From a virus, in the IMG/VR virus record IMGVR_UViG_3300032086_003797, positions 1-64,000 of that record: a stretch of DNA of 64,000 nucleotides, one strand, 5' to 3'. Both the position numbers and the translations under genes were made by a program. Positions 1-64,000 of this stretch are shown here, in pieces. Position 1 is the stretch's first letter, and each line of letters begins with the position of its first letter. Below the pieces are notes generated by a model. It was not told the origin of the DNA. It was given only the letters and a program-made list of their open reading frames with translations, and searched no databases.

Positions 1-2
1 AC

Positions 3-80
3 GGCGAAAGGATTTATTCTTATCGTTGTGCGGTTTTACCAGGAGGTTCAAGATTACACGAAGGAGGATATAAAGAATGA
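3..80 (+). CDS. C-terminal end of an upstream gene (partial)
   Basis: The reading frame is open from the window edge and stops with TGA at 78-80. That stop overlaps the ATG of the next mini-ORF in an ATGA junction, the same junction type seen at 121-124 and 573-576, and this is why I prefer this frame. Only 25 residues are visible and they carry no recognisable motif. Frame 1 is also open, to a stop at 88-90, so the frame choice is uncertain. Confidence 0.4.
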   Translation, partial: GERIYSYRCAVLPGGSRLHEGGYKE

Positions 81-124
81 ACAACATTGAGCATCAAGAT
101 GGTTATGCTTATGTGAGCCAATGA
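77..124 (+). CDS. 15-residue mini-ORF translationally coupled to DUF523 gene
   Basis: A strong Shine-Dalgarno sequence (AAGGAGGA, 61-68) precedes ATG 77. The frame encodes only 15 residues and its TGA overlaps the ATG of the DUF523 gene at 121-124. The peptide (MNNIEHQDGYAYVSQ) has no known motif. The strong ribosome site and the overlaps at both ends suggest a coupling or leader ORF that delivers ribosomes to the next gene. Expression of the peptide itself is inferred. Confidence 0.4.
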   Translation: MNNIEHQDGYAYVSQ

Positions 125-576
125 AAATACTAATCAGTTCTTGTGTGTATGGAGATGATGTAAGGTGGAACGGCACCAACCGTCGTGAAGATGACATCAA
201 AACCTGGGCAGAAAACAACGGCTTTGAATTAGTTCCAGTGTGTCCAGAGAACGAATTGTTCGGTACACCCAGAAAGGCCATCCGCTTGCGAGCAGTTGAC
301 GGCGAGATAAAAGGCTTTGCGGGCAAAAATGAAGTCTACGGACAACTAAAAGATAAATGCCAAGAAATCTCCGAAAGACACAAAGATGCAGTTGGGTTCA
401 TAGGAATCTCCAACTCTCCTTCTTGCGGTTTATCTACGGGTGTAAAAGACTTAGGTTCAACAATTAAAGCGCCAATGCACCAAAGCCTTGACTGCCCAAC
501 CACAGAAATCAGTTCTATGCGGAATGAAAAGAACAGGGAAGTGTTTCTTCGGAGAATCCAGTCCTACTTAAGATGA
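121..576 (+). CDS. DUF523 family protein, TudS-like
   Basis: The 151-residue protein has the DUF523 pattern: an N-terminal ISSC motif (Cys8), the VRWNG segment, PVCPE (Cys41), a TPR turn, and NSPSCG (Cys102). In TudS, a characterised DUF523 member, three conserved cysteines hold a [4Fe-4S] cluster used to remove sulfur from thiouracil; the spacing here fits such a site. By inference the phage enzyme could desulfurate a thiolated pyrimidine or RNA nucleotide, but the substrate cannot be told from sequence. It is coupled by ATGA overlaps to the mini-ORF upstream and to the start region of the lipoprotein gene downstream. Confidence 0.75.
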   Translation: MKILISSCVYGDDVRWNGTNRREDDIKTWAENNGFELVPVCPENELFGTPRKAIRLRAVDGEIKGFAGKNEVYGQLKDKCQEISERHKDAVGFIGISNSPSCGLSTGVKDLGSTIKAPMHQSLDCPTTEISSMRNEKNREVFLRRIQSYLR

Positions 577-587
577 GGGGTTTTATT

Positions 588-2618
588 ATGAAAAACAATC
601 TATTATTAATCTTATTTGCCTTTGGCGCTTGCACTGACCCAGTTGCAAAGCCATTGCCCGCAACAATTGACGCTGGCACAGATGTGCGAGATGTTGGAAC
701 AGATGCAGGAGCCAGAGATACTGGACCAGTCATCACACCGCCCGACCATTGCGAGCCAGGCTCCCGTGCCCCTGGTTGTCCCTGTGCTCCCACCGAAGAA
801 GCGATTGACTGCTATGATGGTTCACGAGAGTCTATGGGTGTGGGTATCTGCCATGCAGGTTCCCGCTATTGTATAGAATACACAGAAGGCTCCCAGTATT
901 ATGTTTGGAGTCGCTGCGAGGAACAGCAACTACCCAGAGCCACCGAGCGTTGCAATGGTCTAGACGACAATTGCGACGGACGAGTAGATGAAGGTGTGTT
1001 GAGTTCCTGCGGCAATTGTAATCCTCACTGCTACAACACAGGACAAGGACCATCTAGTGGGCAACCCTTCGACGAACCCAACGACGACAACGGCTCAGGT
1101 GTTGGTCTGGATGAAGATGGTAATCTTATTCTCAACAGGAATGAGGTAAGGTTTGAATATCTTTGGGTAGCAAATGCTGGCGAAGGCACCATCTCAAAGG
1201 TGGACACCCGTGAACTACGAGAGGCAGCCCGTTTTGATTCTGTTGGACCGAACAATGACGGCATCGCACCAGGCAGTCAAAACAGCCCAAGCCGAACAGG
1301 CATTGACTTGAACGGCGATATGTTTGTAGCCAACCGAGCCTTTGGTCGCCAACCTTCGGTAACAAAAATATATAATAGAGATTGCGCAGACAGAAATGGA
1401 AATGGTCGTGTAGAGACATCACAAGACCTTAATGGAAATAATGTTATTGACCGAGGCAACCCAAATGAGTTCCTGGGTCAGAACGATGAGTGTTATGCTT
1501 GGACGGAAGCCGTAGGAAGAAACGGCGGCACAGCCAGAGCATTAGCAATTGATGCGGGTGATGCTCAGAACCCCTACGGAAATGTGTGGGTTGGAATGTA
1601 TACTCACAGAGAGTTTTATGGTATCCAGGGAACTGATGGAACATTGATTCGCAGACCAGGCTTGCAGAATCCTGTGAGCATTGGGCACTCCCCTTATGGT
1701 GCGGTGGTAGATTCTAACGGCTATGTTTGGTCAGGCACATTGAGTGGCGGTACCATTGCTGGTTTTGACTCCCGTACTGGTAGAGCCTCTGGTGTAATCC
1801 GACCCCAAGGGGTGCCAGCCCGTTCTTATGGTTTCACGATGGACGGAGAAAACCGCCTGTGGGTTGGTGCTCAGTCTGATGGCGTAAACCGCTATGACCC
1901 TTATCGTGATGCTAATGGCAATCCAATCCAAGACCCGCTTGTTGGCGGTGGTGCATGGCGTCATTCTTCTTGCGGTGGTAATCGCTGCTATATGCGAGGA
2001 GCAGGTGCTGATGCTGAAGGACGTATCTGGTTTGCCGACAACACAACAGGAATGATTGGTTACCGAGTTAACACGATGCAACTCATTGGTCAGTTCAGTA
2101 TCGGCGGAGGCACAACAGGTGCTGGCGTTGACTTCAATGGCTTCATTTGGGGTGTTGCTTCTGGCGGGTACACAGGAAGAATAGATCCAAATAATCCGAA
2201 CGATGTAAGGAGAGTAACCGTAGGCTCAGGTCCCTACACCTACTCAGACTTTACGGGCTTTGGATTAAGAAACTTCACGGCTCCTCGTGGCGGATATAAG
2301 ATGATTGTTGAAGGTTGTGAGAAGCTTGACACCGACTGGATGACACTAGACGCTTCTACAACTTTACCACCAGATACCAGAGTAGAGTTCAGAATCAAGG
2401 TAGCAGAGACTAGAGATGAACTGGCTGACCCAGCACTCGCTGTCTTTGGTCCGTGGGTAAGTTCGGCTGATGGGCAAAACGAATTGCCAGCAGACCTAAA
2501 TGCCCTACCTCCTCATCGCTTTGCGGAAATAGAAATCTTTTTAGTGTCTACTGACCGAGAAGCCACACCAATCCTGCGAGGAGTTGACCTTCGCTTCCAG
2601 TGCCAAATAGAAGAATAA
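588..2618 (+). CDS. exported lipoprotein with MopE motif and NHL-like beta-propeller
   Basis: I start at ATG 588 because GAGGGG lies 7 nt upstream; ATG 573, overlapping the previous stop, is the alternative. The protein is 676 residues. A lipoprotein signal peptide ends at a lipobox (FGAC, Cys15). A Cys-rich segment holds one MopE-type motif (CNGLDDNCDGRVDEG, about 122-136), a putative metal-binding element common in deltaproteobacterial surface proteins. The rest has repeated blades of the form ...GNVWVGMY, GYVWSGT, NRLWVGAQ and GRIWFADN, typical of an NHL/YVTN-like propeller. Two Asp-rich loops (DRNGNGRVETS, DLNGNNVIDRG) resemble dockerin-type calcium sites. It probably sits on the host outer membrane and alters the infected cell surface, or it could be a virion decoration. 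Function unproven. Confidence 0.75.
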   Translation: MKNNLLLILFAFGACTDPVAKPLPATIDAGTDVRDVGTDAGARDTGPVITPPDHCEPGSRAPGCPCAPTEEAIDCYDGSRESMGVGICHAGSRYCIEYTEGSQYYVWSRCEEQQLPRATERCNGLDDNCDGRVDEGVLSSCGNCNPHCYNTGQGPSSGQPFDEPNDDNGSGVGLDEDGNLILNRNEVRFEYLWVANAGEGTISKVDTRELREAARFDSVGPNNDGIAPGSQNSPSRTGIDLNGDMFVANRAFGRQPSVTKIYNRDCADRNGNGRVETSQDLNGNNVIDRGNPNEFLGQNDECYAWTEAVGRNGGTARALAIDAGDAQNPYGNVWVGMYTHREFYGIQGTDGTLIRRPGLQNPVSIGHSPYGAVVDSNGYVWSGTLSGGTIAGFDSRTGRASGVIRPQGVPARSYGFTMDGENRLWVGAQSDGVNRYDPYRDANGNPIQDPLVGGGAWRHSSCGGNRCYMRGAGADAEGRIWFADNTTGMIGYRVNTMQLIGQFSIGGGTTGAGVDFNGFIWGVASGGYTGRIDPNNPNDVRRVTVGSGPYTYSDFTGFGLRNFTAPRGGYKMIVEGCEKLDTDWMTLDASTTLPPDTRVEFRIKVAETRDELADPALAVFGPWVSSADGQNELPADLNALPPHRFAEIEIFLVSTDREATPILRGVDLRFQCQIEE

Positions 2619-2643
2619 AATATATAGATCTTTGGGATGATCA

Positions 2644-2853
2644 ATGAAATATAAAGTAAAGCCAGGTGATTTAGTGCAGAGCAACATTTTCAACAAGAAG
2701 GGTTCTGGTTCATATGGACTTGTTATGGGTCCATACGGAATCCCAGGATACTGGAGTGTAAAGTGGTGTGATAGTGATTGGGAGCTTAGTGAACAAATAG
2801 TGGGAATCTATGAAGTTCACGAAAAAGACATCGTAGTGGTGTCTAGAGCATGA
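2644..2853 (+). CDS. PGDLV-family small protein, array member 1
   Basis: A 69-residue protein with the family signature near its start (VKPGDLV), a mid YGLVMGP strand and a VKWCDSDW strand. The pattern GDLV-x(n)-GLV-x(n)-V.V.W suggests a small SH3-like beta-barrel, as in KOW or Tudor-type folds; this is inference from strand pattern. It opens the tandem array and its stop overlaps member 2 by ATGA (2850-2853). No sigma70-like promoter is evident in the 25-nt gap upstream, so it may be read from the lipoprotein transcript. Confidence 0.75.
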   Translation: MKYKVKPGDLVQSNIFNKKGSGSYGLVMGPYGIPGYWSVKWCDSDWELSEQIVGIYEVHEKDIVVVSRA

Positions 2854-3059
2854 GAGATGGAGATCTGGTCAGATATAGAATATGTACTTGGCATGTTGAG
2901 CCTAAAAAATATACTGACTGGCAGATGGGTCTTCTCTTGAAATATGATAAGCTAATGAAGATTGCAGAAATAATAAGCCCTAATGGTGACCTAGTACGAG
3001 TTCGAGCCGCCGACGTTCAGCTTGTTCAGCGATCAAAAACAAAAAAGAAATTTACTTGA
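2850..3059 (+). CDS. PGDLV-family small protein, array member 2
   Basis: 69 residues, beginning MRDGDLVRYR, then a MGLLLKYD strand and a long VRAADVQLV strand, with a basic tail (RSKTKKKFT). It is a divergent member of the PGDLV array: Pro is lost but GDLV is kept. Start codon ATG overlaps the preceding stop. The -35 box of the next promoter lies in its last codons and stop. Confidence 0.7.
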   Translation: MRDGDLVRYRICTWHVEPKKYTDWQMGLLLKYDKLMKIAEIISPNGDLVRVRAADVQLVQRSKTKKKFT

Positions 3060-3083
3060 CATACAGCTTATCCGTGCTATTAT
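3056..3083 (+). promoter_or_regulatory. sigma70-like promoter P1 in the small-gene array
   Basis: TTGACA at 3056-3061, a 16-nt spacer, and TATTAT at 3078-3083. The stretch from the -10 box through the Shine-Dalgarno site (3078-3097) is identical over 20 nt to the corresponding part of promoter P2 at 4113-4140, which supports a duplicated promoter/RBS module. It should drive the gene at 3104 and members after it, probably early because it looks like a host sigma70 site. Confidence 0.75.
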
Positions 3084-3103
3084 AAATTGTAAGGAGATAA
3101 GTT

Positions 3104-3355
3104 GTGTTGTCAGACATGCTTCGTAAAAAAATCAAACTGGTAGGTAAGTCACGTCACGGTAAAAACCGTGTTCGTGAGCAAGGCGCTCTGTGGCGTGTTG
3201 TTGGCGAATCTTTGAAGGTACACTTCAAGTCAAGCGCCCCAGGACCATTCCTTCTGCTTGAGTCGGAAGAGAATGAGGGACCACATGGTTTCCATGCTCG
3301 TTGGGTTAGCCTTCGAGATGACCCTGACTTTTCAGTAGAGGTTATTGGTGAATAA
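3104..3355 (+). CDS. conserved small phage protein inside the PGDLV array
   Basis: 83 residues from GTG 3104, with AAGGAGA six nt upstream. It is not a PGDLV paralogue: it begins MLSDMLRKKIKLVGKSRHGK and has WRVV and ARWVSL strands. I recall similar short proteins (VGKSRHGKNR motif) in other phages but no function. It is the first gene after promoter P1. It overlaps the next gene by 11 nt, which couples their translation. Confidence 0.65.
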   Translation: MLSDMLRKKIKLVGKSRHGKNRVREQGALWRVVGESLKVHFKSSAPGPFLLLESEENEGPHGFHARWVSLRDDPDFSVEVIGE

Positions 3356-3557
3356 GAACGAGTGGCGTAAAAGCCTAAAGGCTGGCGACCTCGTGATGAT
3401 GAAGTCTGGGGGGATGGCTCTCCTTACAGAGGTGTTCTTTCGGTTTCCCGAGACGGACCCAGCCTATCCCCATATCAAGATGATCTATTGTGATGACAAC
3501 TCATTAGGCAGTTGCAGTGCATGGAGAGTAAAGGAGTTAGTCAATGCAGGTCGGTGA
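3345..3557 (+). CDS. PGDLV-family small protein, array member 3
   Basis: 70 residues from GTG 3345. The signature is shifted inward (LKAGDLVMMKSGG at 11-23) after a short polar leader. It ends in the array's characteristic C-terminal form (VKELVNAGR), whose codons carry the ribosome site (AAGGAG) and ATG of member 4. The start is chosen because it overlaps the upstream gene and lies in the only frame reaching the AGDLV motif. Confidence 0.7.
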   Translation: MVNKNEWRKSLKAGDLVMMKSGGMALLTEVFFRFPETDPAYPHIKMIYCDDNSLGSCSAWRVKELVNAGR

Positions 3558-3708
3558 TTTAGTAAAACACAGGTTCACTAGAGAATTACATCTCGTAGTT
3601 GAGGTAAGGAAAATCAAAGGAAAGGTGGGATATGTTCACTTGTCCGATCATAATCCTCAACAAGTCTTCTACCCAAGCGATTTGGAGGTGCTCAGTGAAG
3701 CCAGGTGA
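3544..3708 (+). CDS. PGDLV-family small protein, array member 4
   Basis: A 54-residue protein from ATG 3544, one of the shortest in the array. It begins MQVGDLVKHRF, has a central VEVRKIKGKVGYVHL hairpin, and ends LEVLSEAR. Its last codons hold GGAGGTG and the GTG start of member 5, so the tail is dual-coding. The strong match of both ends to the other paralogues supports it as a real gene. Confidence 0.7.
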   Translation: MQVGDLVKHRFTRELHLVVEVRKIKGKVGYVHLSDHNPQQVFYPSDLEVLSEAR

Positions 3709-3715
3709 TTTGGTT
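3682..3715 (+). repeat. array junction repeat 1
   Basis: A conserved junction encoding, in one frame, the C-terminus LEVLSEAR-stop of member 4 and, shifted, the GTG start and KPGDLV of member 5. It contains the Shine-Dalgarno GGAGGTG at 3684-3690. Near-identical copies lie at 4508, 4828 and 5152, so it is a direct repeat that could support recombination between cassettes. Confidence 0.7.
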
Positions 3716-3898
3716 CAGCCTGATTTCCAATCAGAGGTTGTGGCAAAGTGGGGCTCAGCGCCCGACCAGCTTGGGTTGGTTTTGTCATATCCTGAAGTCA
3801 AGAACCACGGAACAACTTGTGTAAAGGTTAGCTGGCTCGGTTGGGATTTAGAAGAATACTATTCTGTTCATCATTTAGTGATGGTCAATGAATCCTAA
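3695..3898 (+). CDS. PGDLV-family small protein, array member 5
   Basis: The true start is GTG 3695, giving MKPGDLVQPDF at the N-terminus and 67 residues in all; a longer frame opening at 3632 only overlaps member 4. Strands include QLGLVLSYP and CVKVSWLGWDLEEY, the usual GLV and VxVxW positions. GGAGGTG lies 4 nt upstream of the start. It ends on TAA 3896-3898, overlapping member 6 by 11 nt. Confidence 0.75.
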   Translation: MKPGDLVQPDFQSEVVAKWGSAPDQLGLVLSYPEVKNHGTTCVKVSWLGWDLEEYYSVHHLVMVNES

Positions 3899-4103
3899 GT
3901 TTTGGTTTAATCTTGGCGACCTCGTATCATTTACATCTCGCCGCTTAACCGAGGATTATATTGATGATCATGTCCTGACTGGCATTGTAATCGCCCAGCG
4001 TTTTATGTTTACTGCCGATAATAAGTTCTTAGTTAAAACTCCAGAAAAAGATTACTGGGTTTCGAGACCTGCCCTAACTTTAATTTCCAGAGCAAATAAA
4101 TAA
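3888..4103 (+). CDS. PGDLV-family small protein, array member 6
   Basis: 71 residues from ATG 3888. The signature is NLGDLVSFTSRR at 8-19, followed by a TGIVIAQRF strand and a DYWVSRPALTLISR tail. It overlaps member 5 and is followed by 53 nt carrying promoter P2, so it closes the first transcription unit of the array. Confidence 0.7.
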   Translation: MNPKFWFNLGDLVSFTSRRLTEDYIDDHVLTGIVIAQRFMFTADNKFLVKTPEKDYWVSRPALTLISRANK

Positions 4104-4112
4104 TATATTTTA

Positions 4113-4140
4113 TTGACAAACACTCTATCCATGGTATTAT
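4113..4140 (+). promoter_or_regulatory. sigma70-like promoter P2 in the small-gene array
   Basis: TTGACA at 4113-4118, 16-nt spacer, TATTAT at 4135-4140, then a Shine-Dalgarno AAGGAGAG at 4148-4155. Spacing and the 20 nt from the -10 box through the ribosome site are identical to P1 at 3056-3083, and several spacer bases match too. It starts the second transcription unit of the array. Confidence 0.75.
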
Positions 4141-4159
4141 AAATTGTAAGGAGAGAGTG

Positions 4160-4351
4160 ATGAGTGGTGATTTCAATATGTTTCATGGTGAGCGTGTCAA
4201 ATACAAAGGGCAACACCCGCTTTTGCAAGACCAAAAAGGTAAAGTTGTTGGCGGCGATATGCACGAGTTCGTTATCAAATGGGATAACTTGGAAGTTCCA
4301 AGAGCACACAGCCCGTACAATATTGTGTGGCTAGTGGATAGTGGGGAATGA
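4160..4351 (+). CDS. PGDLV-like small protein, array member 7
   Basis: 63 residues from ATG 4160; a GTG three nt earlier is also possible. The GDLV motif has become GERVKYKG (9-16), followed by QKGKVVGGDMHEFVIKWDNLEV, which keeps the expected strand order of the family. It is the first gene after promoter P2 and overlaps member 8 by ATGA at 4348-4351. Assignment to the family rests on pattern and position. Confidence 0.6.
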   Translation: MSGDFNMFHGERVKYKGQHPLLQDQKGKVVGGDMHEFVIKWDNLEVPRAHSPYNIVWLVDSGE

Positions 4352-4533
4352 TGATATCATCAGCGGGTCACGGCGTTGGCGCTCTAGTCAACTTTGAGTT
4401 CAAGATGAGCAAAGAGTTGGGTATGATTGTGCGTCAAAGCAAAGGATACTATTGGATGGTCAAGCGTCTCAGTGACGGTCAGAACCTACTAATCCTTGAG
4501 CGAGACATGGAGGTGGTCAGTGAAGCAAGGTGA
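4348..4533 (+). CDS. PGDLV-like small protein, array member 8
   Basis: 61 residues beginning MMISSAGHGVGALVNFEF, with VGALVNF in the GDLV position, an ELGMIVRQSKGYYWMVKRL hairpin, and the family C-terminus DMEVVSEAR. The tail codons contain GGAGGTG and the GTG start of member 9. Two adjacent ATG codons (4348, 4351) could start it. Confidence 0.65.
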   Translation: MMISSAGHGVGALVNFEFKMSKELGMIVRQSKGYYWMVKRLSDGQNLLILERDMEVVSEAR

Positions 4534-4541
4534 TTTGGTAA
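4508..4541 (+). repeat. array junction repeat 2
   Basis: Second copy of the dual-coding junction: MEVVSEAR-stop in one frame and GTG plus KQGDLV in the other, with GGAGGTG as the ribosome site. It differs from junction 1 by a few substitutions only. Confidence 0.65.
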
Positions 4542-4699
4542 AATATGACCACCCTTCCAACCCCATGCTCGGGCTGGTCAAGTCTGTGAAGCCCGACCGC
4601 ACATGGGGTAAAATTAGTGTGCTTGTCCAGTGGTGTAATAATAGCAACACTGAAGAATGTGTTTGGCAAGAAGATTTGAAAGTGGTGAGTGGTCAATGA
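4520..4699 (+). CDS. PGDLV-family small protein, array member 9
   Basis: 59 residues from GTG 4520 (MKQGDLVKYDHPS). MLGLVKSVKP and ISVLVQWCNN fill the GLV and VxVxW positions, and the C-terminus is DLKVVSGQ. I chose GTG 4520 over an upstream in-frame ATG at 4496 because it gives the family N-terminus and has GGAGGTG four nt upstream. Confidence 0.75.
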   Translation: MKQGDLVKYDHPSNPMLGLVKSVKPDRTWGKISVLVQWCNNSNTEECVWQEDLKVVSGQ

Positions 4700-4854
4700 A
4701 AGAAGGTGATCTGGTTCGGCACCTTGAGGATAACCAACTGGGCGTTGTTGTTCTCGCTTGGGGTGTTATGGATGTTGTAGAGGTGCTCTGGGACGACGGG
4801 GAAACCAGGGGTCAGAACACCTGCGAGTTGGAGTTACTCAATGAAGCCAGGTGA
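4696..4854 (+). CDS. PGDLV-family small protein, array member 10
   Basis: 52 residues from ATG 4696 (MKEGDLVRHLEDN), overlapping the previous stop by ATGA. QLGVVVLAWG and VVEVLWDDG are the core strands and the tail is LELLNEAR. The frame is open further upstream, but ATG 4696 matches the paralogues. This is among the smallest complete members and shows the minimal unit. Confidence 0.75.
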   Translation: MKEGDLVRHLEDNQLGVVVLAWGVMDVVEVLWDDGETRGQNTCELELLNEAR

Positions 4855-4861
4855 TTTGGTA
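4828..4861 (+). repeat. array junction repeat 3
   Basis: Third copy of the dual-coding junction, here with ATG as the downstream start: LELLNEAR-stop overlapping MKPGDLV. From the start codon through GATTTGGT it matches junction 1 except for the start-codon base. Confidence 0.65.
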
Positions 4862-5002
4862 AAACGACAACAAGGCTGGATGGGCTGGGAGAAACAGCAA
4901 CTTGGAGTTGTAGTCTGGGTAGACCGAGCAGTTGTCAAGGTTCTGTGGTCTGACGACTATGGTAGTTTTGCTCATCCTATTACCTCACTGGAAGTGATTT
5001 AA
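4841..5002 (+). CDS. PGDLV-family small protein, array member 11
   Basis: 53 residues from ATG 4841 (MKPGDLVKRQQG). QQLGVVVWVDRAVVKVLWSD forms the central hairpin and the tail is SLEVI. It overlaps member 10 by 14 nt and its stop TAA shares one base with the ATG of member 12. Members 10 and 11 are close in the LGVVV...VEVLW core, suggesting recent duplication. Confidence 0.75.
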   Translation: MKPGDLVKRQQGWMGWEKQQLGVVVWVDRAVVKVLWSDDYGSFAHPITSLEVI

Positions 5003-5178
5003 TGAAGGTCGGAACACTAGTTCAGTTCACAGCCTACAATGTAAGTCTGGGCATTGGCATTGTCCTTCGCCACGATGACGAAAAGCCAGATTATATGTGG
5101 GTCTCAAATGAAAAGTTGGGTCCCCAGTTCGTACCCAAGAATTGTACGATGTTGGAGGTGTTGAATGAAGCCAGGTGA
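5002..5178 (+). CDS. PGDLV-family small protein, array member 12
   Basis: 58 residues from ATG 5002 (MKVGTLVQFTAYN). LGIGIVLRHDD holds the GLV position, and the tail is MLEVLNEAR, whose codons encode GGAGGTG and the ATG of member 13. D is replaced by T in GDLV. Overlap with the previous stop is one base (TAATG). Confidence 0.7.
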   Translation: MKVGTLVQFTAYNVSLGIGIVLRHDDEKPDYMWVSNEKLGPQFVPKNCTMLEVLNEAR

Positions 5179-5187
5179 TTTAGTTCG
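5152..5187 (+). repeat. array junction repeat 4
   Basis: Fourth copy of the junction: LEVLNEAR-stop overlapping MKPGDLV with GGAGGTG upstream. Together the four copies define a direct repeat of roughly 33 nt at variable spacing of about 320-830 nt. Confidence 0.65.
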
Positions 5188-5362
5188 GATCAGGAAGTCA
5201 GCGATCACTGCTTGGTCCACGCTATGGTTCATTGATCTTGCTGAACGCAAAGCGCCACTGCTTGTAATGGAAGAACTTAATAAGAGCCACTGGAAAGTAA
5301 TGAGACCCAATGGAACTACTTTCTTTGTTGAAGAACAAAACCTAACTAAGAGGATGTGGTAA
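5165..5362 (+). CDS. PGDLV-family small protein, array member 13
   Basis: 65 residues from ATG 5165 (MKPGDLVRIRKSA). It has a WSTLWFIDLAERKAPLLVM hairpin and a WKVMRPNGTTFFVEEQNL end. It lacks the LEVLSEAR tail and instead overlaps member 14 through TAATG at 5360-5364. Confidence 0.75.
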   Translation: MKPGDLVRIRKSAITAWSTLWFIDLAERKAPLLVMEELNKSHWKVMRPNGTTFFVEEQNLTKRMW

Positions 5363-5559
5363 TGGAGCCGACTTATGTTAATTACAGAGTAGGTGATCTG
5401 GTAGTTAATCCTACAAGTGGAGTTATTGGCGTGATTACAAGTCATAATTATTGGGCGGAGGATGAATATCTTGGCACCGAAGAAGAAGTTGTTGACGTCA
5501 TGTTTGGCGGACACATCTCAAAACAATATCCAGTAAGATATATTAATAAAGTACGATGA
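5362..5559 (+). CDS. PGDLV-family small protein, array member 14
   Basis: 65 residues from ATG 5362; a GTG at 5356 is the alternative start. YRVGDLVVNPTSGVIGVITS is the signature plus first hairpin, followed by VVDVMFGGHISKQY. Its stop overlaps member 15 by ATGA. Confidence 0.7.
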   Translation: MEPTYVNYRVGDLVVNPTSGVIGVITSHNYWAEDEYLGTEEEVVDVMFGGHISKQYPVRYINKVR

Positions 5560-5792
5560 AAAAAGAAACCTACAATACTCGACTGAAAACAAACCCCGAG
5601 AACATTCCTATCGGTAGTTTGCTTCGGGTCAAAAAACATTGTCGGAATAATGTTACTATTCGCCAGAATGGCGAGTATGGTCTTTTGGCACCAAGCATTA
5701 ATGGGAAGTATATTACACATGATGTTGTATTTCCCAATGGAACCCGATGTATTTTTATGCCCTTGAACTGGGAGGTGATTAGTTATGCATAG
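5556..5792 (+). CDS. divergent PGDLV-like small protein, array member 15
   Basis: 78 residues. The motif is degenerate (IPIGSLLRVKKH, 17-28) after a longer polar N-terminus. A YGLLAPSINGKYI strand pair and a WEVISYA tail remain. The tail codons GGGAGGTG serve as ribosome site for member 16. Family membership is likely but weaker than for members with GDLV. Confidence 0.6.
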   Translation: MKKETYNTRLKTNPENIPIGSLLRVKKHCRNNVTIRQNGEYGLLAPSINGKYITHDVVFPNGTRCIFMPLNWEVISYA

Positions 5793-6009
5793 GATAGAAA
5801 AAATACAGCAGCCTGGAACCCTTTTGCGATCCCGTTGGGGCAGCAACTATGGTAAGTTAGCCTTAGTCCTTGCTGAATCTTACGCTGGTCCGAGACCAAG
5901 TAATGGATACCCACCTCGCCGCTGGGTGAAAATGCAGTGGTGCTCAACTGGCGAAGTGTTTGAAGAATCGTTAGTAAATGTGAATAATTGTTGGCGTATT
6001 GTAGAATAG
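5785..6009 (+). CDS. divergent PGDLV-like small protein, array member 16
   Basis: 74 residues from ATG 5785, overlapping member 15. QQPGTLLRSRWG occupies the signature position, then KLALVLAES and WVKMQWCSTGE supply the core strands. The end of the gene overlaps the -35 region of promoter P3. Confidence 0.6.
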   Translation: MHRIEKIQQPGTLLRSRWGSNYGKLALVLAESYAGPRPSNGYPPRRWVKMQWCSTGEVFEESLVNVNNCWRIVE

Positions 6010-6020
6010 TGTGTTATACT
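5991..6020 (+). promoter_or_regulatory. possible sigma70-like promoter P3
   Basis: TTGGCG at 5991-5996, 18-nt spacer, TATACT at 6015-6020, then GAGGAGG at 6029-6035 before ATG 6040. The -10 is good and the -35 fair. It sits in the only real gap of this part of the array. Confidence 0.5.
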
Positions 6021-6039
6021 ATTAGTGTGAGGAGGTTCT

Positions 6040-6243
6040 ATGGCGATCATGCCAAAGTTCAAGCCAGGTCAGTTAGTAGAGTATTATGTCAACGATGACT
6101 GTACTATGATGGGTCTAGTCAAGACCACTCGTGCAGCACCACGCCGTGGCACGCCAGCGTTTGTTCTGGTCGAGTGGTGTGGCGATCATGATCAAAAAGA
6201 AGAATATGTTCCACAGTCAAAACTAAGATTGGTAGAAGACTAA
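6040..6243 (+). CDS. PGDLV-family small protein, array member 17
   Basis: 67 residues from ATG 6040 with GAGGAGG upstream. FKPGQLVEYYV is the signature (Q for D), then MMGLVKTTR and FVLVEWCGD. The tail is SKLRLVED. Its stop TAA overlaps the ATG of the next gene by one base. It ends the array. Confidence 0.7.
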   Translation: MAIMPKFKPGQLVEYYVNDDCTMMGLVKTTRAAPRRGTPAFVLVEWCGDHDQKEEYVPQSKLRLVED

Positions 6244-6755
6244 TGAATATTTTTGCTATCGAAGGCGATGAAGAGACAGGACAGATTGACTGGGAGAAGT
6301 CAGCACAGTCGCAGGACAACTTGCGTGTGGTCAAGATGATCCTAGAGTCTTGTCAGATTATGTCCACCGTTATCAACGAGCAGGGTCTCAAGGCTCCTTA
6401 CCGCTCATTCAATCCCAAGCACCCGTCGTGCCTGTGGGCTGCGGAGTCAGCAAGTAACTATATGAATCTTGCTTTACACTGCCAGGCAATGATCGACGAG
6501 TACGAGCATCGGTTCAACAAGACTCACAAGTGTCAAGCAATTCTTCAGACACTTATCGAAATGTTTGACCCAGGGTTGTTCCCCACTACGGAGTGTACCC
6601 CGCTCCGCCTGGCAATGCCTGACGAGTTTCGATCCGACAATCCTGTCGTGTCTTACCGCAAGTTCTATGCTTCCAAGCCACGCTTACGATACCCAGCAGA
6701 CAAGATTCCATCTTGGGTATATGAATACCGCACAGAACCATTCGAGGTAGTCTAA
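6243..6755 (+). CDS. conserved phage protein, unknown function
   Basis: 170 residues. The segment NLRVVKMILESCQIMST, followed by HPSCLWAAESASNYMNL and later MPDEF...SYRKFY and PSWV, is a pattern I recognise from uncharacterised proteins of many T4-like and cyanobacterial phages. No function is established to my knowledge. Conserved His, Cys, Trp and Glu residues could form an active site, but this is speculation. It is coupled to the end of the PGDLV array and precedes a late-type element at 6771. Confidence 0.7.
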   Translation: MNIFAIEGDEETGQIDWEKSAQSQDNLRVVKMILESCQIMSTVINEQGLKAPYRSFNPKHPSCLWAAESASNYMNLALHCQAMIDEYEHRFNKTHKCQAILQTLIEMFDPGLFPTTECTPLRLAMPDEFRSDNPVVSYRKFYASKPRLRYPADKIPSWVYEYRTEPFEVV

Positions 6756-6770
6756 ACTTTTACTCTTGCA

Positions 6771-6779
6771 CTATTTATT
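6771..6779 (+). promoter_or_regulatory. CTATTTAYT element (candidate late promoter), lysis cassette
   Basis: CTATTTATT in the 44-nt gap before ATG 6800, 29 nt upstream of the start, preceded by TTTACT. Same element as at 15617, 18609, 21330, 25155, 26248, 53098, 57783 and 60210. Confidence 0.45.
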
Positions 6780-6799
6780 CCTACTGGAGGCATAATAAG

Positions 6800-6985
6800 A
6801 TGCAAGAAAAATTAGACAAAGTATTAGGTAAATGGGCTTCACGCAAATTGATTGTTTGGGGCACAGCAACTGCCTTTTTAGGATTTGGCATGTTAGCCAG
6901 CGATGATTGGGTTGCCGTATCGTTAGCTTACATTGGATTGCAAGGCGCTGCCGACATAGCGTCCAAATGGAAGCATGGTAAATAA
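6800..6985 (+). CDS. small membrane protein, probable holin
   Basis: 61 residues with a short charged N-terminus (KLDKVLGKWASRK) and two hydrophobic segments around residues 18-32 and 37-50, then a basic tail. The size, topology and position just before two more membrane proteins fit a holin in a lysis cassette. There is no holin-specific motif to prove it. GGAGG lies upstream of ATG 6800. Confidence 0.5.
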   Translation: MQEKLDKVLGKWASRKLIVWGTATAFLGFGMLASDDWVAVSLAYIGLQGAADIASKWKHGK

Positions 6986-7292
6986 GCTAAAGTATTGGTT
7001 TCAGAAAACTGGGTGGAAAGTAGTTATAGCGGTTGTTACAGCCGCTGCTATTTGTTTGTACCTCTATAAGCTAGTTAAGCCAGCAAATAAAATGACACAA
7101 GCCGCTGATCAAATAATAGAAAAGGCGCAAGTTCAAGCTGAAATCGCAACGATCAAAGGCGAATTAGAAAAAGATAAGATTGGCGCAGTCAAAAAAATAT
7201 TCCAAACAAAGCTTAACAAAAATAAAGAAATAGTAGATACTAAGGAAAGACTAAGCGATTTGATTCGTTTAAGAGAAAGTTTAGATTTATGA
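6975..7292 (+). CDS. membrane-anchored coiled-coil protein, possible inner spanin
   Basis: 105 residues: basic N-terminus, one transmembrane segment at about 16-35, then a long Lys/Glu-rich helix likely to form a coiled coil. This is the architecture of Rz-type inner-membrane spanins, which help rupture the outer membrane in Gram-negative hosts. It overlaps the holin candidate by 11 nt and the next gene by ATGA. Spanin is an inference from topology and order. Confidence 0.45.
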   Translation: MVNKLKYWFQKTGWKVVIAVVTAAAICLYLYKLVKPANKMTQAADQIIEKAQVQAEIATIKGELEKDKIGAVKKIFQTKLNKNKEIVDTKERLSDLIRLRESLDL

Positions 7293-7654
7293 TCGCACTA
7301 TTATTACTACTACCACTTTTGGCGGCACCAGTGTCAGAATTTAGAGACGTGCCAGTCATAACTGAAGTAGAAGGACAAGAGCACGTTGGCATCTTGGTTA
7401 GCGAAAACAATTATAGAAAGTTCCTACAACTCAAAATTGAAACTGACGCTAAGATTGCTGAATGCAGTATAGATAAGCGGGTATGCACGCAGGTTCGTGA
7501 TGGTTATTTAGTAGCTATCAAGGACCTTAAAAAGGTGCTCGACAAAAGGGATACTTGGTTTATGAGAAACCGAGGAGCCTTGGGCATGGTGACTGGTTTA
7601 CTAATAGGGACAGGACTATCTGTAGGAATAGTTCATGCAGTTTATCAGAAATGA
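7289..7654 (+). CDS. exported or membrane protein of the lysis cassette
   Basis: 121 residues with an N-terminal signal-like segment (MIALLLLLPLLAAPVS) and a C-terminal hydrophobic glycine-rich segment (about 96-117). The middle is charged and has two cysteines (residues 55 and 62) that could pair in the periplasm. It has no lipobox. It is coupled by ATGA to both neighbours. It may work with the coiled-coil protein upstream in lysis; function unknown. Confidence 0.5.
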   Translation: MIALLLLLPLLAAPVSEFRDVPVITEVEGQEHVGILVSENNYRKFLQLKIETDAKIAECSIDKRVCTQVRDGYLVAIKDLKKVLDKRDTWFMRNRGALGMVTGLLIGTGLSVGIVHAVYQK

Positions 7655-8058
7655 AAAAAGATTACGATCACATTGCTGCTGTTGAAAAAGCCATATCAGA
7701 AAAGTATGGTAAAGATACAGCCCAGGACATCCGTGGTGACTGGTCAGAGCAGAAAGAAAAAGAATACTTAGAGCAGATTAAGCTCATGACTAAAAAGTCA
7801 GACGCACACAAGAAGACTACTACTCAAATAGCGGAGAACACTTTTATATCTACAAAGGCGACACAACACAAGCAGAATAACATATGCCCAGTGTGCAAAA
7901 CATATTCGTTTTCCATAAAAGACGACCTATATATGAATAGATTTTCTTGTTGCCATGATTGCTATATTGATTTTGTGGTTGATCGAGAAGATCGATGGAA
8001 AGATGGCTGGCGTCCTGATGAGGACAGAATTGAACACGCTATGTATAGGAGAAAATAA
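7651..8058 (+). CDS. small zinc-ribbon protein
   Basis: 135 residues from ATG 7651, chosen because it overlaps the previous stop by ATGA. The N-terminal half is charged and helical. A CPVC...CCHDC motif at about residues 81-105 suggests a zinc ribbon. I do not recognise a family. The position, two genes before the terminase, leaves a packaging role possible but unproven. Confidence 0.6.
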   Translation: MKKDYDHIAAVEKAISEKYGKDTAQDIRGDWSEQKEKEYLEQIKLMTKKSDAHKKTTTQIAENTFISTKATQHKQNNICPVCKTYSFSIKDDLYMNRFSCCHDCYIDFVVDREDRWKDGWRPDEDRIEHAMYRRK

Positions 8059-8625
8059 ATGGCTGCTGAAAATTTAGAAATACTAAGAGGTTTGGCACAA
8101 GCTGCCGCTGATTCATATGATGGAGCCCTAGACGAGGATGGTAATCCAATTGAGATGGGTCTCAAAAGAGAAGACAAAGATCAATACAAGAAACATACAT
8201 CTGATGGCTTCGGCGTTCGCTTCGCCCACAATAAAGTTATTATCTCTTATCACAGTGAGATGATGCTCAAAGAGGTACACCCTAGAGCACAGTTTCAAAA
8301 TGAAATAGAGCAACGTCTTGGAGATATTGTCAAGCGCCTTAAGAAGCGTTATCGTGAGATCACTAAGAATACCGTGTCACTGACAGCAGAGGGCGAAACT
8401 GATATTGATGTCCAGAATCTATCACGTCAACGAACTTTCGTTGTAGCTAAAAAGGTCTACAAGATTGGATCGATTAAAGAAACTAACTCTGTCAACGCAG
8501 AAGAAAATGAATATTCAGGGAAGAGCGTTGAGGATAACATCAAGACCTTCATGGATCAATTTAAAAACCCCAAGAAGGCTGAAAACAATAAGGCACCCGC
8601 TAATCCAGATACGCCGAGTGCATAA
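8059..8625 (+). CDS. conserved hypothetical upstream of terminase
   Basis: 188 residues, rich in charged residues. A central region (FGVRFAHNKVIISYHSEM, then EIEQRLGDIVKRLKKRYREIT) looks like a folded strand-helix domain, and the C-terminus is low-complexity Asn/Pro/Lys. Its stop shares a base with the terminase ATG (TAATG). A small terminase subunit would be expected here, but I see no DNA-binding motif that proves it. Confidence 0.5.
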   Translation: MAAENLEILRGLAQAAADSYDGALDEDGNPIEMGLKREDKDQYKKHTSDGFGVRFAHNKVIISYHSEMMLKEVHPRAQFQNEIEQRLGDIVKRLKKRYREITKNTVSLTAEGETDIDVQNLSRQRTFVVAKKVYKIGSIKETNSVNAEENEYSGKSVEDNIKTFMDQFKNPKKAENNKAPANPDTPSA

Positions 8626-10196
8626 TGTCTCTCACCAAAAGTGAGGTAATGAAGGAAGTCATACGGTGTGGTAAAGACCCCGTATACTTCCTTTGCAATT
8701 ATGCCAAGATAACCGAGCCCATGAGGGGCTTGATACCCTTCGACTTATACCCATTTCAGAAGGATACTATTAAAGAGTTCCAAGAAAACCGCTTTAATAT
8801 TATTCTAAAAGCACGACAGTTGGGGTTATCTACATCTGTGGCAGGCTATGTCTGTTGGCTAATATTGTTTCACAGAAGCAAGAATGTTTTGGTTGTAGCA
8901 ACTAAATTGCAGAGTGCAACCAACTTGGTAAAAAAGATAAAACAAATACACAGGAACTTACCAGACTGGCTAAAGATCGCAGATATATCTATCAATAACA
9001 GAACATCGTTTGAATTGTCCAATGCATCACAAGTTAAGGCATCCTCGACTTCAGGTGATGCAGGTCGTTCTGAAGCATTGTCTTTGTTGGTGGTTGATGA
9101 AGCCGCCCACGTTGAGGGACTAGAAGAACTGTGGGCTGGCTTATATCCTACTCTATCAACTGGTGGTGCAGCCATCACTTTATCCACGCCTAACGGTGTT
9201 GGGAACTGGTTTCATAAAACATATATGGAAGCTGTCGAGGGCAAGAATGATTTCAACTTTATTAATCTTCCGTGGTCAACACACCCAGATAGAGACATGC
9301 AGTGGTTTGAAAAAGAAACCAGGAACATGTCTCCGAGAGAAATTGCGCAAGAGCTTGAGTGTAGCTTTAACGCCTCAGGCGAAACAGTCGTTTCTGGACC
9401 TTCGTTAGAGGAGATGTTTAACAAGTGTAGTGACCCATTACACAGGGCTGGCTTTGATAGGAACTACTGGATTTGGGAAGAACCACTTGATGGAGAAGAA
9501 TACCTATGTGTGGGCGACGTGGCTCGTGGCGATGGTAAAGATTACAGTACAGTTCAAGTTATAAAAACTAGCGACATGCAGCAGGTAGCAGAATACCAAG
9601 GTAAACTTACTGGGGATATGTTTGCGCCCTTGATAACCGAAATCGCAAACGAATACAATAAGGCTCTTTTGGTCATTGAGAACAACAAGGATTATGGTGT
9701 GCTTTCAAGGATCGAAGATCTAGAATACGATAACATTTACTATTCACTAAAATCAACTCACGACTATGTGGATCAGCTTACAGCGCAAGCGAATAGCGGT
9801 ATAGCAGGGTTTACAATGTCAATGAAGACTCGACCATTGGTAGTATCAAAGCTGGAAGAATTTGTAAGAAATAATATACTTACTATTAACTCCGTTAGGA
9901 CAGCCTCAGAGCTAAAGACATTTATTTGGCATAATGGTAAAGCACAAGCAATGCGTGGCTATAATGATGATTTGGTAATGGCATTAGCGATTGGTTGTTG
10001 GGTTAGGGATGTTGCGATGGCTGTAAACAAAAGGGATATAGAGTATAACAGAGCGATGCTATCAGGTATTAGTACTGCAAACAGGCAAATTAGTACTGCT
10101 ATCCCAGGAATGACTAATTATAAACAAAGAGTAAAATCTACACAAACTACCAATAATGGTATAAAATATGATATTGGCTGGATATATAAAGGATAG
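8625..10196 (+). CDS. terminase large subunit, T4 gp17-like
   Basis: The 523-residue DNA-packaging motor pumps DNA into the prohead and cuts the concatemer. The ATPase domain shows a deviant Walker A (KARQLGLST, 62-70), Walker B with catalytic Glu (LLVVDE, 154-159) and the STPNG coupling motif (187-191). The C-terminal RNase H-like nuclease has GDVARGDGKDYS (Asp298), VIENN (Glu352) and YNDDL (Asp448/449) as metal ligands. Length and order fit T4 gp17. It sits directly before the portal gene, as in T4-like genomes. Confidence 0.95.
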   Translation: MSLTKSEVMKEVIRCGKDPVYFLCNYAKITEPMRGLIPFDLYPFQKDTIKEFQENRFNIILKARQLGLSTSVAGYVCWLILFHRSKNVLVVATKLQSATNLVKKIKQIHRNLPDWLKIADISINNRTSFELSNASQVKASSTSGDAGRSEALSLLVVDEAAHVEGLEELWAGLYPTLSTGGAAITLSTPNGVGNWFHKTYMEAVEGKNDFNFINLPWSTHPDRDMQWFEKETRNMSPREIAQELECSFNASGETVVSGPSLEEMFNKCSDPLHRAGFDRNYWIWEEPLDGEEYLCVGDVARGDGKDYSTVQVIKTSDMQQVAEYQGKLTGDMFAPLITEIANEYNKALLVIENNKDYGVLSRIEDLEYDNIYYSLKSTHDYVDQLTAQANSGIAGFTMSMKTRPLVVSKLEEFVRNNILTINSVRTASELKTFIWHNGKAQAMRGYNDDLVMALAIGCWVRDVAMAVNKRDIEYNRAMLSGISTANRQISTAIPGMTNYKQRVKSTQTTNNGIKYDIGWIYKG

Positions 10197-10198
10197 AC

Positions 10199-12142
10199 AT
10201 GGCTGAAAATAATCCAAGAAATAGGCAATCGCCGCTTTTTAAACGTTTGACCCGACTCTTTAGTGGTCCAATCGTGACGTACAGGACTGGGCAGGTCAAG
10301 AAAAACCGTGCTCCAAATTATGAAAAATACACCTTCACCACATCGACAGGTAGGGAATTTAAGAAAAAGGAATATTACAATCCTTTTGAGGGTATTTACA
10401 GCAAGGTACTCAATTCTCAACAGCGAGACTTTAGGTATAATGATTTTGAGCAGATGGAGTACACTCCAGAGATTGCATCAACTTTAGATGTTTATGCAGA
10501 CGAGATAAGCACTTCATCAGATATTTCTCCCATCGTTCAAGTAGATTGCATGAACGAAGAAATAAAAATGATCATTAATACTCTGTTGTATAATGTTCTT
10601 AATGTAGAGTTCAATATGTTTGGTTGGGCTCGCAATCTATGCAAGTATGGCGATTATTATCTTTATCTTGATATAGATGATCAACTTGGTATTACAAATG
10701 TTATTCCACTGCCTGTTAAAGAGCTAGAGAGAATTGAAGGCACTGATCCAACCAATCCAAACTATGTTCAATACTTCTGGCCTGGTGCAGGTGCAGATGC
10801 TGTCACTTTCGAGAACTGGCAGGTTGCCCACTTTCGTGTTTTGGGTAATGATAAATACGTTCCTTATGGAACATCTGTTCTAGAGCCTGCACGCCGAATA
10901 TGGAGACAACTTAGCTTGCTTGAGGATGCTATGATCGCATACCGTGTTGTCCGCTCACCAGAGCGACGTGTATTTTATATTGATATTGGCAACATGCCTC
11001 CTAATGAGGTAGAGCAATATATTGAGTCGGTGAAGACTCAGATGAAGAGGGCACAGATTGTTGACGAAGACACAGGGCGTGTAGACTTACGCTATAATGC
11101 TATGAGCATTGATGAAGATTATTATATCCCAAGTCGTGGTGGTCAATCATCAAGAATCGAAACGCTACCAGGTGGTCAGTTCACTAGTGCTATTGAGGAT
11201 GTCCAATATCTTAGGGACAAGTTATTCTCTGCACTCAAGATCCCTAAGGCTTACCTAGCACAATCAGATAGCATGGAAGATAAGACCACGCTAGCACAGA
11301 AAGATATTCGATTTGCTAGAACCATACAAAGGCTCCAGAGAGTTATTATTTCTGAGCTAGAAAAAATGATTGTTGTTCACTTGTACACTCTTGGGTACCG
11401 AGGCGACGATCTAACATCATTTAAATTGTTCCTCAATAACCCATCTAGAATTGCTGAGTTGCAAGAGCTAGAACATATGAGAACTAAGTTTGACATTGCG
11501 GGTAACGCTACAGACAGTTATTTCTCTAGACGATGGGTATATAAAAACATTTTTAAACTAGATGACCATGAAATTGGTAGAGTCCAAGAAGAACAGTTCC
11601 AAGATGCTAAGCAAAAGGCTATAGTTGAAAAAGCTGCTGAATTGGCTGTCGGCGAGTATGAGGCTGCCGTTGGCGGCACAGCAGGAGAAACTGGTGATCT
11701 CGGTGGAGGCGACGACCTTGGCGGCGGAGACCTCGGAGGTGACCTTGGTGGTGATGACGCCGACACTGGTGATGACGCAGCAGCAGAAGAAGAAGAACCA
11801 GAAACTGGGGACCTTCTTTCAGAGCCAGGCATGAGGGATGATGGTTATCTAACTCCAGGCTCTAAAGGCAAGGTTTACTACCCTGTCAAAAATGCTGGGA
11901 AGGACAGAAGATCTAATAGCGGTCCCCGCAAAAGATCGTACAAGTCAAAGGCACGAGGGAAGGAAACAAATACTAAAAGAACTAACTTCCCAGGGGCACA
12001 AGGTTTAACTACTTTGGGCATCGGAGTAACTGAGAGACTAAATAAAGATGAGGTGTTGTTGAGCGAGAGCAAGAAGACAACTCTTGAAATAGATCGTTTA
12101 ATAAAGCAGATGGAGATCAAAGATGGCGACAAAAATCAATAA
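10199..12142 (+). CDS. portal protein, T4 gp20-like
   Basis: The 647-residue portal ring subunit, through which DNA enters and leaves the capsid. Typical gp20 segments are YTPEIASTLDVYADE near residue 90, FNMFGWARNLCKYGDYYLYL near 140-160, SPERRVFYIDIGNMP near 255-270, and an IPKAYL helix near 360. The C-terminal part has an unusual run of Gly/Asp repeats (about 11690-11790; LGGGDLGGDLGG) followed by an acidic stretch and a basic tail, not part of the core fold. The end overlaps the next gene by 20 nt. Confidence 0.93.
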   Translation: MAENNPRNRQSPLFKRLTRLFSGPIVTYRTGQVKKNRAPNYEKYTFTTSTGREFKKKEYYNPFEGIYSKVLNSQQRDFRYNDFEQMEYTPEIASTLDVYADEISTSSDISPIVQVDCMNEEIKMIINTLLYNVLNVEFNMFGWARNLCKYGDYYLYLDIDDQLGITNVIPLPVKELERIEGTDPTNPNYVQYFWPGAGADAVTFENWQVAHFRVLGNDKYVPYGTSVLEPARRIWRQLSLLEDAMIAYRVVRSPERRVFYIDIGNMPPNEVEQYIESVKTQMKRAQIVDEDTGRVDLRYNAMSIDEDYYIPSRGGQSSRIETLPGGQFTSAIEDVQYLRDKLFSALKIPKAYLAQSDSMEDKTTLAQKDIRFARTIQRLQRVIISELEKMIVVHLYTLGYRGDDLTSFKLFLNNPSRIAELQELEHMRTKFDIAGNATDSYFSRRWVYKNIFKLDDHEIGRVQEEQFQDAKQKAIVEKAAELAVGEYEAAVGGTAGETGDLGGGDDLGGGDLGGDLGGDDADTGDDAAAEEEEPETGDLLSEPGMRDDGYLTPGSKGKVYYPVKNAGKDRRSNSGPRKRSYKSKARGKETNTKRTNFPGAQGLTTLGIGVTERLNKDEVLLSESKKTTLEIDRLIKQMEIKDGDKNQ

Positions 12143-12950
12143 GAAAAGAAATACAGGGTTTGTGTTTGAGGCTTTGATCCGTGAAGCAACAAAAGCTATC
12201 TTAGCTAAGGACGAGCCTAAAAGAAACAAAGTTGTTAATACGATAAAAGAATCATTTGCTCCTGGTACTGAGCTAAGAAAAGAATTAGATTGCTTCAAGG
12301 CACTTTCCAGCAAAGAGGCTCTCGATAAGCCAACTGCTGAAAAGCTGGTATTTGAAGTTAAGAGGGATCGCACAAACATCGACACTACCAAACTTGTAAA
12401 AGAAAAAAATGCCTTGGTAGCTACAATAAACAAACATATTTCTAAAGACGTCTTTAATAACTTTGTACCCAACTATAAAGACTTATCTACGATAGCAAGA
12501 GTGTTCAGTATCAAAACACCAACTAAAGAGCGTGTTCTTATGGAGTCTGCCCTGGTAGACAGCCTCACGAAAGATCTTGTGGTCGAATCAAGAGATGGTT
12601 TTAAGCATATTGATTCACTAGTTGTAAAATCTTTTGTTAAGAATTTCAATGACCAGTATGATGATTTATTAAAAGAACAAAGAAGCCTATTGCAACTTTA
12701 TGTTACTTCTATCAATGATGGGCAGACATCCTTCAAATATTTTATTAATGAAGAACTTCACCGCATAAAGGAAGTTGTAGAAAAGTCTTTGTCTATGGAA
12801 GAGGTTACGCAGGATGAGCAAATGGTCGCTGGCACAAGAAAAGTTCTTTCTCTTATAGAGGGGATGCGTAACCTAGAAATAAATGGCGAATACCTTATGA
12901 AGCTTATGAAGCTACAAAAACTAGCGAGTGAATGTGAAAATGACGATTAA
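12123..12950 (+). CDS. head-module protein of unknown function
   Basis: 275 residues, Lys- and Glu-rich and mostly alpha-helical in appearance. The N-terminus MATKINKKRNTGFVFEALIR is distinctive. It lies between portal and prohead protease, where many T4-like marine phages have uncharacterised conserved proteins. It overlaps the portal gene by 20 nt and the next gene by 11 nt. It may be a prohead core component or assembly factor. Confidence 0.6.
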   Translation: MATKINKKRNTGFVFEALIREATKAILAKDEPKRNKVVNTIKESFAPGTELRKELDCFKALSSKEALDKPTAEKLVFEVKRDRTNIDTTKLVKEKNALVATINKHISKDVFNNFVPNYKDLSTIARVFSIKTPTKERVLMESALVDSLTKDLVVESRDGFKHIDSLVVKSFVKNFNDQYDDLLKEQRSLLQLYVTSINDGQTSFKYFINEELHRIKEVVEKSLSMEEVTQDEQMVAGTRKVLSLIEGMRNLEINGEYLMKLMKLQKLASECENDD

Positions 12951-13533
12951 AGTTAAGGTAAGTAATGCTCCAGCAGGAGAAGAGGATATAAAGGAAGAAC
13001 CAGAAATAAAGGTATCCTATAATCCTACAGCACCCGCCGAGCCAGACGCTGTGGTGTCCTTGAAGATGTCAAAGAGTGTTGATGGCAGCCTTGTCATAAA
13101 AGATCATGACTACTTTGATATTTTCCTAACACCAGAAAAAAACAAGATTGTTACCATCCCTAAAATGGGAATGGGTGAAGGTGTATACCAACACCAGAAA
13201 AGCTATCTTGATGCACTTATGCGACGAGGAGCTTTGGTAGCAAATTCGATAGAAGGCGGCATGGTGTATGGAACCCTCCAGTCTAGGCTCGGTGAAAGTG
13301 AAAAAGTTAGCCCTGTACAGGTGGTCCTTTTTGAGACAGAGCGATATATGAAGGAATACCGTGTAGAAAATCAATTGGCAAAAGAATACGAAGAAGCTGT
13401 TGAGGACAGGTTTGTTAATCCAACCGATGAAGACAGTACTGAATCTGGGGAAATAGATCCTGAAGAGGAACGTCGCAAGCACGATATTCAGACACCGTAC
13501 TACTCATATGCTGGCTACGGCTACATTTATTAG
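12940..13533 (+). CDS. head-module protein of unknown function
   Basis: 197 residues from ATG 12940; GTG 12928 is a possible earlier start. A Pro/Glu-rich N-terminal 30 residues precede a compact middle domain (YFDIFLTPEKNKIVTIPK, later VSPVQVVLFETERYM), an acidic linker, and a Tyr-rich end (PYYSYAGYGYIY). I do not recognise a family. Its place between portal and protease suggests a virion or prohead role. Confidence 0.55.
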   Translation: MTIKVKVSNAPAGEEDIKEEPEIKVSYNPTAPAEPDAVVSLKMSKSVDGSLVIKDHDYFDIFLTPEKNKIVTIPKMGMGEGVYQHQKSYLDALMRRGALVANSIEGGMVYGTLQSRLGESEKVSPVQVVLFETERYMKEYRVENQLAKEYEEAVEDRFVNPTDEDSTESGEIDPEEERRKHDIQTPYYSYAGYGYIY

Positions 13534-13541
13534 GGGGAGCG

Positions 13542-13886
13542 TTGCAGCTTTTATATTTTATTCTAGTCGCCTATGGGCTTACACAGATATTAGTTTATTC
13601 AACAATCTTCACAACCCTTCGACCTAAGCATCACTTTTTTCACTGTCCAATGTGCGTTGGCTTTTGGGTAGGAGCCTTCTTGGTTAGTATAAACGGATTC
13701 ACAGAACTATTTACATTTGATGTAACAGCAGTAAACGCATTTCTTATGGGGTGCGTATCTTCTGGTACTTCGTATGCGTTATGTATGCTGATATCAGATG
13801 GAGGATTTCAATATGAACACCGAACGAAAAGGGACGTGGACGCAAAAATGGATGTTAAGACCAGTAACCAATTGTTGCAGGGGTAG
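13542..13886 (+). CDS. membrane protein, DUF1360-like
   Basis: 114 residues from TTG 13542, with GGGGGAG just upstream. Hydrophobic segments lie at about 2-22, 36-54 and 65-90, with an FHCPMCVGFWVG motif at about 33-44, which resembles the DUF1360 pattern of a CPxC turn followed by GFWVG. Such proteins occur in several phage head modules, function unknown. The C-terminal 25 residues are charged. Confidence 0.6.
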   Translation: MQLLYFILVAYGLTQILVYSTIFTTLRPKHHFFHCPMCVGFWVGAFLVSINGFTELFTFDVTAVNAFLMGCVSSGTSYALCMLISDGGFQYEHRTKRDVDAKMDVKTSNQLLQG

Positions 13887-13893
13887 TTGTACC

Positions 13894-13912
13894 GTGCGGG
13901 TAGCGCCCGCAC
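13894..13912 (+). promoter_or_regulatory. hairpin just upstream of the prohead protease ribosome site
   Basis: GTGCGGG and CCCGCAC form a perfect 7-bp stem with a 5-nt loop, followed by TTT and then AAGGAG at 13916-13921. There is no long T-run, so it looks less like a terminator than a stabilising or translation-regulating hairpin in the mRNA. Confidence 0.55.
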
Positions 13913-13927
13913 TTTAAGGAGAAAACG

Positions 13928-14524
13928 ATGACAAAGAAATACGTCTTACAAGAGTTTATGAATCTGGATTATAGCGATAGTCTTCTCACGGAAGAAGAGC
14001 GTGAGGGCAACAAGGATGGCACTCATCTTATCTTGGCAGGCAGAATTCAATCTGCTAATAAGCCAAATGGAAACATGAGGGTTTATTCGGAGAAACTCCT
14101 AAAAAGAGAGATGAAAAACTATGAAAAGTTGGTCCGTGAGCGCAGAGCAACTGGAGAATTGGACCACCCAGATCACTCAGTAGTGGAACTTAAGAATGTC
14201 AGCCACCTTGTTACTGATGTTTGGTGGGATGGTGACGATGTAATGGGTAAAATAAAGATCTTAGACACTCCCGCAGGTCAAATTGCCAAACAATTGGTCC
14301 AAGGTGGCGTTTGTTTGGGAATTTCAAGCCGTGGATTGGGTTCAACTCGCCAAGAAGGCAAATATACGATGGTAGAAGACGATTTTCAGCTTCTTTGCTT
14401 CGATTTAGTGTCTGAACCAAGCACAAGTGGCGCTTATATGGTGGCAGAAAGCAAAATTAAGACAAATTTAACCAAATCAGACCGAATTAACCGAGCATTG
14501 AACGATATTTTGGGGGATGAATGA
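13928..14524 (+). CDS. prohead core protease, T4 gp21-like
   Basis: The 198-residue serine protease cleaves scaffold and capsid proteins during head maturation. Family segments are LAGRIQSANKPNGNMRVYS, ATGELDHPDH with the likely catalytic His80, LGISSRGLG with the likely catalytic Ser133 or 134, and the conserved FDLVSEPS. Length and site spacing match the T4 gp21/U9 fold. AAGGAG precedes the ATG below a hairpin. The stop overlaps the next gene by ATGA. Confidence 0.92.
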   Translation: MTKKYVLQEFMNLDYSDSLLTEEEREGNKDGTHLILAGRIQSANKPNGNMRVYSEKLLKREMKNYEKLVRERRATGELDHPDHSVVELKNVSHLVTDVWWDGDDVMGKIKILDTPAGQIAKQLVQGGVCLGISSRGLGSTRQEGKYTMVEDDFQLLCFDLVSEPSTSGAYMVAESKIKTNLTKSDRINRALNDILGDE

Positions 14525-14892
14525 AAAAATCGCAATTAAAAGAGCTTATTAAGGAATGTGTAAGAGAAGTAGTCTTTGAAGAGGGGGCTCTTACTAAAAT
14601 TGTGGCAGAAGTAGCCCAAGGATTCACTCAAGCAGCCCCAATTGTAGAACAGGCGCCTGCTAGACAAGTAGATCCTAAAATTAGGGAACGAATCATGCGA
14701 GAAGTGGGACCTAAGCCTGCACGGCAGCCTACAAAGGCTGAAGTCAGTCTTAAGGAGATGCCATTCTTTACAAATACAGAGCCACTAACCGAAAACAACA
14801 ACCCAGCGGGCGAAGCAGGTTTGGATATCAGCAATATCCCAGGCATGTCCCAATGGGGTAACGTATTATCTAAAATAGAGAAAGGTAGATAA
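14521..14892 (+). CDS. tag-bearing small head protein
   Basis: 123 residues. The N-terminus MKKSQLKELIKECVREV resembles the MKITKxQLKQIIKEE tag found in the cluster at 53150-55210. The rest is Ala/Pro/Glu-rich and probably flexible, with a conserved-looking end (DISNIPGMSQWGNVLSKIE). It is coupled by ATGA to the prohead protease, so its tag may be a protease target or core-binding helix. I infer a head-associated role. Confidence 0.55.
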   Translation: MKKSQLKELIKECVREVVFEEGALTKIVAEVAQGFTQAAPIVEQAPARQVDPKIRERIMREVGPKPARQPTKAEVSLKEMPFFTNTEPLTENNNPAGEAGLDISNIPGMSQWGNVLSKIEKGR

Positions 14893-15186
14893 ATGAGACA
14901 TCGACAAAGACGCCCACGCAAAATAAGTGGAAGAATAGAAATTTCTATAACAGACCATGGAGTTAAGAGCATTGATTCCATGGTTCGTAAGTTTAATAAG
15001 AAAGTTCGCAAAGAGGGGATCATTGAAGAGGTTAGAGAGCGTAAGCGTTTTACACCTAATAGTGTTAAGACTGCCGAGCGCAAACGAGCCAAGAGAAGGA
15101 TCGTACAGAAAATAAATCGGAAAAGAGAAGAGCTTTTTAACCCTAAAGGGAATACTTATGAAGTAAGGCGCAGGAGGAAGAAGTAA
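14893..15186 (+). CDS. bS21-like ribosomal protein homologue
   Basis: 97 residues, very basic. Residues about 28-78 follow the bS21 pattern: a hydrophobic-basic helix (MVRKFNKKVRKEGIIEEVRE), then RKRFTPNSVKTAERKRAKRR, matching the bacterial EVRxRxxFxxPSxxRKRxxxxA core. The N-terminal 27 residues and C-terminal tail are extra. bS21 sits near the mRNA-antiSD helix on the 30S subunit, and phage-encoded bS21 is known from large phages. It may steer ribosomes toward phage mRNA. It is unusual that it sits inside the head module, one base from its neighbours. Confidence 0.75.
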   Translation: MRHRQRRPRKISGRIEISITDHGVKSIDSMVRKFNKKVRKEGIIEEVRERKRFTPNSVKTAERKRAKRRIVQKINRKREELFNPKGNTYEVRRRRKK

Positions 15187-15584
15187 TGGCTGACCAAAGA
15201 AGACCAGGCATAGGTAATGTAGGTTCATACCAAGTAGCAGGGCTACCTCACTTGACTGGGGCTCTGATGGAGCAAGGTGATCAACTACAGGTTAACTTCC
15301 CCTCAGTTACTAAAAACATTCAGATATTTGTAACTGGCTCCTCAGCAATCCGAGTAGCATTTGATGCTTTTACCGATGGTTCTGTAAATAGCTTCGGCAA
15401 CTTCCTCACCCTAGATCCGCTCGGCAACGCTGCAAGCGGTTCAGTTAGCTTAGATGTGAAGTGCAAAGAGATTCACTTTGCTTGCCCAAGTGCTCAATCA
15501 GGATTTCAGATGGTGTCATCACTTACAGGTATTGAACCTGCGATGATGTTTACCCTCTCGGGATCAGGCATTAACCTACCATAA
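15186..15584 (+). CDS. probable head decoration or minor structural protein
   Basis: 132 residues with a beta-rich composition (strands such as KNIQIFVTGSSAIRVAF, SGSVSLDVKCKEIHFAC, MMFTLSGSGI), consistent with a small capsid-surface or tail domain. I recognise no named family. It shares one base with the bS21-like gene and precedes a late-type element and the scaffold gene, which suggests virion function. Confidence 0.5.
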   Translation: MADQRRPGIGNVGSYQVAGLPHLTGALMEQGDQLQVNFPSVTKNIQIFVTGSSAIRVAFDAFTDGSVNSFGNFLTLDPLGNAASGSVSLDVKCKEIHFACPSAQSGFQMVSSLTGIEPAMMFTLSGSGINLP

Positions 15585-15616
15585 ACATATAAAAATAGCG
15601 TTTACTGATTTAGCAA

Positions 15617-15625
15617 CTATTTATT
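15617..15625 (+). promoter_or_regulatory. CTATTTAYT element (candidate late promoter), scaffold/capsid
   Basis: AACTATTTATT in the 86-nt gap before the scaffold ATG at 15671, with TTTACT 13 nt upstream. Position before scaffold and capsid genes fits late transcription. Confidence 0.5.
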
Positions 15626-15670
15626 ATTGATGCGCTTTCGCCGTGTCAAAATGTTTAATGGAGTAAAAAC

Positions 15671-16687
15671 ATGTCAAACCATATGTTAGAACAAGCTATT
15701 GTTGATGCAGAACAGCTAAGAGAAGCTGCCCTTAAGAGTGCTCAACAAGAAATAGTAGAGAAGTATTCAGAAGAAGTTAGGACCGCTGTGCAGCAGATCT
15801 TAGAAGAGCCCGAAGACATGGGTTTGGATATGGGTATGGAGCCAGAGGCTGAAGAAGAGTTTGCAGACGTAGAAATGTCACATATGGCAGATGATGATGC
15901 AATGATCGAAATACCGCTAGATCAACTAATCGCCCAAGCAGAGATGGAACCATCCGATGCAGATGATATGGTTGACAGAGAAGATCTGGATGTTGGTATA
16001 CCAGAGTTGGCAGACGAAGAAGAAGTTTCTACCGAGCCTGCTCCTGCCAACAGAAAAGATGATGAAGCAGAGGAACTAGACGAAGAGGTTGAGTTGAATG
16101 AAGAAGAGCTTCTTTCCACCCTCATGAATATAGTGAAGCAGGAATCTCTCGAAGTATCCGCCCCAGACTTCGCCATGGAAGAGATTACAAAAGATGAGCA
16201 AGAATCTGATGAGGAAGAAGCCGCAGAAATCAAAACGGCTGATAACTCCAGAGACGGGCAAGAAGAAGTTAAGGAAGAACTAGCTAAAAAGGATGCAGAG
16301 ATTCTAGACCTTAACGAATCAATTAACAAATTAAAGAATATATTAGCAGAGGCTAAAGAAGGGTTACAAAAACTTAATCTTTCAAATGCACGACTGCTTT
16401 ATACAAACAAGGTGCTTGGTGATACCTCCCTGAATGAGCGGCAAAAGAACAAAATTGCTGAAATGATCTCTGAGTCACGCACGGTTGATGAAGCGAAGAC
16501 GGTCTATGAGACCCTTCAAAAGACAATGGAGACGGGTCGTAAGGCTCCAAGCTCACAGTCATTGTCTGAGGCAGTTACAAGACGGTCATCTACAATAATC
16601 AGTTCTCGTAGAGAAGAAGTTTCGTCACCAAAACAAAATCCAGCGTTAAATCGTTGGGCGGTTTTAGCAGGTCTCAACAGAGACTAA
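15671..16687 (+). CDS. prohead scaffold protein, T4 gp22-like
   Basis: 338 residues, strongly acidic through the middle (Glu/Asp runs at about 40-190) with long helices at both ends; residues about 200-255 (EVKEELAKKDAEILDLNES) are likely coiled coil. This composition, and the place between protease and major capsid protein, fit the gp22 scaffold, degraded by the gp21 protease during maturation. Candidate cleavage sequences such as ISES near residue 265 are present. The end NRWAVLAGL resembles the conserved terminus of other scaffolds. Confidence 0.85.
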   Translation: MSNHMLEQAIVDAEQLREAALKSAQQEIVEKYSEEVRTAVQQILEEPEDMGLDMGMEPEAEEEFADVEMSHMADDDAMIEIPLDQLIAQAEMEPSDADDMVDREDLDVGIPELADEEEVSTEPAPANRKDDEAEELDEEVELNEEELLSTLMNIVKQESLEVSAPDFAMEEITKDEQESDEEEAAEIKTADNSRDGQEEVKEELAKKDAEILDLNESINKLKNILAEAKEGLQKLNLSNARLLYTNKVLGDTSLNERQKNKIAEMISESRTVDEAKTVYETLQKTMETGRKAPSSQSLSEAVTRRSSTIISSRREEVSSPKQNPALNRWAVLAGLNRD

Positions 16688-16711
16688 TTAACTTATTTAG
16701 GAGATAATAAA

Positions 16712-18523
16712 ATGAGCGTAATAGAAAAGCTTACAGAAGGCATTCGAGCACGTTCCTTAGCATCAGAAGGCGAAGCTCTTCTCACCAAGTGGGAAAAGAC
16801 TGGTCTTCTAGAAGGTCTAGCAGACGACACTGCCCGTAACGGCATGGCACGTTTGTTGGAGAACCAAGCTGCACAGCTACTTAAAGAAGCAAGCAGCATG
16901 GGCAACCAAGATGTTGAGGGATTTGCCGCAGTTGCATTCCCAATTGTACGTCGTGTATTCGGCGGGTTACTTGCACAGGACCTAGTTTCAGTGCAACCAA
17001 TGAGTCTACCAAGTGGTCTCATATTCTTCATGGACTTCGTATACAGCGGAGACCGTGGTGGTATCAGTGATAGCCAAGGCAAAGCAGCAGCAGGTGCTGT
17101 TGATGGCCAGTCCATCTACGGCGGTGGTCGTGTTGGTTCGGACCTCCGTCTAGGCGTTCAGCTTGCAGACGGTGCCACATCAGCAGGCGCTAACGACCCA
17201 TTGCTCGCAGAGCGTGGTCTTTATAACTTGAACAGTGGCTACTCAGCACCTACAGCATCACTCGCATCAGTCGATTGTGCCCTCATTGCTGTTGGTACCG
17301 CATCGAGTGATACCGTTGCAGCTACAGATATTGTATTCGTAGATTCCGCATACGGTTCCACCGCAGAGGACTTTAATAAGCTCCTCCGCTTTGATCCTGA
17401 TCTTTCAGGTTCGGTTGTTACAGTTTCATCGATTCTTGTCTCTGACTTGACTAACTTTGACACAAACAACCTCACAGCACTTGATCTTGCATTTGATCAT
17501 GGTACTCAGGTCCGACGCTTGACCCAGCTTGACCCACTAAGTGGTTCGACAGGTCTTATCGTCGTCGCTCGTACTACGGGTTCCGCAGATGGCGATGACG
17601 CTGCTGGCTTCCACGCCGAAGTTGACAGCATGGATCGTGGTGTTGCTGAAAACCGTGTTCCAGCCGCTACCTTTGCTGTCGTTGACAACATTGGTCAAGG
17701 CAGCGAAGCAGGTTCAGTCCTTGCTGCTAGCAGCGGATTGCCCTTTGAAAATGAAGCTGACATCCCAGAAATCGATCTTAAGATTGATTCCACGGCTGTT
17801 ACGGCTCAGACTCGTAAGCTCAAAGCCAAGTGGAGCCCAGAGCTTGCACAGGACTTGAATGCTTATCATAACCTCGACGCTGAAGTCGAGCTTACAAGTG
17901 TTCTTTCTGAGCACATTGGTTTGGAAATTGACCAAGAGATCCTTAAGGACCTCATCAACGGCGCAACTGCTGGTACTCGTTACTGGAGCCGCCGCCCAGG
18001 TCAATTCTTGAATCGTGAGACAGGCAAAGACATTACAACAAGTCTTGCCCCTGACTTTACAGGTACTGTTTCAGAATGGTATGAAACCCTCCTTGAGAAT
18101 ATCAATGATGTTTCATCTCTCATTCATCGTAAGACCCTCCGTGGTGGCGCTAACTTCATCGTTACATCACCAGAGGTTGCTGCTATTCTTGAGTTCACCA
18201 GTGGGTTCCGTGCGGACGTCGCTGGCGATTCAGAAGCTAACAGTGGTAACTGGGGTGCTTCCAAGGCTGGAACCATCAGTCGCAAGATGGACGTTATGGT
18301 AGATCCATACTTCCCACGCAACGTGGTTCTCGTTGGTCGCAAGGGCAATAGCTTCCTCGAAAGTGGCTATGTTTATGCTCCTTACGTCCCACTACAAGTC
18401 ACGCCTACCATCTTTGGTACCGAAGACTTCGTGCCCCGCAAGGGCGTGATGACTCGCTATGCTAAGAAGATGGTTCGCCCAGACATGTATGGTCTAGTTG
18501 TCTGCTTGCACCTAACTGACTGA
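16712..18523 (+). CDS. major capsid protein, T4 gp23-like
   Basis: 603 residues, HK97-type capsid subunit of the T4 branch. Residues about 76-105 (FPIVRRVFGGLL...VSVQPMSLPSG) align with the gp23 stretch MVRRAIPNLIAFDICGVQPMNSPTG. An L-K-E/A sequence at 57-60 lies where T4 gp23 is cut (after Glu65), so maturation probably removes the first 59 residues. The C-terminus (YVPLQVTPTIFGTEDFVPRKGVMTRY) is also typical. It is followed by a strong terminator, as expected for the most abundant virion protein. Confidence 0.95.
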   Translation: MSVIEKLTEGIRARSLASEGEALLTKWEKTGLLEGLADDTARNGMARLLENQAAQLLKEASSMGNQDVEGFAAVAFPIVRRVFGGLLAQDLVSVQPMSLPSGLIFFMDFVYSGDRGGISDSQGKAAAGAVDGQSIYGGGRVGSDLRLGVQLADGATSAGANDPLLAERGLYNLNSGYSAPTASLASVDCALIAVGTASSDTVAATDIVFVDSAYGSTAEDFNKLLRFDPDLSGSVVTVSSILVSDLTNFDTNNLTALDLAFDHGTQVRRLTQLDPLSGSTGLIVVARTTGSADGDDAAGFHAEVDSMDRGVAENRVPAATFAVVDNIGQGSEAGSVLAASSGLPFENEADIPEIDLKIDSTAVTAQTRKLKAKWSPELAQDLNAYHNLDAEVELTSVLSEHIGLEIDQEILKDLINGATAGTRYWSRRPGQFLNRETGKDITTSLAPDFTGTVSEWYETLLENINDVSSLIHRKTLRGGANFIVTSPEVAAILEFTSGFRADVAGDSEANSGNWGASKAGTISRKMDVMVDPYFPRNVVLVGRKGNSFLESGYVYAPYVPLQVTPTIFGTEDFVPRKGVMTRYAKKMVRPDMYGLVVCLHLTD

Positions 18524-18555
18524 TAGTCATTTAGTGCATAGCTAATACGGCATTA

Positions 18556-18582
18556 GCCGCCCTTCGGGGCGGCTTTTGTTTT
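18556..18582 (+). terminator. intrinsic terminator after the capsid gene
   Basis: GCCGCCC and GGGCGGC form a perfect 7-bp GC stem closed by a TTCG tetraloop, followed by TTTTGTTTT. It lies 33 nt after the capsid stop and separates capsid from neck genes. Confidence 0.92.
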
Positions 18583-18608
18583 ATCTGGGCAAAGACAAAA
18601 GTAACAAA

Positions 18609-18617
18609 CTATTTACT
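18609..18617 (+). promoter_or_regulatory. CTATTTAYT element (candidate late promoter), neck genes
   Basis: AACTATTTACT lies between the capsid terminator and the neck gene ATG at 18653. Because a terminator precedes it, a new promoter is needed here, which makes this one of the best-supported copies. Confidence 0.55.
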
Positions 18618-18652
18618 AACGGTTACTCCTGTCTTATTTGGAGGATTTGCGA

Positions 18653-19906
18653 ATGCCAACAGACCTTAGCCCGTCCAGCACTACTAGTGCTTTAGTATTG
18701 CCAGCTACTGGGACACATTCAGATGTTGCCAGTTCTTTGGCTTTTGGTATATACAGCACTGCGCCCTTTGTTAGCGGCGCTGTAGATCAAGTTTCCTATG
18801 TATATGGAAAGCTTGGTGGTAATGTTTTAGATATCGAGTTAGAGACAACAAATGTATATAAAGCTTATGAAGAAGCGTGCCTAGAATATTCTTACATTGT
18901 TAACACGCATCAGGCAAAAAATGTTCTATCTGATATGATGGGCGGCGCAACAGGATCATTCAATCAGGATGGTGAATTTTCTGCTTACAGGTCTGATACG
19001 GAATTGAAACCAAACTTAAGATTTACTAAACTAACTTTAGAATATGCTCGCCATGTGGCGTCATCAGTGGCTTCACAGATTGGTCTAGGGCAAAATGAAA
19101 GAATATATTCGGCATCTTTTGCTAGAGTCAACGACCAGCAAGATTATGATTTACAGGCTATTATATACAGCGCCTCGCTAGAAGCAGGCTCTCCGTTTTC
19201 AGGAGCGATCGGCAACGATAGAATACTAATAGAGAAAGTGTATTATAAAACACCAGCATCATCATGGCGCTTCTTCGGCGGCGGAACTCATGGTATGGTT
19301 GGTAATCTATCATCTTATGGCATGTATGCAGATGATAGTACCTTCGAGCTAATACCAGTATGGCAACATGAGCTACAAGCTAGTGCTTATGAAAATAATA
19401 TAAAGATGAGATCATCGCACTATTCTTATGAGTTAGTGAATAATAGACTAAGAGTGTTTCCCATCCCTTCATCAGATGCACCGCTTAACTTTTATGTTAA
19501 GTTTAGAGTTTCTAATAAAGAAGCCTACGATGAAGAAAGTGATCGCAAGTATGGCTCGGAAGGCATCAATAATATGAATACCCTTCCGTTTCCAAATGTG
19601 CCGTATATAAACATCAACAGTATCGGCAAGCAGTGGATTAGGCGTTTTGCATTAGCTCTCTGCAAGGAGACGCTAGGTCAAATACGTTCCAAGCTCGGAT
19701 CGATTCCAATTCCAGGCAATGATGTTCAGTTGAATGGTAGCGCCCTAATCTCTGAGGGTAAAGAAGAACAAACTGCTTTACGAGATGAACTCAAGGCTGT
19801 GCTGGATGAGTTGACTTACGGTAAGTTAGCCGAAGGCGATACTGCCCTTATGGATAACGTCAACACAACACTTCAGAAGGTCCCCTATGGGATCTATGTA
19901 GGGTGA
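18653..19906 (+). CDS. neck protein, T4 gp13-like
   Basis: 417 residues from ATG 18653 (GGAGG upstream); an in-frame TTG at 18638 lies upstream but is less likely. The C-terminal part (KQWIRRFALALCKETLGQIR, then SIPIPGNDVQLNGSALISEG) matches the gp13-type neck pattern of T4-like phages. gp13 and gp14 form the collar that closes the portal after packaging. It is followed by gp14-like and gp15-like genes in the expected order. N-terminal homology is weaker. Confidence 0.7.
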   Translation: MPTDLSPSSTTSALVLPATGTHSDVASSLAFGIYSTAPFVSGAVDQVSYVYGKLGGNVLDIELETTNVYKAYEEACLEYSYIVNTHQAKNVLSDMMGGATGSFNQDGEFSAYRSDTELKPNLRFTKLTLEYARHVASSVASQIGLGQNERIYSASFARVNDQQDYDLQAIIYSASLEAGSPFSGAIGNDRILIEKVYYKTPASSWRFFGGGTHGMVGNLSSYGMYADDSTFELIPVWQHELQASAYENNIKMRSSHYSYELVNNRLRVFPIPSSDAPLNFYVKFRVSNKEAYDEESDRKYGSEGINNMNTLPFPNVPYININSIGKQWIRRFALALCKETLGQIRSKLGSIPIPGNDVQLNGSALISEGKEEQTALRDELKAVLDELTYGKLAEGDTALMDNVNTTLQKVPYGIYVG

Positions 19907-19911
19907 TATAG

Positions 19912-20412
19912 ATGGCAAATGAATGGAGCCAGCCAGGAGCGCCCCCAGGACCACTGTTTGTTGGTAAGAAGGAAAGGGACTTTGCTAAGCAAATAACGGA
20001 TGAGATAGTCGAAAAGATTGTCGGGCAGAGAATATTATATTTTTCTATCGATATGGAAACCACCAACTTTCATCCTTTGTATGGCGAGGCAATTAGCAAA
20101 GTGTTCCTCCCGCCAGTACATGTACATGTTTTGGTTGAGTATGAAGGTTCCACCACAACGTCAGAACAATTCGGTGTTGACAAACTTGACACAGCTAAGA
20201 TACACTTTCATAACAGGCGACTGACAGAAGATCAAGATTTGTTTGTGCGTGTTGGGGATTATATCCAGTATGACAATAAAAACTATGAAATAGTAGAACT
20301 TGCTTCGCCAAGATATATTTACGGACAAGATGCTGGCTTAGACGGGCACAAGGTTGAGGTTATTGCATCCGTAAGAAAAGCAAGAGCAGGACTATTTGAG
20401 GGTATGCCATAA
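19912..20412 (+). CDS. neck protein, T4 gp14-like
   Basis: 166 residues. VGKKERDFAKQITDEIVEKI, later YFSIDMETTNFHPLYGEA, and a C-terminal beta segment (VRVGDYIQYDNKNYEIVELA) fit the head-closure proteins found between gp13 and gp15 in T4-like phages. It probably joins gp13 in the neck. Assignment rests on order and pattern. Stop and next start overlap as TAATG. Confidence 0.65.
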   Translation: MANEWSQPGAPPGPLFVGKKERDFAKQITDEIVEKIVGQRILYFSIDMETTNFHPLYGEAISKVFLPPVHVHVLVEYEGSTTTSEQFGVDKLDTAKIHFHNRRLTEDQDLFVRVGDYIQYDNKNYEIVELASPRYIYGQDAGLDGHKVEVIASVRKARAGLFEGMP

Positions 20413-21293
20413 TGCCGAAAAGAACTAAGACAAATGAAATAACTGAAACTTCAATACCTATTCGTCCGTCAACGCTAGAGACAATAGACTTTGCTATTTT
20501 CAATTATATAAAAGAAAATCTAAATATACACGTTGATACTAACGATGGCTACAAGAGAGTACCAGTCATCTTTCAGACTCAAGAGAGACCAGTGATGGTC
20601 AAGAAGAGTCCAGATCTTCGTGAAGCAGGCTTTGGTGCCCATGATTCACTGATATATCCTCTTATATCAATTCAGAGAACTTCTGTCAACAAGGATGTGA
20701 CAAGAAGAGGGAAATATTATTCTCCTTTGCCGCAAAATGCAGACGGCTCGATGGGTAGAATAGAGATAGCAAGAACGGTCAACCAACTCAAGACTAGAGA
20801 TAGGGCTAACGCAGACTCCGTAAGGCGCTCTGCGAGCGGAACCGATGCAAATAAAAAGACATTCCCCAGGGAAAGCACAAGGGTAGTGTACGATGTCTAC
20901 ACCATACCAGCACCAGTTTATCTCGACATAGGATATCAGATCAGCATGAGGTCAGAATATATTCAACAGATGAATGAAATGTCTACTCACTTCATGCTCT
21001 CAGGCGGAGCTAGAAATTATTTTATTCTAGAACATGAAGGTCACCGCTATGAGGCTTTTGTGCAGTCTGATTTTACGCAAGAGAACAACGCAGCTTCTTT
21101 AGGGACAGACGAAAGAATGTTTACAAGCAACATTACTATCCAAGTGTTGGGCTATATCCTAGACCAAGAGAAAATAGAGTCAGCTATCAAAGTTACACAA
21201 AGCCCCGCAGAGATTATCATTGGTCGTGAGCGAGCAGTATTATCAGACGAAATACCATTTCATCTTGACATCGATAATAAAATCAGAAGATAA
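20412..21293 (+). CDS. tail terminator/sheath stabiliser, T4 gp15-like
   Basis: 293 residues. YKRVPVIFQTQERPVMVKK, LIYPLISIQRTSVNKD, then VYDVYTIPAPVYLDIGYQIS and MRSEYIQQMNEM follow the gp15 plan, where a hexamer caps the tail tube and sheath and joins them to the neck. T4 gp15 has RVPITYASKEHFM at the equivalent place. A low-complexity insert lies at about 120-155. Order (neck, gp15, sheath, tube) supports the call. Confidence 0.75.
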   Translation: MPKRTKTNEITETSIPIRPSTLETIDFAIFNYIKENLNIHVDTNDGYKRVPVIFQTQERPVMVKKSPDLREAGFGAHDSLIYPLISIQRTSVNKDVTRRGKYYSPLPQNADGSMGRIEIARTVNQLKTRDRANADSVRRSASGTDANKKTFPRESTRVVYDVYTIPAPVYLDIGYQISMRSEYIQQMNEMSTHFMLSGGARNYFILEHEGHRYEAFVQSDFTQENNAASLGTDERMFTSNITIQVLGYILDQEKIESAIKVTQSPAEIIIGRERAVLSDEIPFHLDIDNKIRR

Positions 21294-21329
21294 AAAATCC
21301 TACCCTGAGCATTTTGCCATATCGCCACA

Positions 21330-21338
21330 CTATTTACA
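21330..21338 (+). promoter_or_regulatory. CTATTTAYA element (candidate late promoter), tail sheath
   Basis: CACTATTTACA in the 107-nt gap before the sheath ATG at 21401. The distance to the start (71 nt) is longer than for the other copies. Confidence 0.4.
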
Positions 21339-21400
21339 TTGTATTGTAATGCATTTACAATTACTGCATATACGTTGAAACTACGAGGAGAATGATATAA

Positions 21401-24400
21401 ATGTCAGAACGCAAATTCAAGTTTATTTCACCAGGAGTCTTTACTAGTGAAATAGATAACAGCCAACTCCCTAAGGTACCCGATCCAATCGGTCCAGTTA
21501 TTATAGGTCGAACCCGCAAAGGTCCTGCTTTTAGACCAACTACAGTTAACTCTTTTGAAGAATTCATCCAAGTCTTTGGTGATCCTGTAGCAGGTGGCAA
21601 AGGCGGAGATGTTTGGCGAGACGGTAATGAACTTGCCCCAACTTATGCTAGCTTTGCAGCACAGGCTTGGTTAAAGAACAGTAACGCTGTAACAGTCGTC
21701 CGCCTTTTGGGACAACAACACCCAGACGTCAGCGATGGCGCTGCTAACGCAGGTGCTGCTGGTTATGAATTTGATGGCATTGATGATAGCAACTCCTCGC
21801 AAGGCGCATACGGTCTCTTTGTATGGCCATCAGGAAGTGCTGCATCAAACGGCTACACTATCTCTGGTACTCTAGCAGCCGTCTTCTATGTTGAAGAGGG
21901 TAGAGTTATTCTCAGTGGTACGAATGCTCGTGGCGCAATGACCGCTTCTGGTTGCCAATTGTTTAAGTCAGACGCTAATGGTGAGTTCGTAGCTCAGATC
22001 CATGGTGCTTCTAACTTGAATGAGCACAATCCATCAGAGCGAGTAACATTCAACTTCGATCCAGCAAGTGATCGATTCATCAGAAAAGTATTCAACACGA
22101 ATCCAACCTTGGTTAATGATGACGTTTCTACTGCTACACTAGCAGATGGAACCAATCGTGTCAACTATGTTCTTGGTGAATCATTTGAAAGAAAGGTCTT
22201 GAAAGGCAGCGCCTTCCGAGAGTTATTTGTTGACGGTGCGGCATATACAGGCGACGTAATGTTCGGTGCTATTATGCCCTTGCAAAACCCACAAACTCCC
22301 GCTGAAGAGCACGGCGACTTCAAGTTCTCTGCTACTAAGGCTACTACGGGTTGGTTCATATCTCAGGATATGACAGACTCCTCAGGCTCTTATGCAGCCG
22401 AGAACCAGCAACGGTTGTTCCGCTTGGAAGCCCGTGACGTTGGTGAACAAGTACAAAAAAGTATTAAGCTATCGATTCAAAATGTCAAAGCTTCGACCAC
22501 AAACGCTGATCCATACGGAACGTTTGATGTTGTAGTTCGTGACATTCGTGATACCGATAATAGGCAAAGAGTCCTAGAAAGATTCACCGCTTGTAATCTA
22601 AACCCAGCATCACCAGATTATATTGCTAATCGAATTGGTGATCAACATGATGTTTATGATTCGGCTGAGAAGCGCAACCGCCGATATGGTGAGTATGCTA
22701 ACCGCTCTGATTATGTTAGAGTAGTGATGAACGGTGATGTAGAACGTGGCGCAACTGATCCACGCCTATTGCCATTCGGCTTCTTCGGTCCAACCAAGTA
22801 TCGTGATGTTGACATCGTTAGTGGCTCAACTTCGCTTCATGCTTATGGTAAGGGTCAAGGCGGCACCGCAGGCGGCGGCAGCGTCCATAGTATGCTTGAC
22901 GGCGGTGGCGCTGGCTTCGGTACATTGGTGAGTCATGCTACAGCGGGCATTATGCCCACAGACACCCAAATCTTGGATATGGGTAAGGCTAACATGACTG
23001 CCAGTATCCGATTCCCAGAGCTTCCATTGGTTGTTAGTTCATCCTATGGTTCACCTAACTCTAAAGAAGTAACACACTTTGGTGTGTACACAGGGCAGTC
23101 GATTGCAAACAATCGTTACAACCCAGAGCTTGCAGACATCGTTCGCAGCTTGAGTGTTAACTTCAAGGACTACACTGCGGAGGCATCGTTGGATTTGGCA
23201 CAAGTCAATGCCGACACAGCAGCAACCCCCGATGTCCCAGTTCGCCAGGCAGACACAAGTACAGCAGGATCATCTGCTAGACAACACTCATTCGTGTTCT
23301 CACTTGATAATGTCGGACCAGTTCCAGGCAAAGCCAGCGAAGCCAAGCACTACTATGGTCTAAGAAAGGCTGGTTTCTCATACACCGCAGGTGCCGCTCA
23401 TGGCGCTACAGGTGCTCGTGAAGCTTCCTTTACAACAGGTTCATACCAAAAGATTTTGGACGCAGGTTATAATAACTTTACAACCGTGCTGCATGGTGGG
23501 CATGACGGTCTAAACATCAAAGAGTCAGAACCTTTCAATAACACCAGACTTGGTACTGATGAGACGGCAGCCTATGCTCTACACTCAGTGGTCAGAGCAC
23601 TTGATCTTGTTCGAGATCCTGAAGATGTTCAGTCTAACTTGTTGTCTGTCCCAGGCATTACCTCAACCATAGTCACCGATAAGATGCTAGAAGTAGCAGA
23701 AGATCGTGGGGATATGCTTGCAGTTATTGACTTGGGGAGCGTGTTCACACCTTCAACAGAGAATACAAGCAACTACCAGACTCGTGCTGGTAACACCGTG
23801 AAAACTGCTGTTGATGCTCTTACAAACCGTGAGATCAACACTAGCTACGGTGCTGCATACTACCCATGGGTTCGTGCCCGTGACACCCTAACTGGCAAGC
23901 TACTATGGCTACCACCTTCGATTCCTGCACTGGGCGCAATGTCCTTTACAGACCGAGTTGGTGCCCCATGGTTCGCCCCAGCAGGTCTAGCTCGTGGCGG
24001 TCTTTCTGACGGCGCAGGTGGTCTACCAATCATCGACGTTACCAAGAAGCTCACCTCGAAAGATCGTGATGATCTATACGCAGCAGGCATTAACCCAATC
24101 GCCAAGTTCCCAGCAGAGGGTATTGTGATCTTCGGGCAGAAGACACTACAGACTACCCCATCGGCACTTGATCGTGTTAACGTCCGTCGCCTAATGATCT
24201 TCATCAAACGTGAAATAAGCCGTGTAGCTGCTAGAGTAGTCTTTGCACAAAACACCAGAGAAACTTGGAATAGATTCTTGGGTGAAGCAGAGCCTATCCT
24301 CAGAAACGTCAAGGCACAGTTTGGTCTAGAAGACTTCAGACTTATTTTGGATGAATCAACAACAACTCCAGATCTGATTGACAGAAACATCATTTATGCT

Positions 24401-24487
24401 AAGGTGCTTCTCAAACCAACCAGGACTGCCGAGTTCTTCGCAATCGACTTCAGTATCGCAAGATCTGGCGCATCGTTTGCAGATTAA
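21401..24487 (+). CDS. tail sheath protein, T4 gp18-like
   Basis: 1028 residues, contractile sheath subunit. The N-terminus FISPGVFTSEIDNSQLP and IGPVIIGRTRKGPAF are typical, as is the C-terminal domain (VNVRRLMIFIKREISRVAARVVF, about 925-950, through RTAEFFAIDFSI). T4 gp18 has 659 residues; the extra length is in the middle and probably forms surface-exposed insertion domains. It is preceded by a late-type element and followed by the tube gene. Confidence 0.95.
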   Translation: MSERKFKFISPGVFTSEIDNSQLPKVPDPIGPVIIGRTRKGPAFRPTTVNSFEEFIQVFGDPVAGGKGGDVWRDGNELAPTYASFAAQAWLKNSNAVTVVRLLGQQHPDVSDGAANAGAAGYEFDGIDDSNSSQGAYGLFVWPSGSAASNGYTISGTLAAVFYVEEGRVILSGTNARGAMTASGCQLFKSDANGEFVAQIHGASNLNEHNPSERVTFNFDPASDRFIRKVFNTNPTLVNDDVSTATLADGTNRVNYVLGESFERKVLKGSAFRELFVDGAAYTGDVMFGAIMPLQNPQTPAEEHGDFKFSATKATTGWFISQDMTDSSGSYAAENQQRLFRLEARDVGEQVQKSIKLSIQNVKASTTNADPYGTFDVVVRDIRDTDNRQRVLERFTACNLNPASPDYIANRIGDQHDVYDSAEKRNRRYGEYANRSDYVRVVMNGDVERGATDPRLLPFGFFGPTKYRDVDIVSGSTSLHAYGKGQGGTAGGGSVHSMLDGGGAGFGTLVSHATAGIMPTDTQILDMGKANMTASIRFPELPLVVSSSYGSPNSKEVTHFGVYTGQSIANNRYNPELADIVRSLSVNFKDYTAEASLDLAQVNADTAATPDVPVRQADTSTAGSSARQHSFVFSLDNVGPVPGKASEAKHYYGLRKAGFSYTAGAAHGATGAREASFTTGSYQKILDAGYNNFTTVLHGGHDGLNIKESEPFNNTRLGTDETAAYALHSVVRALDLVRDPEDVQSNLLSVPGITSTIVTDKMLEVAEDRGDMLAVIDLGSVFTPSTENTSNYQTRAGNTVKTAVDALTNREINTSYGAAYYPWVRARDTLTGKLLWLPPSIPALGAMSFTDRVGAPWFAPAGLARGGLSDGAGGLPIIDVTKKLTSKDRDDLYAAGINPIAKFPAEGIVIFGQKTLQTTPSALDRVNVRRLMIFIKREISRVAARVVFAQNTRETWNRFLGEAEPILRNVKAQFGLEDFRLILDESTTTPDLIDRNIIYAKVLLKPTRTAEFFAIDFSIARSGASFAD

Positions 24488-24526
24488 TCTAAGGTGAGTT
24501 CTATATATTACGAGGAGAAAATATAA

Positions 24527-25108
24527 ATGGCTGAGATATTCTGGAGTGCTCAAAACTCTGATCCAAAAAGAAAGTTTAGATTTCAATTGCTGGTTGATAA
24601 TATCCCTGTATGGGTTGTCAAAACTGTACAGAAACCAGCAGTGACTGTGAACCCAGTTGTTCACCAGTACCTTAATCATGAGTTCAGGTACCCAGGACGT
24701 GTGACGTGGGATTCCCCAATCAATGTTACCTTGGTTGATCCTCTTGATCCAGATCTTGCCAGAACGACTTTGAACATGATTCGCAATGCTGGCTATCGTT
24801 ATCCTCTAGATCCTAACCAGGCTAAGACAACGATGACCAAGGCAGATGCCACTAAGGCATTGGGTCGTGTTGCCATTCAGCAGATTGATGGTGAAGGCAA
24901 TCCAGTCGAAGAATGGGTCCTTAGAAATGCATTTGTATCTAAGGTCACATATGGCGACTTGGATTACACCTCTGATGATATGAGTGAGATCACTCTAGAG
25001 ATCACTTATGATTGGGCAGAGCTTCAGGTCTCACACGCCCCAGCTAATGGTTACAGCATAGACTCAGATCTACAGCAAGCCGACGCTGATGGTGTTGTCA
25101 AAAGCTAA
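24527..25108 (+). CDS. tail tube protein, T4 gp19-like
   Basis: 193 residues, tube subunit inside the sheath. RKFRFQLLVDNIPVWVVKTVQ, then VNPVVHQYLNHEFRYPGRV and WDSPINVTLVDPLDPD match the gp19 pattern closely. A short beta-rich domain with a central loop is expected. GAGGAGA precedes the ATG. Sheath then tube is the standard T4-like order. Confidence 0.93.
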   Translation: MAEIFWSAQNSDPKRKFRFQLLVDNIPVWVVKTVQKPAVTVNPVVHQYLNHEFRYPGRVTWDSPINVTLVDPLDPDLARTTLNMIRNAGYRYPLDPNQAKTTMTKADATKALGRVAIQQIDGEGNPVEEWVLRNAFVSKVTYGDLDYTSDDMSEITLEITYDWAELQVSHAPANGYSIDSDLQQADADGVVKS

Positions 25109-25154
25109 GTCTAGTATTATAAAGAGCTAAACAAAAATAAAATGTTGTGGTAAT

Positions 25155-25163
25155 CTATTTACT
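25155..25163 (+). promoter_or_regulatory. CTATTTAYT element (candidate late promoter), baseplate genes
   Basis: ATCTATTTACT, 29 nt upstream of ATG 25184, in the 75-nt gap after the tube gene. Confidence 0.5.
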
Positions 25164-25183
25164 ACAGGAAAGGTTTCGATAAT

Positions 25184-26038
25184 ATGGCACGCAATAAAAG
25201 TCGCACTAGTGCGCCCAAGGTAGAACAGGACGCAACGCCTCCTGCCCCAGCAGCAGCAACTTCACAGACACAAGAATTCAGTTGGTCAAACCCAACTGAG
25301 TTTGTGGATTTGCCATCTGGTGGAAAGTATTATCCTGAAGGACACCCACTTCACGGACAGGACGCAGTAGAGATTCGTTTCATGACTGCAAAGGAAGAAG
25401 ATATTCTCACCTCACAAGCACTTATTCGCAAGGGTATTGTCCTAGATCGTCTAGTAGACAGCGTAATCGTAGATAAGCGCATTACATCAAATGCTTTGCT
25501 AATCGGCGATAAAAACGCTATTCTAATAGCAGCAAGAGTTACGGGCTATGGAGAAGAATATAATGTAAAGATTACATGTCCTGCCTGTGGTGAAGACTCA
25601 GAAGAAGAATACATGGTTAGTGACATTATGACAGTCAAGACTGCTGACGCATCTGAAATTGTTTGGAATGACGATGGCACCTTTGATATTCAGCTACCAA
25701 TGACGAAGGCTACAGTAAGCTGTCGTTTGATGACAGGCGCCGACGAAACTGCTAATGCTCAGAGAAGAAAGCAGATGAAGAAACATCGCATGGCTAACAA
25801 TGAGCTAACGACTATGCTTCGCACGATGGTTGTAAAGATCAACGGCAATTCGGATAGAGCTATGATCAATAGCTTTGTCGAGAACATGCCAGCAAGAGAT
25901 GCAAGACATCTAAGAATTACTTATACCAAGGCTGTTCCAAACGTGGAACTGAGCACAGACTTTGACTGTGGCAACTGTGGTCACTCCGCAGATATGGAGG
26001 TCCCGCTCAATGCGGGGTTCTTTTGGCCTGACGCCTGA
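25184..26038 (+). CDS. T4-type baseplate/tail assembly protein (gp26-like) with zinc ribbon
   Basis: 284 residues. After an Ala/Pro-rich leader, FVDLPSGGKYYPEGHPL, VEIRFMTAKEEDILTS and IGDKNAILIAARVTGYG are the hallmark of the T4_baseplate family, annotated as gp26-like baseplate hub assembly protein. Cys pairs CPAC (about 135) and CGNC (about 264) could bind one zinc. The family may act as a tail assembly chaperone. The last 29 nt overlap the next small ORF in another frame. Confidence 0.85.
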   Translation: MARNKSRTSAPKVEQDATPPAPAAATSQTQEFSWSNPTEFVDLPSGGKYYPEGHPLHGQDAVEIRFMTAKEEDILTSQALIRKGIVLDRLVDSVIVDKRITSNALLIGDKNAILIAARVTGYGEEYNVKITCPACGEDSEEEYMVSDIMTVKTADASEIVWNDDGTFDIQLPMTKATVSCRLMTGADETANAQRRKQMKKHRMANNELTTMLRTMVVKINGNSDRAMINSFVENMPARDARHLRITYTKAVPNVELSTDFDCGNCGHSADMEVPLNAGFFWPDA

Positions 26039-26219
26039 GCACGCTACACAGCTTTATGAGCAGTTCTTCTTGATGAAGTACCATGGCGGATGGAGCTTTA
26101 CTGAAGCATACAATCTGCCAGTCAAATTGAGAAGGTGGTTTTTAGAGAGGTTAGCGGAAGAAATAAAGAAAGAGAATGAAGCGCATAGGGCAGCGATGCG
26201 CAAAGCAAAGAGGGGCTAA
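26010..26219 (+). CDS. small tail assembly protein overlapping gp26-like gene
   Basis: 69 residues from ATG 26010, with GGAGGT upstream inside the previous gene. The core (FLMKYHGGWSFTEAYNLP, then RRWFLERLAEEIKKE) is a pattern I know from small proteins that directly follow gp26-like genes in T4-type phages, comparable to a second tail-assembly-chaperone ORF. It overlaps the upstream gene by 29 nt. Its end forms the left arm of the terminator at 26208. Confidence 0.7.
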   Translation: MRGSFGLTPEHATQLYEQFFLMKYHGGWSFTEAYNLPVKLRRWFLERLAEEIKKENEAHRAAMRKAKRG

Positions 26220-26238
26220 CACCCCTCTTTTATTTTAC
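26208..26238 (+). terminator. intrinsic terminator after the gp26-like pair
   Basis: AAGAGGGG and CCCCTCTT form an 8-bp stem with a 6-nt loop, followed by a T-rich tract (TTTATTTTA). The left arm overlaps the last codons of the small ORF. A candidate late promoter begins 10 nt further on. Confidence 0.88.
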
Positions 26239-26247
26239 TTTCGCAAA

Positions 26248-26256
26248 CTATTTACT
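26248..26256 (+). promoter_or_regulatory. CTATTTAYT element (candidate late promoter), tape measure operon
   Basis: AACTATTTACT directly after the terminator at 26208 and 31 nt before ATG 26279. The terminator/element pair repeats the arrangement at 18556/18609. Confidence 0.55.
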
Positions 26257-26278
26257 AAGTATAAGTGAGGTTCTGCAC

Positions 26279-26617
26279 ATGAAAGAAGATCAAGATAAAG
26301 ATTTATCCTCAGTAGTGATGGATTTGGGCGCTAACAGAAGAGGAACTTTAAACGAAAGCGTGCTTAGTATATTCGCCGCTTGGGTTCAGTATCTTTTAGA
26401 GAAGATGTTTATGGGTGCCAAGGTCCCAGTCAAGGTAAGGGGCAATAGACTTGAGGTCATGCGCTTTACGGATACCTTGGTAGCAGAGAAGCGTTTTATG
26501 ACTGCTATAAAGAAATATGGCTTAGACAGTCCGCTTACATTTAAGAACCGTGCAAAACTTGAGAAGTCAATCAGACTATTCGAGAAGGAGACTGGCATGA
26601 AATGGCCAGTGCGATAG
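26279..26617 (+). CDS. small tail-module protein, unknown
   Basis: 112 residues. The first 30 are acidic and polar; the rest looks like a helical domain (VLSIFAAWVQYLLEKMFMG, then EKRFMTAIKKYGLDSPLT). I recognise no family with confidence. It stands first in the tape measure transcription unit, behind a terminator and a late-type element, so a tail assembly role is likely. Confidence 0.6.
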   Translation: MKEDQDKDLSSVVMDLGANRRGTLNESVLSIFAAWVQYLLEKMFMGAKVPVKVRGNRLEVMRFTDTLVAEKRFMTAIKKYGLDSPLTFKNRAKLEKSIRLFEKETGMKWPVR

Positions 26618-26628
26618 AGGGTTAGTCG

Positions 26629-28779
26629 ATGGCTATGTTCCCCACAGAAGAAGAATTAGCTCGCAATGAAAAGCTGATACAGCAAAATAAGCAAATACTT
26701 GAGCAGAATAAGCAAAGTGCGCAAGCCATGCAAGATATGGCGACAGCGAAGCAGATGCTTAGTAATCTTGACGACGCAGATATACAGTCAGCACAAGAGG
26801 CACTCTTATTACAGCAAGAGGCTTTTGAAATTGAGGAGAAGAAAAGAGAACTAGCGAAACAGGGTCTGACGATAAGTACCGCCGAAGAAATATCATATCA
26901 AAATAAATTGGAGGGTATCCGAGTAGCCAGAGATATGCATGGAGACATAGCCAATTTACTTGATAAGACCCGACGAGAGCACGAAGATGTAACAGAAGAG
27001 ATCAGAAAACAAAATCATGAACTTGAACAAGGCAAAAAAGAAATAGAAGCCTTTAAGAAAAAAATGGATAAGGTCCAAGGGGGTTTCAATAAAGCTCAGG
27101 GTATCGCTTCTTCACTTGGTTCAGAAATGGGCGGCATGGTTTCAGGCGCTGCCGACTTTGCCATGGGTCTTGGTAAGGCTGTACTCACTGGAAACTACCT
27201 TGAATTTGCACTTGATCTGGCGCTTGATGCAATGGCGGCACTAATCGGCGCATCCATGAAGTTGTCAAGTATACTTGCAGAGGGTATAAGATCCTCAGGC
27301 TTGCAAGACTTCGAGCAATTGTTATATGCCAACGTGGCTGCGACAAATCAGTTTGGACTAGACGCCGAAGCCACAGCCAGATTACTATCTGGACTCAACG
27401 ATGGCTTTGGGCAGTTCGCTCTTGTATCGGACGATATGAAAGGGAAGCTAATAGAACAAGCAGCAGCCCTTAGTAATCTTGGTGTTTCTGCCGCCGAATC
27501 AGGAAAGCTATTTGATACACTGGTTGTAGGTATGGGGATGTCAGCATCCGAAGTCGATCAGGTTGGCGATCAATTTACACAACTAGGTCAGATCGTCGGT
27601 AAGTCAACAGCAACAATGGTTTCAGATTTCAATAGAATGTCGGGTAGTCTGGCTCAGTTCGGGTCAGGTGCTTTGGATGTATTCCAGGATGTGCAGGAAG
27701 CTGCCGCTCGAACAGGGATCAGTGCAGATACAATGATGGGCGTATTTGAGAAAACCACAACATTTTCAGGCGCTGCTGATATGGCTGGAAAATTGAATGG
27801 CGTTCTTGGCACAACTGTTGATGCCATGGAACTTATAAATTCAGAAAACCCTGCTGAAACTATGGACATACTAAGAAATTCTTTATTGGATGCAGGAAAA
27901 TCTTTTGAAGAAATGACTATGCAAGAGCGCCGCTTTTTGGCAGAAACATCAGGTATTAATATGGCAGAGCTACAAAAGGGACTCTCAGGCGGCGAGCTTG
28001 ATACAAAATCCCCAGGGGAGACAGCATTAGAAAGCCTCTCCAAGAAAGCTATGGAAGTTGGTAAGCAAATATCAGCTACCTTTGATAAAGTATTTAATGC
28101 TTTAGCTACTTCAGGCGTGCTAAAAGACCTTGAAGAAACATTGGGAAGTTTGTTTGGAGAAGGCAGTTCGACCGATTCGTTTGCTAACTCAGTGATCCCA
28201 GGCATGGTCGGTGGAGCCAAGATTCTTGTGGGGCTGTTTAAAAGCCTAGCTAATGCCTTCAAGATCGCAATGGCAATTATCAGCCCCATATTATCTGTCT
28301 TTACTTTCGCAACTCAGCTTGTAGGCGAGTTGGTGATGGCTATCGGCAAACTATCTGAATATATTACCAGCTTCCTTATCGAGCCAATGGAGAAGTTAGC
28401 CGCCACGATCACGGGTGGTATATCAGGGTTCTTAGGAAGTGTCTTCGGCGCAGACGATTATGTATCAAAGGGCGGCAGCACTTCAAGTTCTTATGGTGAT
28501 AGGATGCTATTTGACAAGGGAGACCTTGTTGCCCTTAACGACGGAGACACAATCATAGCAGGAACCAATGTTCAGTTTGCAAATGATATGGTGTCTCAGG
28601 CGGCGAATCAGAGAACAGGGATAGCTGCAAACAATGCAGCAGGTAGCCAGCAAAGAGCACCAGCCCCAGCAGCCCAGGTTGCTAGCGGACCTTCAACTGT
28701 GAATTTGATGTTAGATAGAATAAATCTTGGTAAGGTCGTTGGCGACTTGGTAGAAGAAAAGATGAGTGTTGCTACTTAA
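26629..28779 (+). CDS. tail tape measure protein
   Basis: 716 residues. The N-terminus is a long Gln/Lys/Glu-rich coiled coil (about 5-160), followed by a hydrophobic, Gly/Ala-rich region (about 160-225) and another near 525-605 with membrane-like helices. This layout is that of tape measure proteins, which set tail length and help DNA cross the envelope. It lies between tail chaperone-like genes and baseplate genes, the usual place. No peptidase motif is evident. Confidence 0.8.
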   Translation: MAMFPTEEELARNEKLIQQNKQILEQNKQSAQAMQDMATAKQMLSNLDDADIQSAQEALLLQQEAFEIEEKKRELAKQGLTISTAEEISYQNKLEGIRVARDMHGDIANLLDKTRREHEDVTEEIRKQNHELEQGKKEIEAFKKKMDKVQGGFNKAQGIASSLGSEMGGMVSGAADFAMGLGKAVLTGNYLEFALDLALDAMAALIGASMKLSSILAEGIRSSGLQDFEQLLYANVAATNQFGLDAEATARLLSGLNDGFGQFALVSDDMKGKLIEQAAALSNLGVSAAESGKLFDTLVVGMGMSASEVDQVGDQFTQLGQIVGKSTATMVSDFNRMSGSLAQFGSGALDVFQDVQEAAARTGISADTMMGVFEKTTTFSGAADMAGKLNGVLGTTVDAMELINSENPAETMDILRNSLLDAGKSFEEMTMQERRFLAETSGINMAELQKGLSGGELDTKSPGETALESLSKKAMEVGKQISATFDKVFNALATSGVLKDLEETLGSLFGEGSSTDSFANSVIPGMVGGAKILVGLFKSLANAFKIAMAIISPILSVFTFATQLVGELVMAIGKLSEYITSFLIEPMEKLAATITGGISGFLGSVFGADDYVSKGGSTSSSYGDRMLFDKGDLVALNDGDTIIAGTNVQFANDMVSQAANQRTGIAANNAAGSQQRAPAPAAQVASGPSTVNLMLDRINLGKVVGDLVEEKMSVAT

Positions 28780-28801
28780 TATGGAGACACAATAAACTAC
28801 T

Positions 28802-29725
28802 ATGACTAAGCCTATAAAACCACAAGACCTACCCAAGCCAGATTCTCAATCGGATAAACAACAAAAATCCCTCCAGGGCTTGATGGATCAGCCAGTCGAT
28901 CCAGGCGGCGCAATTTCGGCTTTATATGGTCAGGGTTTGACATTAACATTTACACATGTACCAACTGGCTATCATGTTACATTCGCAGCTATGCTAACCT
29001 CATTTGACGACAGTTTCAATGCAGAGTTCCAGGGCACAAAAGTTTATGGGCGAATGGATCAGATTGCTGTCTATACAGGAACTACCAGGCTAATTAACTT
29101 TTCATTTGATATAGTAGCAAACTCGCAAGAAGATGCATATTTCAACCTTGGGAAGATAAGTCGCCTTGAGAGCTTTATGTACCCAGCCTATGATGGCAGC
29201 GGTGAGACTGGAACGAGCACAATCTCAGCAGCGCCTTTGATGAGGATAAAGTTTGGCAATCTTATACAGGGCTCGAATAACGAGGGTTTGTTGGGATATA
29301 TAAATGTTGTCAATACTGCTCCGAATTTTGAGCACGGTTTTTTGATAGAGGAAGATGGGTCTATATATCCAAAAGCCTACACCATGAATGCAACATTCAA
29401 TGTTCTTCACGAGCATGAGCTTGGATGGTATAAGGACGGACCAAATTGGAAATGGCGTGGTGATAAGAACGGACAATACCCATACACAAACAATTTACCA
29501 GATGGCGCTTACTTTCAAAGACCCGCAGGCTCTGCCCCGACCATGGCTGAATTGAATGCTACCAACAACCAGACAGCTACCCCAAGCACGGATGCCACCG
29601 CCGATGGCGCTTCGCCTGATAGTAAAAATAGAAAAGCTGATAAGATTAAGGCAGCCAAAAAGAATAAGGTTACAAGCTCAGCACTAACCCCAGGTGGTCG
29701 TGTTGGCCTAACTCGACCAGAGTAA
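28802..29725 (+). CDS. baseplate tube-initiator protein, gp48/gp54-like
   Basis: 307 residues. NAEFQGTKVYGRMDQI, LINFSFDIVAN, LMRIKFGNLI, GLLGYINVVN and the late NATFNVLHEHELGW form the pattern of baseplate-tube junction proteins (T4 gp48/gp54 type) that nucleate tube growth. The N- and C-terminal 50 residues are low complexity. It sits after the tape measure and before gp53, as expected. Confidence 0.75.
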   Translation: MTKPIKPQDLPKPDSQSDKQQKSLQGLMDQPVDPGGAISALYGQGLTLTFTHVPTGYHVTFAAMLTSFDDSFNAEFQGTKVYGRMDQIAVYTGTTRLINFSFDIVANSQEDAYFNLGKISRLESFMYPAYDGSGETGTSTISAAPLMRIKFGNLIQGSNNEGLLGYINVVNTAPNFEHGFLIEEDGSIYPKAYTMNATFNVLHEHELGWYKDGPNWKWRGDKNGQYPYTNNLPDGAYFQRPAGSAPTMAELNATNNQTATPSTDATADGASPDSKNRKADKIKAAKKNKVTSSALTPGGRVGLTRPE

Positions 29726-29741
29726 GATATAGGAGGCAGTA

Positions 29742-30086
29742 ATGAAGAATAGATATTTCCAGAGAGAAGTCATTATCAACGATGATGAAAACTATAAAAG
29801 AGAATTTCTAGATAACAAGCGTGACGCTAAAGTAATCAATCATTACGACACTCCTGTATTCAGATATCCAGATACTGATGAGATAGCCCAGCTTCAGATA
29901 ATAGAGGTTATCTGGGACTCAAGGTCCAGACTATTCAATCTAGCTAATAAATATTATAATGATCCCACACTGTGGTGGGTCATCGCTTTGTTTAATCAAA
30001 AACCAACAGAGGCTCATTTTGTGTTGGGTGAGACAGTTTATATACCCTTACCATTGGAACAAGTCTTAAGAATTATGAGGGCATGA
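29742..30086 (+). CDS. baseplate wedge protein, T4 gp53-like
   Basis: 114 residues. VIWDSRSRLFNLANKYYNDPTLWW around 63-86, then IALFNQ and VYIPLPLEQVL, is the LysM-like gp53 pattern. gp53 locks wedges to each other around the hub in T4. GGAGG precedes ATG 29742. The gene is followed immediately by the large hub candidate. Confidence 0.87.
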   Translation: MKNRYFQREVIINDDENYKREFLDNKRDAKVINHYDTPVFRYPDTDEIAQLQIIEVIWDSRSRLFNLANKYYNDPTLWWVIALFNQKPTEAHFVLGETVYIPLPLEQVLRIMRA

Positions 30087-30087
30087 G

Positions 30088-32748
30088 ATGGCCAGCAACG
30101 ATAAACAAGATAGTGCGATACTGAGAGGTAATATCCAGGCTTACTTAATAAACAGCCTGAAGGTTTTAGAGCCAGCGATGCATAAGACTCGTGGCACTAA
30201 ATTTACTAGACATCTTGTCCATACGAAATTTGATCCTTGCGAGCTTGTATCACAATTTAATAAAACTACGGGCATTGAGGCTTACATGAGAGCTTTGCCA
30301 GCACAGTTGAGTGGTCTGATGCCAAAAATAAGAATATACTTGAGACAGGGTGAGGGCACTGATGGAAAGCCAAAACCTGATATACCTGTTCATTTTAGTG
30401 GGCATACGTCAGCCACATATAGCCAAGCAACTCAGGGCGGAAATCTAGATATATTTGCTAGTCAAGCCAAAGGTCGGGATGTGGGCATCACTAGATTCCA
30501 TGTGTCGATTGACAATAAATTTAAGTTTAAGTCAGTACAAGCTAGCATGGAGCTATACTTCAAGAATATGGCAGACCTTTCACAGGGTCCTTATTTGCAT
30601 TTGATAAAGTTGATGAAGAAGAACCAGCCCTATAATAAAGGTGGTCAGGACAACCCTAAGACAAAAATGCAAGCTCTGGCTCAAGAGCGCAAAGCAATGG
30701 CAGCCAGACTCAAGGTAGACAAGGCGGGGAGAGTACAGTTAGGACCAGCGGAGAAAGTAAGACCCGTCGCTAAGCGCCTCGACCCAGCACCACTTAAAGC
30801 TGTAATCGGCTGGGCAACAAACAAAGGTGAAGATTTACCACAAGATCGTACTGGTAATGTGCCAACTAGAAACTTATATAATTTCTTAGAAAGATCAGCC
30901 TTGACACTGTTGCTTAATGTTAATAAGTATAGTATTGACTTTGGCGATCAGGGTGAGATAAAATTATCTATAGAGATGACTGGTTATGCAGACGATAGTA
31001 TGTCTGCAAACGATGCCAATATATTTATGAATCCGTGGAAAGTTCAGCGATCAACACCGCACCCTAATGTTAGAAACCGCACAGGCAATCCAATTGGTGT
31101 AACTAACACAAAAACAAAAAACATGCTACGGATTACGGAAATATTTGGTAAACCAATTCATGAGCTTGATCTCAATGCTTTGCCAAGGCTTAGAGGAGCG
31201 AAACTAAAAGATGGATATTTTTACAGCCTCCTACAGCAAAAAAAGGTAGCCTTGCAGAGTGCAACAGTGCTGTCGAAAAATAAAGCCAGAATAAGATTAG
31301 ACCCTGAGATTACTAAGCACTTAATCGCTATCACTCAGAAGGACATTGAAATAGTTAAATTACAATCATCAGCAGACGGCGGCAAAGAACTCAACAAGCT
31401 TCGTGAAAATCTGAGCAAGCTTAAAAAGATACACAAACTAATTGGTGATGCTATTAAAGGGAACGTTTACAGGAATTTTCTAGAACGCCTCGAAGCAACT
31501 AAAGGAGTAATGTCATTCCAGGTCCCTGCCACGGAGCTTGGGATTACTGCTGAACTTAGCGATGAAAATACAGATAAGGAGTCAGTATCTACTTCTGTTG
31601 ATGCGTCGGCATCAAGAGGGCGTGGGTTATCTAGCCCGCCAAATTTTGTAGCGGCACAGATCAGTTCGGCGACTTTCGACGCTGCTGGTGCGTCAAGCAA
31701 GGAAGCGAGAAAAGACCAAAGAGGCGGCTTGGCTTCCTCACAGCCATTTACTGTGTCACCCGCAGCAGCCAAGAATAAGGATAAAGATGGAAATAGTAAT
31801 TTCCTGGTACCGATTACATTTGTACGAGTTGGGGACATAATAGACACAGCATTTCACAGTTCAGGATTCTTTACTCATAATATCAACAAAAAGGAGGGTA
31901 CATTTAGGGTTGTCCTAGATAGCGTTCTCATCGACCTACCAAAAGAGGGGGTTACCTCGTTTAGCTTAGCAGACATTCCGATCCAACTGTCTGCATTTGA
32001 ATACTTCTTTTTTGAAAAATATGTAAAGAGAAACGTAACCAATGTGCCTCTTCGTGGATTCTTGGATGACTTTATGAAGTTCGTTGCCGCTGAGATGTCA
32101 AATGCGGGACTCACTGGAGAGGGTACTTCTCAATTTGAGCCATTCATTGTCCCATTCACAGCGCCTAATATTAATGGCAAACCGCTGAAGCCAGGAAAAG
32201 AATATACAAAAACATCAGTAGAATTCAATACCAGCACATCAAGCCCAAGAGGCTTTTCGGTTAAGAGAGAAGCTGAGAGTAGTATCAACATGGAAGATTT
32301 GAACAACTACATAATTTTATCAATGGTTCAAAATCCGTCACTCCCAGGAGAAGCGAAGGTAGATAACGGCAGGGGTATTTATCACCTGGTGCTTGCGGCA
32401 GGCAGAGGACCCGTTAAATCGATCAAGTTCAGCGAGATGGATGTGTCGGAGCATATCAGGACAATGAATATCCGTGATGGTTCAGCAGACTTTCCAACAG
32501 TGCCACAAAATGCCACGGTCGATCTAGTCGGTGCTCCACATTTTTGGCAGGGTCAGATGGTATATATCGATGCCGACTACGCTATGGAAAACGCATCCAT
32601 AAATATTGGCATTGGTGGGTATTATTTTATTACAAAAGTAACTCATGATCTCAATGAGGGTGATTTCAAAACAACGCTCGATTGCCGATGGCAGGCATAT
32701 AAAGAGGTTGCTCCAAAAAGCGCCAGCAAGAGGAGTAGTAATAAATGA
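30088..32748 (+). CDS. large baseplate hub-like protein
   Basis: 886 residues. The C-terminus (TVDLVGAPHFWQGQMVYIDA near 810-830, then IGIGGYYFITKVTHDL and TTLDCRWQAY) resembles the end of hub proteins of the gp27/late-control-D type in large T4-like phages. The N-terminal half has beta-rich blocks, and Ala/Ser/Lys-rich linkers occur near 500-560. No lysozyme or needle motif is visible. It probably forms the central baseplate with gp53. It overlaps the next gene by ATGA. Confidence 0.65.
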   Translation: MASNDKQDSAILRGNIQAYLINSLKVLEPAMHKTRGTKFTRHLVHTKFDPCELVSQFNKTTGIEAYMRALPAQLSGLMPKIRIYLRQGEGTDGKPKPDIPVHFSGHTSATYSQATQGGNLDIFASQAKGRDVGITRFHVSIDNKFKFKSVQASMELYFKNMADLSQGPYLHLIKLMKKNQPYNKGGQDNPKTKMQALAQERKAMAARLKVDKAGRVQLGPAEKVRPVAKRLDPAPLKAVIGWATNKGEDLPQDRTGNVPTRNLYNFLERSALTLLLNVNKYSIDFGDQGEIKLSIEMTGYADDSMSANDANIFMNPWKVQRSTPHPNVRNRTGNPIGVTNTKTKNMLRITEIFGKPIHELDLNALPRLRGAKLKDGYFYSLLQQKKVALQSATVLSKNKARIRLDPEITKHLIAITQKDIEIVKLQSSADGGKELNKLRENLSKLKKIHKLIGDAIKGNVYRNFLERLEATKGVMSFQVPATELGITAELSDENTDKESVSTSVDASASRGRGLSSPPNFVAAQISSATFDAAGASSKEARKDQRGGLASSQPFTVSPAAAKNKDKDGNSNFLVPITFVRVGDIIDTAFHSSGFFTHNINKKEGTFRVVLDSVLIDLPKEGVTSFSLADIPIQLSAFEYFFFEKYVKRNVTNVPLRGFLDDFMKFVAAEMSNAGLTGEGTSQFEPFIVPFTAPNINGKPLKPGKEYTKTSVEFNTSTSSPRGFSVKREAESSINMEDLNNYIILSMVQNPSLPGEAKVDNGRGIYHLVLAAGRGPVKSIKFSEMDVSEHIRTMNIRDGSADFPTVPQNATVDLVGAPHFWQGQMVYIDADYAMENASINIGIGGYYFITKVTHDLNEGDFKTTLDCRWQAYKEVAPKSASKRSSNK

Positions 32749-34028
32749 CCAGACCAGTATCTTTTGGAAACAATTCGCTTGGCTCATCAGATAGCTTCAG
32801 GGAGAAAAAGGTTTACTATGAACAGGTTTTCCCTGAGGACCTCATTCCAAATCACATATCTCTATGGGATGACAACAGGTTATATGGTAGAGTAAATATG
32901 GATAATGAGATTATAACACTTAGAGAAAGTACTCTTTCACCACTAAAGGCAACTAAAAACAACGCTGCTATGTTCGCACCAAACTTTATAGCCGATGCTT
33001 TCGGTGATTTAGTTGATAAACTGGATGCTTGCATGAAAGAAGGCAAAATAGTACCTAGAGGTCCATTTGCTAACTTGGAAGTGGTCCGTGGGTGGAGCAG
33101 TGTCAACCAAGAGTACGATAGATTCATGAAAGATCAAATTTTTAGCGTATTTGTAGAGCAATTCCTTATTTTTAGCAAACAAAACGAAAGAATAAAAGGC
33201 TTTTCTGGATTTTTAGAGGTTTTTGGCGGATTTTCAAAGCATTTAGGTAAACTATTGCCGCTTACGAGAACTGGATTTGTTGAGAGCACTTATTGTACTC
33301 CATATACTACAGGATTGGTGATTGATATAGGTAGGGGAGACTATTCGGATGATTTTGAGAAATCTGCAACCTACATCAATGATCCAAACTTTTTATTTTT
33401 CGCTGATACGGCAAAACAATTTGGATTTTTTGTTGATAGGAACGCCCCTTGGCGTTTGATTGCTAATTTGGGCTCCGCTGCTATGCAACGCTATGCAGCA
33501 AAAAGCGGTATTGTGCTGACAGACAATATACTAGAAAACATTGCAATAATTCAGGATTCGATGTATAAGATAACTAGCCCTGTTGATATGAACATCCTAG
33601 CAGCCTATCTAAAGGATATGTATAATGCGTATGTCGAGAGAAATCCATACTTGTTTGAGCAGATTATGAAAGAAGACCACAAGTGTGGTTCAGTTAGTAG
33701 AGTATACGAAAGAGATCAGATTGGCGATGCAGTGATGGATGAGTCGTTTGTGACTGGTGAATACAAATACCGCTGGGCAGTGAGAAGTCACTATTATATG
33801 AGAATGTTTGAACGGGGCATTAAAATAGATCTTCATAAGGATAAGAAAAGGCTTCGCCACTTATACAACATCATGGATGCAATGACGCCCAGTCAGGCAC
33901 CAAGCATTGAGGGATATAGGGAAGCTGTTAGAACTATAGAAAATGAGATAATTGGACCCTTTGCTCCATTGCCCAGGGGTATGCAGGATGAAGATGATGA
34001 CCTATTTTCACCGATTCCGAACTATTAA
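32745..34028 (+). CDS. virion structural protein, unknown
   Basis: 427 residues. It begins with a Ser/Asn-rich leader, then folded segments rich in aromatic residues (WDDNRLYGRVNMDNEI; IFSVFVEQFLIFSKQNERI; YRWAVRSHYYMRMFERGI). It is the last gene of the tail module, coupled by ATGA to the hub-like gene, so it is probably a baseplate protein. I do not recognise a T4 counterpart. gp6-, gp8- and tail-fibre-like genes are absent from this window. Confidence 0.6.
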   Translation: MTRPVSFGNNSLGSSDSFREKKVYYEQVFPEDLIPNHISLWDDNRLYGRVNMDNEIITLRESTLSPLKATKNNAAMFAPNFIADAFGDLVDKLDACMKEGKIVPRGPFANLEVVRGWSSVNQEYDRFMKDQIFSVFVEQFLIFSKQNERIKGFSGFLEVFGGFSKHLGKLLPLTRTGFVESTYCTPYTTGLVIDIGRGDYSDDFEKSATYINDPNFLFFADTAKQFGFFVDRNAPWRLIANLGSAAMQRYAAKSGIVLTDNILENIAIIQDSMYKITSPVDMNILAAYLKDMYNAYVERNPYLFEQIMKEDHKCGSVSRVYERDQIGDAVMDESFVTGEYKYRWAVRSHYYMRMFERGIKIDLHKDKKRLRHLYNIMDAMTPSQAPSIEGYREAVRTIENEIIGPFAPLPRGMQDEDDDLFSPIPNY

Positions 34029-34066
34029 TATTGAACAAAACATATTTTATGTGGTAGAAAGGGATT

Positions 34067-35284
34067 ATGTTATTCCAAACCATAGACGATAAAAAAGAAT
34101 GTTCTGGCATCTTTCACGGTGGCAGTATGACCTACAACCCAGAAGAGTTCCCTGATGACCTGACCAGAACATGGAAGTATACAGCATCCATGGAAGGTTA
34201 CAGAGGGGTTGACTATGCGGAGATATATGCTCTAGGTAAGACACTCGATGAGATATGCCCAGAGCACTTACAGGATGAGTGGAAGATTGTTAAAGAAAGA
34301 ATGCAGGCTTTCTTTAAGGCAAATGCCACTGCCAAGATCAGCACATCGCAACATTGTTTGTTTGAATTGATCCCAGAGAAGTTTCTAAAAGACCTGTGTA
34401 ATATGAAAAACCTGATCAGTGACTGGGTTATCGAGAACACAAAACGACCACCAAATTATAAACACTTGCTATCTACTTTGGAAATGCTTCGTGATGTTGA
34501 AGCTTACGATATTAATATTGATCCCCTAAAGGTTCGTGCCATTAAAAATGAGCCAACTGCTAGATTGGTACTTGATAGACTCAGCAGAGGTTACACAAAA
34601 ATTAAATACAACCTGTTTTCCACCAGAACAGGTAGGCTAACTTGCACACAAAGATCCTTCCCAATATTCACCTTAAAGAAGCAGCATCGTGAAATCATCG
34701 TGCCTTCAAATGATATGTTTGTTGAATTGGATTTTAACGGTGCTGAGTTGAGGACTCTGCTAGCTCTTAGCGGACAGGAGCAACCAACTGGTGATGTGCA
34801 TGATTGGAATGTAAAAAACGTTTTTGATAGCCAGGTTTCACGAGAAGAATCAAAAGTATTATTCTTTTCGTGGCTGTATGGGTCTGGCTCGGAAGAATTG
34901 AAAAAGTGGAGAAGTTCACTGTCGAAGGTTTATAACACTAGGACGCTAAAATCCAAACATCTGGATGTTGATATGATTATGACCCCATATCATAGAGAGA
35001 TCGCAGCCAGCGAGCGTTTGTTTATCAACTATCTAATCCAATCGACGACGGCTGATTTGTGCTATGAGCAGTTTAGGAAAGTTTGGGATATCATCAGGGG
35101 CACCAACAGCGAGGTGGCTTTTGTTCTGCATGATGCGATTGTTGTTGATTTATCCCTGAGTGACAGACCGTTGCTAGAAAAAATGATGAATGTCATGGCG
35201 CAAACTAGGTATGGTCAGTACGGCGTCAATGTTAGCATTGGTAAGAACTATGGCGATATGAGGAAGACGAAACTTGGCTTATAG
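34067..35284 (+). CDS. compact family A DNA polymerase (polymerase domain only)
   Basis: 405 residues; a normal PolA polymerase domain alone is about 400-600. Motif A is DFNGAELR (222-229, Asp222 in place of the DYSQIELR Asp), motif B is R259-x3-K263-x3-F267-x3-Y271-G, QSTTAD (about 325-330) matches QGTAAD, and motif C is LHDAIVV with Asp356. STRTGRL (185-191) fits the TxTGR substrate-binding motif. No 3'-5' exonuclease domain is seen and the thumb is short. Ile/Gln of motif A are replaced by Ala/Gly. With a PolIII alpha at 49659, it may fill gaps or repair rather than replicate. Confidence 0.85.
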   Translation: MLFQTIDDKKECSGIFHGGSMTYNPEEFPDDLTRTWKYTASMEGYRGVDYAEIYALGKTLDEICPEHLQDEWKIVKERMQAFFKANATAKISTSQHCLFELIPEKFLKDLCNMKNLISDWVIENTKRPPNYKHLLSTLEMLRDVEAYDINIDPLKVRAIKNEPTARLVLDRLSRGYTKIKYNLFSTRTGRLTCTQRSFPIFTLKKQHREIIVPSNDMFVELDFNGAELRTLLALSGQEQPTGDVHDWNVKNVFDSQVSREESKVLFFSWLYGSGSEELKKWRSSLSKVYNTRTLKSKHLDVDMIMTPYHREIAASERLFINYLIQSTTADLCYEQFRKVWDIIRGTNSEVAFVLHDAIVVDLSLSDRPLLEKMMNVMAQTRYGQYGVNVSIGKNYGDMRKTKLGL

Positions 35285-36104
35285 AATATTGGGTATCGGT
35301 ACCGCAGCGTGCAAAACAGCAGAAGCCTTCAAGAGGGAAAAGAATTATCTAGTTGACGTGATTGACGATGAGACCCTTGGTGCTCATGCAGATATGGAGA
35401 CGTATGAAAAGAAGTTCGACTCTAAAAGTCTAGCCAAGGTATTCAAGAAGTATAGGAAGAACGACGAGGTACTAATAATAGTCAGCGGCTCGTCGGCATC
35501 TAACGGCAGCTTGTTGCGAATCGCTGAAATGATAAAACGTTGTTCATGTTCAATTCTTTACTTATACCCAAGCATAACTTGGTGCAGCCCAACAGAAAAA
35601 ATTAATAATAAGATAACTTTTGGTGTTCTGCAAGAAATGACTAGATCTGGTCAATTTGAGCGTTTCTACATTATTTCAATGGAAGAAATGGAAAAGCATA
35701 TAGATAAAGTAACTCTCAAGGAGGTGGAGTCGGAACTAAACAACAAGATATACTCCTTGGTCAGTATGCTGATATACATGGATCATGTAACCCCAGACCG
35801 AACAAATTATGAAGCTACTCGACAGTCCACTAGAATTGTTAGTCTAGGGTACTTCTCAGACTCTGGAGAAGACCACCTTCTTTATCCCATTGACGAAGAA
35901 GATGTAAAAGAGAGAATTTATTATTTTGGGATTCCAGAGGATGAATTTACAACCACAGCCCTAATGGAGATAAAGAACCATCAAACGCTCAAGCTCGCTC
36001 AAAATTCAAGTACATATTTTAAGGCTTACTCAATGAAGGGAGAGATCAGCGTTAGATATTCTTTGTACTTAACGGACATTCCACAATCCACACCCTATTT
36101 ATAA
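35274..36104 (+). CDS. FtsZ/tubulin-like protein candidate
   Basis: 276 residues from TTG 35274, overlapping the polymerase gene by 11 nt, with AGGAAG upstream. ILGIGTAACKTAEAF at 5-19 resembles the first glycine-rich loop of FtsZ (GxGGGGxNAV), VLIIVSGSSASNGSLLRIAEMI lies where the GGGTGTGxAP loop would be, and SILYLYP and FYIISMEEME follow as Rossmann strands as in FtsZ. The key GTP loop is degenerate (SGSSASNGS), so GTP binding is doubtful. It could be a phage cytoskeletal protein or an FtsZ-interfering homologue. A generic Rossmann protein is the alternative. Confidence 0.45.
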   Translation: MAYRILGIGTAACKTAEAFKREKNYLVDVIDDETLGAHADMETYEKKFDSKSLAKVFKKYRKNDEVLIIVSGSSASNGSLLRIAEMIKRCSCSILYLYPSITWCSPTEKINNKITFGVLQEMTRSGQFERFYIISMEEMEKHIDKVTLKEVESELNNKIYSLVSMLIYMDHVTPDRTNYEATRQSTRIVSLGYFSDSGEDHLLYPIDEEDVKERIYYFGIPEDEFTTTALMEIKNHQTLKLAQNSSTYFKAYSMKGEISVRYSLYLTDIPQSTPYL

Positions 36105-36144
36105 AAGAACGAGAAGTTTCAATATATAAGGGGGTGAAGTAATA

Positions 36145-36558
36145 ATGGAAAGAGGAGTTTTACTGGCTACATTTGTTCGTGGCGAAGAAGAAGAAATAGA
36201 GAAAGCAATAAATAAAATACTAGACACAGTAACTCTAACTAATAAATTCATTTTTGTACTATCACAGAAGTCCGACCCAAAGAAAAAAATTATAACATAT
36301 AACTCATCCCTACAAGGGCAGGCAATTATAAAGAACGAGTATTACACCATTAGGGTGCACCGCAAAAAGAAAACCAATACTCTTTATACAATCAACGGAC
36401 TCAATCTAGCAATTGAAGCAGAGCATGACGGTCAGCGTGGCAAACACCTAAAACTTGACTGGGAAAAATACAGAAGTCATGTTATAGTATCGCACGGGAA
36501 CACCCTAAAGGCGATACCAGTAATACTTGAGAAGATCCTCGAAATCAAATTCGACTAA
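36145..36558 (+). CDS. conserved phage hypothetical
   Basis: 137 residues. A compact alpha/beta domain with distinctive KKTNTLYTINGLNLAIEAEH followed by KLDWEKYRSHVIVSH. I recall this pattern (TNTLYTINxLN... LDWExY) in replication regions of other large phages, with no function assigned. GGGGGTGA is the likely ribosome site. A CTATTTATA sequence ends the preceding gene, 47 nt upstream. Confidence 0.6.
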   Translation: MERGVLLATFVRGEEEEIEKAINKILDTVTLTNKFIFVLSQKSDPKKKIITYNSSLQGQAIIKNEYYTIRVHRKKKTNTLYTINGLNLAIEAEHDGQRGKHLKLDWEKYRSHVIVSHGNTLKAIPVILEKILEIKFD

Positions 36559-36566
36559 AATATTTC

Positions 36567-36595
36567 TTTACAAAGAGAATAACCTGAAGTATACT
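36567..36595 (+). promoter_or_regulatory. sigma70-like promoter giving a near-leaderless transcript
   Basis: TTTACA at 36567-36572, a 17-nt spacer, TATACT at 36590-36595. ATG 36602 starts 7 nt after the -10 box, which is about where transcription would begin. Confidence 0.6.
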
Positions 36596-36601
36596 TACTG
36601 T

Positions 36602-36811
36602 ATGGAAAATGGTAAACTGACAAATCGAGCCATGGCATTTCTTAGTGGGTATTATTTTATACTTATTTTCTTGACAGCCTGCATTTTTTATGACATAGTA
36701 GTAACTGAAGTCACAGGATTCACTTTTGGATATATCTTTGCCATATTCTATTTTATATACAGGCTCAAGGCTGTGCGTCAGCTTCTTGAAGACAACGATC
36801 ACTACAACTAA
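36602..36811 (+). CDS. small two-helix membrane protein
   Basis: 69 residues from ATG 36602; the frame is open upstream but ATG 36602 fits the promoter position. Two hydrophobic helices are seen at about 13-33 and 41-58, with a short acidic C-terminus (EDNDHY). No ribosome site precedes the ATG, and the promoter suggests leaderless translation. Function unknown; a small host-membrane effector is possible. Confidence 0.5.
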   Translation: MENGKLTNRAMAFLSGYYFILIFLTACIFYDIVVTEVTGFTFGYIFAIFYFIYRLKAVRQLLEDNDHYN

Positions 36812-36851
36812 CTGCATTGCCAGTAAAAACAAAAAAGATTTTAAAAGCATT

Positions 36852-36879
36852 ACACACCGTAAAAAGTGTGCTAATATGG
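36852..36879 (+). promoter_or_regulatory. sigma70-like promoter for the SSB gene
   Basis: TTACAC at 36852-36857, 16-nt spacer, TAATAT at 36874-36879, then AAAGGAG before ATG 36915. Confidence 0.5.
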
Positions 36880-36914
36880 TCTCAAGGTCAACTAACCAGT
36901 AAAGGAGAAATACA

Positions 36915-37664
36915 ATGGGTATTGACTTAAGTAAGATGCGGCAGAAGCACTCTGCCTTGACTAATAAGGGTGGCGGCTCAAACGACACCTTTTGGAAACC
37001 AGAAGAGGGGACACAGACTATTCGTATCGTTTGTCCGAAGGATGGCGATCCATTCCGTGACTACCTCTTCCATTACCGCATGGGCGCTGATAACAACACC
37101 AGCATGATTAGCCCACGCACCTTTGGTCGGGTCGATCCGATCGCTGAGTTCGGCAATCAGTTGTGGAACGAAGGCACGGAAGCTTCCAAGCAAGAGGCTC
37201 GGAACTTCTTCCCTCGTATGCGAGTATTTGCACCCGTCGTCGTTCGTGGCGAAGAGGACAAAGGCGTTCGCATCTGGGGCTTCTCGAAGACCACTTATGA
37301 GTCTTTGCTAAACATCGTTCTCGATCCTGAGTACGGTGATATCACTGACCCACACACGGGCACTGATATTCGTTTGGAGTACGGTAAAAAGGCTGGACAG
37401 ATGTATCCAACCACCGAGCTTCGCCCAATGCGTAAGGCATCTAAGCTTTCTAAGACCGATAAGGAAATCGATACGATCTTAGAAACTATGCCCGTCTTCA
37501 GCGAAGTATTCCCTGAGACCACGACCGAGGATGCACAAAAGCTACTCGATCAGACTCTTGAGGGCGGCTCCACCGATGTTTCAGAAGGTACAGCCAAGTA
37601 TGGCGGTAAAGCTGAAGCAGAAACCAATGACATCGACAAAGCGTTTGATGATCTACTGGCGTAG
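36915..37664 (+). CDS. single-stranded DNA-binding protein, T4 gp32-like
   Basis: 249 residues. A basic N-terminal arm (SKMRQKHSAL), the oligonucleotide-binding core with FWKPEEGTQTIRIV, YRMGADNN and FFPRMRVFAPVV, and a C-terminal acidic tail ending DIDKAFDDLLA match gp32-type phage SSBs. Such proteins coat single strands and organise the replisome through the tail. It has its own promoter and lies near UvsX, polymerase and helicase genes. Confidence 0.85.
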   Translation: MGIDLSKMRQKHSALTNKGGGSNDTFWKPEEGTQTIRIVCPKDGDPFRDYLFHYRMGADNNTSMISPRTFGRVDPIAEFGNQLWNEGTEASKQEARNFFPRMRVFAPVVVRGEEDKGVRIWGFSKTTYESLLNIVLDPEYGDITDPHTGTDIRLEYGKKAGQMYPTTELRPMRKASKLSKTDKEIDTILETMPVFSEVFPETTTEDAQKLLDQTLEGGSTDVSEGTAKYGGKAEAETNDIDKAFDDLLA

Positions 37665-37686
37665 TTGACCTTCGCTAATCCGCAGG

Positions 37687-37720
37687 GAGGCACGGGATTA
37701 CAGGTGCCTCACCCTTCGGG
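37687..37720 (+). promoter_or_regulatory. tandem hairpins before the FKBP gene
   Basis: GAGGCAC (37687-37693) pairs with GTGCCTC (37704-37710), and a second small CCC-TTC-GGG hairpin follows at once. AT-rich sequence rather than a clean T-run comes after, so a weak terminator or mRNA-stability element are both possible. Confidence 0.5.
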
Positions 37721-37749
37721 GATAATATTTTATAAAGGAGAGTAGCATA

Positions 37750-38169
37750 ATGACTACCAACAAAACACTTAGCGTCCATTATGTGGGCACATTCGATGAC
37801 GGCACTGTATTTGATGATTCCAAGAGCCGTGGCGATGCCTTGCAAGTTCAAGTAGGCGCTGGACAACTAATCCCTGGCTTCGAGCAGGCTGTATCGGAGA
37901 TGGAGGTTGGACAAACTAAAAAGATCCGCCTACGTCCAGAAGACGCCTATGGACCAACTAACCCCACGCTCATTCAGGAGGTTGGCAAAGAGGCATTTGA
38001 TGAAGGCTTCAACTTTCAGGTTGGTGAGTATGTTTCTGGTCAAGGAGAGAATGGAGAGCCTGTAACTGCACAGATTGTCAACGTTGAAGATACTAAGATA
38101 ACTCTTGACTTCAACCACCCAATGGCGGGCAAGAATCTTAACTTTGAAATTACAGCAGTAGAATCTTAG
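37750..38169 (+). CDS. FKBP-type peptidyl-prolyl isomerase, SlyD-like
   Basis: 139 residues. LSVHYVGTFDDGTVFDDS, IPGFEQAVSEMEVGQTKKI and PEDAYGP are the FKBP core, interrupted by an insert-in-flap domain as in SlyD (VGEYVSGQGENGEPVTAQIV...NHPMAGKNL). SlyD-type enzymes catalyse proline isomerisation and act as chaperones. The His-rich nickel tail of E. coli SlyD is absent. A cellular origin seems likely. GGAG precedes the ATG; the gene lies between SSB and UvsX. Confidence 0.92.
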   Translation: MTTNKTLSVHYVGTFDDGTVFDDSKSRGDALQVQVGAGQLIPGFEQAVSEMEVGQTKKIRLRPEDAYGPTNPTLIQEVGKEAFDEGFNFQVGEYVSGQGENGEPVTAQIVNVEDTKITLDFNHPMAGKNLNFEITAVES

Positions 38170-38177
38170 TGTATAAT
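38150..38177 (+). promoter_or_regulatory. sigma70-like promoter for the UvsX gene
   Basis: TTACAG at 38150-38155, 16-nt spacer, perfect TATAAT at 38172-38177, then AGGAGG before ATG 38194. Confidence 0.65.
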
Positions 38178-38193
38178 ATCAGTACTAGGAGGA

Positions 38194-39294
38194 ATGATGG
38201 CAAAAACTAATGCACTTGTAAGTGACTTGAGGAACTCCCTCAACAAGCAAGCAAAACACACAATCGCTTATGACTTGCACGGTGAAAACCCTACAGAAGT
38301 CAAGACTTGGATCTCAACTGGCTCTACTGTGTTGGACCTAGTGATTTCAAACCGACAAGATGGCGGTATCCCTGTAGGGAAAATCACCACTATTGCAGGT
38401 GAGTCACAAAGTGGCAAGAGTTTGATCGCTACGCATATCTTGGCTAACACACAGAAGAAAGGCGGGATTGCTATCTATATTGATACTGAGAACGCCAGCG
38501 ACCCTGGGTGGATGGTTAATCTAGGACTCAGCACTGATGAAGATTTCTTGTACTTGCAAACGCAAACCCTGGAGGATACCTTCCAAGCAATCGAGAATGT
38601 TATTGCCAATGTAAGGCAGAAAGCACCAGATCGTTTGGTGTGTATCGTTTGGGATAGCGTTGCGGCAACCCCAGCACGGGCAGAGGTCGAAGGTAGTTAT
38701 GATCCTAACTCACAGATCGGCGTGTCGGCACGAGTTATCGCTCGTGGTCTACGCAAGATCACAGAGATGATTGGGCAACAAAAGATCGCTCTTGTACTAA
38801 CTAACCAACTCAAAACAAACATTGGTCAGATGTTTGGAGACACAAGAGTTGAGCCAGGCGGCAAGGGACTACCTTATCAGGCTTCTGCCCGTGTATGGTT
38901 GACACGGCACACAGGTAAAGCCAATGGGGTTATTACTAACGACCAGGGTCAGCTTATTGGCTACAGGACCTCAGCCCAGATTGTGAAGAATCGCTTCGGA
39001 CCACCTAACAGGACTTGTGAGTTCGATGTGTTATTCGACCTGGCAAATAACAAGGTTGGCGTCGATGATGAAGGTTCGTGGCTTAAGGTTATTGCAGGGT
39101 CAGATAACTGCCCCAGAGCAGGCGCATGGTATACTCTAAAATATGATGACGGGGAAGAAAAGAAGTTTCAAAAAGCAGACTATCCTCGTCTGATTCAAAA
39201 TGAGAAATTTCGCAGTAGAGTCCTTGACATTCTACACAATGAGCTTATTATAGGATATGATCAAAGTGTAGATGGCGATGTGTCGGCAGAATAA
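38194..39294 (+). CDS. recombinase, UvsX/RecA family
   Basis: 366 residues. Walker A GESQSGKS at 69-76, IYIDTENA near 97-104, the Walker B strand LVCIVWDSVAA near 148-158, and VLTNQLKTNIGQMFG near 208-222 for DNA-binding loop 2 are as in RecA/UvsX proteins. It drives strand exchange and recombination-dependent replication. Two adjacent ATGs (38194, 38197) could start it. The end overlaps the dCMP deaminase gene by 23 nt. Confidence 0.92.
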   Translation: MMAKTNALVSDLRNSLNKQAKHTIAYDLHGENPTEVKTWISTGSTVLDLVISNRQDGGIPVGKITTIAGESQSGKSLIATHILANTQKKGGIAIYIDTENASDPGWMVNLGLSTDEDFLYLQTQTLEDTFQAIENVIANVRQKAPDRLVCIVWDSVAATPARAEVEGSYDPNSQIGVSARVIARGLRKITEMIGQQKIALVLTNQLKTNIGQMFGDTRVEPGGKGLPYQASARVWLTRHTGKANGVITNDQGQLIGYRTSAQIVKNRFGPPNRTCEFDVLFDLANNKVGVDDEGSWLKVIAGSDNCPRAGAWYTLKYDDGEEKKFQKADYPRLIQNEKFRSRVLDILHNELIIGYDQSVDGDVSAE

Positions 39295-39688
39295 GTTCCT
39301 TAGCGCAGCTATCAGAAAGATAGACTCTTCCAACTCTGACTATAGCGTCCAGCATAGACACGCTGCCGTTATTGTCAAAGGGGGAAGAGTTTTATCTTCT
39401 GGGGTGAATAGGATCAAAACACACCCTAAAGCTGTTGTCGAGGATGAAGACGGTGAAATGATTTGTAAATCAATTCATGCAGAGATGGATGCTATCTCAA
39501 GAGTTAAGAATAAAGAGCAACTTAAAGGGGCTACTATCTATGTTGCCAGAAAAGGCAGAAGTGATCAAGTTGGAATGTCTTTGCCATGTACAATGTGTCA
39601 GCGAGCACTAAGAGAGCATGGCTTAAATAAAGCTATATTTACAACAGAGCATGATCATGGGGTGATATATTTTGGAGGGGAAGAATGA
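39272..39688 (+). CDS. deoxycytidylate/cytidine deaminase-like enzyme
   Basis: 138 residues from ATG 39272 (ATG 39278 also possible). The zinc site is complete: HAEMDAI (His and catalytic Glu) and PCTMC. HRHAAVIVKGGRVLSSGVN is the N-terminal core. By family it would convert dCMP to dUMP (or a related cytosine nucleotide) for dTTP synthesis; the exact substrate cannot be fixed. It belongs with the class II ribonucleotide reductase in nucleotide supply. ATGA overlap with the next small ORF. Confidence 0.85.
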   Translation: MAMCRQNKFLSAAIRKIDSSNSDYSVQHRHAAVIVKGGRVLSSGVNRIKTHPKAVVEDEDGEMICKSIHAEMDAISRVKNKEQLKGATIYVARKGRSDQVGMSLPCTMCQRALREHGLNKAIFTTEHDHGVIYFGGEE

Positions 39689-39846
39689 AAGGTTTTATTA
39701 TGATGGAAATGCCAAAGAGAATTAAGATAGCTGTTCCAATTGAGGATGACGGCGGAATCTGTGCATTCACTTTGAAGAACATGAGAGATCGAGCCTGGGG
39801 CATAGTGGCAGATATGGAATACGAAGATGACCGACGTGACGCATAA
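39685..39846 (+). CDS. 53-residue ORF between deaminase and nuclease
   Basis: ATG 39685 overlaps the deaminase stop (ATGA), with GGAGGGG eight nt upstream. The stop at 39844-39846 overlaps the start of the flap nuclease gene by 20 nt. The peptide has MPKRIKIAVPIEDDGGICAF, then a charged tail. No family recognised. Coupling at both ends and a strong ribosome site support expression. Confidence 0.55.
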   Translation: MKGFIMMEMPKRIKIAVPIEDDGGICAFTLKNMRDRAWGIVADMEYEDDRRDA

Positions 39847-40807
39847 AAGACTTTTACTGATTGACGGTATGAATAACTTCCTCAGGTCCTATGTGGTAAA
39901 CCCTAGCCTAGACGCTAATGGTTCCCATATTGGCGGCATGGTAGGGTTTATTAATTCACTAAAAAAAGCTATGACAGAGACCAAGCCCGATGCTGTAATC
40001 ATAGCATGGGAAGGCACTAATGGCTCTCGCAAGCGGAAAGAGATAAACAAAAATTATAAGGCAGGACGCAAACCGCCACGTCTCAACCGAGAGTATGAGT
40101 TTACTGCTGAGGAAGAAGCAGAGAATAAATTACAGCAACTCATTATGCTGATTGACCATCTAGAGAAGCTACCTGTGTTGCAGTTGTCGTTAGATGAAGT
40201 GGAGGCAGATGATGTTATTGCTTGGGCTACAAAGTCCAATCATTATGCAGATTATCAAAAAATTATCTATTCTAATGACAAAGACTTCCTTCAGTTGTGT
40301 GACGACAAGACTATCCTGTATCGTCCTACAGCTAAACAGGTTCACAACAAAAATTCTATTATAGAAGAATTTAAAATCCATCCTCGAAACTTCGCTATTG
40401 CTAAAGCAATCGCTGGTGATAAATCAGATAATATTATTGGCGCACCACGAGTTGGTTTGACCACGGTGGCTAAAAGGTTCCCGTTTCTATGTGAGGATAA
40501 AGATTATATTTTACAGCAAGTCTTCGACTTTTGCGAGGAGAAGGTAAAACAAACTAAGAAACCACCACAGGTTTATAATTCTGTGCTAGAGTGCTCAGGG
40601 ACACTAAAAGATAATTATGATATCGTTCAGTTGTACGAGCCCATGATCTCCTTGCAGGGTCAGCAAAGACTGTCTGAAGCAGTGAACGGCTTTACGCCAC
40701 AACTACAGAAGAATGATTTTAGGATGTCTTTAATGAAGCACGGTATCAGCGGCATCAGCGTAGATAATTTATTCCAATCTTGTATGCAAATTGTAGTAAA
40801 CAAATAA
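39827..40807 (+). CDS. 5'-3' exonuclease / flap endonuclease
   Basis: 326 residues. LLLIDGMNNFLRSY holds the first metal-binding Asp, PDAVIIAWEG the next strand, LDEVEADDVIAW the second acidic cluster, and IYSNDKDFLQL the third. AGDKSDNIIGAPRVG is the helix-hairpin-helix. This matches PolI 5' nuclease and T4 RNase H-type enzymes, which remove RNA primers and flaps. As the compact PolA lacks such a domain, this separate protein may supply it. Confidence 0.9.
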   Translation: MTDVTHKRLLLIDGMNNFLRSYVVNPSLDANGSHIGGMVGFINSLKKAMTETKPDAVIIAWEGTNGSRKRKEINKNYKAGRKPPRLNREYEFTAEEEAENKLQQLIMLIDHLEKLPVLQLSLDEVEADDVIAWATKSNHYADYQKIIYSNDKDFLQLCDDKTILYRPTAKQVHNKNSIIEEFKIHPRNFAIAKAIAGDKSDNIIGAPRVGLTTVAKRFPFLCEDKDYILQQVFDFCEEKVKQTKKPPQVYNSVLECSGTLKDNYDIVQLYEPMISLQGQQRLSEAVNGFTPQLQKNDFRMSLMKHGISGISVDNLFQSCMQIVVNK

Positions 40808-40816
40808 TAGTGTTTA

Positions 40817-40834
40817 GGGTATTGTAGCATACCC
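40817..40834 (+). promoter_or_regulatory. hairpin just upstream of the helicase ribosome site
   Basis: GGGTAT and ATACCC form a perfect 6-bp stem with a 6-nt loop, followed without gap by AGGAGA. There is no T-run. Same arrangement as the hairpin at 13894. Confidence 0.5.
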
Positions 40835-40845
40835 AGGAGAATAGC

Positions 40846-42369
40846 ATGACCGATCAAAGGTTGACAGAAGAAGATAGCTTTTCTAAGTTTGGCAAAAGCT
40901 TTCAAGAGAAATTGGGTAAGTTGATCTTACTTGATCGCTCATTCGCTAATCAGATGACTGAAGTGCTGGATATCAAGTTTCTAGAACTTCGATATTTGCA
41001 GGCATTTGTAGAACTCATTTTTCAGTACAAAGAGAAGTACAGTGTCCACCCAACATTTGAAACAATGGTTTCGGTTATTAGAACTGAGATGGATGACTAT
41101 CCCGATGTAGTACGCAAGCAGGTGATCGAATACCTTTCTAAGCTGAAAACTAATCAAATAAGTGATGAAGATTCTGATTTTGTCAAGGAGAAGTCGTTAG
41201 ACTTCTGCAAGAAGCAAAAACTCAAAGAAGCCATCCTTAAATCCGTGGGCTTGTTGCAGACGTCATCCTTTGACGAGATCCATAAGGTTATTGATACAGC
41301 CCTCAAGCTTGGTCTGGATGATAGTCATGGTCATGATTTTGTCCAAGACTTTGAACAAAGATATATTATGAAGGCTAGAGATCCTGTGATTACAGCATGG
41401 CAAGAGGTTGACAAGATTACACGAGGTGGTCTTGGCAAGCGAGAGCTTGGTGTAGTTATTGCTCCAACTGGAGCGGGCAAATCAATGGCTCTGGTACACC
41501 TTGGCGCTATGGCAGTTGCTATGGGTAAGACTGTCATGCACTATACTTTGGAGCTAGCAGAAGGAGTGGTGGGAATGCGTTACGATTCTTGTCTCACTAC
41601 GATCCCTCTGTCGAACCTACACGACCATAAAGATAAGATCAAAGAAAAAATTACTACCCTAGATGGGCAGCTAATTATTAAAGAATATCCTACAAAGTCT
41701 GCAACTACAAAGACTTTGGAGTCGTCGCTAGAGAGGCTTCGACAAAGAGGCATTGAGCCCGACATGGTTATTGTCGATTATGCTGATCTGTTGCGCCCTG
41801 TAGCTACTAATTACAGGAGCGAGCATCGCCACAATCTTGAGTCAATTTATGAAGAGTTGCGAGGCATTGGACAGAAATTTGACCTACCAGTTTGGACAGC
41901 CAGCCAAACTAATAGAAGTGGGTTGAATGCGGAGGTTATTACTATGGAATCAATCAGCGAGGCTTTCAACAAATGCTTTGTAGCTGATTTCATTTGCACA
42001 ATCTCCAGAACAGCAGAAGATAAAGTTGAAGGCGGTGGTCGCATGTTTATCGCTAAGAATAGAAACGGACCCGATGGCATCGTCTTTCCAATGGAGATCG
42101 ACACTAGTAGAGTCAAGTTGAGGGTTTTGCAACCAGAGGCTGGCTCGGACCTAAACTCGGTAGTCTCTAGAACCCAGCAGGAACAGAAAGAACACTTGCA
42201 GCAAAAGTATCAAAAGTACAAGAATAAGAAACAGAAGATGCAGGACACAAACAACAACCAGAAGGCAGCAAGTTCGCAGCTTAGTGGATTAAACAAAGAA
42301 GAATTTAGAAAGCTCGCCCAAAAGCAAGCTAACCAACAAGAACAAAAGGAGACTAACGTCAATGTCTGA
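40846..42369 (+). CDS. replicative DNA helicase, DnaB/gp41-like
   Basis: 507 residues. The RecA-like domain has Walker A APTGAGKS (206-213), Walker B DMVIVDYADLL (near 305), and PVWTASQTNRSG (near 350) for motif H3. The N-terminal 170 residues are helical like the DnaB N-domain. It unwinds DNA at the fork. No primase domain is seen here and I find no primase gene in the window. The C-terminal 70 residues are Gln/Lys-rich and probably disordered. It overlaps the ribonucleotide reductase gene by 8 nt. Confidence 0.9.
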   Translation: MTDQRLTEEDSFSKFGKSFQEKLGKLILLDRSFANQMTEVLDIKFLELRYLQAFVELIFQYKEKYSVHPTFETMVSVIRTEMDDYPDVVRKQVIEYLSKLKTNQISDEDSDFVKEKSLDFCKKQKLKEAILKSVGLLQTSSFDEIHKVIDTALKLGLDDSHGHDFVQDFEQRYIMKARDPVITAWQEVDKITRGGLGKRELGVVIAPTGAGKSMALVHLGAMAVAMGKTVMHYTLELAEGVVGMRYDSCLTTIPLSNLHDHKDKIKEKITTLDGQLIIKEYPTKSATTKTLESSLERLRQRGIEPDMVIVDYADLLRPVATNYRSEHRHNLESIYEELRGIGQKFDLPVWTASQTNRSGLNAEVITMESISEAFNKCFVADFICTISRTAEDKVEGGGRMFIAKNRNGPDGIVFPMEIDTSRVKLRVLQPEAGSDLNSVVSRTQQEQKEHLQQKYQKYKNKKQKMQDTNNNQKAASSQLSGLNKEEFRKLAQKQANQQEQKETNVNV

Positions 42370-44233
42370 GCCAGAACTATCAAACAAGATCCTATCTGAT
42401 ATAACAGTTTATATGAAATATGCCAGGTTTTTACCTGAAGAGCAGCGCAGGGAAACGTGGTCAGAATTAGTAACTCGTAATATGAACATGCACATCAAAA
42501 AATACCCCAAGCTGGAAACGGAAATCCGTGAGAAATATCAGCTTGTTTATGATAAGAAGGTACTCCCTTCGATGCGCTCCATGCAGTTCGGCGGAAGACC
42601 GATTGAAATCGCCCCCAATAGAATTTTTAATTGCGCCTATCAACCTATCAACGATTGGCGTGCATTTGGTGAAACCATGTTTCTTCTTTTGGGCGGAACT
42701 GGCGTCGGCTTCTCCGTCCAGAATCATCACATCGAAGAACTACCAGAAATTCGTAAACCTAATCAGAAAAGAACTCGGAGGTACTTAATCAATGATAGTA
42801 TTGAAGGATGGGCTGATGCCGTTAAATATCTTATGCGTAGCTACTTCTATGGCGGCTCGAAGCTACGATTTGATTTTAGTGATATTCGCCCTAAAGGTGC
42901 TCGCCTTGTAACCTCTGGTGGCAAAGCCCCAGGACCTCAGCCCTTGCGTGAGTGCCTGGTGAAGATCGAGGGCTTACTAAGCGAAAAAAGCGATGGTGAC
43001 AAGCTAAGCTCAATTGAGGTGCATGATATTATTTGCCATGTGGCTGATGCTGTCTTGGCTGGCGGCATCCGAAGAGCCGCTTTGATTTCCCTGTTTTCAG
43101 CCGACGATGATGAAATGATTGCAGCCAAGTCGGGCAACTGGTGGGAAACCAGCCCGCAGAGAGGCAGAGCAAACAACTCAGTCGTCTTGTTACGACACAA
43201 GGTTGATGAAGAGTATTTCATGAATCTTTGGGAGAGAATTAAGGCATCGGGAGCAGGCGAGCCAGGCTTTTATCTGTCGAATGATAAGGACTGGGGTACG
43301 AACCCATGCTGTGAAATTGCCCTTCGCCCACACCAATTCTGTAACCTGACTGAGGTCAATGCTAGCAACATTACTAGTCAAGAGGATTTGAATGAAAGAG
43401 TTGAAGCGGCTTCCTTCATCGGTACCCTACAAGCGGGCTACACAGACTTCCATTATCTGCGCCCAGTTTGGCAGCGAACAACTGAAAGAGACGCACTTGT
43501 TGGAGTTTCTCTAACTGGTATCGCATCTGGTCGTGTGCTGGCAGATGGAATTTCCTTGAAAGAAGCATCCCAGAACGTAAAGAAGGAAAATGTTAGAGTG
43601 TCTGAGCTTATTGGGATTCGCCCAGCATCTCGGACTACCTGTGTTAAGCCAGCGGGCACAACGTCCCTTACCCTTGGGACGTCAAGCGGTATTCACGCCT
43701 GGCACAATGATTATTATATTCGACGTCTGCGTGTAGGTAAGAACGAGGCAATTTACACACACCTATCGATTCATCATCCCGAACTTGTAGAAGATGATTA
43801 CTTTAGACCTCATGATACAGCCGTGATCGGGATTCCCCAGAAAGCCCCTGACGGCTCGATCCTAAGAACAGAGTCGGCTTTAGACTTGCTGAAAAGGGTT
43901 AAGAAGGTCACGAAGGAGTGGATTCGCCCAGGTCATCGAACGGGGCAAAACACCCACAACGTCTCAGCCACTATCTCGATCAAGGATGATGAGTGGGAAG
44001 AGGTTGGAAAGTGGATGTGGAAGAACAATGTTAGCTACAATGGACTTAGCGTGCTTCCTGACGATGGTGGCACTTATGTTCAGGCACCGTTTGAGAATTG
44101 CACCAAGGAGCAATACGAAGAGATGGTCAAGTCCCTGTCCTCTTTGGATCTTAGCACCATTGTGGAATTTGATGATAACACTGACCTCAAGGGTGAAGCT
44201 GCTTGTGCTGGCGGAGCTTGTGAAATAACTTAA
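42362..44233 (+). CDS. adenosylcobalamin-dependent (class II) ribonucleotide reductase
   Basis: 623 residues, single-subunit B12-dependent reductase making deoxynucleotides. MRSMQFGGRPIE, NCAYQPINDW, FLLLGGTGVGFSVQ, NPCCEIALRPHQFCNLTEVN (active-site Cys region) and KPAGTTSLTLGTSSGIH are typical of ribonucleoside triphosphate reductases. The C-terminal CAGGACEI carries the redox cysteine pair. Similar enzymes occur in cyanophages. It depends on host or environmental cobalamin. It follows the helicase and precedes a small zinc protein. Confidence 0.93.
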   Translation: MSEPELSNKILSDITVYMKYARFLPEEQRRETWSELVTRNMNMHIKKYPKLETEIREKYQLVYDKKVLPSMRSMQFGGRPIEIAPNRIFNCAYQPINDWRAFGETMFLLLGGTGVGFSVQNHHIEELPEIRKPNQKRTRRYLINDSIEGWADAVKYLMRSYFYGGSKLRFDFSDIRPKGARLVTSGGKAPGPQPLRECLVKIEGLLSEKSDGDKLSSIEVHDIICHVADAVLAGGIRRAALISLFSADDDEMIAAKSGNWWETSPQRGRANNSVVLLRHKVDEEYFMNLWERIKASGAGEPGFYLSNDKDWGTNPCCEIALRPHQFCNLTEVNASNITSQEDLNERVEAASFIGTLQAGYTDFHYLRPVWQRTTERDALVGVSLTGIASGRVLADGISLKEASQNVKKENVRVSELIGIRPASRTTCVKPAGTTSLTLGTSSGIHAWHNDYYIRRLRVGKNEAIYTHLSIHHPELVEDDYFRPHDTAVIGIPQKAPDGSILRTESALDLLKRVKKVTKEWIRPGHRTGQNTHNVSATISIKDDEWEEVGKWMWKNNVSYNGLSVLPDDGGTYVQAPFENCTKEQYEEMVKSLSSLDLSTIVEFDDNTDLKGEAACAGGACEIT

Positions 44234-44282
44234 CGATCTAATCAGAGTAAAGTAATATATAAAATATAGAAAGGAGCCCATC

Positions 44283-44513
44283 ATGGCTACCCTAAATTTT
44301 ATTATGCCTAAAAGCCTGAAAGACGGCTTTTGCGCACGTCAACCTAAACAGAATAAGGTCAAGCATAGCTGGTTACCCTCAGGACAGACCCGTGCCCTCC
44401 CAGGAGGTAGTGTTGCCATAGAGTGCTACTGTAGGCATTGCAACGAGCGTGAGTGGAGCACAGTAACAAAAGTAGAGTTCGTAAAACTTACAAAACAATG
44501 GAGCGAGTTATAA
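44283..44513 (+). CDS. small possible zinc-binding protein
   Basis: 76 residues with a Cys near residue 17 and a CYCRHC motif near 49-54, suggesting a metal site (alternative: structural disulfide). The N-terminus is basic and polar (KDGFCARQPKQNKVKHSW), and it ends KLTKQWSEL. No family recognised. AAGGAG precedes ATG 44283. The TAA shares one base with the GroES-like start. Confidence 0.6.
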   Translation: MATLNFIMPKSLKDGFCARQPKQNKVKHSWLPSGQTRALPGGSVAIECYCRHCNEREWSTVTKVEFVKLTKQWSEL

Positions 44514-44770
44514 TGAAGCCAGTAAACAGAAGACTAATGGTCGAGCCCTATGAAGAGGAGCAGGACAAAAGCTCTTTCATCATTCCAGAGGAGTACCAAG
44601 AAAAGTCACACATAGCTTATAAGATTACAGCCACTTCTAATGATTGCAGCTTGGGTTTAGACGTAGGCGATATAGTGGTTGCACACAGCACAGACCCAGA
44701 GATTATCCACTATGAGGGTAGGCAGTATCATCTGTTGTTAGAAAATCGTGTGGTTTGTGTGGCTAGCTAG
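44513..44770 (+). CDS. GroES-like co-chaperonin
   Basis: 85 residues from ATG 44513, which overlaps the previous stop (TAATG). MKPVNRRLMVEPYEEE, SFIIPEEYQEKSHIAYKI, GDIVVAHSTDPEIIHYEG and YHLLLENRVVCV follow the GroES beta-barrel, including the FIIPE mobile-loop region. Compared with GroES the roof loop is short. Because the phage also encodes GroEL (63477), it may form a full chaperonin with it, or work with host GroEL as T4 gp31 does. Its stop is shared head-on with the minus-strand gene at 44767. Confidence 0.75.
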   Translation: MKPVNRRLMVEPYEEEQDKSSFIIPEEYQEKSHIAYKITATSNDCSLGLDVGDIVVAHSTDPEIIHYEGRQYHLLLENRVVCVAS

Positions 44771-46020
44771 CCGCCTATACACAGGTCCTCAAATATTTGC
44801 CTGATTTGCAAAAACACTGTTTCTGAATTGGCGGTTGGGGTGAATAGCCTTCTTTGTTCTGCATGTACGCACATGAGGAATGTATTGTGGTGTTCTTGAA
44901 GGGCGAAGACAAAAAGTTCATATCCTCCTGTGATAGCAAAGTTGCTTAACTCATTGCAGGACATCCCGATTTCTGTCTGAGCTTGTTCGTCGGTCATGGT
45001 AATGATAACCTTTTGTGCTCCTGACCTCCAAGAGAAAGGGTACTGATTCATGGTCCAATACATAGCATCTATCGTAGGCTCAAGCCCTGCGCTGGGGGCG
45101 TGCCGAGCATCCTCTAGAATTTGTAAAAACTCATCAGCCCCTACAAAGTTGCTAATAAATTGAGCGTGTCTATGGTGAACTACAATATCCTCATCTCCAC
45201 GGGTGCCCACGATAACTAGTCCAAATCGGAATGTACTAGTGATGGGATCACTCAGCAGTGGCTCAATGCCTCTTATCATTGACTCTATTTCATCATCAAA
45301 CGAACCAGAAATATCGAGAACAAAAACTAAATCTACACCCCGAGAATCAAAACCCTCATCAACTTCCCCATCACAATCATTGTCTAGATTATCGCACACT
45401 TCTTCTTGGGGGATAATTTGCCTATCACAGGGTCCATCAAAGCCACCGTTAGTGCAGTATCGGACACCAGCACGACACTCCCCAACACCCATTGTTCCAG
45501 CGGGTCCTTCATAGCAAACGATAGCAGTAGAATTTGCTATTCCCTCATCTATTGACCCATCGCAGTTGTTGTCTAGTCCATCGCATATCTCATCAGACGG
45601 ACCAATGTGTCCGCTACAGTACACAGCGCCGTTATCGCAGGTCATAACTCCTGGGGTGCAGACCCCAACCCCATAAGAAGTACCCTCTACAAATCCACAC
45701 AACTGATGCTTTTCTGGGTATGATTCGTCTATCTCGCCATCGCAGTCATTATCAATTCCATCGCATATTTCTTCGGAGGGACCTTTGGCACCCGTACACT
45801 CTGACCAGCCTTGAAAGTCGCAGGTTCTTAGTCCATAAGAGCACTGCCCTGGTCTTGCGGGTGGTGGATCTGTGACACCGTTAGGAAAATCTAATCCCTC
45901 GTGGTTGCACAATATTTGCTCACCTGGACGGCACTCAAGCGGCACAAGCTCCTCATCATCAGTACACGACTGACAAAAGACTAGTAAAACAATTATTAAT
46001 AGCTTGGTTATCTTGTCCAT
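44767..46020 (-). CDS. MopE/vWA-domain lipoprotein
   Basis: 417 residues from ATG 46020 on the minus strand (7 codons after a longer open start), giving a clean lipoprotein signal (lipobox around FCQSC, Cys19). Three MopE-type motifs follow, CDGIDNDCDGEIDES, CDGLDNNCDGSIDEG and CDNLDNDCDGEVDEG, each in a Cys-rich repeat. Then a von Willebrand A domain begins DLVFVLDISGSFDDE with the DxSxS MIDAS metal site. Such proteins are surface adhesins or metal-binding proteins in deltaproteobacteria. In a phage it may modify the host surface, block superinfection or bind cells. It meets GroES-like gene tail to tail. Confidence 0.85.
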   Translation of the reverse strand: MDKITKLLIIVLLVFCQSCTDDEELVPLECRPGEQILCNHEGLDFPNGVTDPPPARPGQCSYGLRTCDFQGWSECTGAKGPSEEICDGIDNDCDGEIDESYPEKHQLCGFVEGTSYGVGVCTPGVMTCDNGAVYCSGHIGPSDEICDGLDNNCDGSIDEGIANSTAIVCYEGPAGTMGVGECRAGVRYCTNGGFDGPCDRQIIPQEEVCDNLDNDCDGEVDEGFDSRGVDLVFVLDISGSFDDEIESMIRGIEPLLSDPITSTFRFGLVIVGTRGDEDIVVHHRHAQFISNFVGADEFLQILEDARHAPSAGLEPTIDAMYWTMNQYPFSWRSGAQKVIITMTDEQAQTEIGMSCNELSNFAITGGYELFVFALQEHHNTFLMCVHAEQRRLFTPTANSETVFLQIRQIFEDLCIGG

Positions 46021-46475
46021 TCGGCTACGCTCTCTAAGCAAGCCTTCTGATCATGAAAAAGTTTCATCTTAAACATCTCGCTACCAAGCCAGCTAAAAGA
46101 TAATTGTTTTGCTGGTAGGTCATCGGGAATGTCTGCACTTAATATAATGGGAGGGTTCGCCTCCCTGCCTGGCATTGCGAATGCTAAAAGTAATTGATTT
46201 CCTTTTGAGGTCTGAATCACGCCTCTGATCACGCCAACTCTATTAGCTGCGGGTATGCCTATGGCAATACGAGTCATAGAGTTAGGATTATTATCTAAGG
46301 TGTCTAACGTTTGGATAACCCACAAGCAATTACGTTTTTGACCTTGTAGGTAGTAGGTTGTTTGCTTGGGTATTATGATTTGCGGCGAAGGCTCGGCAAA
46401 AGCAAAAAAAGATATTATAGCAACAAGAGAGACTAATGAAAGTACAGAAGCTAAGACTATAGTTCTTTTGCGCAT
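46008..46475 (-). CDS. exported or membrane-anchored protein, unknown
   Basis: 155 residues. A basic N-terminus and one hydrophobic segment (about 6-27) suggest a signal anchor or signal peptide, followed by a mostly beta domain (YYLQGQKRNCLWVIQTL, ITVIRG-like strands and ending CLESVAEWTR). Two cysteines may pair outside the cytoplasm. It overlaps the vWA gene by 13 nt, so they are co-translated. No family recognised. Confidence 0.55.
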   Translation of the reverse strand: MRKRTIVLASVLSLVSLVAIISFFAFAEPSPQIIIPKQTTYYLQGQKRNCLWVIQTLDTLDNNPNSMTRIAIGIPAANRVGVIRGVIQTSKGNQLLLAFAMPGREANPPIILSADIPDDLPAKQLSFSWLGSEMFKMKLFHDQKACLESVAEWTR

Positions 46476-46484
46476 CCTTGCATA

Positions 46485-46781
46485 TTACTTTGCTTCCCCA
46501 GCATAGGTCACGAAAGGAAGCTTAGTTATCTCCTTGTATAGGGGCTTTTGAGTTTCCATGTCCATGAACTTTACGCCCTTTACAAGAGTAACTAGGACTT
46601 GCTTGGTAATATTTACGTCGTCTTTGGTATATTTCCATCGACCCTCAGTAGCTTCTTTCCAAGCCTGCTGTATAACAATTGAGGCTTGCTTCTGGCTCTC
46701 ATTATTGACCTCGCCCCCAAAAGAAGCTGAAGGAGATAGTAGTAAAAACGATATTGTTGCGATGATTGTTAGAATTTTCAT
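46485..46781 (-). CDS. small exported protein, unknown
   Basis: 98 residues with a signal peptide (MKILTIIATISFLLLSPSASFGG) and a likely cleavage after SFG or GG. The mature part has a helix (QKQASIVIQQAWKEATEGRW) and a beta segment. It is the first gene of the three-gene minus-strand exported operon. Function unknown; the operon context suggests envelope action. Confidence 0.55.
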   Translation of the reverse strand: MKILTIIATISFLLLSPSASFGGEVNNESQKQASIVIQQAWKEATEGRWKYTKDDVNITKQVLVTLVKGVKFMDMETQKPLYKEITKLPFVTYAGEAK

Positions 46782-46802
46782 AACTTATTAGAATCCCACC
46801 TT

Positions 46803-46818
46803 TGACAATGAAGTGTCA
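46803..46818. promoter_or_regulatory. small dyad between divergent envelope genes
   Basis: TGACA and TGTCA in inverted orientation separated by 6 nt, in the 70-nt divergent gap. It could be an operator or a TTGACA -35 box; I see no convincing -10 on either strand. Confidence 0.3.
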
Positions 46819-46851
46819 TAAACATTCGTAACTAGTCAACAAAACACCAAA

Positions 46852-47748
46852 ATGCCTCATATTTACTACATGAGAGTAAAATTACCGATCCTAAGATTAG
46901 CCACTCTGCTGGTGTTATTACAAATGGGCTGCATGGGTGGATGTTATTCCACCAAGCAAGTGGTCAAGAAAGATGACAAGCCACACGAAAGGATGCCCTT
47001 CGCATCTTTTGTACGAATTGAGGCAACTCATGCTATCCAGGCATGTCAAACTATAACTGACAAAGATGGCAAAGAGGGCGAGCGATGCACAGTAGGTGCC
47101 GTTAGGTATACTTCGTCAGGAGCCATCATCGGTCATAGCGAAGTAGACCCTACAATCGCATACGCTTTGACTGCGGGACATTCTTGCCAAAAGAAGATAA
47201 AGAATAAGAAAATGGCAGGGTTCTCCTTGAACACGGTGGCTAGCACTTATGTCACTTTGTCCTATCGAGGCGTGTTGAAGGCAGCAGAGATAGTTGCATA
47301 TGAGATGACTTCGGATGTGTGCATACTCAGAGTGACTGGCTACAAGGCTAAGAAGCGCCCCAAAGTAATTCCAATTTCTAAAAAGATGCCAAAGATGGGC
47401 GAGAAGGTATACAACCCCGCCGCACCCAGAGGTATTTTTGGTCCAGGGATGTTGCTTATGTTTGACGGTTATTATGCAGGTGTTGGATATAAAAACTATA
47501 TGTTCTTCACGTTACCAACAAAGCCAGGCTCAAGCGGCTCGCCTATTTTGAATGAGAAGGGAGAGCTAGTATCGATGATATTTGCAGGATTCCCAGCCAT
47601 GGAAAACATCGGGCTAGGCTCAAATCTAAACGCAGTTCGTACATTTGTAGCCGAGACAATTGTGATATCAGAGATGGACCTGTGGGCGAAAAAGAATATG
47701 AACTTAGATTCTACTGAATCGAATACCATAGAGCCACCGAAACCGTGA
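46852..47748 (+). CDS. trypsin-like serine protease lipoprotein
   Basis: 298 residues from ATG 46852, or 292 from ATG 46870 (MRVKLPIL), which gives a better signal peptide. The lipobox is LQMGC. Catalytic residues are His110 in ALTAGHSC, Asp155 in TSDVCILRV and Ser228 in KPGSSGSP, the S1/HtrA-type triad. No PDZ domain follows. It would act at the periplasmic face of an envelope membrane. Next to the site-2 protease (48206), it resembles the DegS/RseP pairing of sigma-E signalling, although DegS is membrane-anchored and has a PDZ domain. Confidence 0.85.
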   Translation: MPHIYYMRVKLPILRLATLLVLLQMGCMGGCYSTKQVVKKDDKPHERMPFASFVRIEATHAIQACQTITDKDGKEGERCTVGAVRYTSSGAIIGHSEVDPTIAYALTAGHSCQKKIKNKKMAGFSLNTVASTYVTLSYRGVLKAAEIVAYEMTSDVCILRVTGYKAKKRPKVIPISKKMPKMGEKVYNPAAPRGIFGPGMLLMFDGYYAGVGYKNYMFFTLPTKPGSSGSPILNEKGELVSMIFAGFPAMENIGLGSNLNAVRTFVAETIVISEMDLWAKKNMNLDSTESNTIEPPKP

Positions 47749-48221
47749 TGCCTCCAGCAAATCAGCGGGAGCGTGAAGCATATCAGAGAATTAAAGAGAA
47801 CGCATATAACGCCATGCACGAGCCGCAGGTCTACGACGTAACACCAGAGGCTATGCCTAAGACGAATTATCTGTCTGGCTTGGTGTGGACTTCTATGGTG
47901 GCAACATTAGTTTGTGCTATTTTCATGGGCTTTTTATTATATCTTTATAATCAGATAGATTTAGAGGGAAGCCTACAGAAAGCTACCAATCATGCAGTGG
48001 TCAACCTTGAGCGGGTTATCTCTAAGCAGAGCGAAGAAATAAACAATCTAAAAGAAGAAAACAAAAAGATTCATAATCATATAAAGTTTTGGACGCCCAT
48101 AGATTGCAAGCCTAAAGAAAAATGGGTGATACCAGGCATCGGCTTGCCAGAGATACCAATCCAGCGCCAAAGCAGAAATAAAATACAAAGGTATGGTGAC
48201 TTCCAATGCTTCTCTTATTAG
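47748..48221 (+). CDS. membrane protein with coiled coil
   Basis: 157 residues from ATG 47748 (GTG 47745 possible). A cytoplasmic leader of about 40 residues precedes one transmembrane segment (LVWTSMVATLVCAIFMGFLL, about 46-66), then a likely coiled coil (about 70-110) and a Pro-rich tail ending QCFSY. The anti-sigma-like topology is suggestive but no domain is recognised. It overlaps the protease downstream by 16 nt and lies between two proteases, so it may be their substrate or partner. Confidence 0.55.
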   Translation: MPPANQREREAYQRIKENAYNAMHEPQVYDVTPEAMPKTNYLSGLVWTSMVATLVCAIFMGFLLYLYNQIDLEGSLQKATNHAVVNLERVISKQSEEINNLKEENKKIHNHIKFWTPIDCKPKEKWVIPGIGLPEIPIQRQSRNKIQRYGDFQCFSY

Positions 48222-49006
48222 TAATAATATTATCATTAGTTTTTATTCATGAGCTTGGGCATTATGTCGTCGGTCGTTTGTGCGGCGTCGGCATCCAAGA
48301 ATTCTCAGTGGGCTTTGGACCGAAAATTTTTTCATTCAACGCATTTGGCAACAAGTGGTCTCTCGGTCTACTGCCTCTCGGCGGCTATGTAAAGTTCGAG
48401 GGTGAAGAAGATTATAATAATACAACACGAAATCCTAAGTCTTTTTGGGCAGCACATCCACTAAGGAGAATGATAATAGCCCTAGCAGGACCAGCTACAA
48501 ACCTAGCTCTACCTTATGCTATATTTTTCTTTTACTTGTGGGGTATGCCTTGGTCAGATGTTAAAGCACCCGATGGTTCAAATGTTGGCACGGTTAGTGC
48601 CCCATGGGCTTGGAAGGGAAGTGTTGACACAACACATAAAATGTATTATAATATATACAAATCAATAGACATCATAAAAGACAGGGGAGTATCAGTAAAG
48701 GACGTCGGCGGACCCGTAGCTATCTACGAGATCACAGAACAGGCACAGGCAAGATCAACCCAAACTAAAGACAACGGCTTTATTTATCAGTGGATAGCTT
48801 TCTTGAGTATCAACTTGGGAATAATTAATTTACTACCAATCCCTTTACTAGATGGCGGACATGTGGTATTCTCTATAGCAGAGACAATAATGGGACGTAA
48901 AGTTAAGTACAGGACTCGTGCTTGGCTATCCTATGTTGGTTTGGCATTTGTGGTAGGAATAATGGCGTTAGCAATCACTTCAGATATAGGAAGGTTGATA
49001 GGATAA
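48206..49006 (+). CDS. site-2 protease, RseP-like, without PDZ domain
   Basis: 266 residues. HELGH at 15-19 supplies the zinc His pair and catalytic Glu. LPLGGYVKFEGE (about 55-67) follows, then GPATNLALPYAIFFFYLW and a C-terminal IPLLDGGH (Asp216) corresponding to the NPDG-type motif. Four hydrophobic segments are visible. Bacterial RseP has two PDZ domains and about 450 residues; here they are missing, leaving the catalytic core. It would cleave membrane proteins within the bilayer. RseP activates envelope stress response, and phage control of it would be unusual. Confidence 0.9.
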   Translation: MLLLLVIILSLVFIHELGHYVVGRLCGVGIQEFSVGFGPKIFSFNAFGNKWSLGLLPLGGYVKFEGEEDYNNTTRNPKSFWAAHPLRRMIIALAGPATNLALPYAIFFFYLWGMPWSDVKAPDGSNVGTVSAPWAWKGSVDTTHKMYYNIYKSIDIIKDRGVSVKDVGGPVAIYEITEQAQARSTQTKDNGFIYQWIAFLSINLGIINLLPIPLLDGGHVVFSIAETIMGRKVKYRTRAWLSYVGLAFVVGIMALAITSDIGRLIG

Positions 49007-49007
49007 C

Positions 49008-49244
49008 ATGGACATCGGAGATGTTGTTTGGCAGGACCATAACGGTTTATTGAGACTCGGCATAATTAAAAGTATTGCAGAGGGCGATGACTCATGGTCT
49101 AGCCTTAGGATAGATTGGGTGGAAGACGATATGTATGAGTATTGGAATCAGCCCGAACACAGGAAAGAAATTTACCGAGGAGATGAGGTCAGAACAGTTT
49201 GCAAGAACAGATTAAACAAAATCGTTACCGCTGCTTTGATCTAG
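49008..49244 (+). CDS. dispersed PGDLV-like small protein
   Basis: 78 residues. MDIGDVVWQDHNGLLRLGII then SLRIDWVEDD keep the family layout (GD-V-V, LGII, L.IDW) though the KP is lost. It is about 43 kb from the main array and is followed by a different small gene. It is likely a distant paralogue, weaker than array members. Its ATG overlaps the protease region by no bases (1-nt gap). Confidence 0.6.
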   Translation: MDIGDVVWQDHNGLLRLGIIKSIAEGDDSWSSLRIDWVEDDMYEYWNQPEHRKEIYRGDEVRTVCKNRLNKIVTAALI

Positions 49245-49263
49245 ACCCATGGAGGAAATAAAA

Positions 49264-49626
49264 ATGTCAGATGAAGAAAATAAAGTATCAGACGAAGAAT
49301 TGCCAGATGACTTAATTCCTAAGCCACCTTCAAAATTGGCACCTAGAGGGATTACTAGTTTCACGGTATATCGCCAGGCAGATGAAACAGGAGTCTCAGG
49401 CGAAGGCGTTGTGATCGAAGGTGTGAAGATGGCAACGGGTCAGTGTGTGGTGCATTGGCTCTACCCACCACCTCGTGGTGGTATCGCTATCTTTGATAGT
49501 ATGAGTGACTTTGTAAAGGTACACATCGAGCCACACCCAGCCAATCAGACGATCATCACATATCAGGATGGCACCAAAGAAGTCTTCGGTAAAAAAGAAG
49601 AGCTTGACAAATCCGAAGAAGAATAG
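49264..49626 (+). CDS. conserved small phage protein
   Basis: 120 residues from ATG 49264, with GGAGG 8 nt upstream; an ATG at 49249 is possible. After an acidic leader, FTVYRQADETGVSGEGVVIE, VHWLYPPPRGGIAIFD and FVKVHIEPHPANQT follow a pattern I know from uncharacterised cyanophage and T4-like phage proteins. No function known. The -35 box of the PolIII promoter overlaps its last codons. Confidence 0.65.
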   Translation: MSDEENKVSDEELPDDLIPKPPSKLAPRGITSFTVYRQADETGVSGEGVVIEGVKMATGQCVVHWLYPPPRGGIAIFDSMSDFVKVHIEPHPANQTIITYQDGTKEVFGKKEELDKSEEE

Positions 49627-49632
49627 TATAAT
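49604..49632 (+). promoter_or_regulatory. consensus sigma70 promoter for DNA polymerase III gene
   Basis: Perfect TTGACA at 49604-49609, exact 17-nt spacer, perfect TATAAT at 49627-49632. It is the best sigma70 match I found and lies 26 nt before ATG 49659. Confidence 0.85.
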
Positions 49633-49658
49633 ATAAAAAAGCAAAGTAAAGGTTGCAC

Positions 49659-52600
49659 ATGACAAAACGAATCGAGAGCAAGATTCCTTTTGTGGGACTC
49701 CACGCCCACTCAGGACTTTCCCCGTTTGATGGCTTAGGTATGCCAGGCGAACATATGGACTTCGCCTTTGAGAATGGGATGAATGCCCACTCGCTTACCG
49801 ACCACGGACACATGAATGGCTTATCCTTCCAGGTTGAGCACCTAAAGAAGATGAGGGCAGATGGAAAAGACTTCAAAGCAATCTATGGTTGTGAAGCTTA
49901 CTTTATCAAGTCACACAAGAAGTGGCGTCAACAGTACGAAGAACACAAAGCCAGTAGCAAGCGGCAAAAGAAAGAAGAGTTTGCTATGGTTGTTGAGGAT
50001 GAGAACCGCCAGAAGAAGTTCAACCCTCTAAACATCCGCAGGCATTTGGTTCTATTGGTTCAGAATCAGGTTGGATTGAGCAACCTCTTCAAGCTTGTAT
50101 CGGACAGTTACCGTCCCGAGAATTTTTATCGCTACCCCCGTATCGACTTTGAGATGTTGGACAAATACAACGAGGGCTTGCTTGTTAGCAGTGCTTGTAT
50201 GTCAGGTCCGCTCTTTGGGGACTTTTGGAAGCACCGTGATCCAGTCACTCACGAGTACGACGCAGACATGGTTTTAGCATCGATGCGGCAGACGATCGGG
50301 GAGTTCCAGGATATCTTTGGCGACAGGTTCTACGGGGAGATCCAGTGGAACGACATTCCAGAGCAGCACATTGTCAATGACCTAATCATCCAAGCCTGTA
50401 CCGAGATGGGCGCAGAGGTTATCAGTACATCCGACAGCCATTACCCACGACCAGAATTGTGGAAGGACCGTGAGATGTACCGCCGTATTGGGTGGGCGGG
50501 CAAAGCTCCTTATGAAGATCAGGACGCTCATAGGCTGCCAGAGTCGGTAGAAGAGATCGGCTATGAGTTATATCCTCGCAACGGGGATCAGATGTGGGAT
50601 GCCTACAAGAAGTACGCAGGTCGATCTAAGGTAGAGTATGATGATGACTTTGTGTTGGCTAGCATTGAGCGCACACATCAGATCGCCTTTGATCGTATCG
50701 AGGACTTCCTACCAGACAGCGAAGTTCGCCTACCAGATTTTGTTGTGCCAGAGGGTAGCACGGCAATGCAGACCCTAACAAAGCAGGCACTCAAGGGGCT
50801 AAAAGATAAAGACCTTAAAGACCAAGAGTATATCGATCGCCTCAAGTATGAGTTGTCGGTTATTAAAGATCGAGGCTTCGCTCAATACTTCTTGACGATG
50901 AAGGCTATTAGCGACAGGGCGCAAGAGGAGATGCTTGTGGGTCTCGGTCGAGGCTCGGCAGCAGGATCATTATTATCCTACGTCCTAGACATTACGCAGG
51001 TCGACCCAATCAAGTATGCTCTCCAGTTTGAGAGGTTCCTAACCAAGGGCGGCAAAGGCTACCCCGACATCGACTTTGATGTTGAGGAGCCAATGCAACT
51101 CAAGGAGCAACTCGCAGAGGAGTGGGGGAAGATCGGCGTCAATGTTGTCCCCATCAGCAACTTCAACACGCTCCAGTTGCGCTCACTCATCAAAGACATT
51201 GGGAAGTTCTATGGCGTCCCGTTTGCAGAGGTGAACAAAGTCACAGGCGTCATGATGAGCGAAGCTACCCCTAAAGCCAAAGCAGCCCACGGTCAGACTG
51301 CGGGCGTTTACGTCCCGACATTTGAGGAAGTGAAGAAGTACAGCGAAACACTCCAGGCGTTCTTCGACAAGTACCCCGAGATCGCAACGCATGTTGACAA
51401 TCTTTTTGGCAATGTTCGTAGTGTGAGTAGGCACGCTGGTGGCATCGTTGTGGCAGAGAACTTGGATAAGCACATGCCATTGATCAACTCAGGTGGTGTG
51501 ATGCAAACCCCGTGGAGCGAGGGGCAGAACGTCAGGCACCTTGAGCCGCTCGGTTTTATTAAGTTTGACCTTCTCGGACTCTCAACTCTCCGTATGATTT
51601 CGGGAGCAATTCGACATGTGCTCAAGCGCCATCACGGCATTGAAGAGCCGACCTTTGAACAGGTCCGTGCCTTTTATGATGAGAAATTACACCCCGATGT
51701 AATCGACTTCGATGACCAAGAAGTCTGGAAAAATATTTTCCATAAAGGTAAGTGGGCGGGCGTTTTCCAGATGACCAGCGGACCAGCCCAGGCTTTCTGC
51801 CAAGAGGCAAAACCAGAGTCGCTTATGGACTTTGCAGCCATCACGGCAATCTTTAGACCAGGACCTTTGTCGGCAAAAGCGGATAAGATGTATATTGCCA
51901 ATAAGAGCAATCCAGATCAGGTAGAGTATAAGCACCCGCTTATCGAGGAGGTGCTAGGGGATACATACGGGTTACTGGTGTTCCAAGAGCAGTTGGCTAT
52001 GCTGGCTCACAAGCTGGGAGATAACATCTCGCTAGACGAAGGGAATCTCCTCCGCAAGGTTCTTACCAAGCGTGGCACAGGCAAAGACAGCGTAAGAGAT
52101 AAGATCTACGCTAAGTTTGTCAAAGGCTGCAATGACAAGGGGCTATCGGAGCAGGTTGCTAAAGACCTTTGGGCAAAGATGGTATTCTTCTCAGGCTACG
52201 GCTTCAACTTGTCACATGCAGTATCTTACGGAGCGGTGTCGTTTCAGTGCGCTTGGTTGGCACACTATTATCCGACCGAATGGATCGCAGCGTTCTTGGA
52301 CAAGGAGCCAGAGAAGCGCAAGATGGCAGCAATCAACACAGCCAAGAAGTTTGGCTTCAACATCGTACCAGCCAGCATCAACAAGTCAGGAATGGTTTGG
52401 GAGATCTCCGAGGATGGGCAAAACCTCATCCAGCCGTTGACTGCGATCAAGGGGTTGGGATCAACAGCTATCCAGCAAATCTTGGACCACCGACCTTTCA
52501 ATACGATTGAGGAGTTTATTTTCAATGAAAACATTACTTACTCCAAACTAAACAAGAAGGCACTGGACGTCCTGGTCCGAAGCCAGGCATTGAATGAGTT

Positions 52601-53087
52601 GATGGATGATCGCTTCACAGGGATGAAACACTTTTGGTCTTCTGTGGCAGTCGATCGCCCACGCAAGGAGAAGAACCTAATTGAGAATATTGACGCATAC
52701 AAAGAAGAAGGTAGCTTTACAAAGGAAGAAAAGATAGAACATCTAACAACCTTGACGGGAATCTATCCTATCGATCTAATCATGGATGATTTTACAAAGC
52801 AAGCTCTCATGAATAAGGGTTGCCCTCCCATCTCCGAGTTCGACCCCGAGCTTATCCTTTGTTGGTTCATTCCAAGAGAGATCAAGGTCAAGAAGACGAA
52901 GCACGGCAAGAAATATTATATTGTGTCAGTGACAGATCACAACGGAGCAGATGAGCAGATCAAATGCTGGGGTGTAAAAGACACAGACATTATTAAAACT
53001 AATCGTATTTACGTTGGCAAGCTTAAACATGAACCACGATGGGGATTTAGTACTTACAGCGTCAAGCATAATCTTAGGCTTTTATAA
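49659..53087 (+). CDS. DNA polymerase III alpha subunit (DnaE-like)
   Basis: 1142 residues from ATG 49659. The PHP domain begins LHAHSGLSPFDGLG (His15, His17) with SLTDHGH following. The palm has GRGSAAGSL, then the catalytic PDIDFDVEE near 468-476 and KFDLLGLSTL as third acidic residue region. Further on come FQEQLAMLAHKLGD, SGYGFNLSHAVSYG and a C-terminal helix-hairpin-helix/OB region. It is a full-length replicative polymerase of the C family, rare in phages. No clamp-loader or clamp gene is seen in the window. The gene has its own consensus promoter. Confidence 0.96.
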   Translation: MTKRIESKIPFVGLHAHSGLSPFDGLGMPGEHMDFAFENGMNAHSLTDHGHMNGLSFQVEHLKKMRADGKDFKAIYGCEAYFIKSHKKWRQQYEEHKASSKRQKKEEFAMVVEDENRQKKFNPLNIRRHLVLLVQNQVGLSNLFKLVSDSYRPENFYRYPRIDFEMLDKYNEGLLVSSACMSGPLFGDFWKHRDPVTHEYDADMVLASMRQTIGEFQDIFGDRFYGEIQWNDIPEQHIVNDLIIQACTEMGAEVISTSDSHYPRPELWKDREMYRRIGWAGKAPYEDQDAHRLPESVEEIGYELYPRNGDQMWDAYKKYAGRSKVEYDDDFVLASIERTHQIAFDRIEDFLPDSEVRLPDFVVPEGSTAMQTLTKQALKGLKDKDLKDQEYIDRLKYELSVIKDRGFAQYFLTMKAISDRAQEEMLVGLGRGSAAGSLLSYVLDITQVDPIKYALQFERFLTKGGKGYPDIDFDVEEPMQLKEQLAEEWGKIGVNVVPISNFNTLQLRSLIKDIGKFYGVPFAEVNKVTGVMMSEATPKAKAAHGQTAGVYVPTFEEVKKYSETLQAFFDKYPEIATHVDNLFGNVRSVSRHAGGIVVAENLDKHMPLINSGGVMQTPWSEGQNVRHLEPLGFIKFDLLGLSTLRMISGAIRHVLKRHHGIEEPTFEQVRAFYDEKLHPDVIDFDDQEVWKNIFHKGKWAGVFQMTSGPAQAFCQEAKPESLMDFAAITAIFRPGPLSAKADKMYIANKSNPDQVEYKHPLIEEVLGDTYGLLVFQEQLAMLAHKLGDNISLDEGNLLRKVLTKRGTGKDSVRDKIYAKFVKGCNDKGLSEQVAKDLWAKMVFFSGYGFNLSHAVSYGAVSFQCAWLAHYYPTEWIAAFLDKEPEKRKMAAINTAKKFGFNIVPASINKSGMVWEISEDGQNLIQPLTAIKGLGSTAIQQILDHRPFNTIEEFIFNENITYSKLNKKALDVLVRSQALNELMDDRFTGMKHFWSSVAVDRPRKEKNLIENIDAYKEEGSFTKEEKIEHLTTLTGIYPIDLIMDDFTKQALMNKGCPPISEFDPELILCWFIPREIKVKKTKHGKKYYIVSVTDHNGADEQIKCWGVKDTDIIKTNRIYVGKLKHEPRWGFSTYSVKHNLRLL

Positions 53088-53097
53088 CATATAGTAA

Positions 53098-53106
53098 CTA
53101 TTTATA
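53098..53106 (+). promoter_or_regulatory. CTATTTAYA element (candidate late promoter), MKITK cluster
   Basis: AACTATTTATA in the 62-nt gap before the first MKITK gene (ATG 53150). Confidence 0.45.
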
Positions 53107-53116
53107 TTGTATTACC

Positions 53117-53131
53117 GCACCCGCAAGGTGC
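53117..53131 (+). promoter_or_regulatory. small hairpin before the MKITK cluster
   Basis: GCACC and GGTGC form a 5-bp stem with a 5-nt loop, followed by AAAGGGG before ATG 53150. It recalls the hairpins placed before the ribosome sites at 13894 and 40817. Confidence 0.35.
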
Positions 53132-53149
53132 CCAAAGGGGATTTATCAA

Positions 53150-53389
53150 ATGAAGATTACTAAAGAACAACTCAAACAAATCATTAAAGAAGAAGTTGCT
53201 AGAGAGATGAACGAAGAGTACAGCACACAAATGGAAGTACTGTTCCAAGAGCTTATGCGAGTAGCCCAAGAGATGGGTGGAACACCAGAGATTATGGATG
53301 ATCTTCTAGCTATGCAGAATCGCCATGGTGGAACAAAGCCAAGCGAAACTGGTGCTGGCGATATAGACATGAGCAAGATGGACATCTAA
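53150..53389 (+). CDS. MKITK-tag small protein 1
   Basis: 79 residues. The N-terminal tag is MKITKEQLKQIIKEEV, followed by a helical Glu/Met-rich body and a flexible end (GAGDIDMSKMDI). The tag is shared by six neighbours and predicted to be amphipathic. Position in a late-type transcription unit suggests a virion or assembly role; see the finding on capsid targeting. Confidence 0.75.
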   Translation: MKITKEQLKQIIKEEVAREMNEEYSTQMEVLFQELMRVAQEMGGTPEIMDDLLAMQNRHGGTKPSETGAGDIDMSKMDI

Positions 53390-53390
53390 G

Positions 53391-53660
53391 ATGAAGATTA
53401 CAAAGCAGCAACTAAAACAAATTATTAAAGAAGAGGTTGGTCGCTACGCAGACCTTGGTAAAAACCCTCACGCAGACCAGCCACACGTTGCGGCTTTAAT
53501 GGAGATGCGTCAAAAGATCGGTTCACTTTCAAACGACATTGTTGATAAGTTGGGCGGCAGCGTTCCGATTCAAGATGCACAGAGTTATCTTGATGATGCT
53601 GCTAGGAACATCTCTAAGGCAATGGACGAGATCATGTTAGCATTGGAGATGGACTCATGA
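53391..53660 (+). CDS. MKITK-tag small protein 2
   Basis: 89 residues, one base after the previous gene. Tag MKITKQQLKQIIKEEV, then helices such as AALMEMRQKIGSLSND and a C-terminal LDDAARNISKAMDEIM helix. The body shares no clear similarity with protein 1, so only the tag is conserved. Its stop overlaps the Cys-rich mini-gene by ATGA. Confidence 0.75.
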   Translation: MKITKQQLKQIIKEEVGRYADLGKNPHADQPHVAALMEMRQKIGSLSNDIVDKLGGSVPIQDAQSYLDDAARNISKAMDEIMLALEMDS

Positions 53661-53758
53661 AAAACTTTTTACACAAATTAGTTAACTTATTCAATAGCAG
53701 CCACTGTTGCTGCTGCTGTGGCTGTTGCGCTTGCACTAGCTGCGAAGGGGCATGTTAG
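53657..53758 (+). CDS. 33-residue cysteine-rich peptide
   Basis: ATG 53657 overlaps the previous stop (ATGA), and the stop TAG is followed without gap by the next ATG at 53759. After an amphipathic helix (MKNFLHKLVNLFNSSH) come ten cysteines in 17 residues (CCCCCGCCACTSCEGAC). Such density implies metal binding or disulfide/acylation chemistry, as in metallothionein-like or palmitoylated peptides. It is too short for common gene finders. Tight fit between two genes supports it. Confidence 0.6.
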   Translation: MKNFLHKLVNLFNSSHCCCCCGCCACTSCEGAC

Positions 53759-54130
53759 ATGAAAGAACTATTATCAGAGTGGCGCAAGTATATTACAGAA
53801 GTCAGGTATTCTGGCAACCAGGGCGATCGACAAAAAGAAGTTGTCGAAGCAATGCTCAAAGAGCTTGGTTTGGTCGGTGACGAAAACACAGACAAAGCAA
53901 CATACGCATACACCTACACGCTCAGGTCTGTAGCAAAAAATCAGAACCTTAACGACAAGCAGAGAGCGGCGCTAGAAGACCCTCGCTTCAAGAAAGCTAC
54001 TGGCATGTTCATGGAGTTCAAGAAGGAACTAGAGGGACAAGATGCGGACCCAGAGATAATTTTTGAAACTGCAACAATGCTAACCAAAGAGGCAGGTAAT
54101 CGTCTATCTGACGAAGATGATTTAGGCTGA
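53759..54130 (+). CDS. small protein with MKELLSEWRKYITE head
   Basis: 123 residues. The N-terminus MKELLSEWRKYITEVRYSG differs from the MKITK tag but resembles the short N-terminal targeting peptides of T4 internal proteins in length and in ending with a Y-I-T-E motif. The rest is helical and charged (VVEAMLKELGL, later MFMEFKKELEGQ). It abuts the Cys-rich gene. Probable virion-associated small protein; unknown family. Confidence 0.6.
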   Translation: MKELLSEWRKYITEVRYSGNQGDRQKEVVEAMLKELGLVGDENTDKATYAYTYTLRSVAKNQNLNDKQRAALEDPRFKKATGMFMEFKKELEGQDADPEIIFETATMLTKEAGNRLSDEDDLG

Positions 54131-54140
54131 GGGATAACAA

Positions 54141-54380
54141 ATGAAAATTACAAAACAACAATTACAACAAATAATCAAAGAGGAACTCCTCAAGGAACGG
54201 CTGGACGAAGAACTTGAGGTTGTTATGCAACACCTAGAGAAGGCACAGGAACTTCTTGGAGATTATATTAGAGAACAGGGGGGTGACTACCATCCGCTTA
54301 TGGACGCAGAAGATCAACTTAGGACCGTAATTGGTGACGTTGGTAGAAGCGGCAGCGAAGGCGCTGGATTCGGATTTTAA
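54141..54380 (+). CDS. MKITK-tag small protein 3
   Basis: 79 residues. Tag MKITKQQLQQIIKEELLKER, then a helical body (EELEVVMQHLEKAQELLGDY) and a Gly-rich end (RSGSEGAGFGF). AGGGAT precedes the ATG. The stop TAA lies one base before the next ATG. Confidence 0.75.
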   Translation: MKITKQQLQQIIKEELLKERLDEELEVVMQHLEKAQELLGDYIREQGGDYHPLMDAEDQLRTVIGDVGRSGSEGAGFGF

Positions 54381-54381
54381 A

Positions 54382-54558
54382 ATGAAAATCACCAAAGACC
54401 AACTGCGAAATATTATTAAAGAAGAAATCTCAGATCGTGACAAAGATACGATGAATGATGTTATAGCAGAGCTTAAGAAAGCCGTGCAGGCACATAAGTC
54501 CCAGCATGAAAGACTACAAGCTATCCTAGACAGACTAGTAGATAGCGAGGGAGATTAA
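54382..54558 (+). CDS. MKITK-tag small protein 4
   Basis: 58 residues from ATG 54382, the start that shows the tag (MKITKDQLRNIIKEEI); an earlier in-frame start at 54331 lies within protein 3. The body is a single amphipathic helix (MNDVIAELKKAVQAHKSQHE). This is the shortest tag protein, almost only tag plus helix. Confidence 0.75.
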   Translation: MKITKDQLRNIIKEEISDRDKDTMNDVIAELKKAVQAHKSQHERLQAILDRLVDSEGD

Positions 54559-54559
54559 A

Positions 54560-55210
54560 GTGAAAATCACAAAAACTCAACTACGAAATATTATTAGACA
54601 AGAGTTAGCAGAAGAAACCCAAGGCGAGATGAACCTGGCGGGGATCAATAAGACGATCCATGCTGGCTTGTTAGATCGTGGCAGAGACAACGACCTTTAT
54701 GATGCACTGGTCAAAGCCGCTGTAGAATATGAAGAACACTTAACTAAAGTGCTGGCGAGTATTATTCCAGATATGAAGAGCAAGCCAATTGCTCACATAG
54801 AGTCAATCACCACAGGTGTTTTGAGGTATGATATATATTACCCAGAGCATATTGAGATAGAACTCAAGGCTATTCCAAACCGAGGCGACACATCTAAAAC
54901 CGTATTCAACCTTAGTGTACAGTTCCCCTTTGGTGATGATAAGCTCGAAGACGAGAAATATGATGCCCTCAAGAAACTAAGAGGCGGTCATGGAAACATC
55001 GGCAGCGTAAAGGGCGTGTTGAATCTATTGGCACAAGGCGGCAGCCTTTATAAGAGCCAGACCAAAGGCTTGGCAGCCGAGCCAGAAGGTCAAGGCGAAC
55101 TGCCATTCGGCGAAAGCAAAAAACGCCATATTAAAATCTCAAATAACACACTGAATAAAATTATTCAGGAAGAGCTTAGAAATGTTTTATTGGAGAAGGG
55201 GAGCAAGTAG
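54560..55210 (+). CDS. MKITK-tag protein 5 with a second tag-like end
   Basis: 216 residues from GTG 54560. The tag is MKITKTQLRNIIRQELAEE. The middle is a folded domain (VLRYDIYYPEHIEIELKAIP; FNLSVQFPFGDDKL). Near the end, IKISNNTLNKIIQEELRNVL repeats the tag pattern. Unknown fold. Both ends might contact the same partner. Confidence 0.7.
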   Translation: MKITKTQLRNIIRQELAEETQGEMNLAGINKTIHAGLLDRGRDNDLYDALVKAAVEYEEHLTKVLASIIPDMKSKPIAHIESITTGVLRYDIYYPEHIEIELKAIPNRGDTSKTVFNLSVQFPFGDDKLEDEKYDALKKLRGGHGNIGSVKGVLNLLAQGGSLYKSQTKGLAAEPEGQGELPFGESKKRHIKISNNTLNKIIQEELRNVLLEKGSK

Positions 55211-55213
55211 AAC

Positions 55214-56131
55214 ATGAACATCAAACAACTCAGAGAGTTAATTATAGAAACACAAAGAGAGATGCTACAGGAGCGTCAAAGCTTTTTGCTTGATCAGCCT
55301 GGCGTAGTCAATGAAGAACTACTGGATGAGGGTGTTTATGATAAGGGCATTCTCAAAGCAGTCTTCACAGCGGGCGGACCAGGCAGTGGTAAATCTTATG
55401 TGGCTGACGTAATGTTTGATGCCAGAGAAGCTGGCAAGGATAAGCAGTTTGATGCTGCCTCGTTTGTTGGTCGCTATGGGCTTAAATATGTTAATAGCGA
55501 CAACTTGTTTGAGATAGGCCTCAAGAAGATGGGTATCCCACTCGCTGATCTTGGTGCCATCTCGCAAGCTGCCAAAGAAGGCGGCGAGTATAAAGGACAA
55601 GATGCAAAAGAACTAGCACAACAGATTGGTCTGCTGGGTAAGCGAGCCGACTCTACCCGAGCCATCGCCAAGGGTAAGCTAGCAAAGCTTCAGGGCTATT
55701 ATGCCGCTGGTCGCCTGGGGATGCTGATTGATGGTACTGGCAAAGATTATAATAAGATGGTGCAAAAAAGGCAACGCTTGATTGACCTTGGGTACGACAC
55801 CTACATGATCTTTGTGGACACCTCCCTAGATCGTGCTCTAAAGCAAAACGCAAAGAGAGAAAGAAAGTTAGACCCTGAAGAAGTACAGAAGATGTGGCAG
55901 CAAGTTCAGGACAATAAGGAAAACTATCAAGAGCTATTTGGCGCTAATAATTTTACAATCGTTGTCAACAATGAGCCAGTGCCACCAACCAAGGAAGCAA
56001 CAAGATCGGTGCAGAGATTCGCCGAGGCTCCAGTTGAAAACCCTCTGGGTCAATCTTGGATGAACGTACAGCTTGCCGCCAAGGATACTTCGGGTGACGC
56101 ACCCTCAGAAGAACCTTCCGAAGAAGAATAA
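55214..56131 (+). CDS. zeta-toxin-like P-loop kinase with tag-like N-terminus
   Basis: 305 residues. A divergent tag (MNIKQLRELIIETQREML) and a linker precede a P-loop domain: Walker A GGPGSGKS (54-61), then YVNSDNLFEIGLKKM, GMLIDGTGKDYNKM and TYMIFVDTSLDRALKQNAKR. This is the layout of zeta-toxin/AAA_33-type kinases, which phosphorylate small molecules or sugars (zeta: UDP-GlcNAc). Residues after 260 are acidic and flexible. If the N-terminus targets the capsid, the kinase could be injected. Substrate unknown. Confidence 0.75.
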   Translation: MNIKQLRELIIETQREMLQERQSFLLDQPGVVNEELLDEGVYDKGILKAVFTAGGPGSGKSYVADVMFDAREAGKDKQFDAASFVGRYGLKYVNSDNLFEIGLKKMGIPLADLGAISQAAKEGGEYKGQDAKELAQQIGLLGKRADSTRAIAKGKLAKLQGYYAAGRLGMLIDGTGKDYNKMVQKRQRLIDLGYDTYMIFVDTSLDRALKQNAKRERKLDPEEVQKMWQQVQDNKENYQELFGANNFTIVVNNEPVPPTKEATRSVQRFAEAPVENPLGQSWMNVQLAAKDTSGDAPSEEPSEEE

Positions 56132-56139
56132 ATAAATCC

Positions 56140-56167
56140 TTTACAAATAGTATAGGTGTGGTATCCT
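56140..56167 (+). promoter_or_regulatory. weak sigma70-like promoter candidate
   Basis: TTTACA at 56140-56145, 16-nt spacer, TATCCT at 56162-56167, before the gene at 56186. The -10 is poor. Confidence 0.35.
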
Positions 56168-56185
56168 TATAAAGAAAGGGGTACA

Positions 56186-56464
56186 GTGGATAAGAAACAA
56201 AAGAAAAGCCTCAAGCGCAAGGCTAAGAATAAAAAGCAGAAGCAAGCGTCTGAGGAAGCCCAACGGCGGATGCAGAAGCAGATTAATTTGTTTGACAAAC
56301 TACCAAAAACATGTTCTACTTGTAGTATGGAATTCCCAAAGACAAGAGAAGCACACATGAGTTGGAAAGTAGTAGTTAGAGCTAAGAACGAGATGGTTAG
56401 GTTATTCTGCCCAGCCTGTCAAAACAAAGTCACTGAACTTGTAGGAGAACAAAGTGAAGTTTAA
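56186..56464 (+). CDS. zinc-ribbon protein with basic N-terminus
   Basis: 92 residues from GTG 56186, chosen for AAAGGGG upstream. The first 25 residues are very basic (KKQKKSLKRKAKNKKQK), and CSTC with CPAC form a likely zinc ribbon. It may bind nucleic acid. It overlaps the IMPDH/GMPR gene by 11 nt. Similar short zinc proteins occur in other phages; function not established. Confidence 0.65.
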   Translation: MDKKQKKSLKRKAKNKKQKQASEEAQRRMQKQINLFDKLPKTCSTCSMEFPKTREAHMSWKVVVRAKNEMVRLFCPACQNKVTELVGEQSEV

Positions 56465-57500
56465 AGAAGCAGTCACTTATGATGATATGCTTTTGGTGCC
56501 GCAGTACAGCGATATCGAAAGTAGGAGCGAGGTAGACATTACAAACTACCTTGGGCACAGAGAGTTTACTTTACCTATCATTGCTTCACCGATGGACACC
56601 GTGTCTGAAACAGAGATGGCAGTCACCATGATTAACGCTGGCGGGCTTGCTGTACTCCACCGTTACAACTCTATCACAGAGCAACAAGCTATGGCAGTCG
56701 AAGTAGACAAGGCTACTAACTTGGTTGAGAAAAAGCTCGCCGCTGCTATCGGCGTGACGGGTGATTACCTAGAGCGTACCGAGGCGCTTATCAGTGCTGG
56801 TGTTGATATCCTCTGTGTGGATGTTGCCCATGGACATCATGCCTTGATGAAGAAAGCACTTACGACTTTGCGGCAAGAATATGGAAATAATATTTATATT
56901 ATGGCAGGCAACGTCTGCACGTTAGAAGGTATCAACGATCTTGCTGATTGGGGTGCCAACGCAGTGCGCTGTAATATTGGTGGCGGCTCCATTTGTAGCA
57001 CTCGTATAGTCACGGGTCATGGATTGCCAGGCTTGCAAACAATCTTTGATTGTGCTAAAACAGACAGAGATGTTGCAATCATCGCAGATGGCGGAATCAA
57101 AACCTCTGGAGATATTGTCAAAGCCCTAGCCGCAGGAGCCGACTTTGTGATGTGTGGGTCTCTTCTGGCAGGCACAACTGAGAGTCCTGGCAGGGTGATC
57201 AGTCTACCCGATAATAGCAGGGTCAAAGAATATCGAGGCATGGCCTCTAAAGATGCACAAATGAACTGGCGCAACAAGTCTTCTACCCCAGAGGGCGTTG
57301 CCTCATATATTCCATTTAAGGGCAGTGCTATTGATATCTTGAGGGATCTTGATGGCGGTATTCGCAGTGGATTATCTTACACTGGTGCTCGTAGTATTGA
57401 CGAGCTACAACATAAAGTAGAGTGGGCCCGACAAACCTCAGCAGGCTTGATCGAGAGTGGTACACATATCCTAACAACCCAAAGCGGTCGGAGAAAATAA
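56454..57500 (+). CDS. IMP dehydrogenase/GMP reductase family enzyme
   Basis: 348 residues from GTG 56454. The barrel has [50 protein letters not shown] with the catalytic Cys, and [34 protein letters not shown] and IPFKGS...[12 protein letters not shown] follow. CBS domains are absent. Length resembles GMP reductase (about 346), but the family also includes IMPDH, so direction (IMP to XMP, or GMP to IMP) is open. It would reshape guanine pools in the infected cell. Confidence 0.9.
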
Positions 57501-57501
57501 A

Positions 57502-57768
57502 TTGTATAAGTTAGAAAATGGTAGCATTTGTTTTGATTTCTTTGACAGGCTCAGTAAGTCATGCAGCAAGCAAGAATGTAGACACTGGATCGACTACGAG
57601 GGAGATAGTAACTGTTCAGTAGTTTGTGCAAATAAAAACCCAGGCGGTCTAAGCCTGCGAGACGTCGCCGATCGATTACAGATTAGCTTCCCGAGAGTCA
57701 AGCAAATTCAAGATAAAGCAATGGAAAAAGCAGGCAAAAGAGGACTTTTTGATTTCATGGAGGAATAA
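57502..57768 (+). CDS. sigma region 4-like HTH protein with Cys-rich N-terminus
   Basis: 88 residues from TTG 57502, with GGAGA upstream. The C-terminal part (GLSLRDVADRLQISFPRVKQ) is a helix-turn-helix of sigma region 4 or LuxR-like type. The N-terminus has four cysteines (CSKQEC, later CSVVC) that may bind zinc. It could be a phage transcription regulator. The AACTATTTACT element follows 15 nt after its stop. A role in late transcription is speculative. Confidence 0.6.
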   Translation: MYKLENGSICFDFFDRLSKSCSKQECRHWIDYEGDSNCSVVCANKNPGGLSLRDVADRLQISFPRVKQIQDKAMEKAGKRGLFDFMEE

Positions 57769-57782
57769 TACTTTTTACCCAA

Positions 57783-57791
57783 CTATTTACT
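57783..57791 (+). promoter_or_regulatory. CTATTTAYT element (candidate late promoter), acidic protein
   Basis: CAACTATTTACTAAC in the 78-nt gap before ATG 57847, directly after the HTH gene. Confidence 0.5.
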
Positions 57792-57846
57792 AACAGTTGA
57801 CGAAGACGTCATCTAAGTATATCTGATTTATTAAGGAGTTGAATAA

Positions 57847-58389
57847 ATGACAAAGCAAGATAAACTACTAAACGAACAGACCATCCGCAGATGGGCTAAG
57901 TTAGCTGACGTTAACGTCATCAGCGAAACATTCTTCGCAGACGAAGAAGAAGTTACAGAGAATACCGAGACAGAAGAAACTGACGAAGAAGAAACGGTAA
58001 CCGAAGACGGTGCCGCTACTGAGGAAAACACCATCGAAGAAGAGGCTCACGAAGAGGGCGAGGAAGAAGGTGATATGGATGTAGAGATGGACATGGGCGA
58101 CGCAGACGATGCCGAAGGCATGGATGTTGTTCAAGCTGTCCTAAAAGCTCTTGAGCCATTTGGTGTTGAGACTGAAGAAGATGATGAAGCAGAAGAGGCA
58201 GCACCAGAAATGGAAGCTGGCGAAGCTGAAGATGCCGCAATGGCAGCCGAAGATCCAGCAATGGATCATGGTATGGGAGATCGCTATAACCGCAAAGACG
58301 AGCAGATCGATCTAGAGGTTGTTGATGAAGAGGCTTTAACTGAAGCAGTGCTCAAGCGAGTTCTTGAGCGAATCCTTACTAAGAAGTAA
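57847..58389 (+). CDS. highly acidic protein, possible prohead core component
   Basis: 180 residues. The N-terminus (NEQTIRRWAKLADVNVISET) is a compact helix pattern I have seen in other T4-like phage proteins. About residues 35-140 are an almost continuous Glu/Asp run, and the end is a helix (LTEAVLKRVLERILTKK). It resembles scaffold-type or internal head proteins. AAGGAG precedes ATG 57847. It is followed by a terminator at 58423. Confidence 0.6.
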   Translation: MTKQDKLLNEQTIRRWAKLADVNVISETFFADEEEVTENTETEETDEEETVTEDGAATEENTIEEEAHEEGEEEGDMDVEMDMGDADDAEGMDVVQAVLKALEPFGVETEEDDEAEEAAPEMEAGEAEDAAMAAEDPAMDHGMGDRYNRKDEQIDLEVVDEEALTEAVLKRVLERILTKK

Positions 58390-58422
58390 AGAAAGCCTTT
58401 ACACTTTGTCATTTATAAAGTA

Positions 58423-58461
58423 AGATGTAGGCCAGGGCAACTTGGTCTACATCTTTTTTTA
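58423..58461 (+). terminator. intrinsic terminator after the acidic protein gene
   Basis: AGATGTAGGCCA pairs with TGGTCTACATCT over 12 bp (one G-T pair) with an 8-nt loop, followed by a run of seven T and more A/T. Confidence 0.92.
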
Positions 58462-58481
58462 TTTTATTGAAAGTTTAACTT

Positions 58482-58859
58482 ATGAGAGCAAGTGTAAGAG
58501 ATATTTTGAACCTGCTAAAGTTTGTAGGAGCTAGTGACGATGATAAGGTTGTCACCGCTGAAAAGCTTTTTGTAGCCAACAGGGTTCTTAATATAGCATA
58601 TGAGAAAATCGATAAAGGGCACATGGAGGTGGCAGACTTATCCCAGTATATCCAAGCCCTGATAGAGTACCGAGATGGGACGCTAGAATTTAATTTTGAA
58701 ATCGATGAACAGACAGGCGAAGATAAGGTATACTTTACACGCCAAGAGCAATCTATATACAGTAAGTACGCTGGTCAATTCAGGAACAGCAATCTTTATA
58801 ACGACTTGAAGTCAAGCAAAGGAAAATCTACACATGCCGAAGAAGACGAAGAAGAATAA
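58482..58859 (+). CDS. small helical protein of unknown function
   Basis: 125 residues. Mostly helical (VRDILNLLKFVGASDDDKVV; VLNIAYEKIDKGHMEVADLS), with FNFEIDEQTGEDKVYF and an acidic Lys/Glu tail. No ribosome site is obvious. It starts after the terminator at 58423, so a promoter or read-through is needed. It overlaps the ClpP gene by 26 nt. Unknown family. Confidence 0.55.
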   Translation: MRASVRDILNLLKFVGASDDDKVVTAEKLFVANRVLNIAYEKIDKGHMEVADLSQYIQALIEYRDGTLEFNFEIDEQTGEDKVYFTRQEQSIYSKYAGQFRNSNLYNDLKSSKGKSTHAEEDEEE

Positions 58860-59577
58860 GGAAGAGGTCGAAGTACTAATTCCAGAATCCGATGCAGAAC
58901 TTGATGCTGCTTTGGAAATTGTTTCAATTGAGGACATGACTGAGGAAGAGATCAGGGAGGTAGTCCCTACATTAGTAGAGGTGGCTACTGAGAAGAGGAC
59001 CCCACGAGCTATTAACTTCTGTGGTAGTCTTGACGAAGAGGCAGCCTCCGCTATCATTTCAGCTATGATCTATCACAACTATAACAATAGTCTTGTTATG
59101 ATCAACACCGAGAAGACAAAGCAATACATGGCTGTAAAGCCTATGCAATTCTATATCTCAACATTTGGTGGCAACGCCGCAGACATGTTTGGCATCCACG
59201 ACTTGATGTTGTCAATGAGGTCGTCAACACCTATTGAAACAGTAGGACTCGGAAAGGTTATGTCTGCTGGTGTTCTGCTGCTGGCTTCAGGTGCTGAAGG
59301 CTGTAGGTTCATTGGTAGGAACACAAGAGTCATGATCCACTCGCTTCGTGCAGGACATCACGGTGCCATGCACGAACTGGAGACTGAGTACGAAGAAACC
59401 AGGTGGCTACAGGATCAATACATTCAGGCTCTAGCTAGCGTAACTAACATGAATAAGAGAATGATCAAGAAGATGATGGAAAGGAAGACAAATGTTTATA
59501 TCAATGCTAAGCAGGCTATTGAATTTGGTATTGCCGATCGAATCCTCGATCAGTCCTACTGGGATGTCCCAGAGTAA
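58834..59577 (+). CDS. ClpP-like protease
   Basis: 247 residues. NFCGSLDEEAASAIISAMIY, YISTFGGNAADMFGIHDLM, VGLGKVMSAGVLLLASGAEG (Ser144) and VMIHSLRAGHHG (His169) are the ClpP barrel. The catalytic Asp position aligns with Asn220 (KTNVYINAKQAIEFGIAD), so the triad is Ser-His-Asn; Listeria ClpP1 also has Asn there. The acidic N-terminal 55 residues are extra. It would degrade proteins with a host ClpX/A ATPase or in virion assembly. No Clp ATPase is encoded in the window. Confidence 0.88.
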   Translation: MPKKTKKNKEEVEVLIPESDAELDAALEIVSIEDMTEEEIREVVPTLVEVATEKRTPRAINFCGSLDEEAASAIISAMIYHNYNNSLVMINTEKTKQYMAVKPMQFYISTFGGNAADMFGIHDLMLSMRSSTPIETVGLGKVMSAGVLLLASGAEGCRFIGRNTRVMIHSLRAGHHGAMHELETEYEETRWLQDQYIQALASVTNMNKRMIKKMMERKTNVYINAKQAIEFGIADRILDQSYWDVPE

Positions 59578-59593
59578 GGAAGAGGTAGAAACA

Positions 59594-60205
59594 ATGAGTT
59601 TGCGGGAAATTATAGCTGATAGAGAAGCCGTCATTGCAGCCTATGAGAAAAAGGGCTACATGTTTTTTGACGGCAATAAAGATTATAATGTTAACATCTT
59701 CGGCGTCAGGGTAGACAACCCAGACAGCAATCGCTTTGACGACTACCTGTGTGCTGTATACAGAGAAGGCGGAGAGTGGAAACACCACGTTTGGAATGCT
59801 ACCACGGACCCAGGAAAACACTGGCTAGAAAACCCACTAAGCCCTAAGGGCACGGCTATCCTTATTCCAGGGCAGTATCGCTCAACCTGGAAGCTTGCCA
59901 AGCACCAAGGCAAGTACGAGGCACTGTGCCAGAGGAAGCCAGTTAGAGTTTGGCGTGACAACAACAAGGATGATATCCTAGATTACGGCTGTGAAGAAAC
60001 CCAAGAGGGTCTATTTGGCATCAACATCCACAGAAGCAATCCAAGGACACAATCTTATCTAGTAGAGAAATGGTCAGCAGGCTGTCAAGTGTTCCAGAAG
60101 GTTGACGACTATAATCTCTTCATGGAGATATGTAATAAGTCTGCAAAGGCTTTTGGCAATTCATTTACATATACTCTGTTTGAAGAGCGGGATTTTGCTA
60201 GTTAG
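59594..60205 (+). CDS. YkuD/L,D-transpeptidase-like protein
   Basis: 203 residues from ATG 59594, with AAGGAAGAGG upstream; an in-frame start at 59492 lies inside ClpP. FGINIHRSN (His146) and KWSAGCQVF (Ser161, Cys164) resemble the HxxxxxxxG...S-x-GC-x-R signature of YkuD L,D-transpeptidases, though the Arg is not seen. DDYLCAVYREGGEWKHHVWN and RVWRDNNKDDI are other strands. It may cut or link peptidoglycan, as an endolysin alternative. Moderate confidence. Confidence 0.5.
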   Translation: MSLREIIADREAVIAAYEKKGYMFFDGNKDYNVNIFGVRVDNPDSNRFDDYLCAVYREGGEWKHHVWNATTDPGKHWLENPLSPKGTAILIPGQYRSTWKLAKHQGKYEALCQRKPVRVWRDNNKDDILDYGCEETQEGLFGINIHRSNPRTQSYLVEKWSAGCQVFQKVDDYNLFMEICNKSAKAFGNSFTYTLFEERDFAS

Positions 60206-60209
60206 AAAA

Positions 60210-60218
60210 CTATTTATA
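60210..60218 (+). promoter_or_regulatory. CTATTTAYA element (candidate late promoter), MKITK protein 6
   Basis: AACTATTTATA starts 5 nt after the stop of the YkuD-like gene and 30 nt before ATG 60240. Confidence 0.5.
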
Positions 60219-60239
60219 CATTGAGGAGTACTTTTTACC

Positions 60240-60524
60240 ATGAACACATTTCAAATTACTAAAGCTAGGCTCAAGCAAATTATTAAGGAAGAGCAGCAAA
60301 AGCTCGATGAGGAGAGCCAGAGCTTGGAAGAAAAGTCAACTAAGAAGTATGACGACAACCCTAAGCTTAAAGGTGATCAAGATGAATTGCCCGACGGGCT
60401 CCAGAAAGCTATCATTGATAAAGAAGGCGGTGACGCCGATGAGGAAGAAGAAGAGAAGAACGAAAGTTTGGAACTTGAAGCTATGATCCGACAGGAAATA
60501 TTAGCAGCCTTAAACGGAGAATAA
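60240..60524 (+). CDS. MKITK-tag small protein 6
   Basis: 94 residues. The tag is offset by four residues (MNTFQITKARLKQIIKEEQQ). The rest is very acidic and Lys-rich (DEEEEEKNESLELEA) with a C-terminal helix EAMIRQEILAALNGE. It lies 5 kb from the main cluster with its own late-type element, one base before the 663-residue gene. Confidence 0.7.
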   Translation: MNTFQITKARLKQIIKEEQQKLDEESQSLEEKSTKKYDDNPKLKGDQDELPDGLQKAIIDKEGGDADEEEEEKNESLELEAMIRQEILAALNGE

Positions 60525-60525
60525 C

Positions 60526-62517
60526 ATGCCAGGGCACAATCCCTATCAATCTCTAGCGTCAGATCCTAACGTGGCGATGGAATACAAGAACAAGATCAAC
60601 CAATTGAACCAGCGACTAAACGTCAATGGATACAATTACGATCGTGACTTTGACGGCATGAACGATAAGCAGCGTTATATATTTACTATGGGGCTGTTTG
60701 TTAGCCCTGAGCAAGCCGACAGTATCGATGATTATGTTGAGTTTGGTCATGATAATTGTGACTGCCCTGATGTGGTAGACGACCTACGTCAAACTTGCCC
60801 CACCCTGATGGCTGGGATAAAAGATACCCAGCATAGTATGAGAGAGACGCAAACAAGAACCATAGAGATGGGGCTAGAATTTCTCATAGAGCAATGTATT
60901 GACGAGATTATTCAAGAAGGCAGGGGTGTGATGCACCCAGACACCGTTGGACTTAAGCTTACCAACAAGGAAGGTCAAGCGATTGAGACAGTCGGGCAAC
61001 AGTTTATTAAGATAGGCGAGCCCGAAACAATAACAAATCAAGCGCAACTCGCTCTAGCTGTTTATCAACTTATAGCCAAGCAAAATAAAATTCCTACTCC
61101 CAACGACTTGAAGTCAGCCCTGTCTAACAATAAGCTCAGTAAGCTTGTCCTGTATAGCAGCGCCGAGGGGCAAGAGGATAAATTGCCTACTAGGGTCAAG
61201 TCAGCCCAGATTCTCCTTGCGAAGGCAGACAAAGGGAAGGCTCTAGGAAAAGAGGTGTACGCTTTTATAAAATATGGCAGCGGGCAGACAAGCCCAGGAC
61301 CACCATGGCAGCAAACACAATTCCGACAGCAGACAGGCTTCGGCTCTAAAACCACACAGGCTGGGAAAGAGATTCAAGAAGTAGGTCCTAGTTTACTGGG
61401 CGGCAGTCGTGACCAGAAGATGGCTCTCAACTCTGTCCCAGGCTCACTTGACAAGTCCATATTGGACAAAATAGACACTGCTCTAGCAAGAAGCCTCCCT
61501 GCTTATCTCAAGGCAGCCGTGGCGGGGCAAGCCTTACCTGTTCTACAGTTCGAGTCAGAGGAAAACAGGGATCAATACTTGCCATCAATCTTTAAATACC
61601 TAAGCGAAGTCACGGGTCCAATATTCTTAGCCACAGGCAACAAGACATATTTGGGTAACGACGCCGTACTTGACAGCGCCCTAGAGAATCTACTCAAACC
61701 ACGAGGTGTCAACAACTGGACTGAAAGCGATGGCGTGTCATGGCCTATGTCTAAAAACGAAAAGCTAAAAGACAGCTATGTTCATTTTGGTGATAAGCAA
61801 GATATCATGGTTAGTTCAAAAGCTGGGAAAGGTGCTAACCCAAGTGTGGCAGAACTCTATGCAGAGTTGGCGGATATAGAACAGGAAGAGAAGCAACAAC
61901 TAATAGACCTGTACGGACCAGGCAACCCTTCAGGGATAAACTTGTATACTGGCAATATGGAAGACCCAGGCATTGTGGACATGATGGCTGACAAAAGATA
62001 TAGTTGGTGGGATTTAGTTATACGGATGCACGTTGAAATAGCAGGCGACTACAATCTGACAGGGGATCAATACAATCAGATTAGAGAGATGATGAAAGCT
62101 GAGAAAGCTAAAAGATGGCCTAGAGAGATGGCACCAGTAGCGGACAAAAATATAAAAGCCAAACTTGATAAGTTCAAGGCACTCTTCAAGCCCAACACAG
62201 ACAAGTCCGATTATAGCGAGGCGCTCCATATTATTGCTGGCATGGCAAAACTAGCACAGCAGGCGGTCAACAATGCGCAGGGTAAAGACGGAGAAAAGAT
62301 CTTTACAAACTTTGCTAAAGCGATGTATAATAGATTACCTTTAGTACAGATCTACGCAAAGAGGGGAGCTTATGTGGCAGATGGCGATACAGGCGTAAAG
62401 TCGGGACCATTAGATATCATCTACCCAGCTAAGTTTGATGGCGAGATCCGAGTTGACGGCGGCAAGAACTACTTTGCTACTGGCAACAAAGGCAAGATGA
62501 CCATTAAGATCCCATAG
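60526..62517 (+). CDS. large protein of unknown function, possible virion cargo
   Basis: 663 residues. The N-terminal part has an EF-hand-like loop (DRDFDGMND) and a Cys-containing segment (NCDCPDVV). The middle is Gln/Lys-rich, and DSYVHFGDKQDIMVSSKAGKG near 420-440 looks like a conserved core that recalls nuclease or PD-(D/E)XK-type strands, though unproven. The C-terminus (GPLDIIYPAKFDGEIRVDGG) is beta-rich. It directly follows a tag protein. No family recognised; not a known T4 counterpart. Confidence 0.6.
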   Translation: MPGHNPYQSLASDPNVAMEYKNKINQLNQRLNVNGYNYDRDFDGMNDKQRYIFTMGLFVSPEQADSIDDYVEFGHDNCDCPDVVDDLRQTCPTLMAGIKDTQHSMRETQTRTIEMGLEFLIEQCIDEIIQEGRGVMHPDTVGLKLTNKEGQAIETVGQQFIKIGEPETITNQAQLALAVYQLIAKQNKIPTPNDLKSALSNNKLSKLVLYSSAEGQEDKLPTRVKSAQILLAKADKGKALGKEVYAFIKYGSGQTSPGPPWQQTQFRQQTGFGSKTTQAGKEIQEVGPSLLGGSRDQKMALNSVPGSLDKSILDKIDTALARSLPAYLKAAVAGQALPVLQFESEENRDQYLPSIFKYLSEVTGPIFLATGNKTYLGNDAVLDSALENLLKPRGVNNWTESDGVSWPMSKNEKLKDSYVHFGDKQDIMVSSKAGKGANPSVAELYAELADIEQEEKQQLIDLYGPGNPSGINLYTGNMEDPGIVDMMADKRYSWWDLVIRMHVEIAGDYNLTGDQYNQIREMMKAEKAKRWPREMAPVADKNIKAKLDKFKALFKPNTDKSDYSEALHIIAGMAKLAQQAVNNAQGKDGEKIFTNFAKAMYNRLPLVQIYAKRGAYVADGDTGVKSGPLDIIYPAKFDGEIRVDGGKNYFATGNKGKMTIKIP

Positions 62518-62530
62518 AAAGTGAGGCTCG

Positions 62531-64000
<1,470 letters not shown>

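What the first reader, a model, noticed from the sequence alone, without database searches (positions are those of the whole stretch)
2644..6243. Tandem array of about 17 small PGDLV proteins, an undescribed gene family expansion
Seen: about 17 ORFs of 52-78 residues in a row, most starting KPGDLV or a variant, with a shared strand order (GDLV, then GLV/GIV, then VxVxW) and overlapping starts. Several are under 60 residues and easily missed. Inference: a small SH3-like barrel, copied and diverged in place, perhaps as early host-takeover or anti-defence proteins. Their sequences differ strongly apart from the signature, as expected for proteins each with a different target. A distant relative is at 49008.
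Basis: partly seen in the sequence, partly recalled or inferred. Interest (0 to 1): 0.85.

Follow-up and report, generated by a model that had tools for sequence, protein, structure and literature searches.

The report
Shuffling cassette array of phage mini-proteins
A large uncultured phage carries 17 tiny related proteins in a row, and many of the genes end with the ribosome-binding site for the next and begin with the stop signal for the last, so single genes can be swapped between phages like beads on a string.

Summary
The array is real. Eighteen small ORFs run head to tail on the + strand at 2644-6243; 17 belong to one family (not 3104-3355). An AlphaFold model of a canonical member is a KOW/SH3-like barrel; a divergent member matches SH3-like folds more weakly. 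Pfam and PHROGs give no confident assignment.

Many genes are joined by one 14-nt overlap (ATGAAGCCAGGTGA). The terminal Leu-Glu-Val of one gene encodes the Shine-Dalgarno of the next. Gly-Asp of the next supplies the stop of the previous one. Among 15 relatives the same gene types recur in permuted orders. The window differs from one close relative by exactly one cassette, cut inside the junction. Cassettes have different nearest relatives from each other and from the flanking gene, so they are exchanged between phages.

Arrays of 10-37 copies occur in many uncultured phage contigs; 8 of 20 tested carry a T4-like terminase 56-59% identical to the window's. Four cultured T4-like phages have none. 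Two promoters of a family shared with metabolic regions suggest early expression. Function is inferred: early proteins, each binding a different host or defence target. The targets, timing and recombination role of the junction are untested.

The parts
2644..2853 (+). array gene 1 (type T), KPGDLV
   Evidence: ortholog in L014, dN/dS 0.01
2850..3059 (+). array gene 2 (type O), MRDGDLV
3056..3083 (+). promoter 1: TTGACA-16-TATTAT with TGn extension, followed by AAATTGTAAGGAGA
3104..3355 (+). array gene 3: conserved small ORF, NOT a member of the family (GTG start; alternative ATG 3116)
   Evidence: rank 272; E 36; conserved in L014, L019, L012 and others
3345..3557 (+). array gene 4 (type G), KAGDLV; TTG 3345 or GTG 3348 start
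3533..3563 (+). junction motif G|F: Shine-Dalgarno, start and stop of the preceding gene in one 31-nt unit (1 mismatch)
3544..3708 (+). array gene 5 (type F), MQVGDLV...LEVLSEAR
3684..3714 (+). junction motif F|E, 14-nt overlap
3695..3898 (+). array gene 6 (type E), VKPGDLV, GTG start at the junction (longest ORF 3632 is too long)
3888..4103 (+). array gene 7 (type K), NLGDLV
4113..4140 (+). promoter 2, 80% identical to promoter 1 over 61 nt
4157..4351 (+). array gene 8 (type P), divergent (HGERV)
   Evidence: joins only with relatives in the profile; dN/dS 0.03-0.39
4348..4533 (+). array gene 9 (type N), GVGALV...MEVVSEAR
4509..4539 (+). junction motif N|A, 14-nt overlap; left end of a one-cassette difference from L014
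4520..4699 (+). array gene 10 (type A), VKQGDLV, GTG start; cassette absent at this place in L014
4696..4854 (+). array gene 11 (type L), MKEGDLV; ATG 4696 (4-nt ATGA overlap)
   Evidence: closest copy in L020 at dS 0.19
4830..4860 (+). junction motif L|J, 14-nt overlap
4841..5002 (+). array gene 12 (type J), MKPGDLV; AlphaFold model pLDDT 87.5
5002..5178 (+). array gene 13 (type M), MKVGTLV...LEVLNEAR
5154..5184 (+). junction motif M|D, 14-nt overlap
5165..5362 (+). array gene 14 (type D), MKPGDLV; start of a 3' block whose order is nearly fixed (D-H-B-C-A)
5356..5559 (+). array gene 15 (type H), RVGDLV; ATG 5362 is an alternative start
5556..5792 (+). array gene 16 (type B), PIGSLL; AlphaFold model pLDDT 83.5, same strand order
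5785..6009 (+). array gene 17 (type C), QPGTLL
6040..6243 (+). array gene 18 (type A), KPGQLV
6243..6755 (+). conserved flanking gene (Pyr_excise / phrog_624), used as anchor to find syntenic relatives; not part of the family

Best explanation
This is an array of interchangeable mini-gene cassettes. Each cassette encodes one small KOW/SH3-like barrel of about 50-80 residues. SHOWN: in the cassettes with the 14-nt junction, the fold's first strand (Gly-Asp-Leu-Val, GGTGATTTGGT) carries a TGA in the other frame, which is the stop codon of the previous gene. The fold's last strand (Leu-Glu-Val, TTGGAGGTG) carries the Shine-Dalgarno of the next gene. The two are joined by a fixed 14-nt overlap, so any such cassette can follow any other without extra signals. 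Cassettes are gained, lost, permuted and exchanged between related phages, in several cases cut exactly at this junction. INFERRED: the repeated junction DNA is where homologous or template-switch recombination takes place; the overlap gives coupled translation; the array is transcribed early from two host-type promoters; and each protein binds a different host or defence protein, so that the array acts as a quickly reassorted set of host-takeover or counter-defence binders.
For: One family: jackknife ranks, 17 of 18 after iteration. Fold: profile to Spt5 KOW 5.5e-5, NusG 8e-4, uL24 2e-3; AlphaFold pLDDT 87.5 and 83.5 with the same strand order; Foldseek to KOW domains, query TM 0.7-0.8, for gene 12 and weakly to SH3-like folds for gene 16. 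Junction: 14-nt overlap in 97 of 290 neighbour pairs in loci mostly chosen without regard to it; 509 of 828 pairs when the downstream gene is in the family against 81 of 1,008 when it is not. Embedded Shine-Dalgarno: Glu of the terminal LEV is GAG in 98% of 364 cases before a 14-nt junction, 75% in terminal LEV without one, 41% elsewhere; Leu ends in G in 85% against 40% elsewhere. Shuffling: 30 pairs of types seen in both orders. Six gene triples differ between phages by exactly one cassette pitch, with the gap starting within 16 nt of the cassette start; the window differs from L014 by one 176-nt cassette cut inside GGTGATTTGGT. Exchange: gene 11 is dS 0.19 from L020 where the anchor gene is dS 1.3. 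Purifying selection in the array genes compared, median dN/dS 0.01-0.49. Promoter family shared with five other sites at 66-93 kb. Net charges from -8 to +7 fit different partners better than one common nucleic-acid target.
Against: No experiment shows expression time, binding partners or a role in counter-defence. Adjacencies joined by 14 nt are less conserved than others by instance (0.39 against 0.72, p 6e-8), but instances are not independent and the difference disappears for distinct pairs (p 0.64), so the junction as the recombination site rests on the exact indels. Some indels and exchanges do not start at a 14-nt junction, and D-H-B-C-A has other junctions. Foldseek E-values are only 0.01-0.1, as usual for such small barrels, and gene 16's best matches have TM about 0.5. 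Several relatives lack a close copy of the promoter motif in the fetched stretch.
Confidence: 0.6

Rival explanations
1. The proteins are KOW-type modulators with one common machine as target (RNA polymerase, ribosome or nascent RNA), made in many variants for dosage or host adaptation.
For: Closest sequence profile and fold matches are KOW domains of Spt5, NusG and ribosomal protein uL24.
Against: Net charge ranges from -8 to +7 within the array. KOW resemblance is generic for small SH3-like barrels; gene 16 matches HERC2/Mib, YorP and CarS1 instead.
Confidence: 0.2
2. The 14-nt junction is kept only because it encodes two protein ends and a ribosome-binding site; cassettes move by ordinary illegitimate recombination followed by selection for intact genes, and the junction does not guide recombination.
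For: Every conserved base of the junction has a coding or Shine-Dalgarno reason. Many indel edges are not exactly at the junction. Pair-level conservation test not significant.
Against: Six exact one-cassette differences begin within 16 nt of the cassette start, and the N-A-L / N-L case is cut within shared junction DNA.
Confidence: 0.35
3. A plain in-place tandem duplication and divergence, without exchange.
For: Some neighbouring members are the most alike: genes 11 and 12, 50% over 40 residues. L019 carries F-F side by side and several loci carry A-A.
Against: Orthologous types recur in other orders and next to other partners, and single cassettes have much lower dS than the flanking gene.
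Confidence: 0.07
4. They are late, virion-associated small proteins, since the array lies just before the terminase and portal genes.
For: Terminase at 8625 and portal at 10199, same strand.
Against: Two extended -10 host-type promoters inside the array, of a family seen at 66-93 kb near metabolic and small-gene regions; the neighbour at 6243 is a DNA-repair type gene.
Confidence: 0.1

Closest known systems
PeSL elements (early promoter plus stem-loop) that mediate shuffling of small early genes in T4-type phages (Arbiol 2010, Comeau 2014, as described in PMC4503421)
   Same: Small early genes of T4-like phages shuffled through a repeated short DNA element that also carries expression signals.
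   Different: Here the repeated element lies inside the coding sequences and carries Shine-Dalgarno, start and stop, not promoter and terminator. Promoters occur only twice in the array and no terminator-like stem lies beside them. The shuffled genes are paralogues of one fold.
ORFanage region of cyanophage S-PM2 (PMC4503421)
   Same: A run of about 33 tiny ORFans in a T4-like phage, with poorly conserved order in metagenomes.
   Different: The whole S-PM2 record has no match to the family profile, and its genes join mostly by 4-nt overlaps (coordinates).
KOW / SH3-like barrels (Spt5, NusG, uL24)
   Same: Profile and fold similarity.
   Different: Stand-alone single domains; below the Pfam KOW cut-off; no attached NGN or ribosomal context.
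CarS antirepressor of Myxococcus (PDB 2kss; PMC8156234)
   Same: A small bacterial SH3-like protein that acts by sequestering a regulator; precedent for a binder with this fold, weak Foldseek match to gene 16.
   Different: 111 residues, strongly acidic, single gene; no sequence relation shown.
B. subtilis YorP (PDB 2heq; an SPbeta prophage gene by my own knowledge)
   Same: Best Foldseek match of gene 16; a small uncharacterised SH3-like protein.
   Different: TM about 0.5 only; no array or junction known to me.

Membership tests
KOW (PF00467) | score above Pfam gathering cut-off | tested here: not met
   family consensus scores 14.9 bits against 22.3; single members lower
SH3-like barrel fold | five-stranded barrel with a short 3-10 turn before the last strand | tested here: met
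   AlphaFold models of a canonical and a divergent member; Foldseek to KOW/SH3-like structures, strong in TM for gene 12, weaker for gene 16
PHROGs families | confident match to an existing phage protein family | tested here: inconclusive
   no array member below 0.018; family consensus reaches phrog_9469 and phrog_3261 at about 1e-3, both of unknown function
PeSL shuffling cassettes | early promoter and stem-loop terminator between shuffled genes | tested here: not met
   two promoters for 18 genes, no terminator-like stem beside them
Integron-type gene cassettes | attC-like structured site and an integrase | not tested
   no integrase search was made; the junction is a 31-nt coding motif, not a folded intergenic site
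Phage counter-defence proteins | inhibition of a defence system | not testable with these tools
   needs phage-host assays
Exchangeable gene cassettes (general) | indels equal to one cassette and cassette-specific divergence | tested here: met

The most novel reading that the evidence does not exclude
A clade of uncultured T4-like phages has evolved self-joining genes: the protein fold itself supplies stop codon and ribosome-binding site, so a gene is a complete concatenable unit. Recombination at the coding-embedded junction then assembles phage-specific arsenals of up to 37 different small binders without any integrase, the phage counterpart of a cassette array, aimed at host and defence targets.
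Probability: 0.35. Interest if true: 0.88.

Novelty: new variant of a known kind. Interest (0 to 1): 0.74.

Why it matters
Small early phage genes are a large reservoir of host-takeover and counter-defence proteins, and most are unclassified and missed by annotation. Here about 1,300 distinct members can be recognised by one profile and one DNA motif. The junction gives a concrete, testable account of how such genes are duplicated, swapped and kept expressed. It also offers a tag (SD-start-stop in 31 nt) for mining more of them from metagenomes.

Tried and rejected
Direct Pfam and PHROGs assignment of the array members: nothing significant. tblastn of three queries against 50,697 cultured phage records: best E 0.05, short hypothetical proteins of Mycobacterium phages, not pursued. 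DNA similarity of the region to cultured phages: none. Rfam: none in the window. Fused domains as a clue to function: most long hits are over-extended starts; the only convincing fusion is the type at 91805, whose N-terminal domain was not identified. Pair-level test that 14-nt adjacencies are less conserved: not significant. ORF 3104-3355 as a member: rejected. Uniform nucleic-acid binding or DNA mimicry: disfavoured by mixed charges. The original PeSL papers and literature on T4 internal proteins could not be read.
Full report
WHAT IS THERE. The window is the first 64 kb of a 174,625-bp virus record. It has a T4-like terminase (42-44% identical to the nearest cultured phages) and a T4-like portal. 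Between 2644 and 6243 there are 18 small ORFs on the + strand, nearly all overlapping. Leave-one-out profiles rank 11 of the 18 first among about 1,200 ORFs of the record and 2 more second. With relatives included, 17 of 18 join one family at E<0.01. The exception, 3104-3355, is a conserved but unrelated gene.

FOLD. A profile of 72 diverse members matches KOW domains of Spt5 (5.5e-5), NusG (8e-4) and uL24 (2e-3) in the PDB. AlphaFold gives confident models for gene 12 (pLDDT 87.5) and for the divergent gene 16 (83.5) with the same order of strands. Foldseek places gene 12 among KOW/SH3-like barrels and many uncharacterised small phage proteins. It places gene 16, more weakly, near YorP, Mib/HERC2 and CarS1. 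The family itself is below Pfam cut-offs and without a named PHROG.

THE JUNCTION. Many neighbours overlap by exactly 14 nt. The joint reads (t)TGGAGGTnnTcA[A/G]TGAAgccaGGTGATTTgGT. In the upstream frame it encodes Leu-Glu-Val-x-(Ser/Asn)-Glu-(Ala/Ser)-Arg-stop. In the downstream frame it encodes Met-Lys-x-Gly-Asp-Leu-Val. The Shine-Dalgarno is thus the coding sequence of the last strand of one barrel, and the stop codon TGA is read out of Gly-Asp in the first strand of the next. In the loci fetched mainly by the flanking gene, 97 of 290 neighbour pairs have this overlap and 31 have the common ATGA overlap. Over all loci, 509 of 828 pairs with a family gene downstream have it, against 81 of 1,008 other pairs; part of this set was selected by the motif. 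Codon choice shows that the Shine-Dalgarno is selected: terminal Glu is GAG in 98% before such a junction, 75% in terminal LEV without one and 41% elsewhere. The motif occurs 5 times in the window with up to 2 mismatches and never in 100 shuffles.

SHUFFLING. The gene at 6243 was used to fetch 80 viral contigs. In about 15 close relatives the same gene types recur (letters as). The window reads T-O-G-F-E-K-P-N-A-L-J-M-D-H-B-C-A; L012 reads G-J-L-F-E-K-N-I-M-D-H-Q-B-C-A; L019 reads G-J-E-K-P-L-F-F-I-M-D-H-B-C-A. Thirty pairs of types are seen in both orders. The window and L014 differ by one whole cassette (gene 10), 176 nt, with the cut inside GGTGATTTGGT. Six triples differ by exactly one cassette pitch. 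Divergence is cassette-specific: gene 11 is dS 0.19 from L020 and gene 9 is dS 0.23 from L016, while the flanking gene is dS 1.3 and 0.9 from those phages. So single cassettes are exchanged between phages. All array genes compared have median dN/dS below 0.5. The 3' block D-H-B-C-A is nearly fixed in order, and D, B and C are among the more constrained.

DISTRIBUTION. An iterated profile finds 1,488 hits, 1,296 distinct, in 204 loci searched; 68 loci hold ten or more and one holds 37. Of 20 array-bearing records tested, 8 contain the terminase, all at 56-59% identity to the window's; the others are mostly fragments. This suggests one clade of uncultured T4-like phages. Four cultured T4-like phages (S-PM2, Mel-JY01, immuto, P-TIM40) have no match.

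EXPRESSION. Two near-identical promoters, TTGACA-16-TATTAT with a TGn extension, lie at 3056 and 4113 inside the array. The same extended motif (close to TATTATAAATTGTAAGG) recurs at about 66545, 77650, 84180, 91755 and 92545, in a region of metabolic and small genes. This fits early transcription by host polymerase but is inference.

HOW IT MOST LIKELY WORKS. Shown: one fold, coding-embedded junction, purifying selection, gain, loss, permutation and exchange of single cassettes. Inferred: recombination guided by the junction, coupled translation, early expression, and a different partner for each protein. Mixed net charges (-8 to +7) argue against one common nucleic-acid target. Individual turnover among close relatives argues for accessory, host-dependent roles such as takeover or counter-defence. 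CarS shows that an SH3-like barrel can act as a tight-binding inhibitor of a regulator (PMC8156234).

COMPARISON. Shuffling of small early genes is known in T4-type phages through promoter-stem-loop elements, and the S-PM2 ORFanage is a run of tiny genes with unstable order (PMC4503421). This case shares the principle but not the element: the repeated DNA here is inside the genes. The first-stage reading is therefore right about the array and the fold, incomplete about the evolution, and untested about the function.

Noticed in passing
window 573-2618 and 44767-46041: Two phage-encoded lipoprotein-like proteins with MopE-type metal-binding motifs (NGxDDxCDGxxDE); Pfam confirms Cu-binding_MopE in the first. 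By my own knowledge such motifs are frequent in Myxococcota/Bradymonadota-like bacteria, a possible hint at the host.
   Followed up: partly
window 49653-53087: The phage encodes a DNA polymerase III alpha subunit (PHP, NTPase, finger and HHH domains), unusual for a T4-like phage.
   Followed up: partly
window 42362-44233: Ribonucleotide reductase with B12-dependent (class II) features.
   Followed up: partly
window 121-576: Phage-encoded 2-thiouracil desulfurase family (PF04463) protein.
   Followed up: partly
G000 91805-92260, L177 1422-1940, L180 1210-1713: A fusion of an unknown N-terminal domain of about 90-110 residues with the GDLV barrel, recurring in several phages; could give a clue to function.
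   Followed up: partly
L216 and L218 (CP070664.1, WOR-3 MAG chromosome): Array-type genes with the junction in a bacterial chromosome assembly, beside ordinary bacterial genes and gaps; a provirus or an assembly artefact.
   Followed up: no
BFVD accessions A0A516L/M...: At least eight of the 50 best viral fold matches share one accession range, so one or a few catalogued phages may hold several such barrels.
   Followed up: no
L217 4803-7733: A phage-type array in a contig that otherwise shows a region of long overlapping ORFs, possibly a chimeric bin contig.
   Followed up: no
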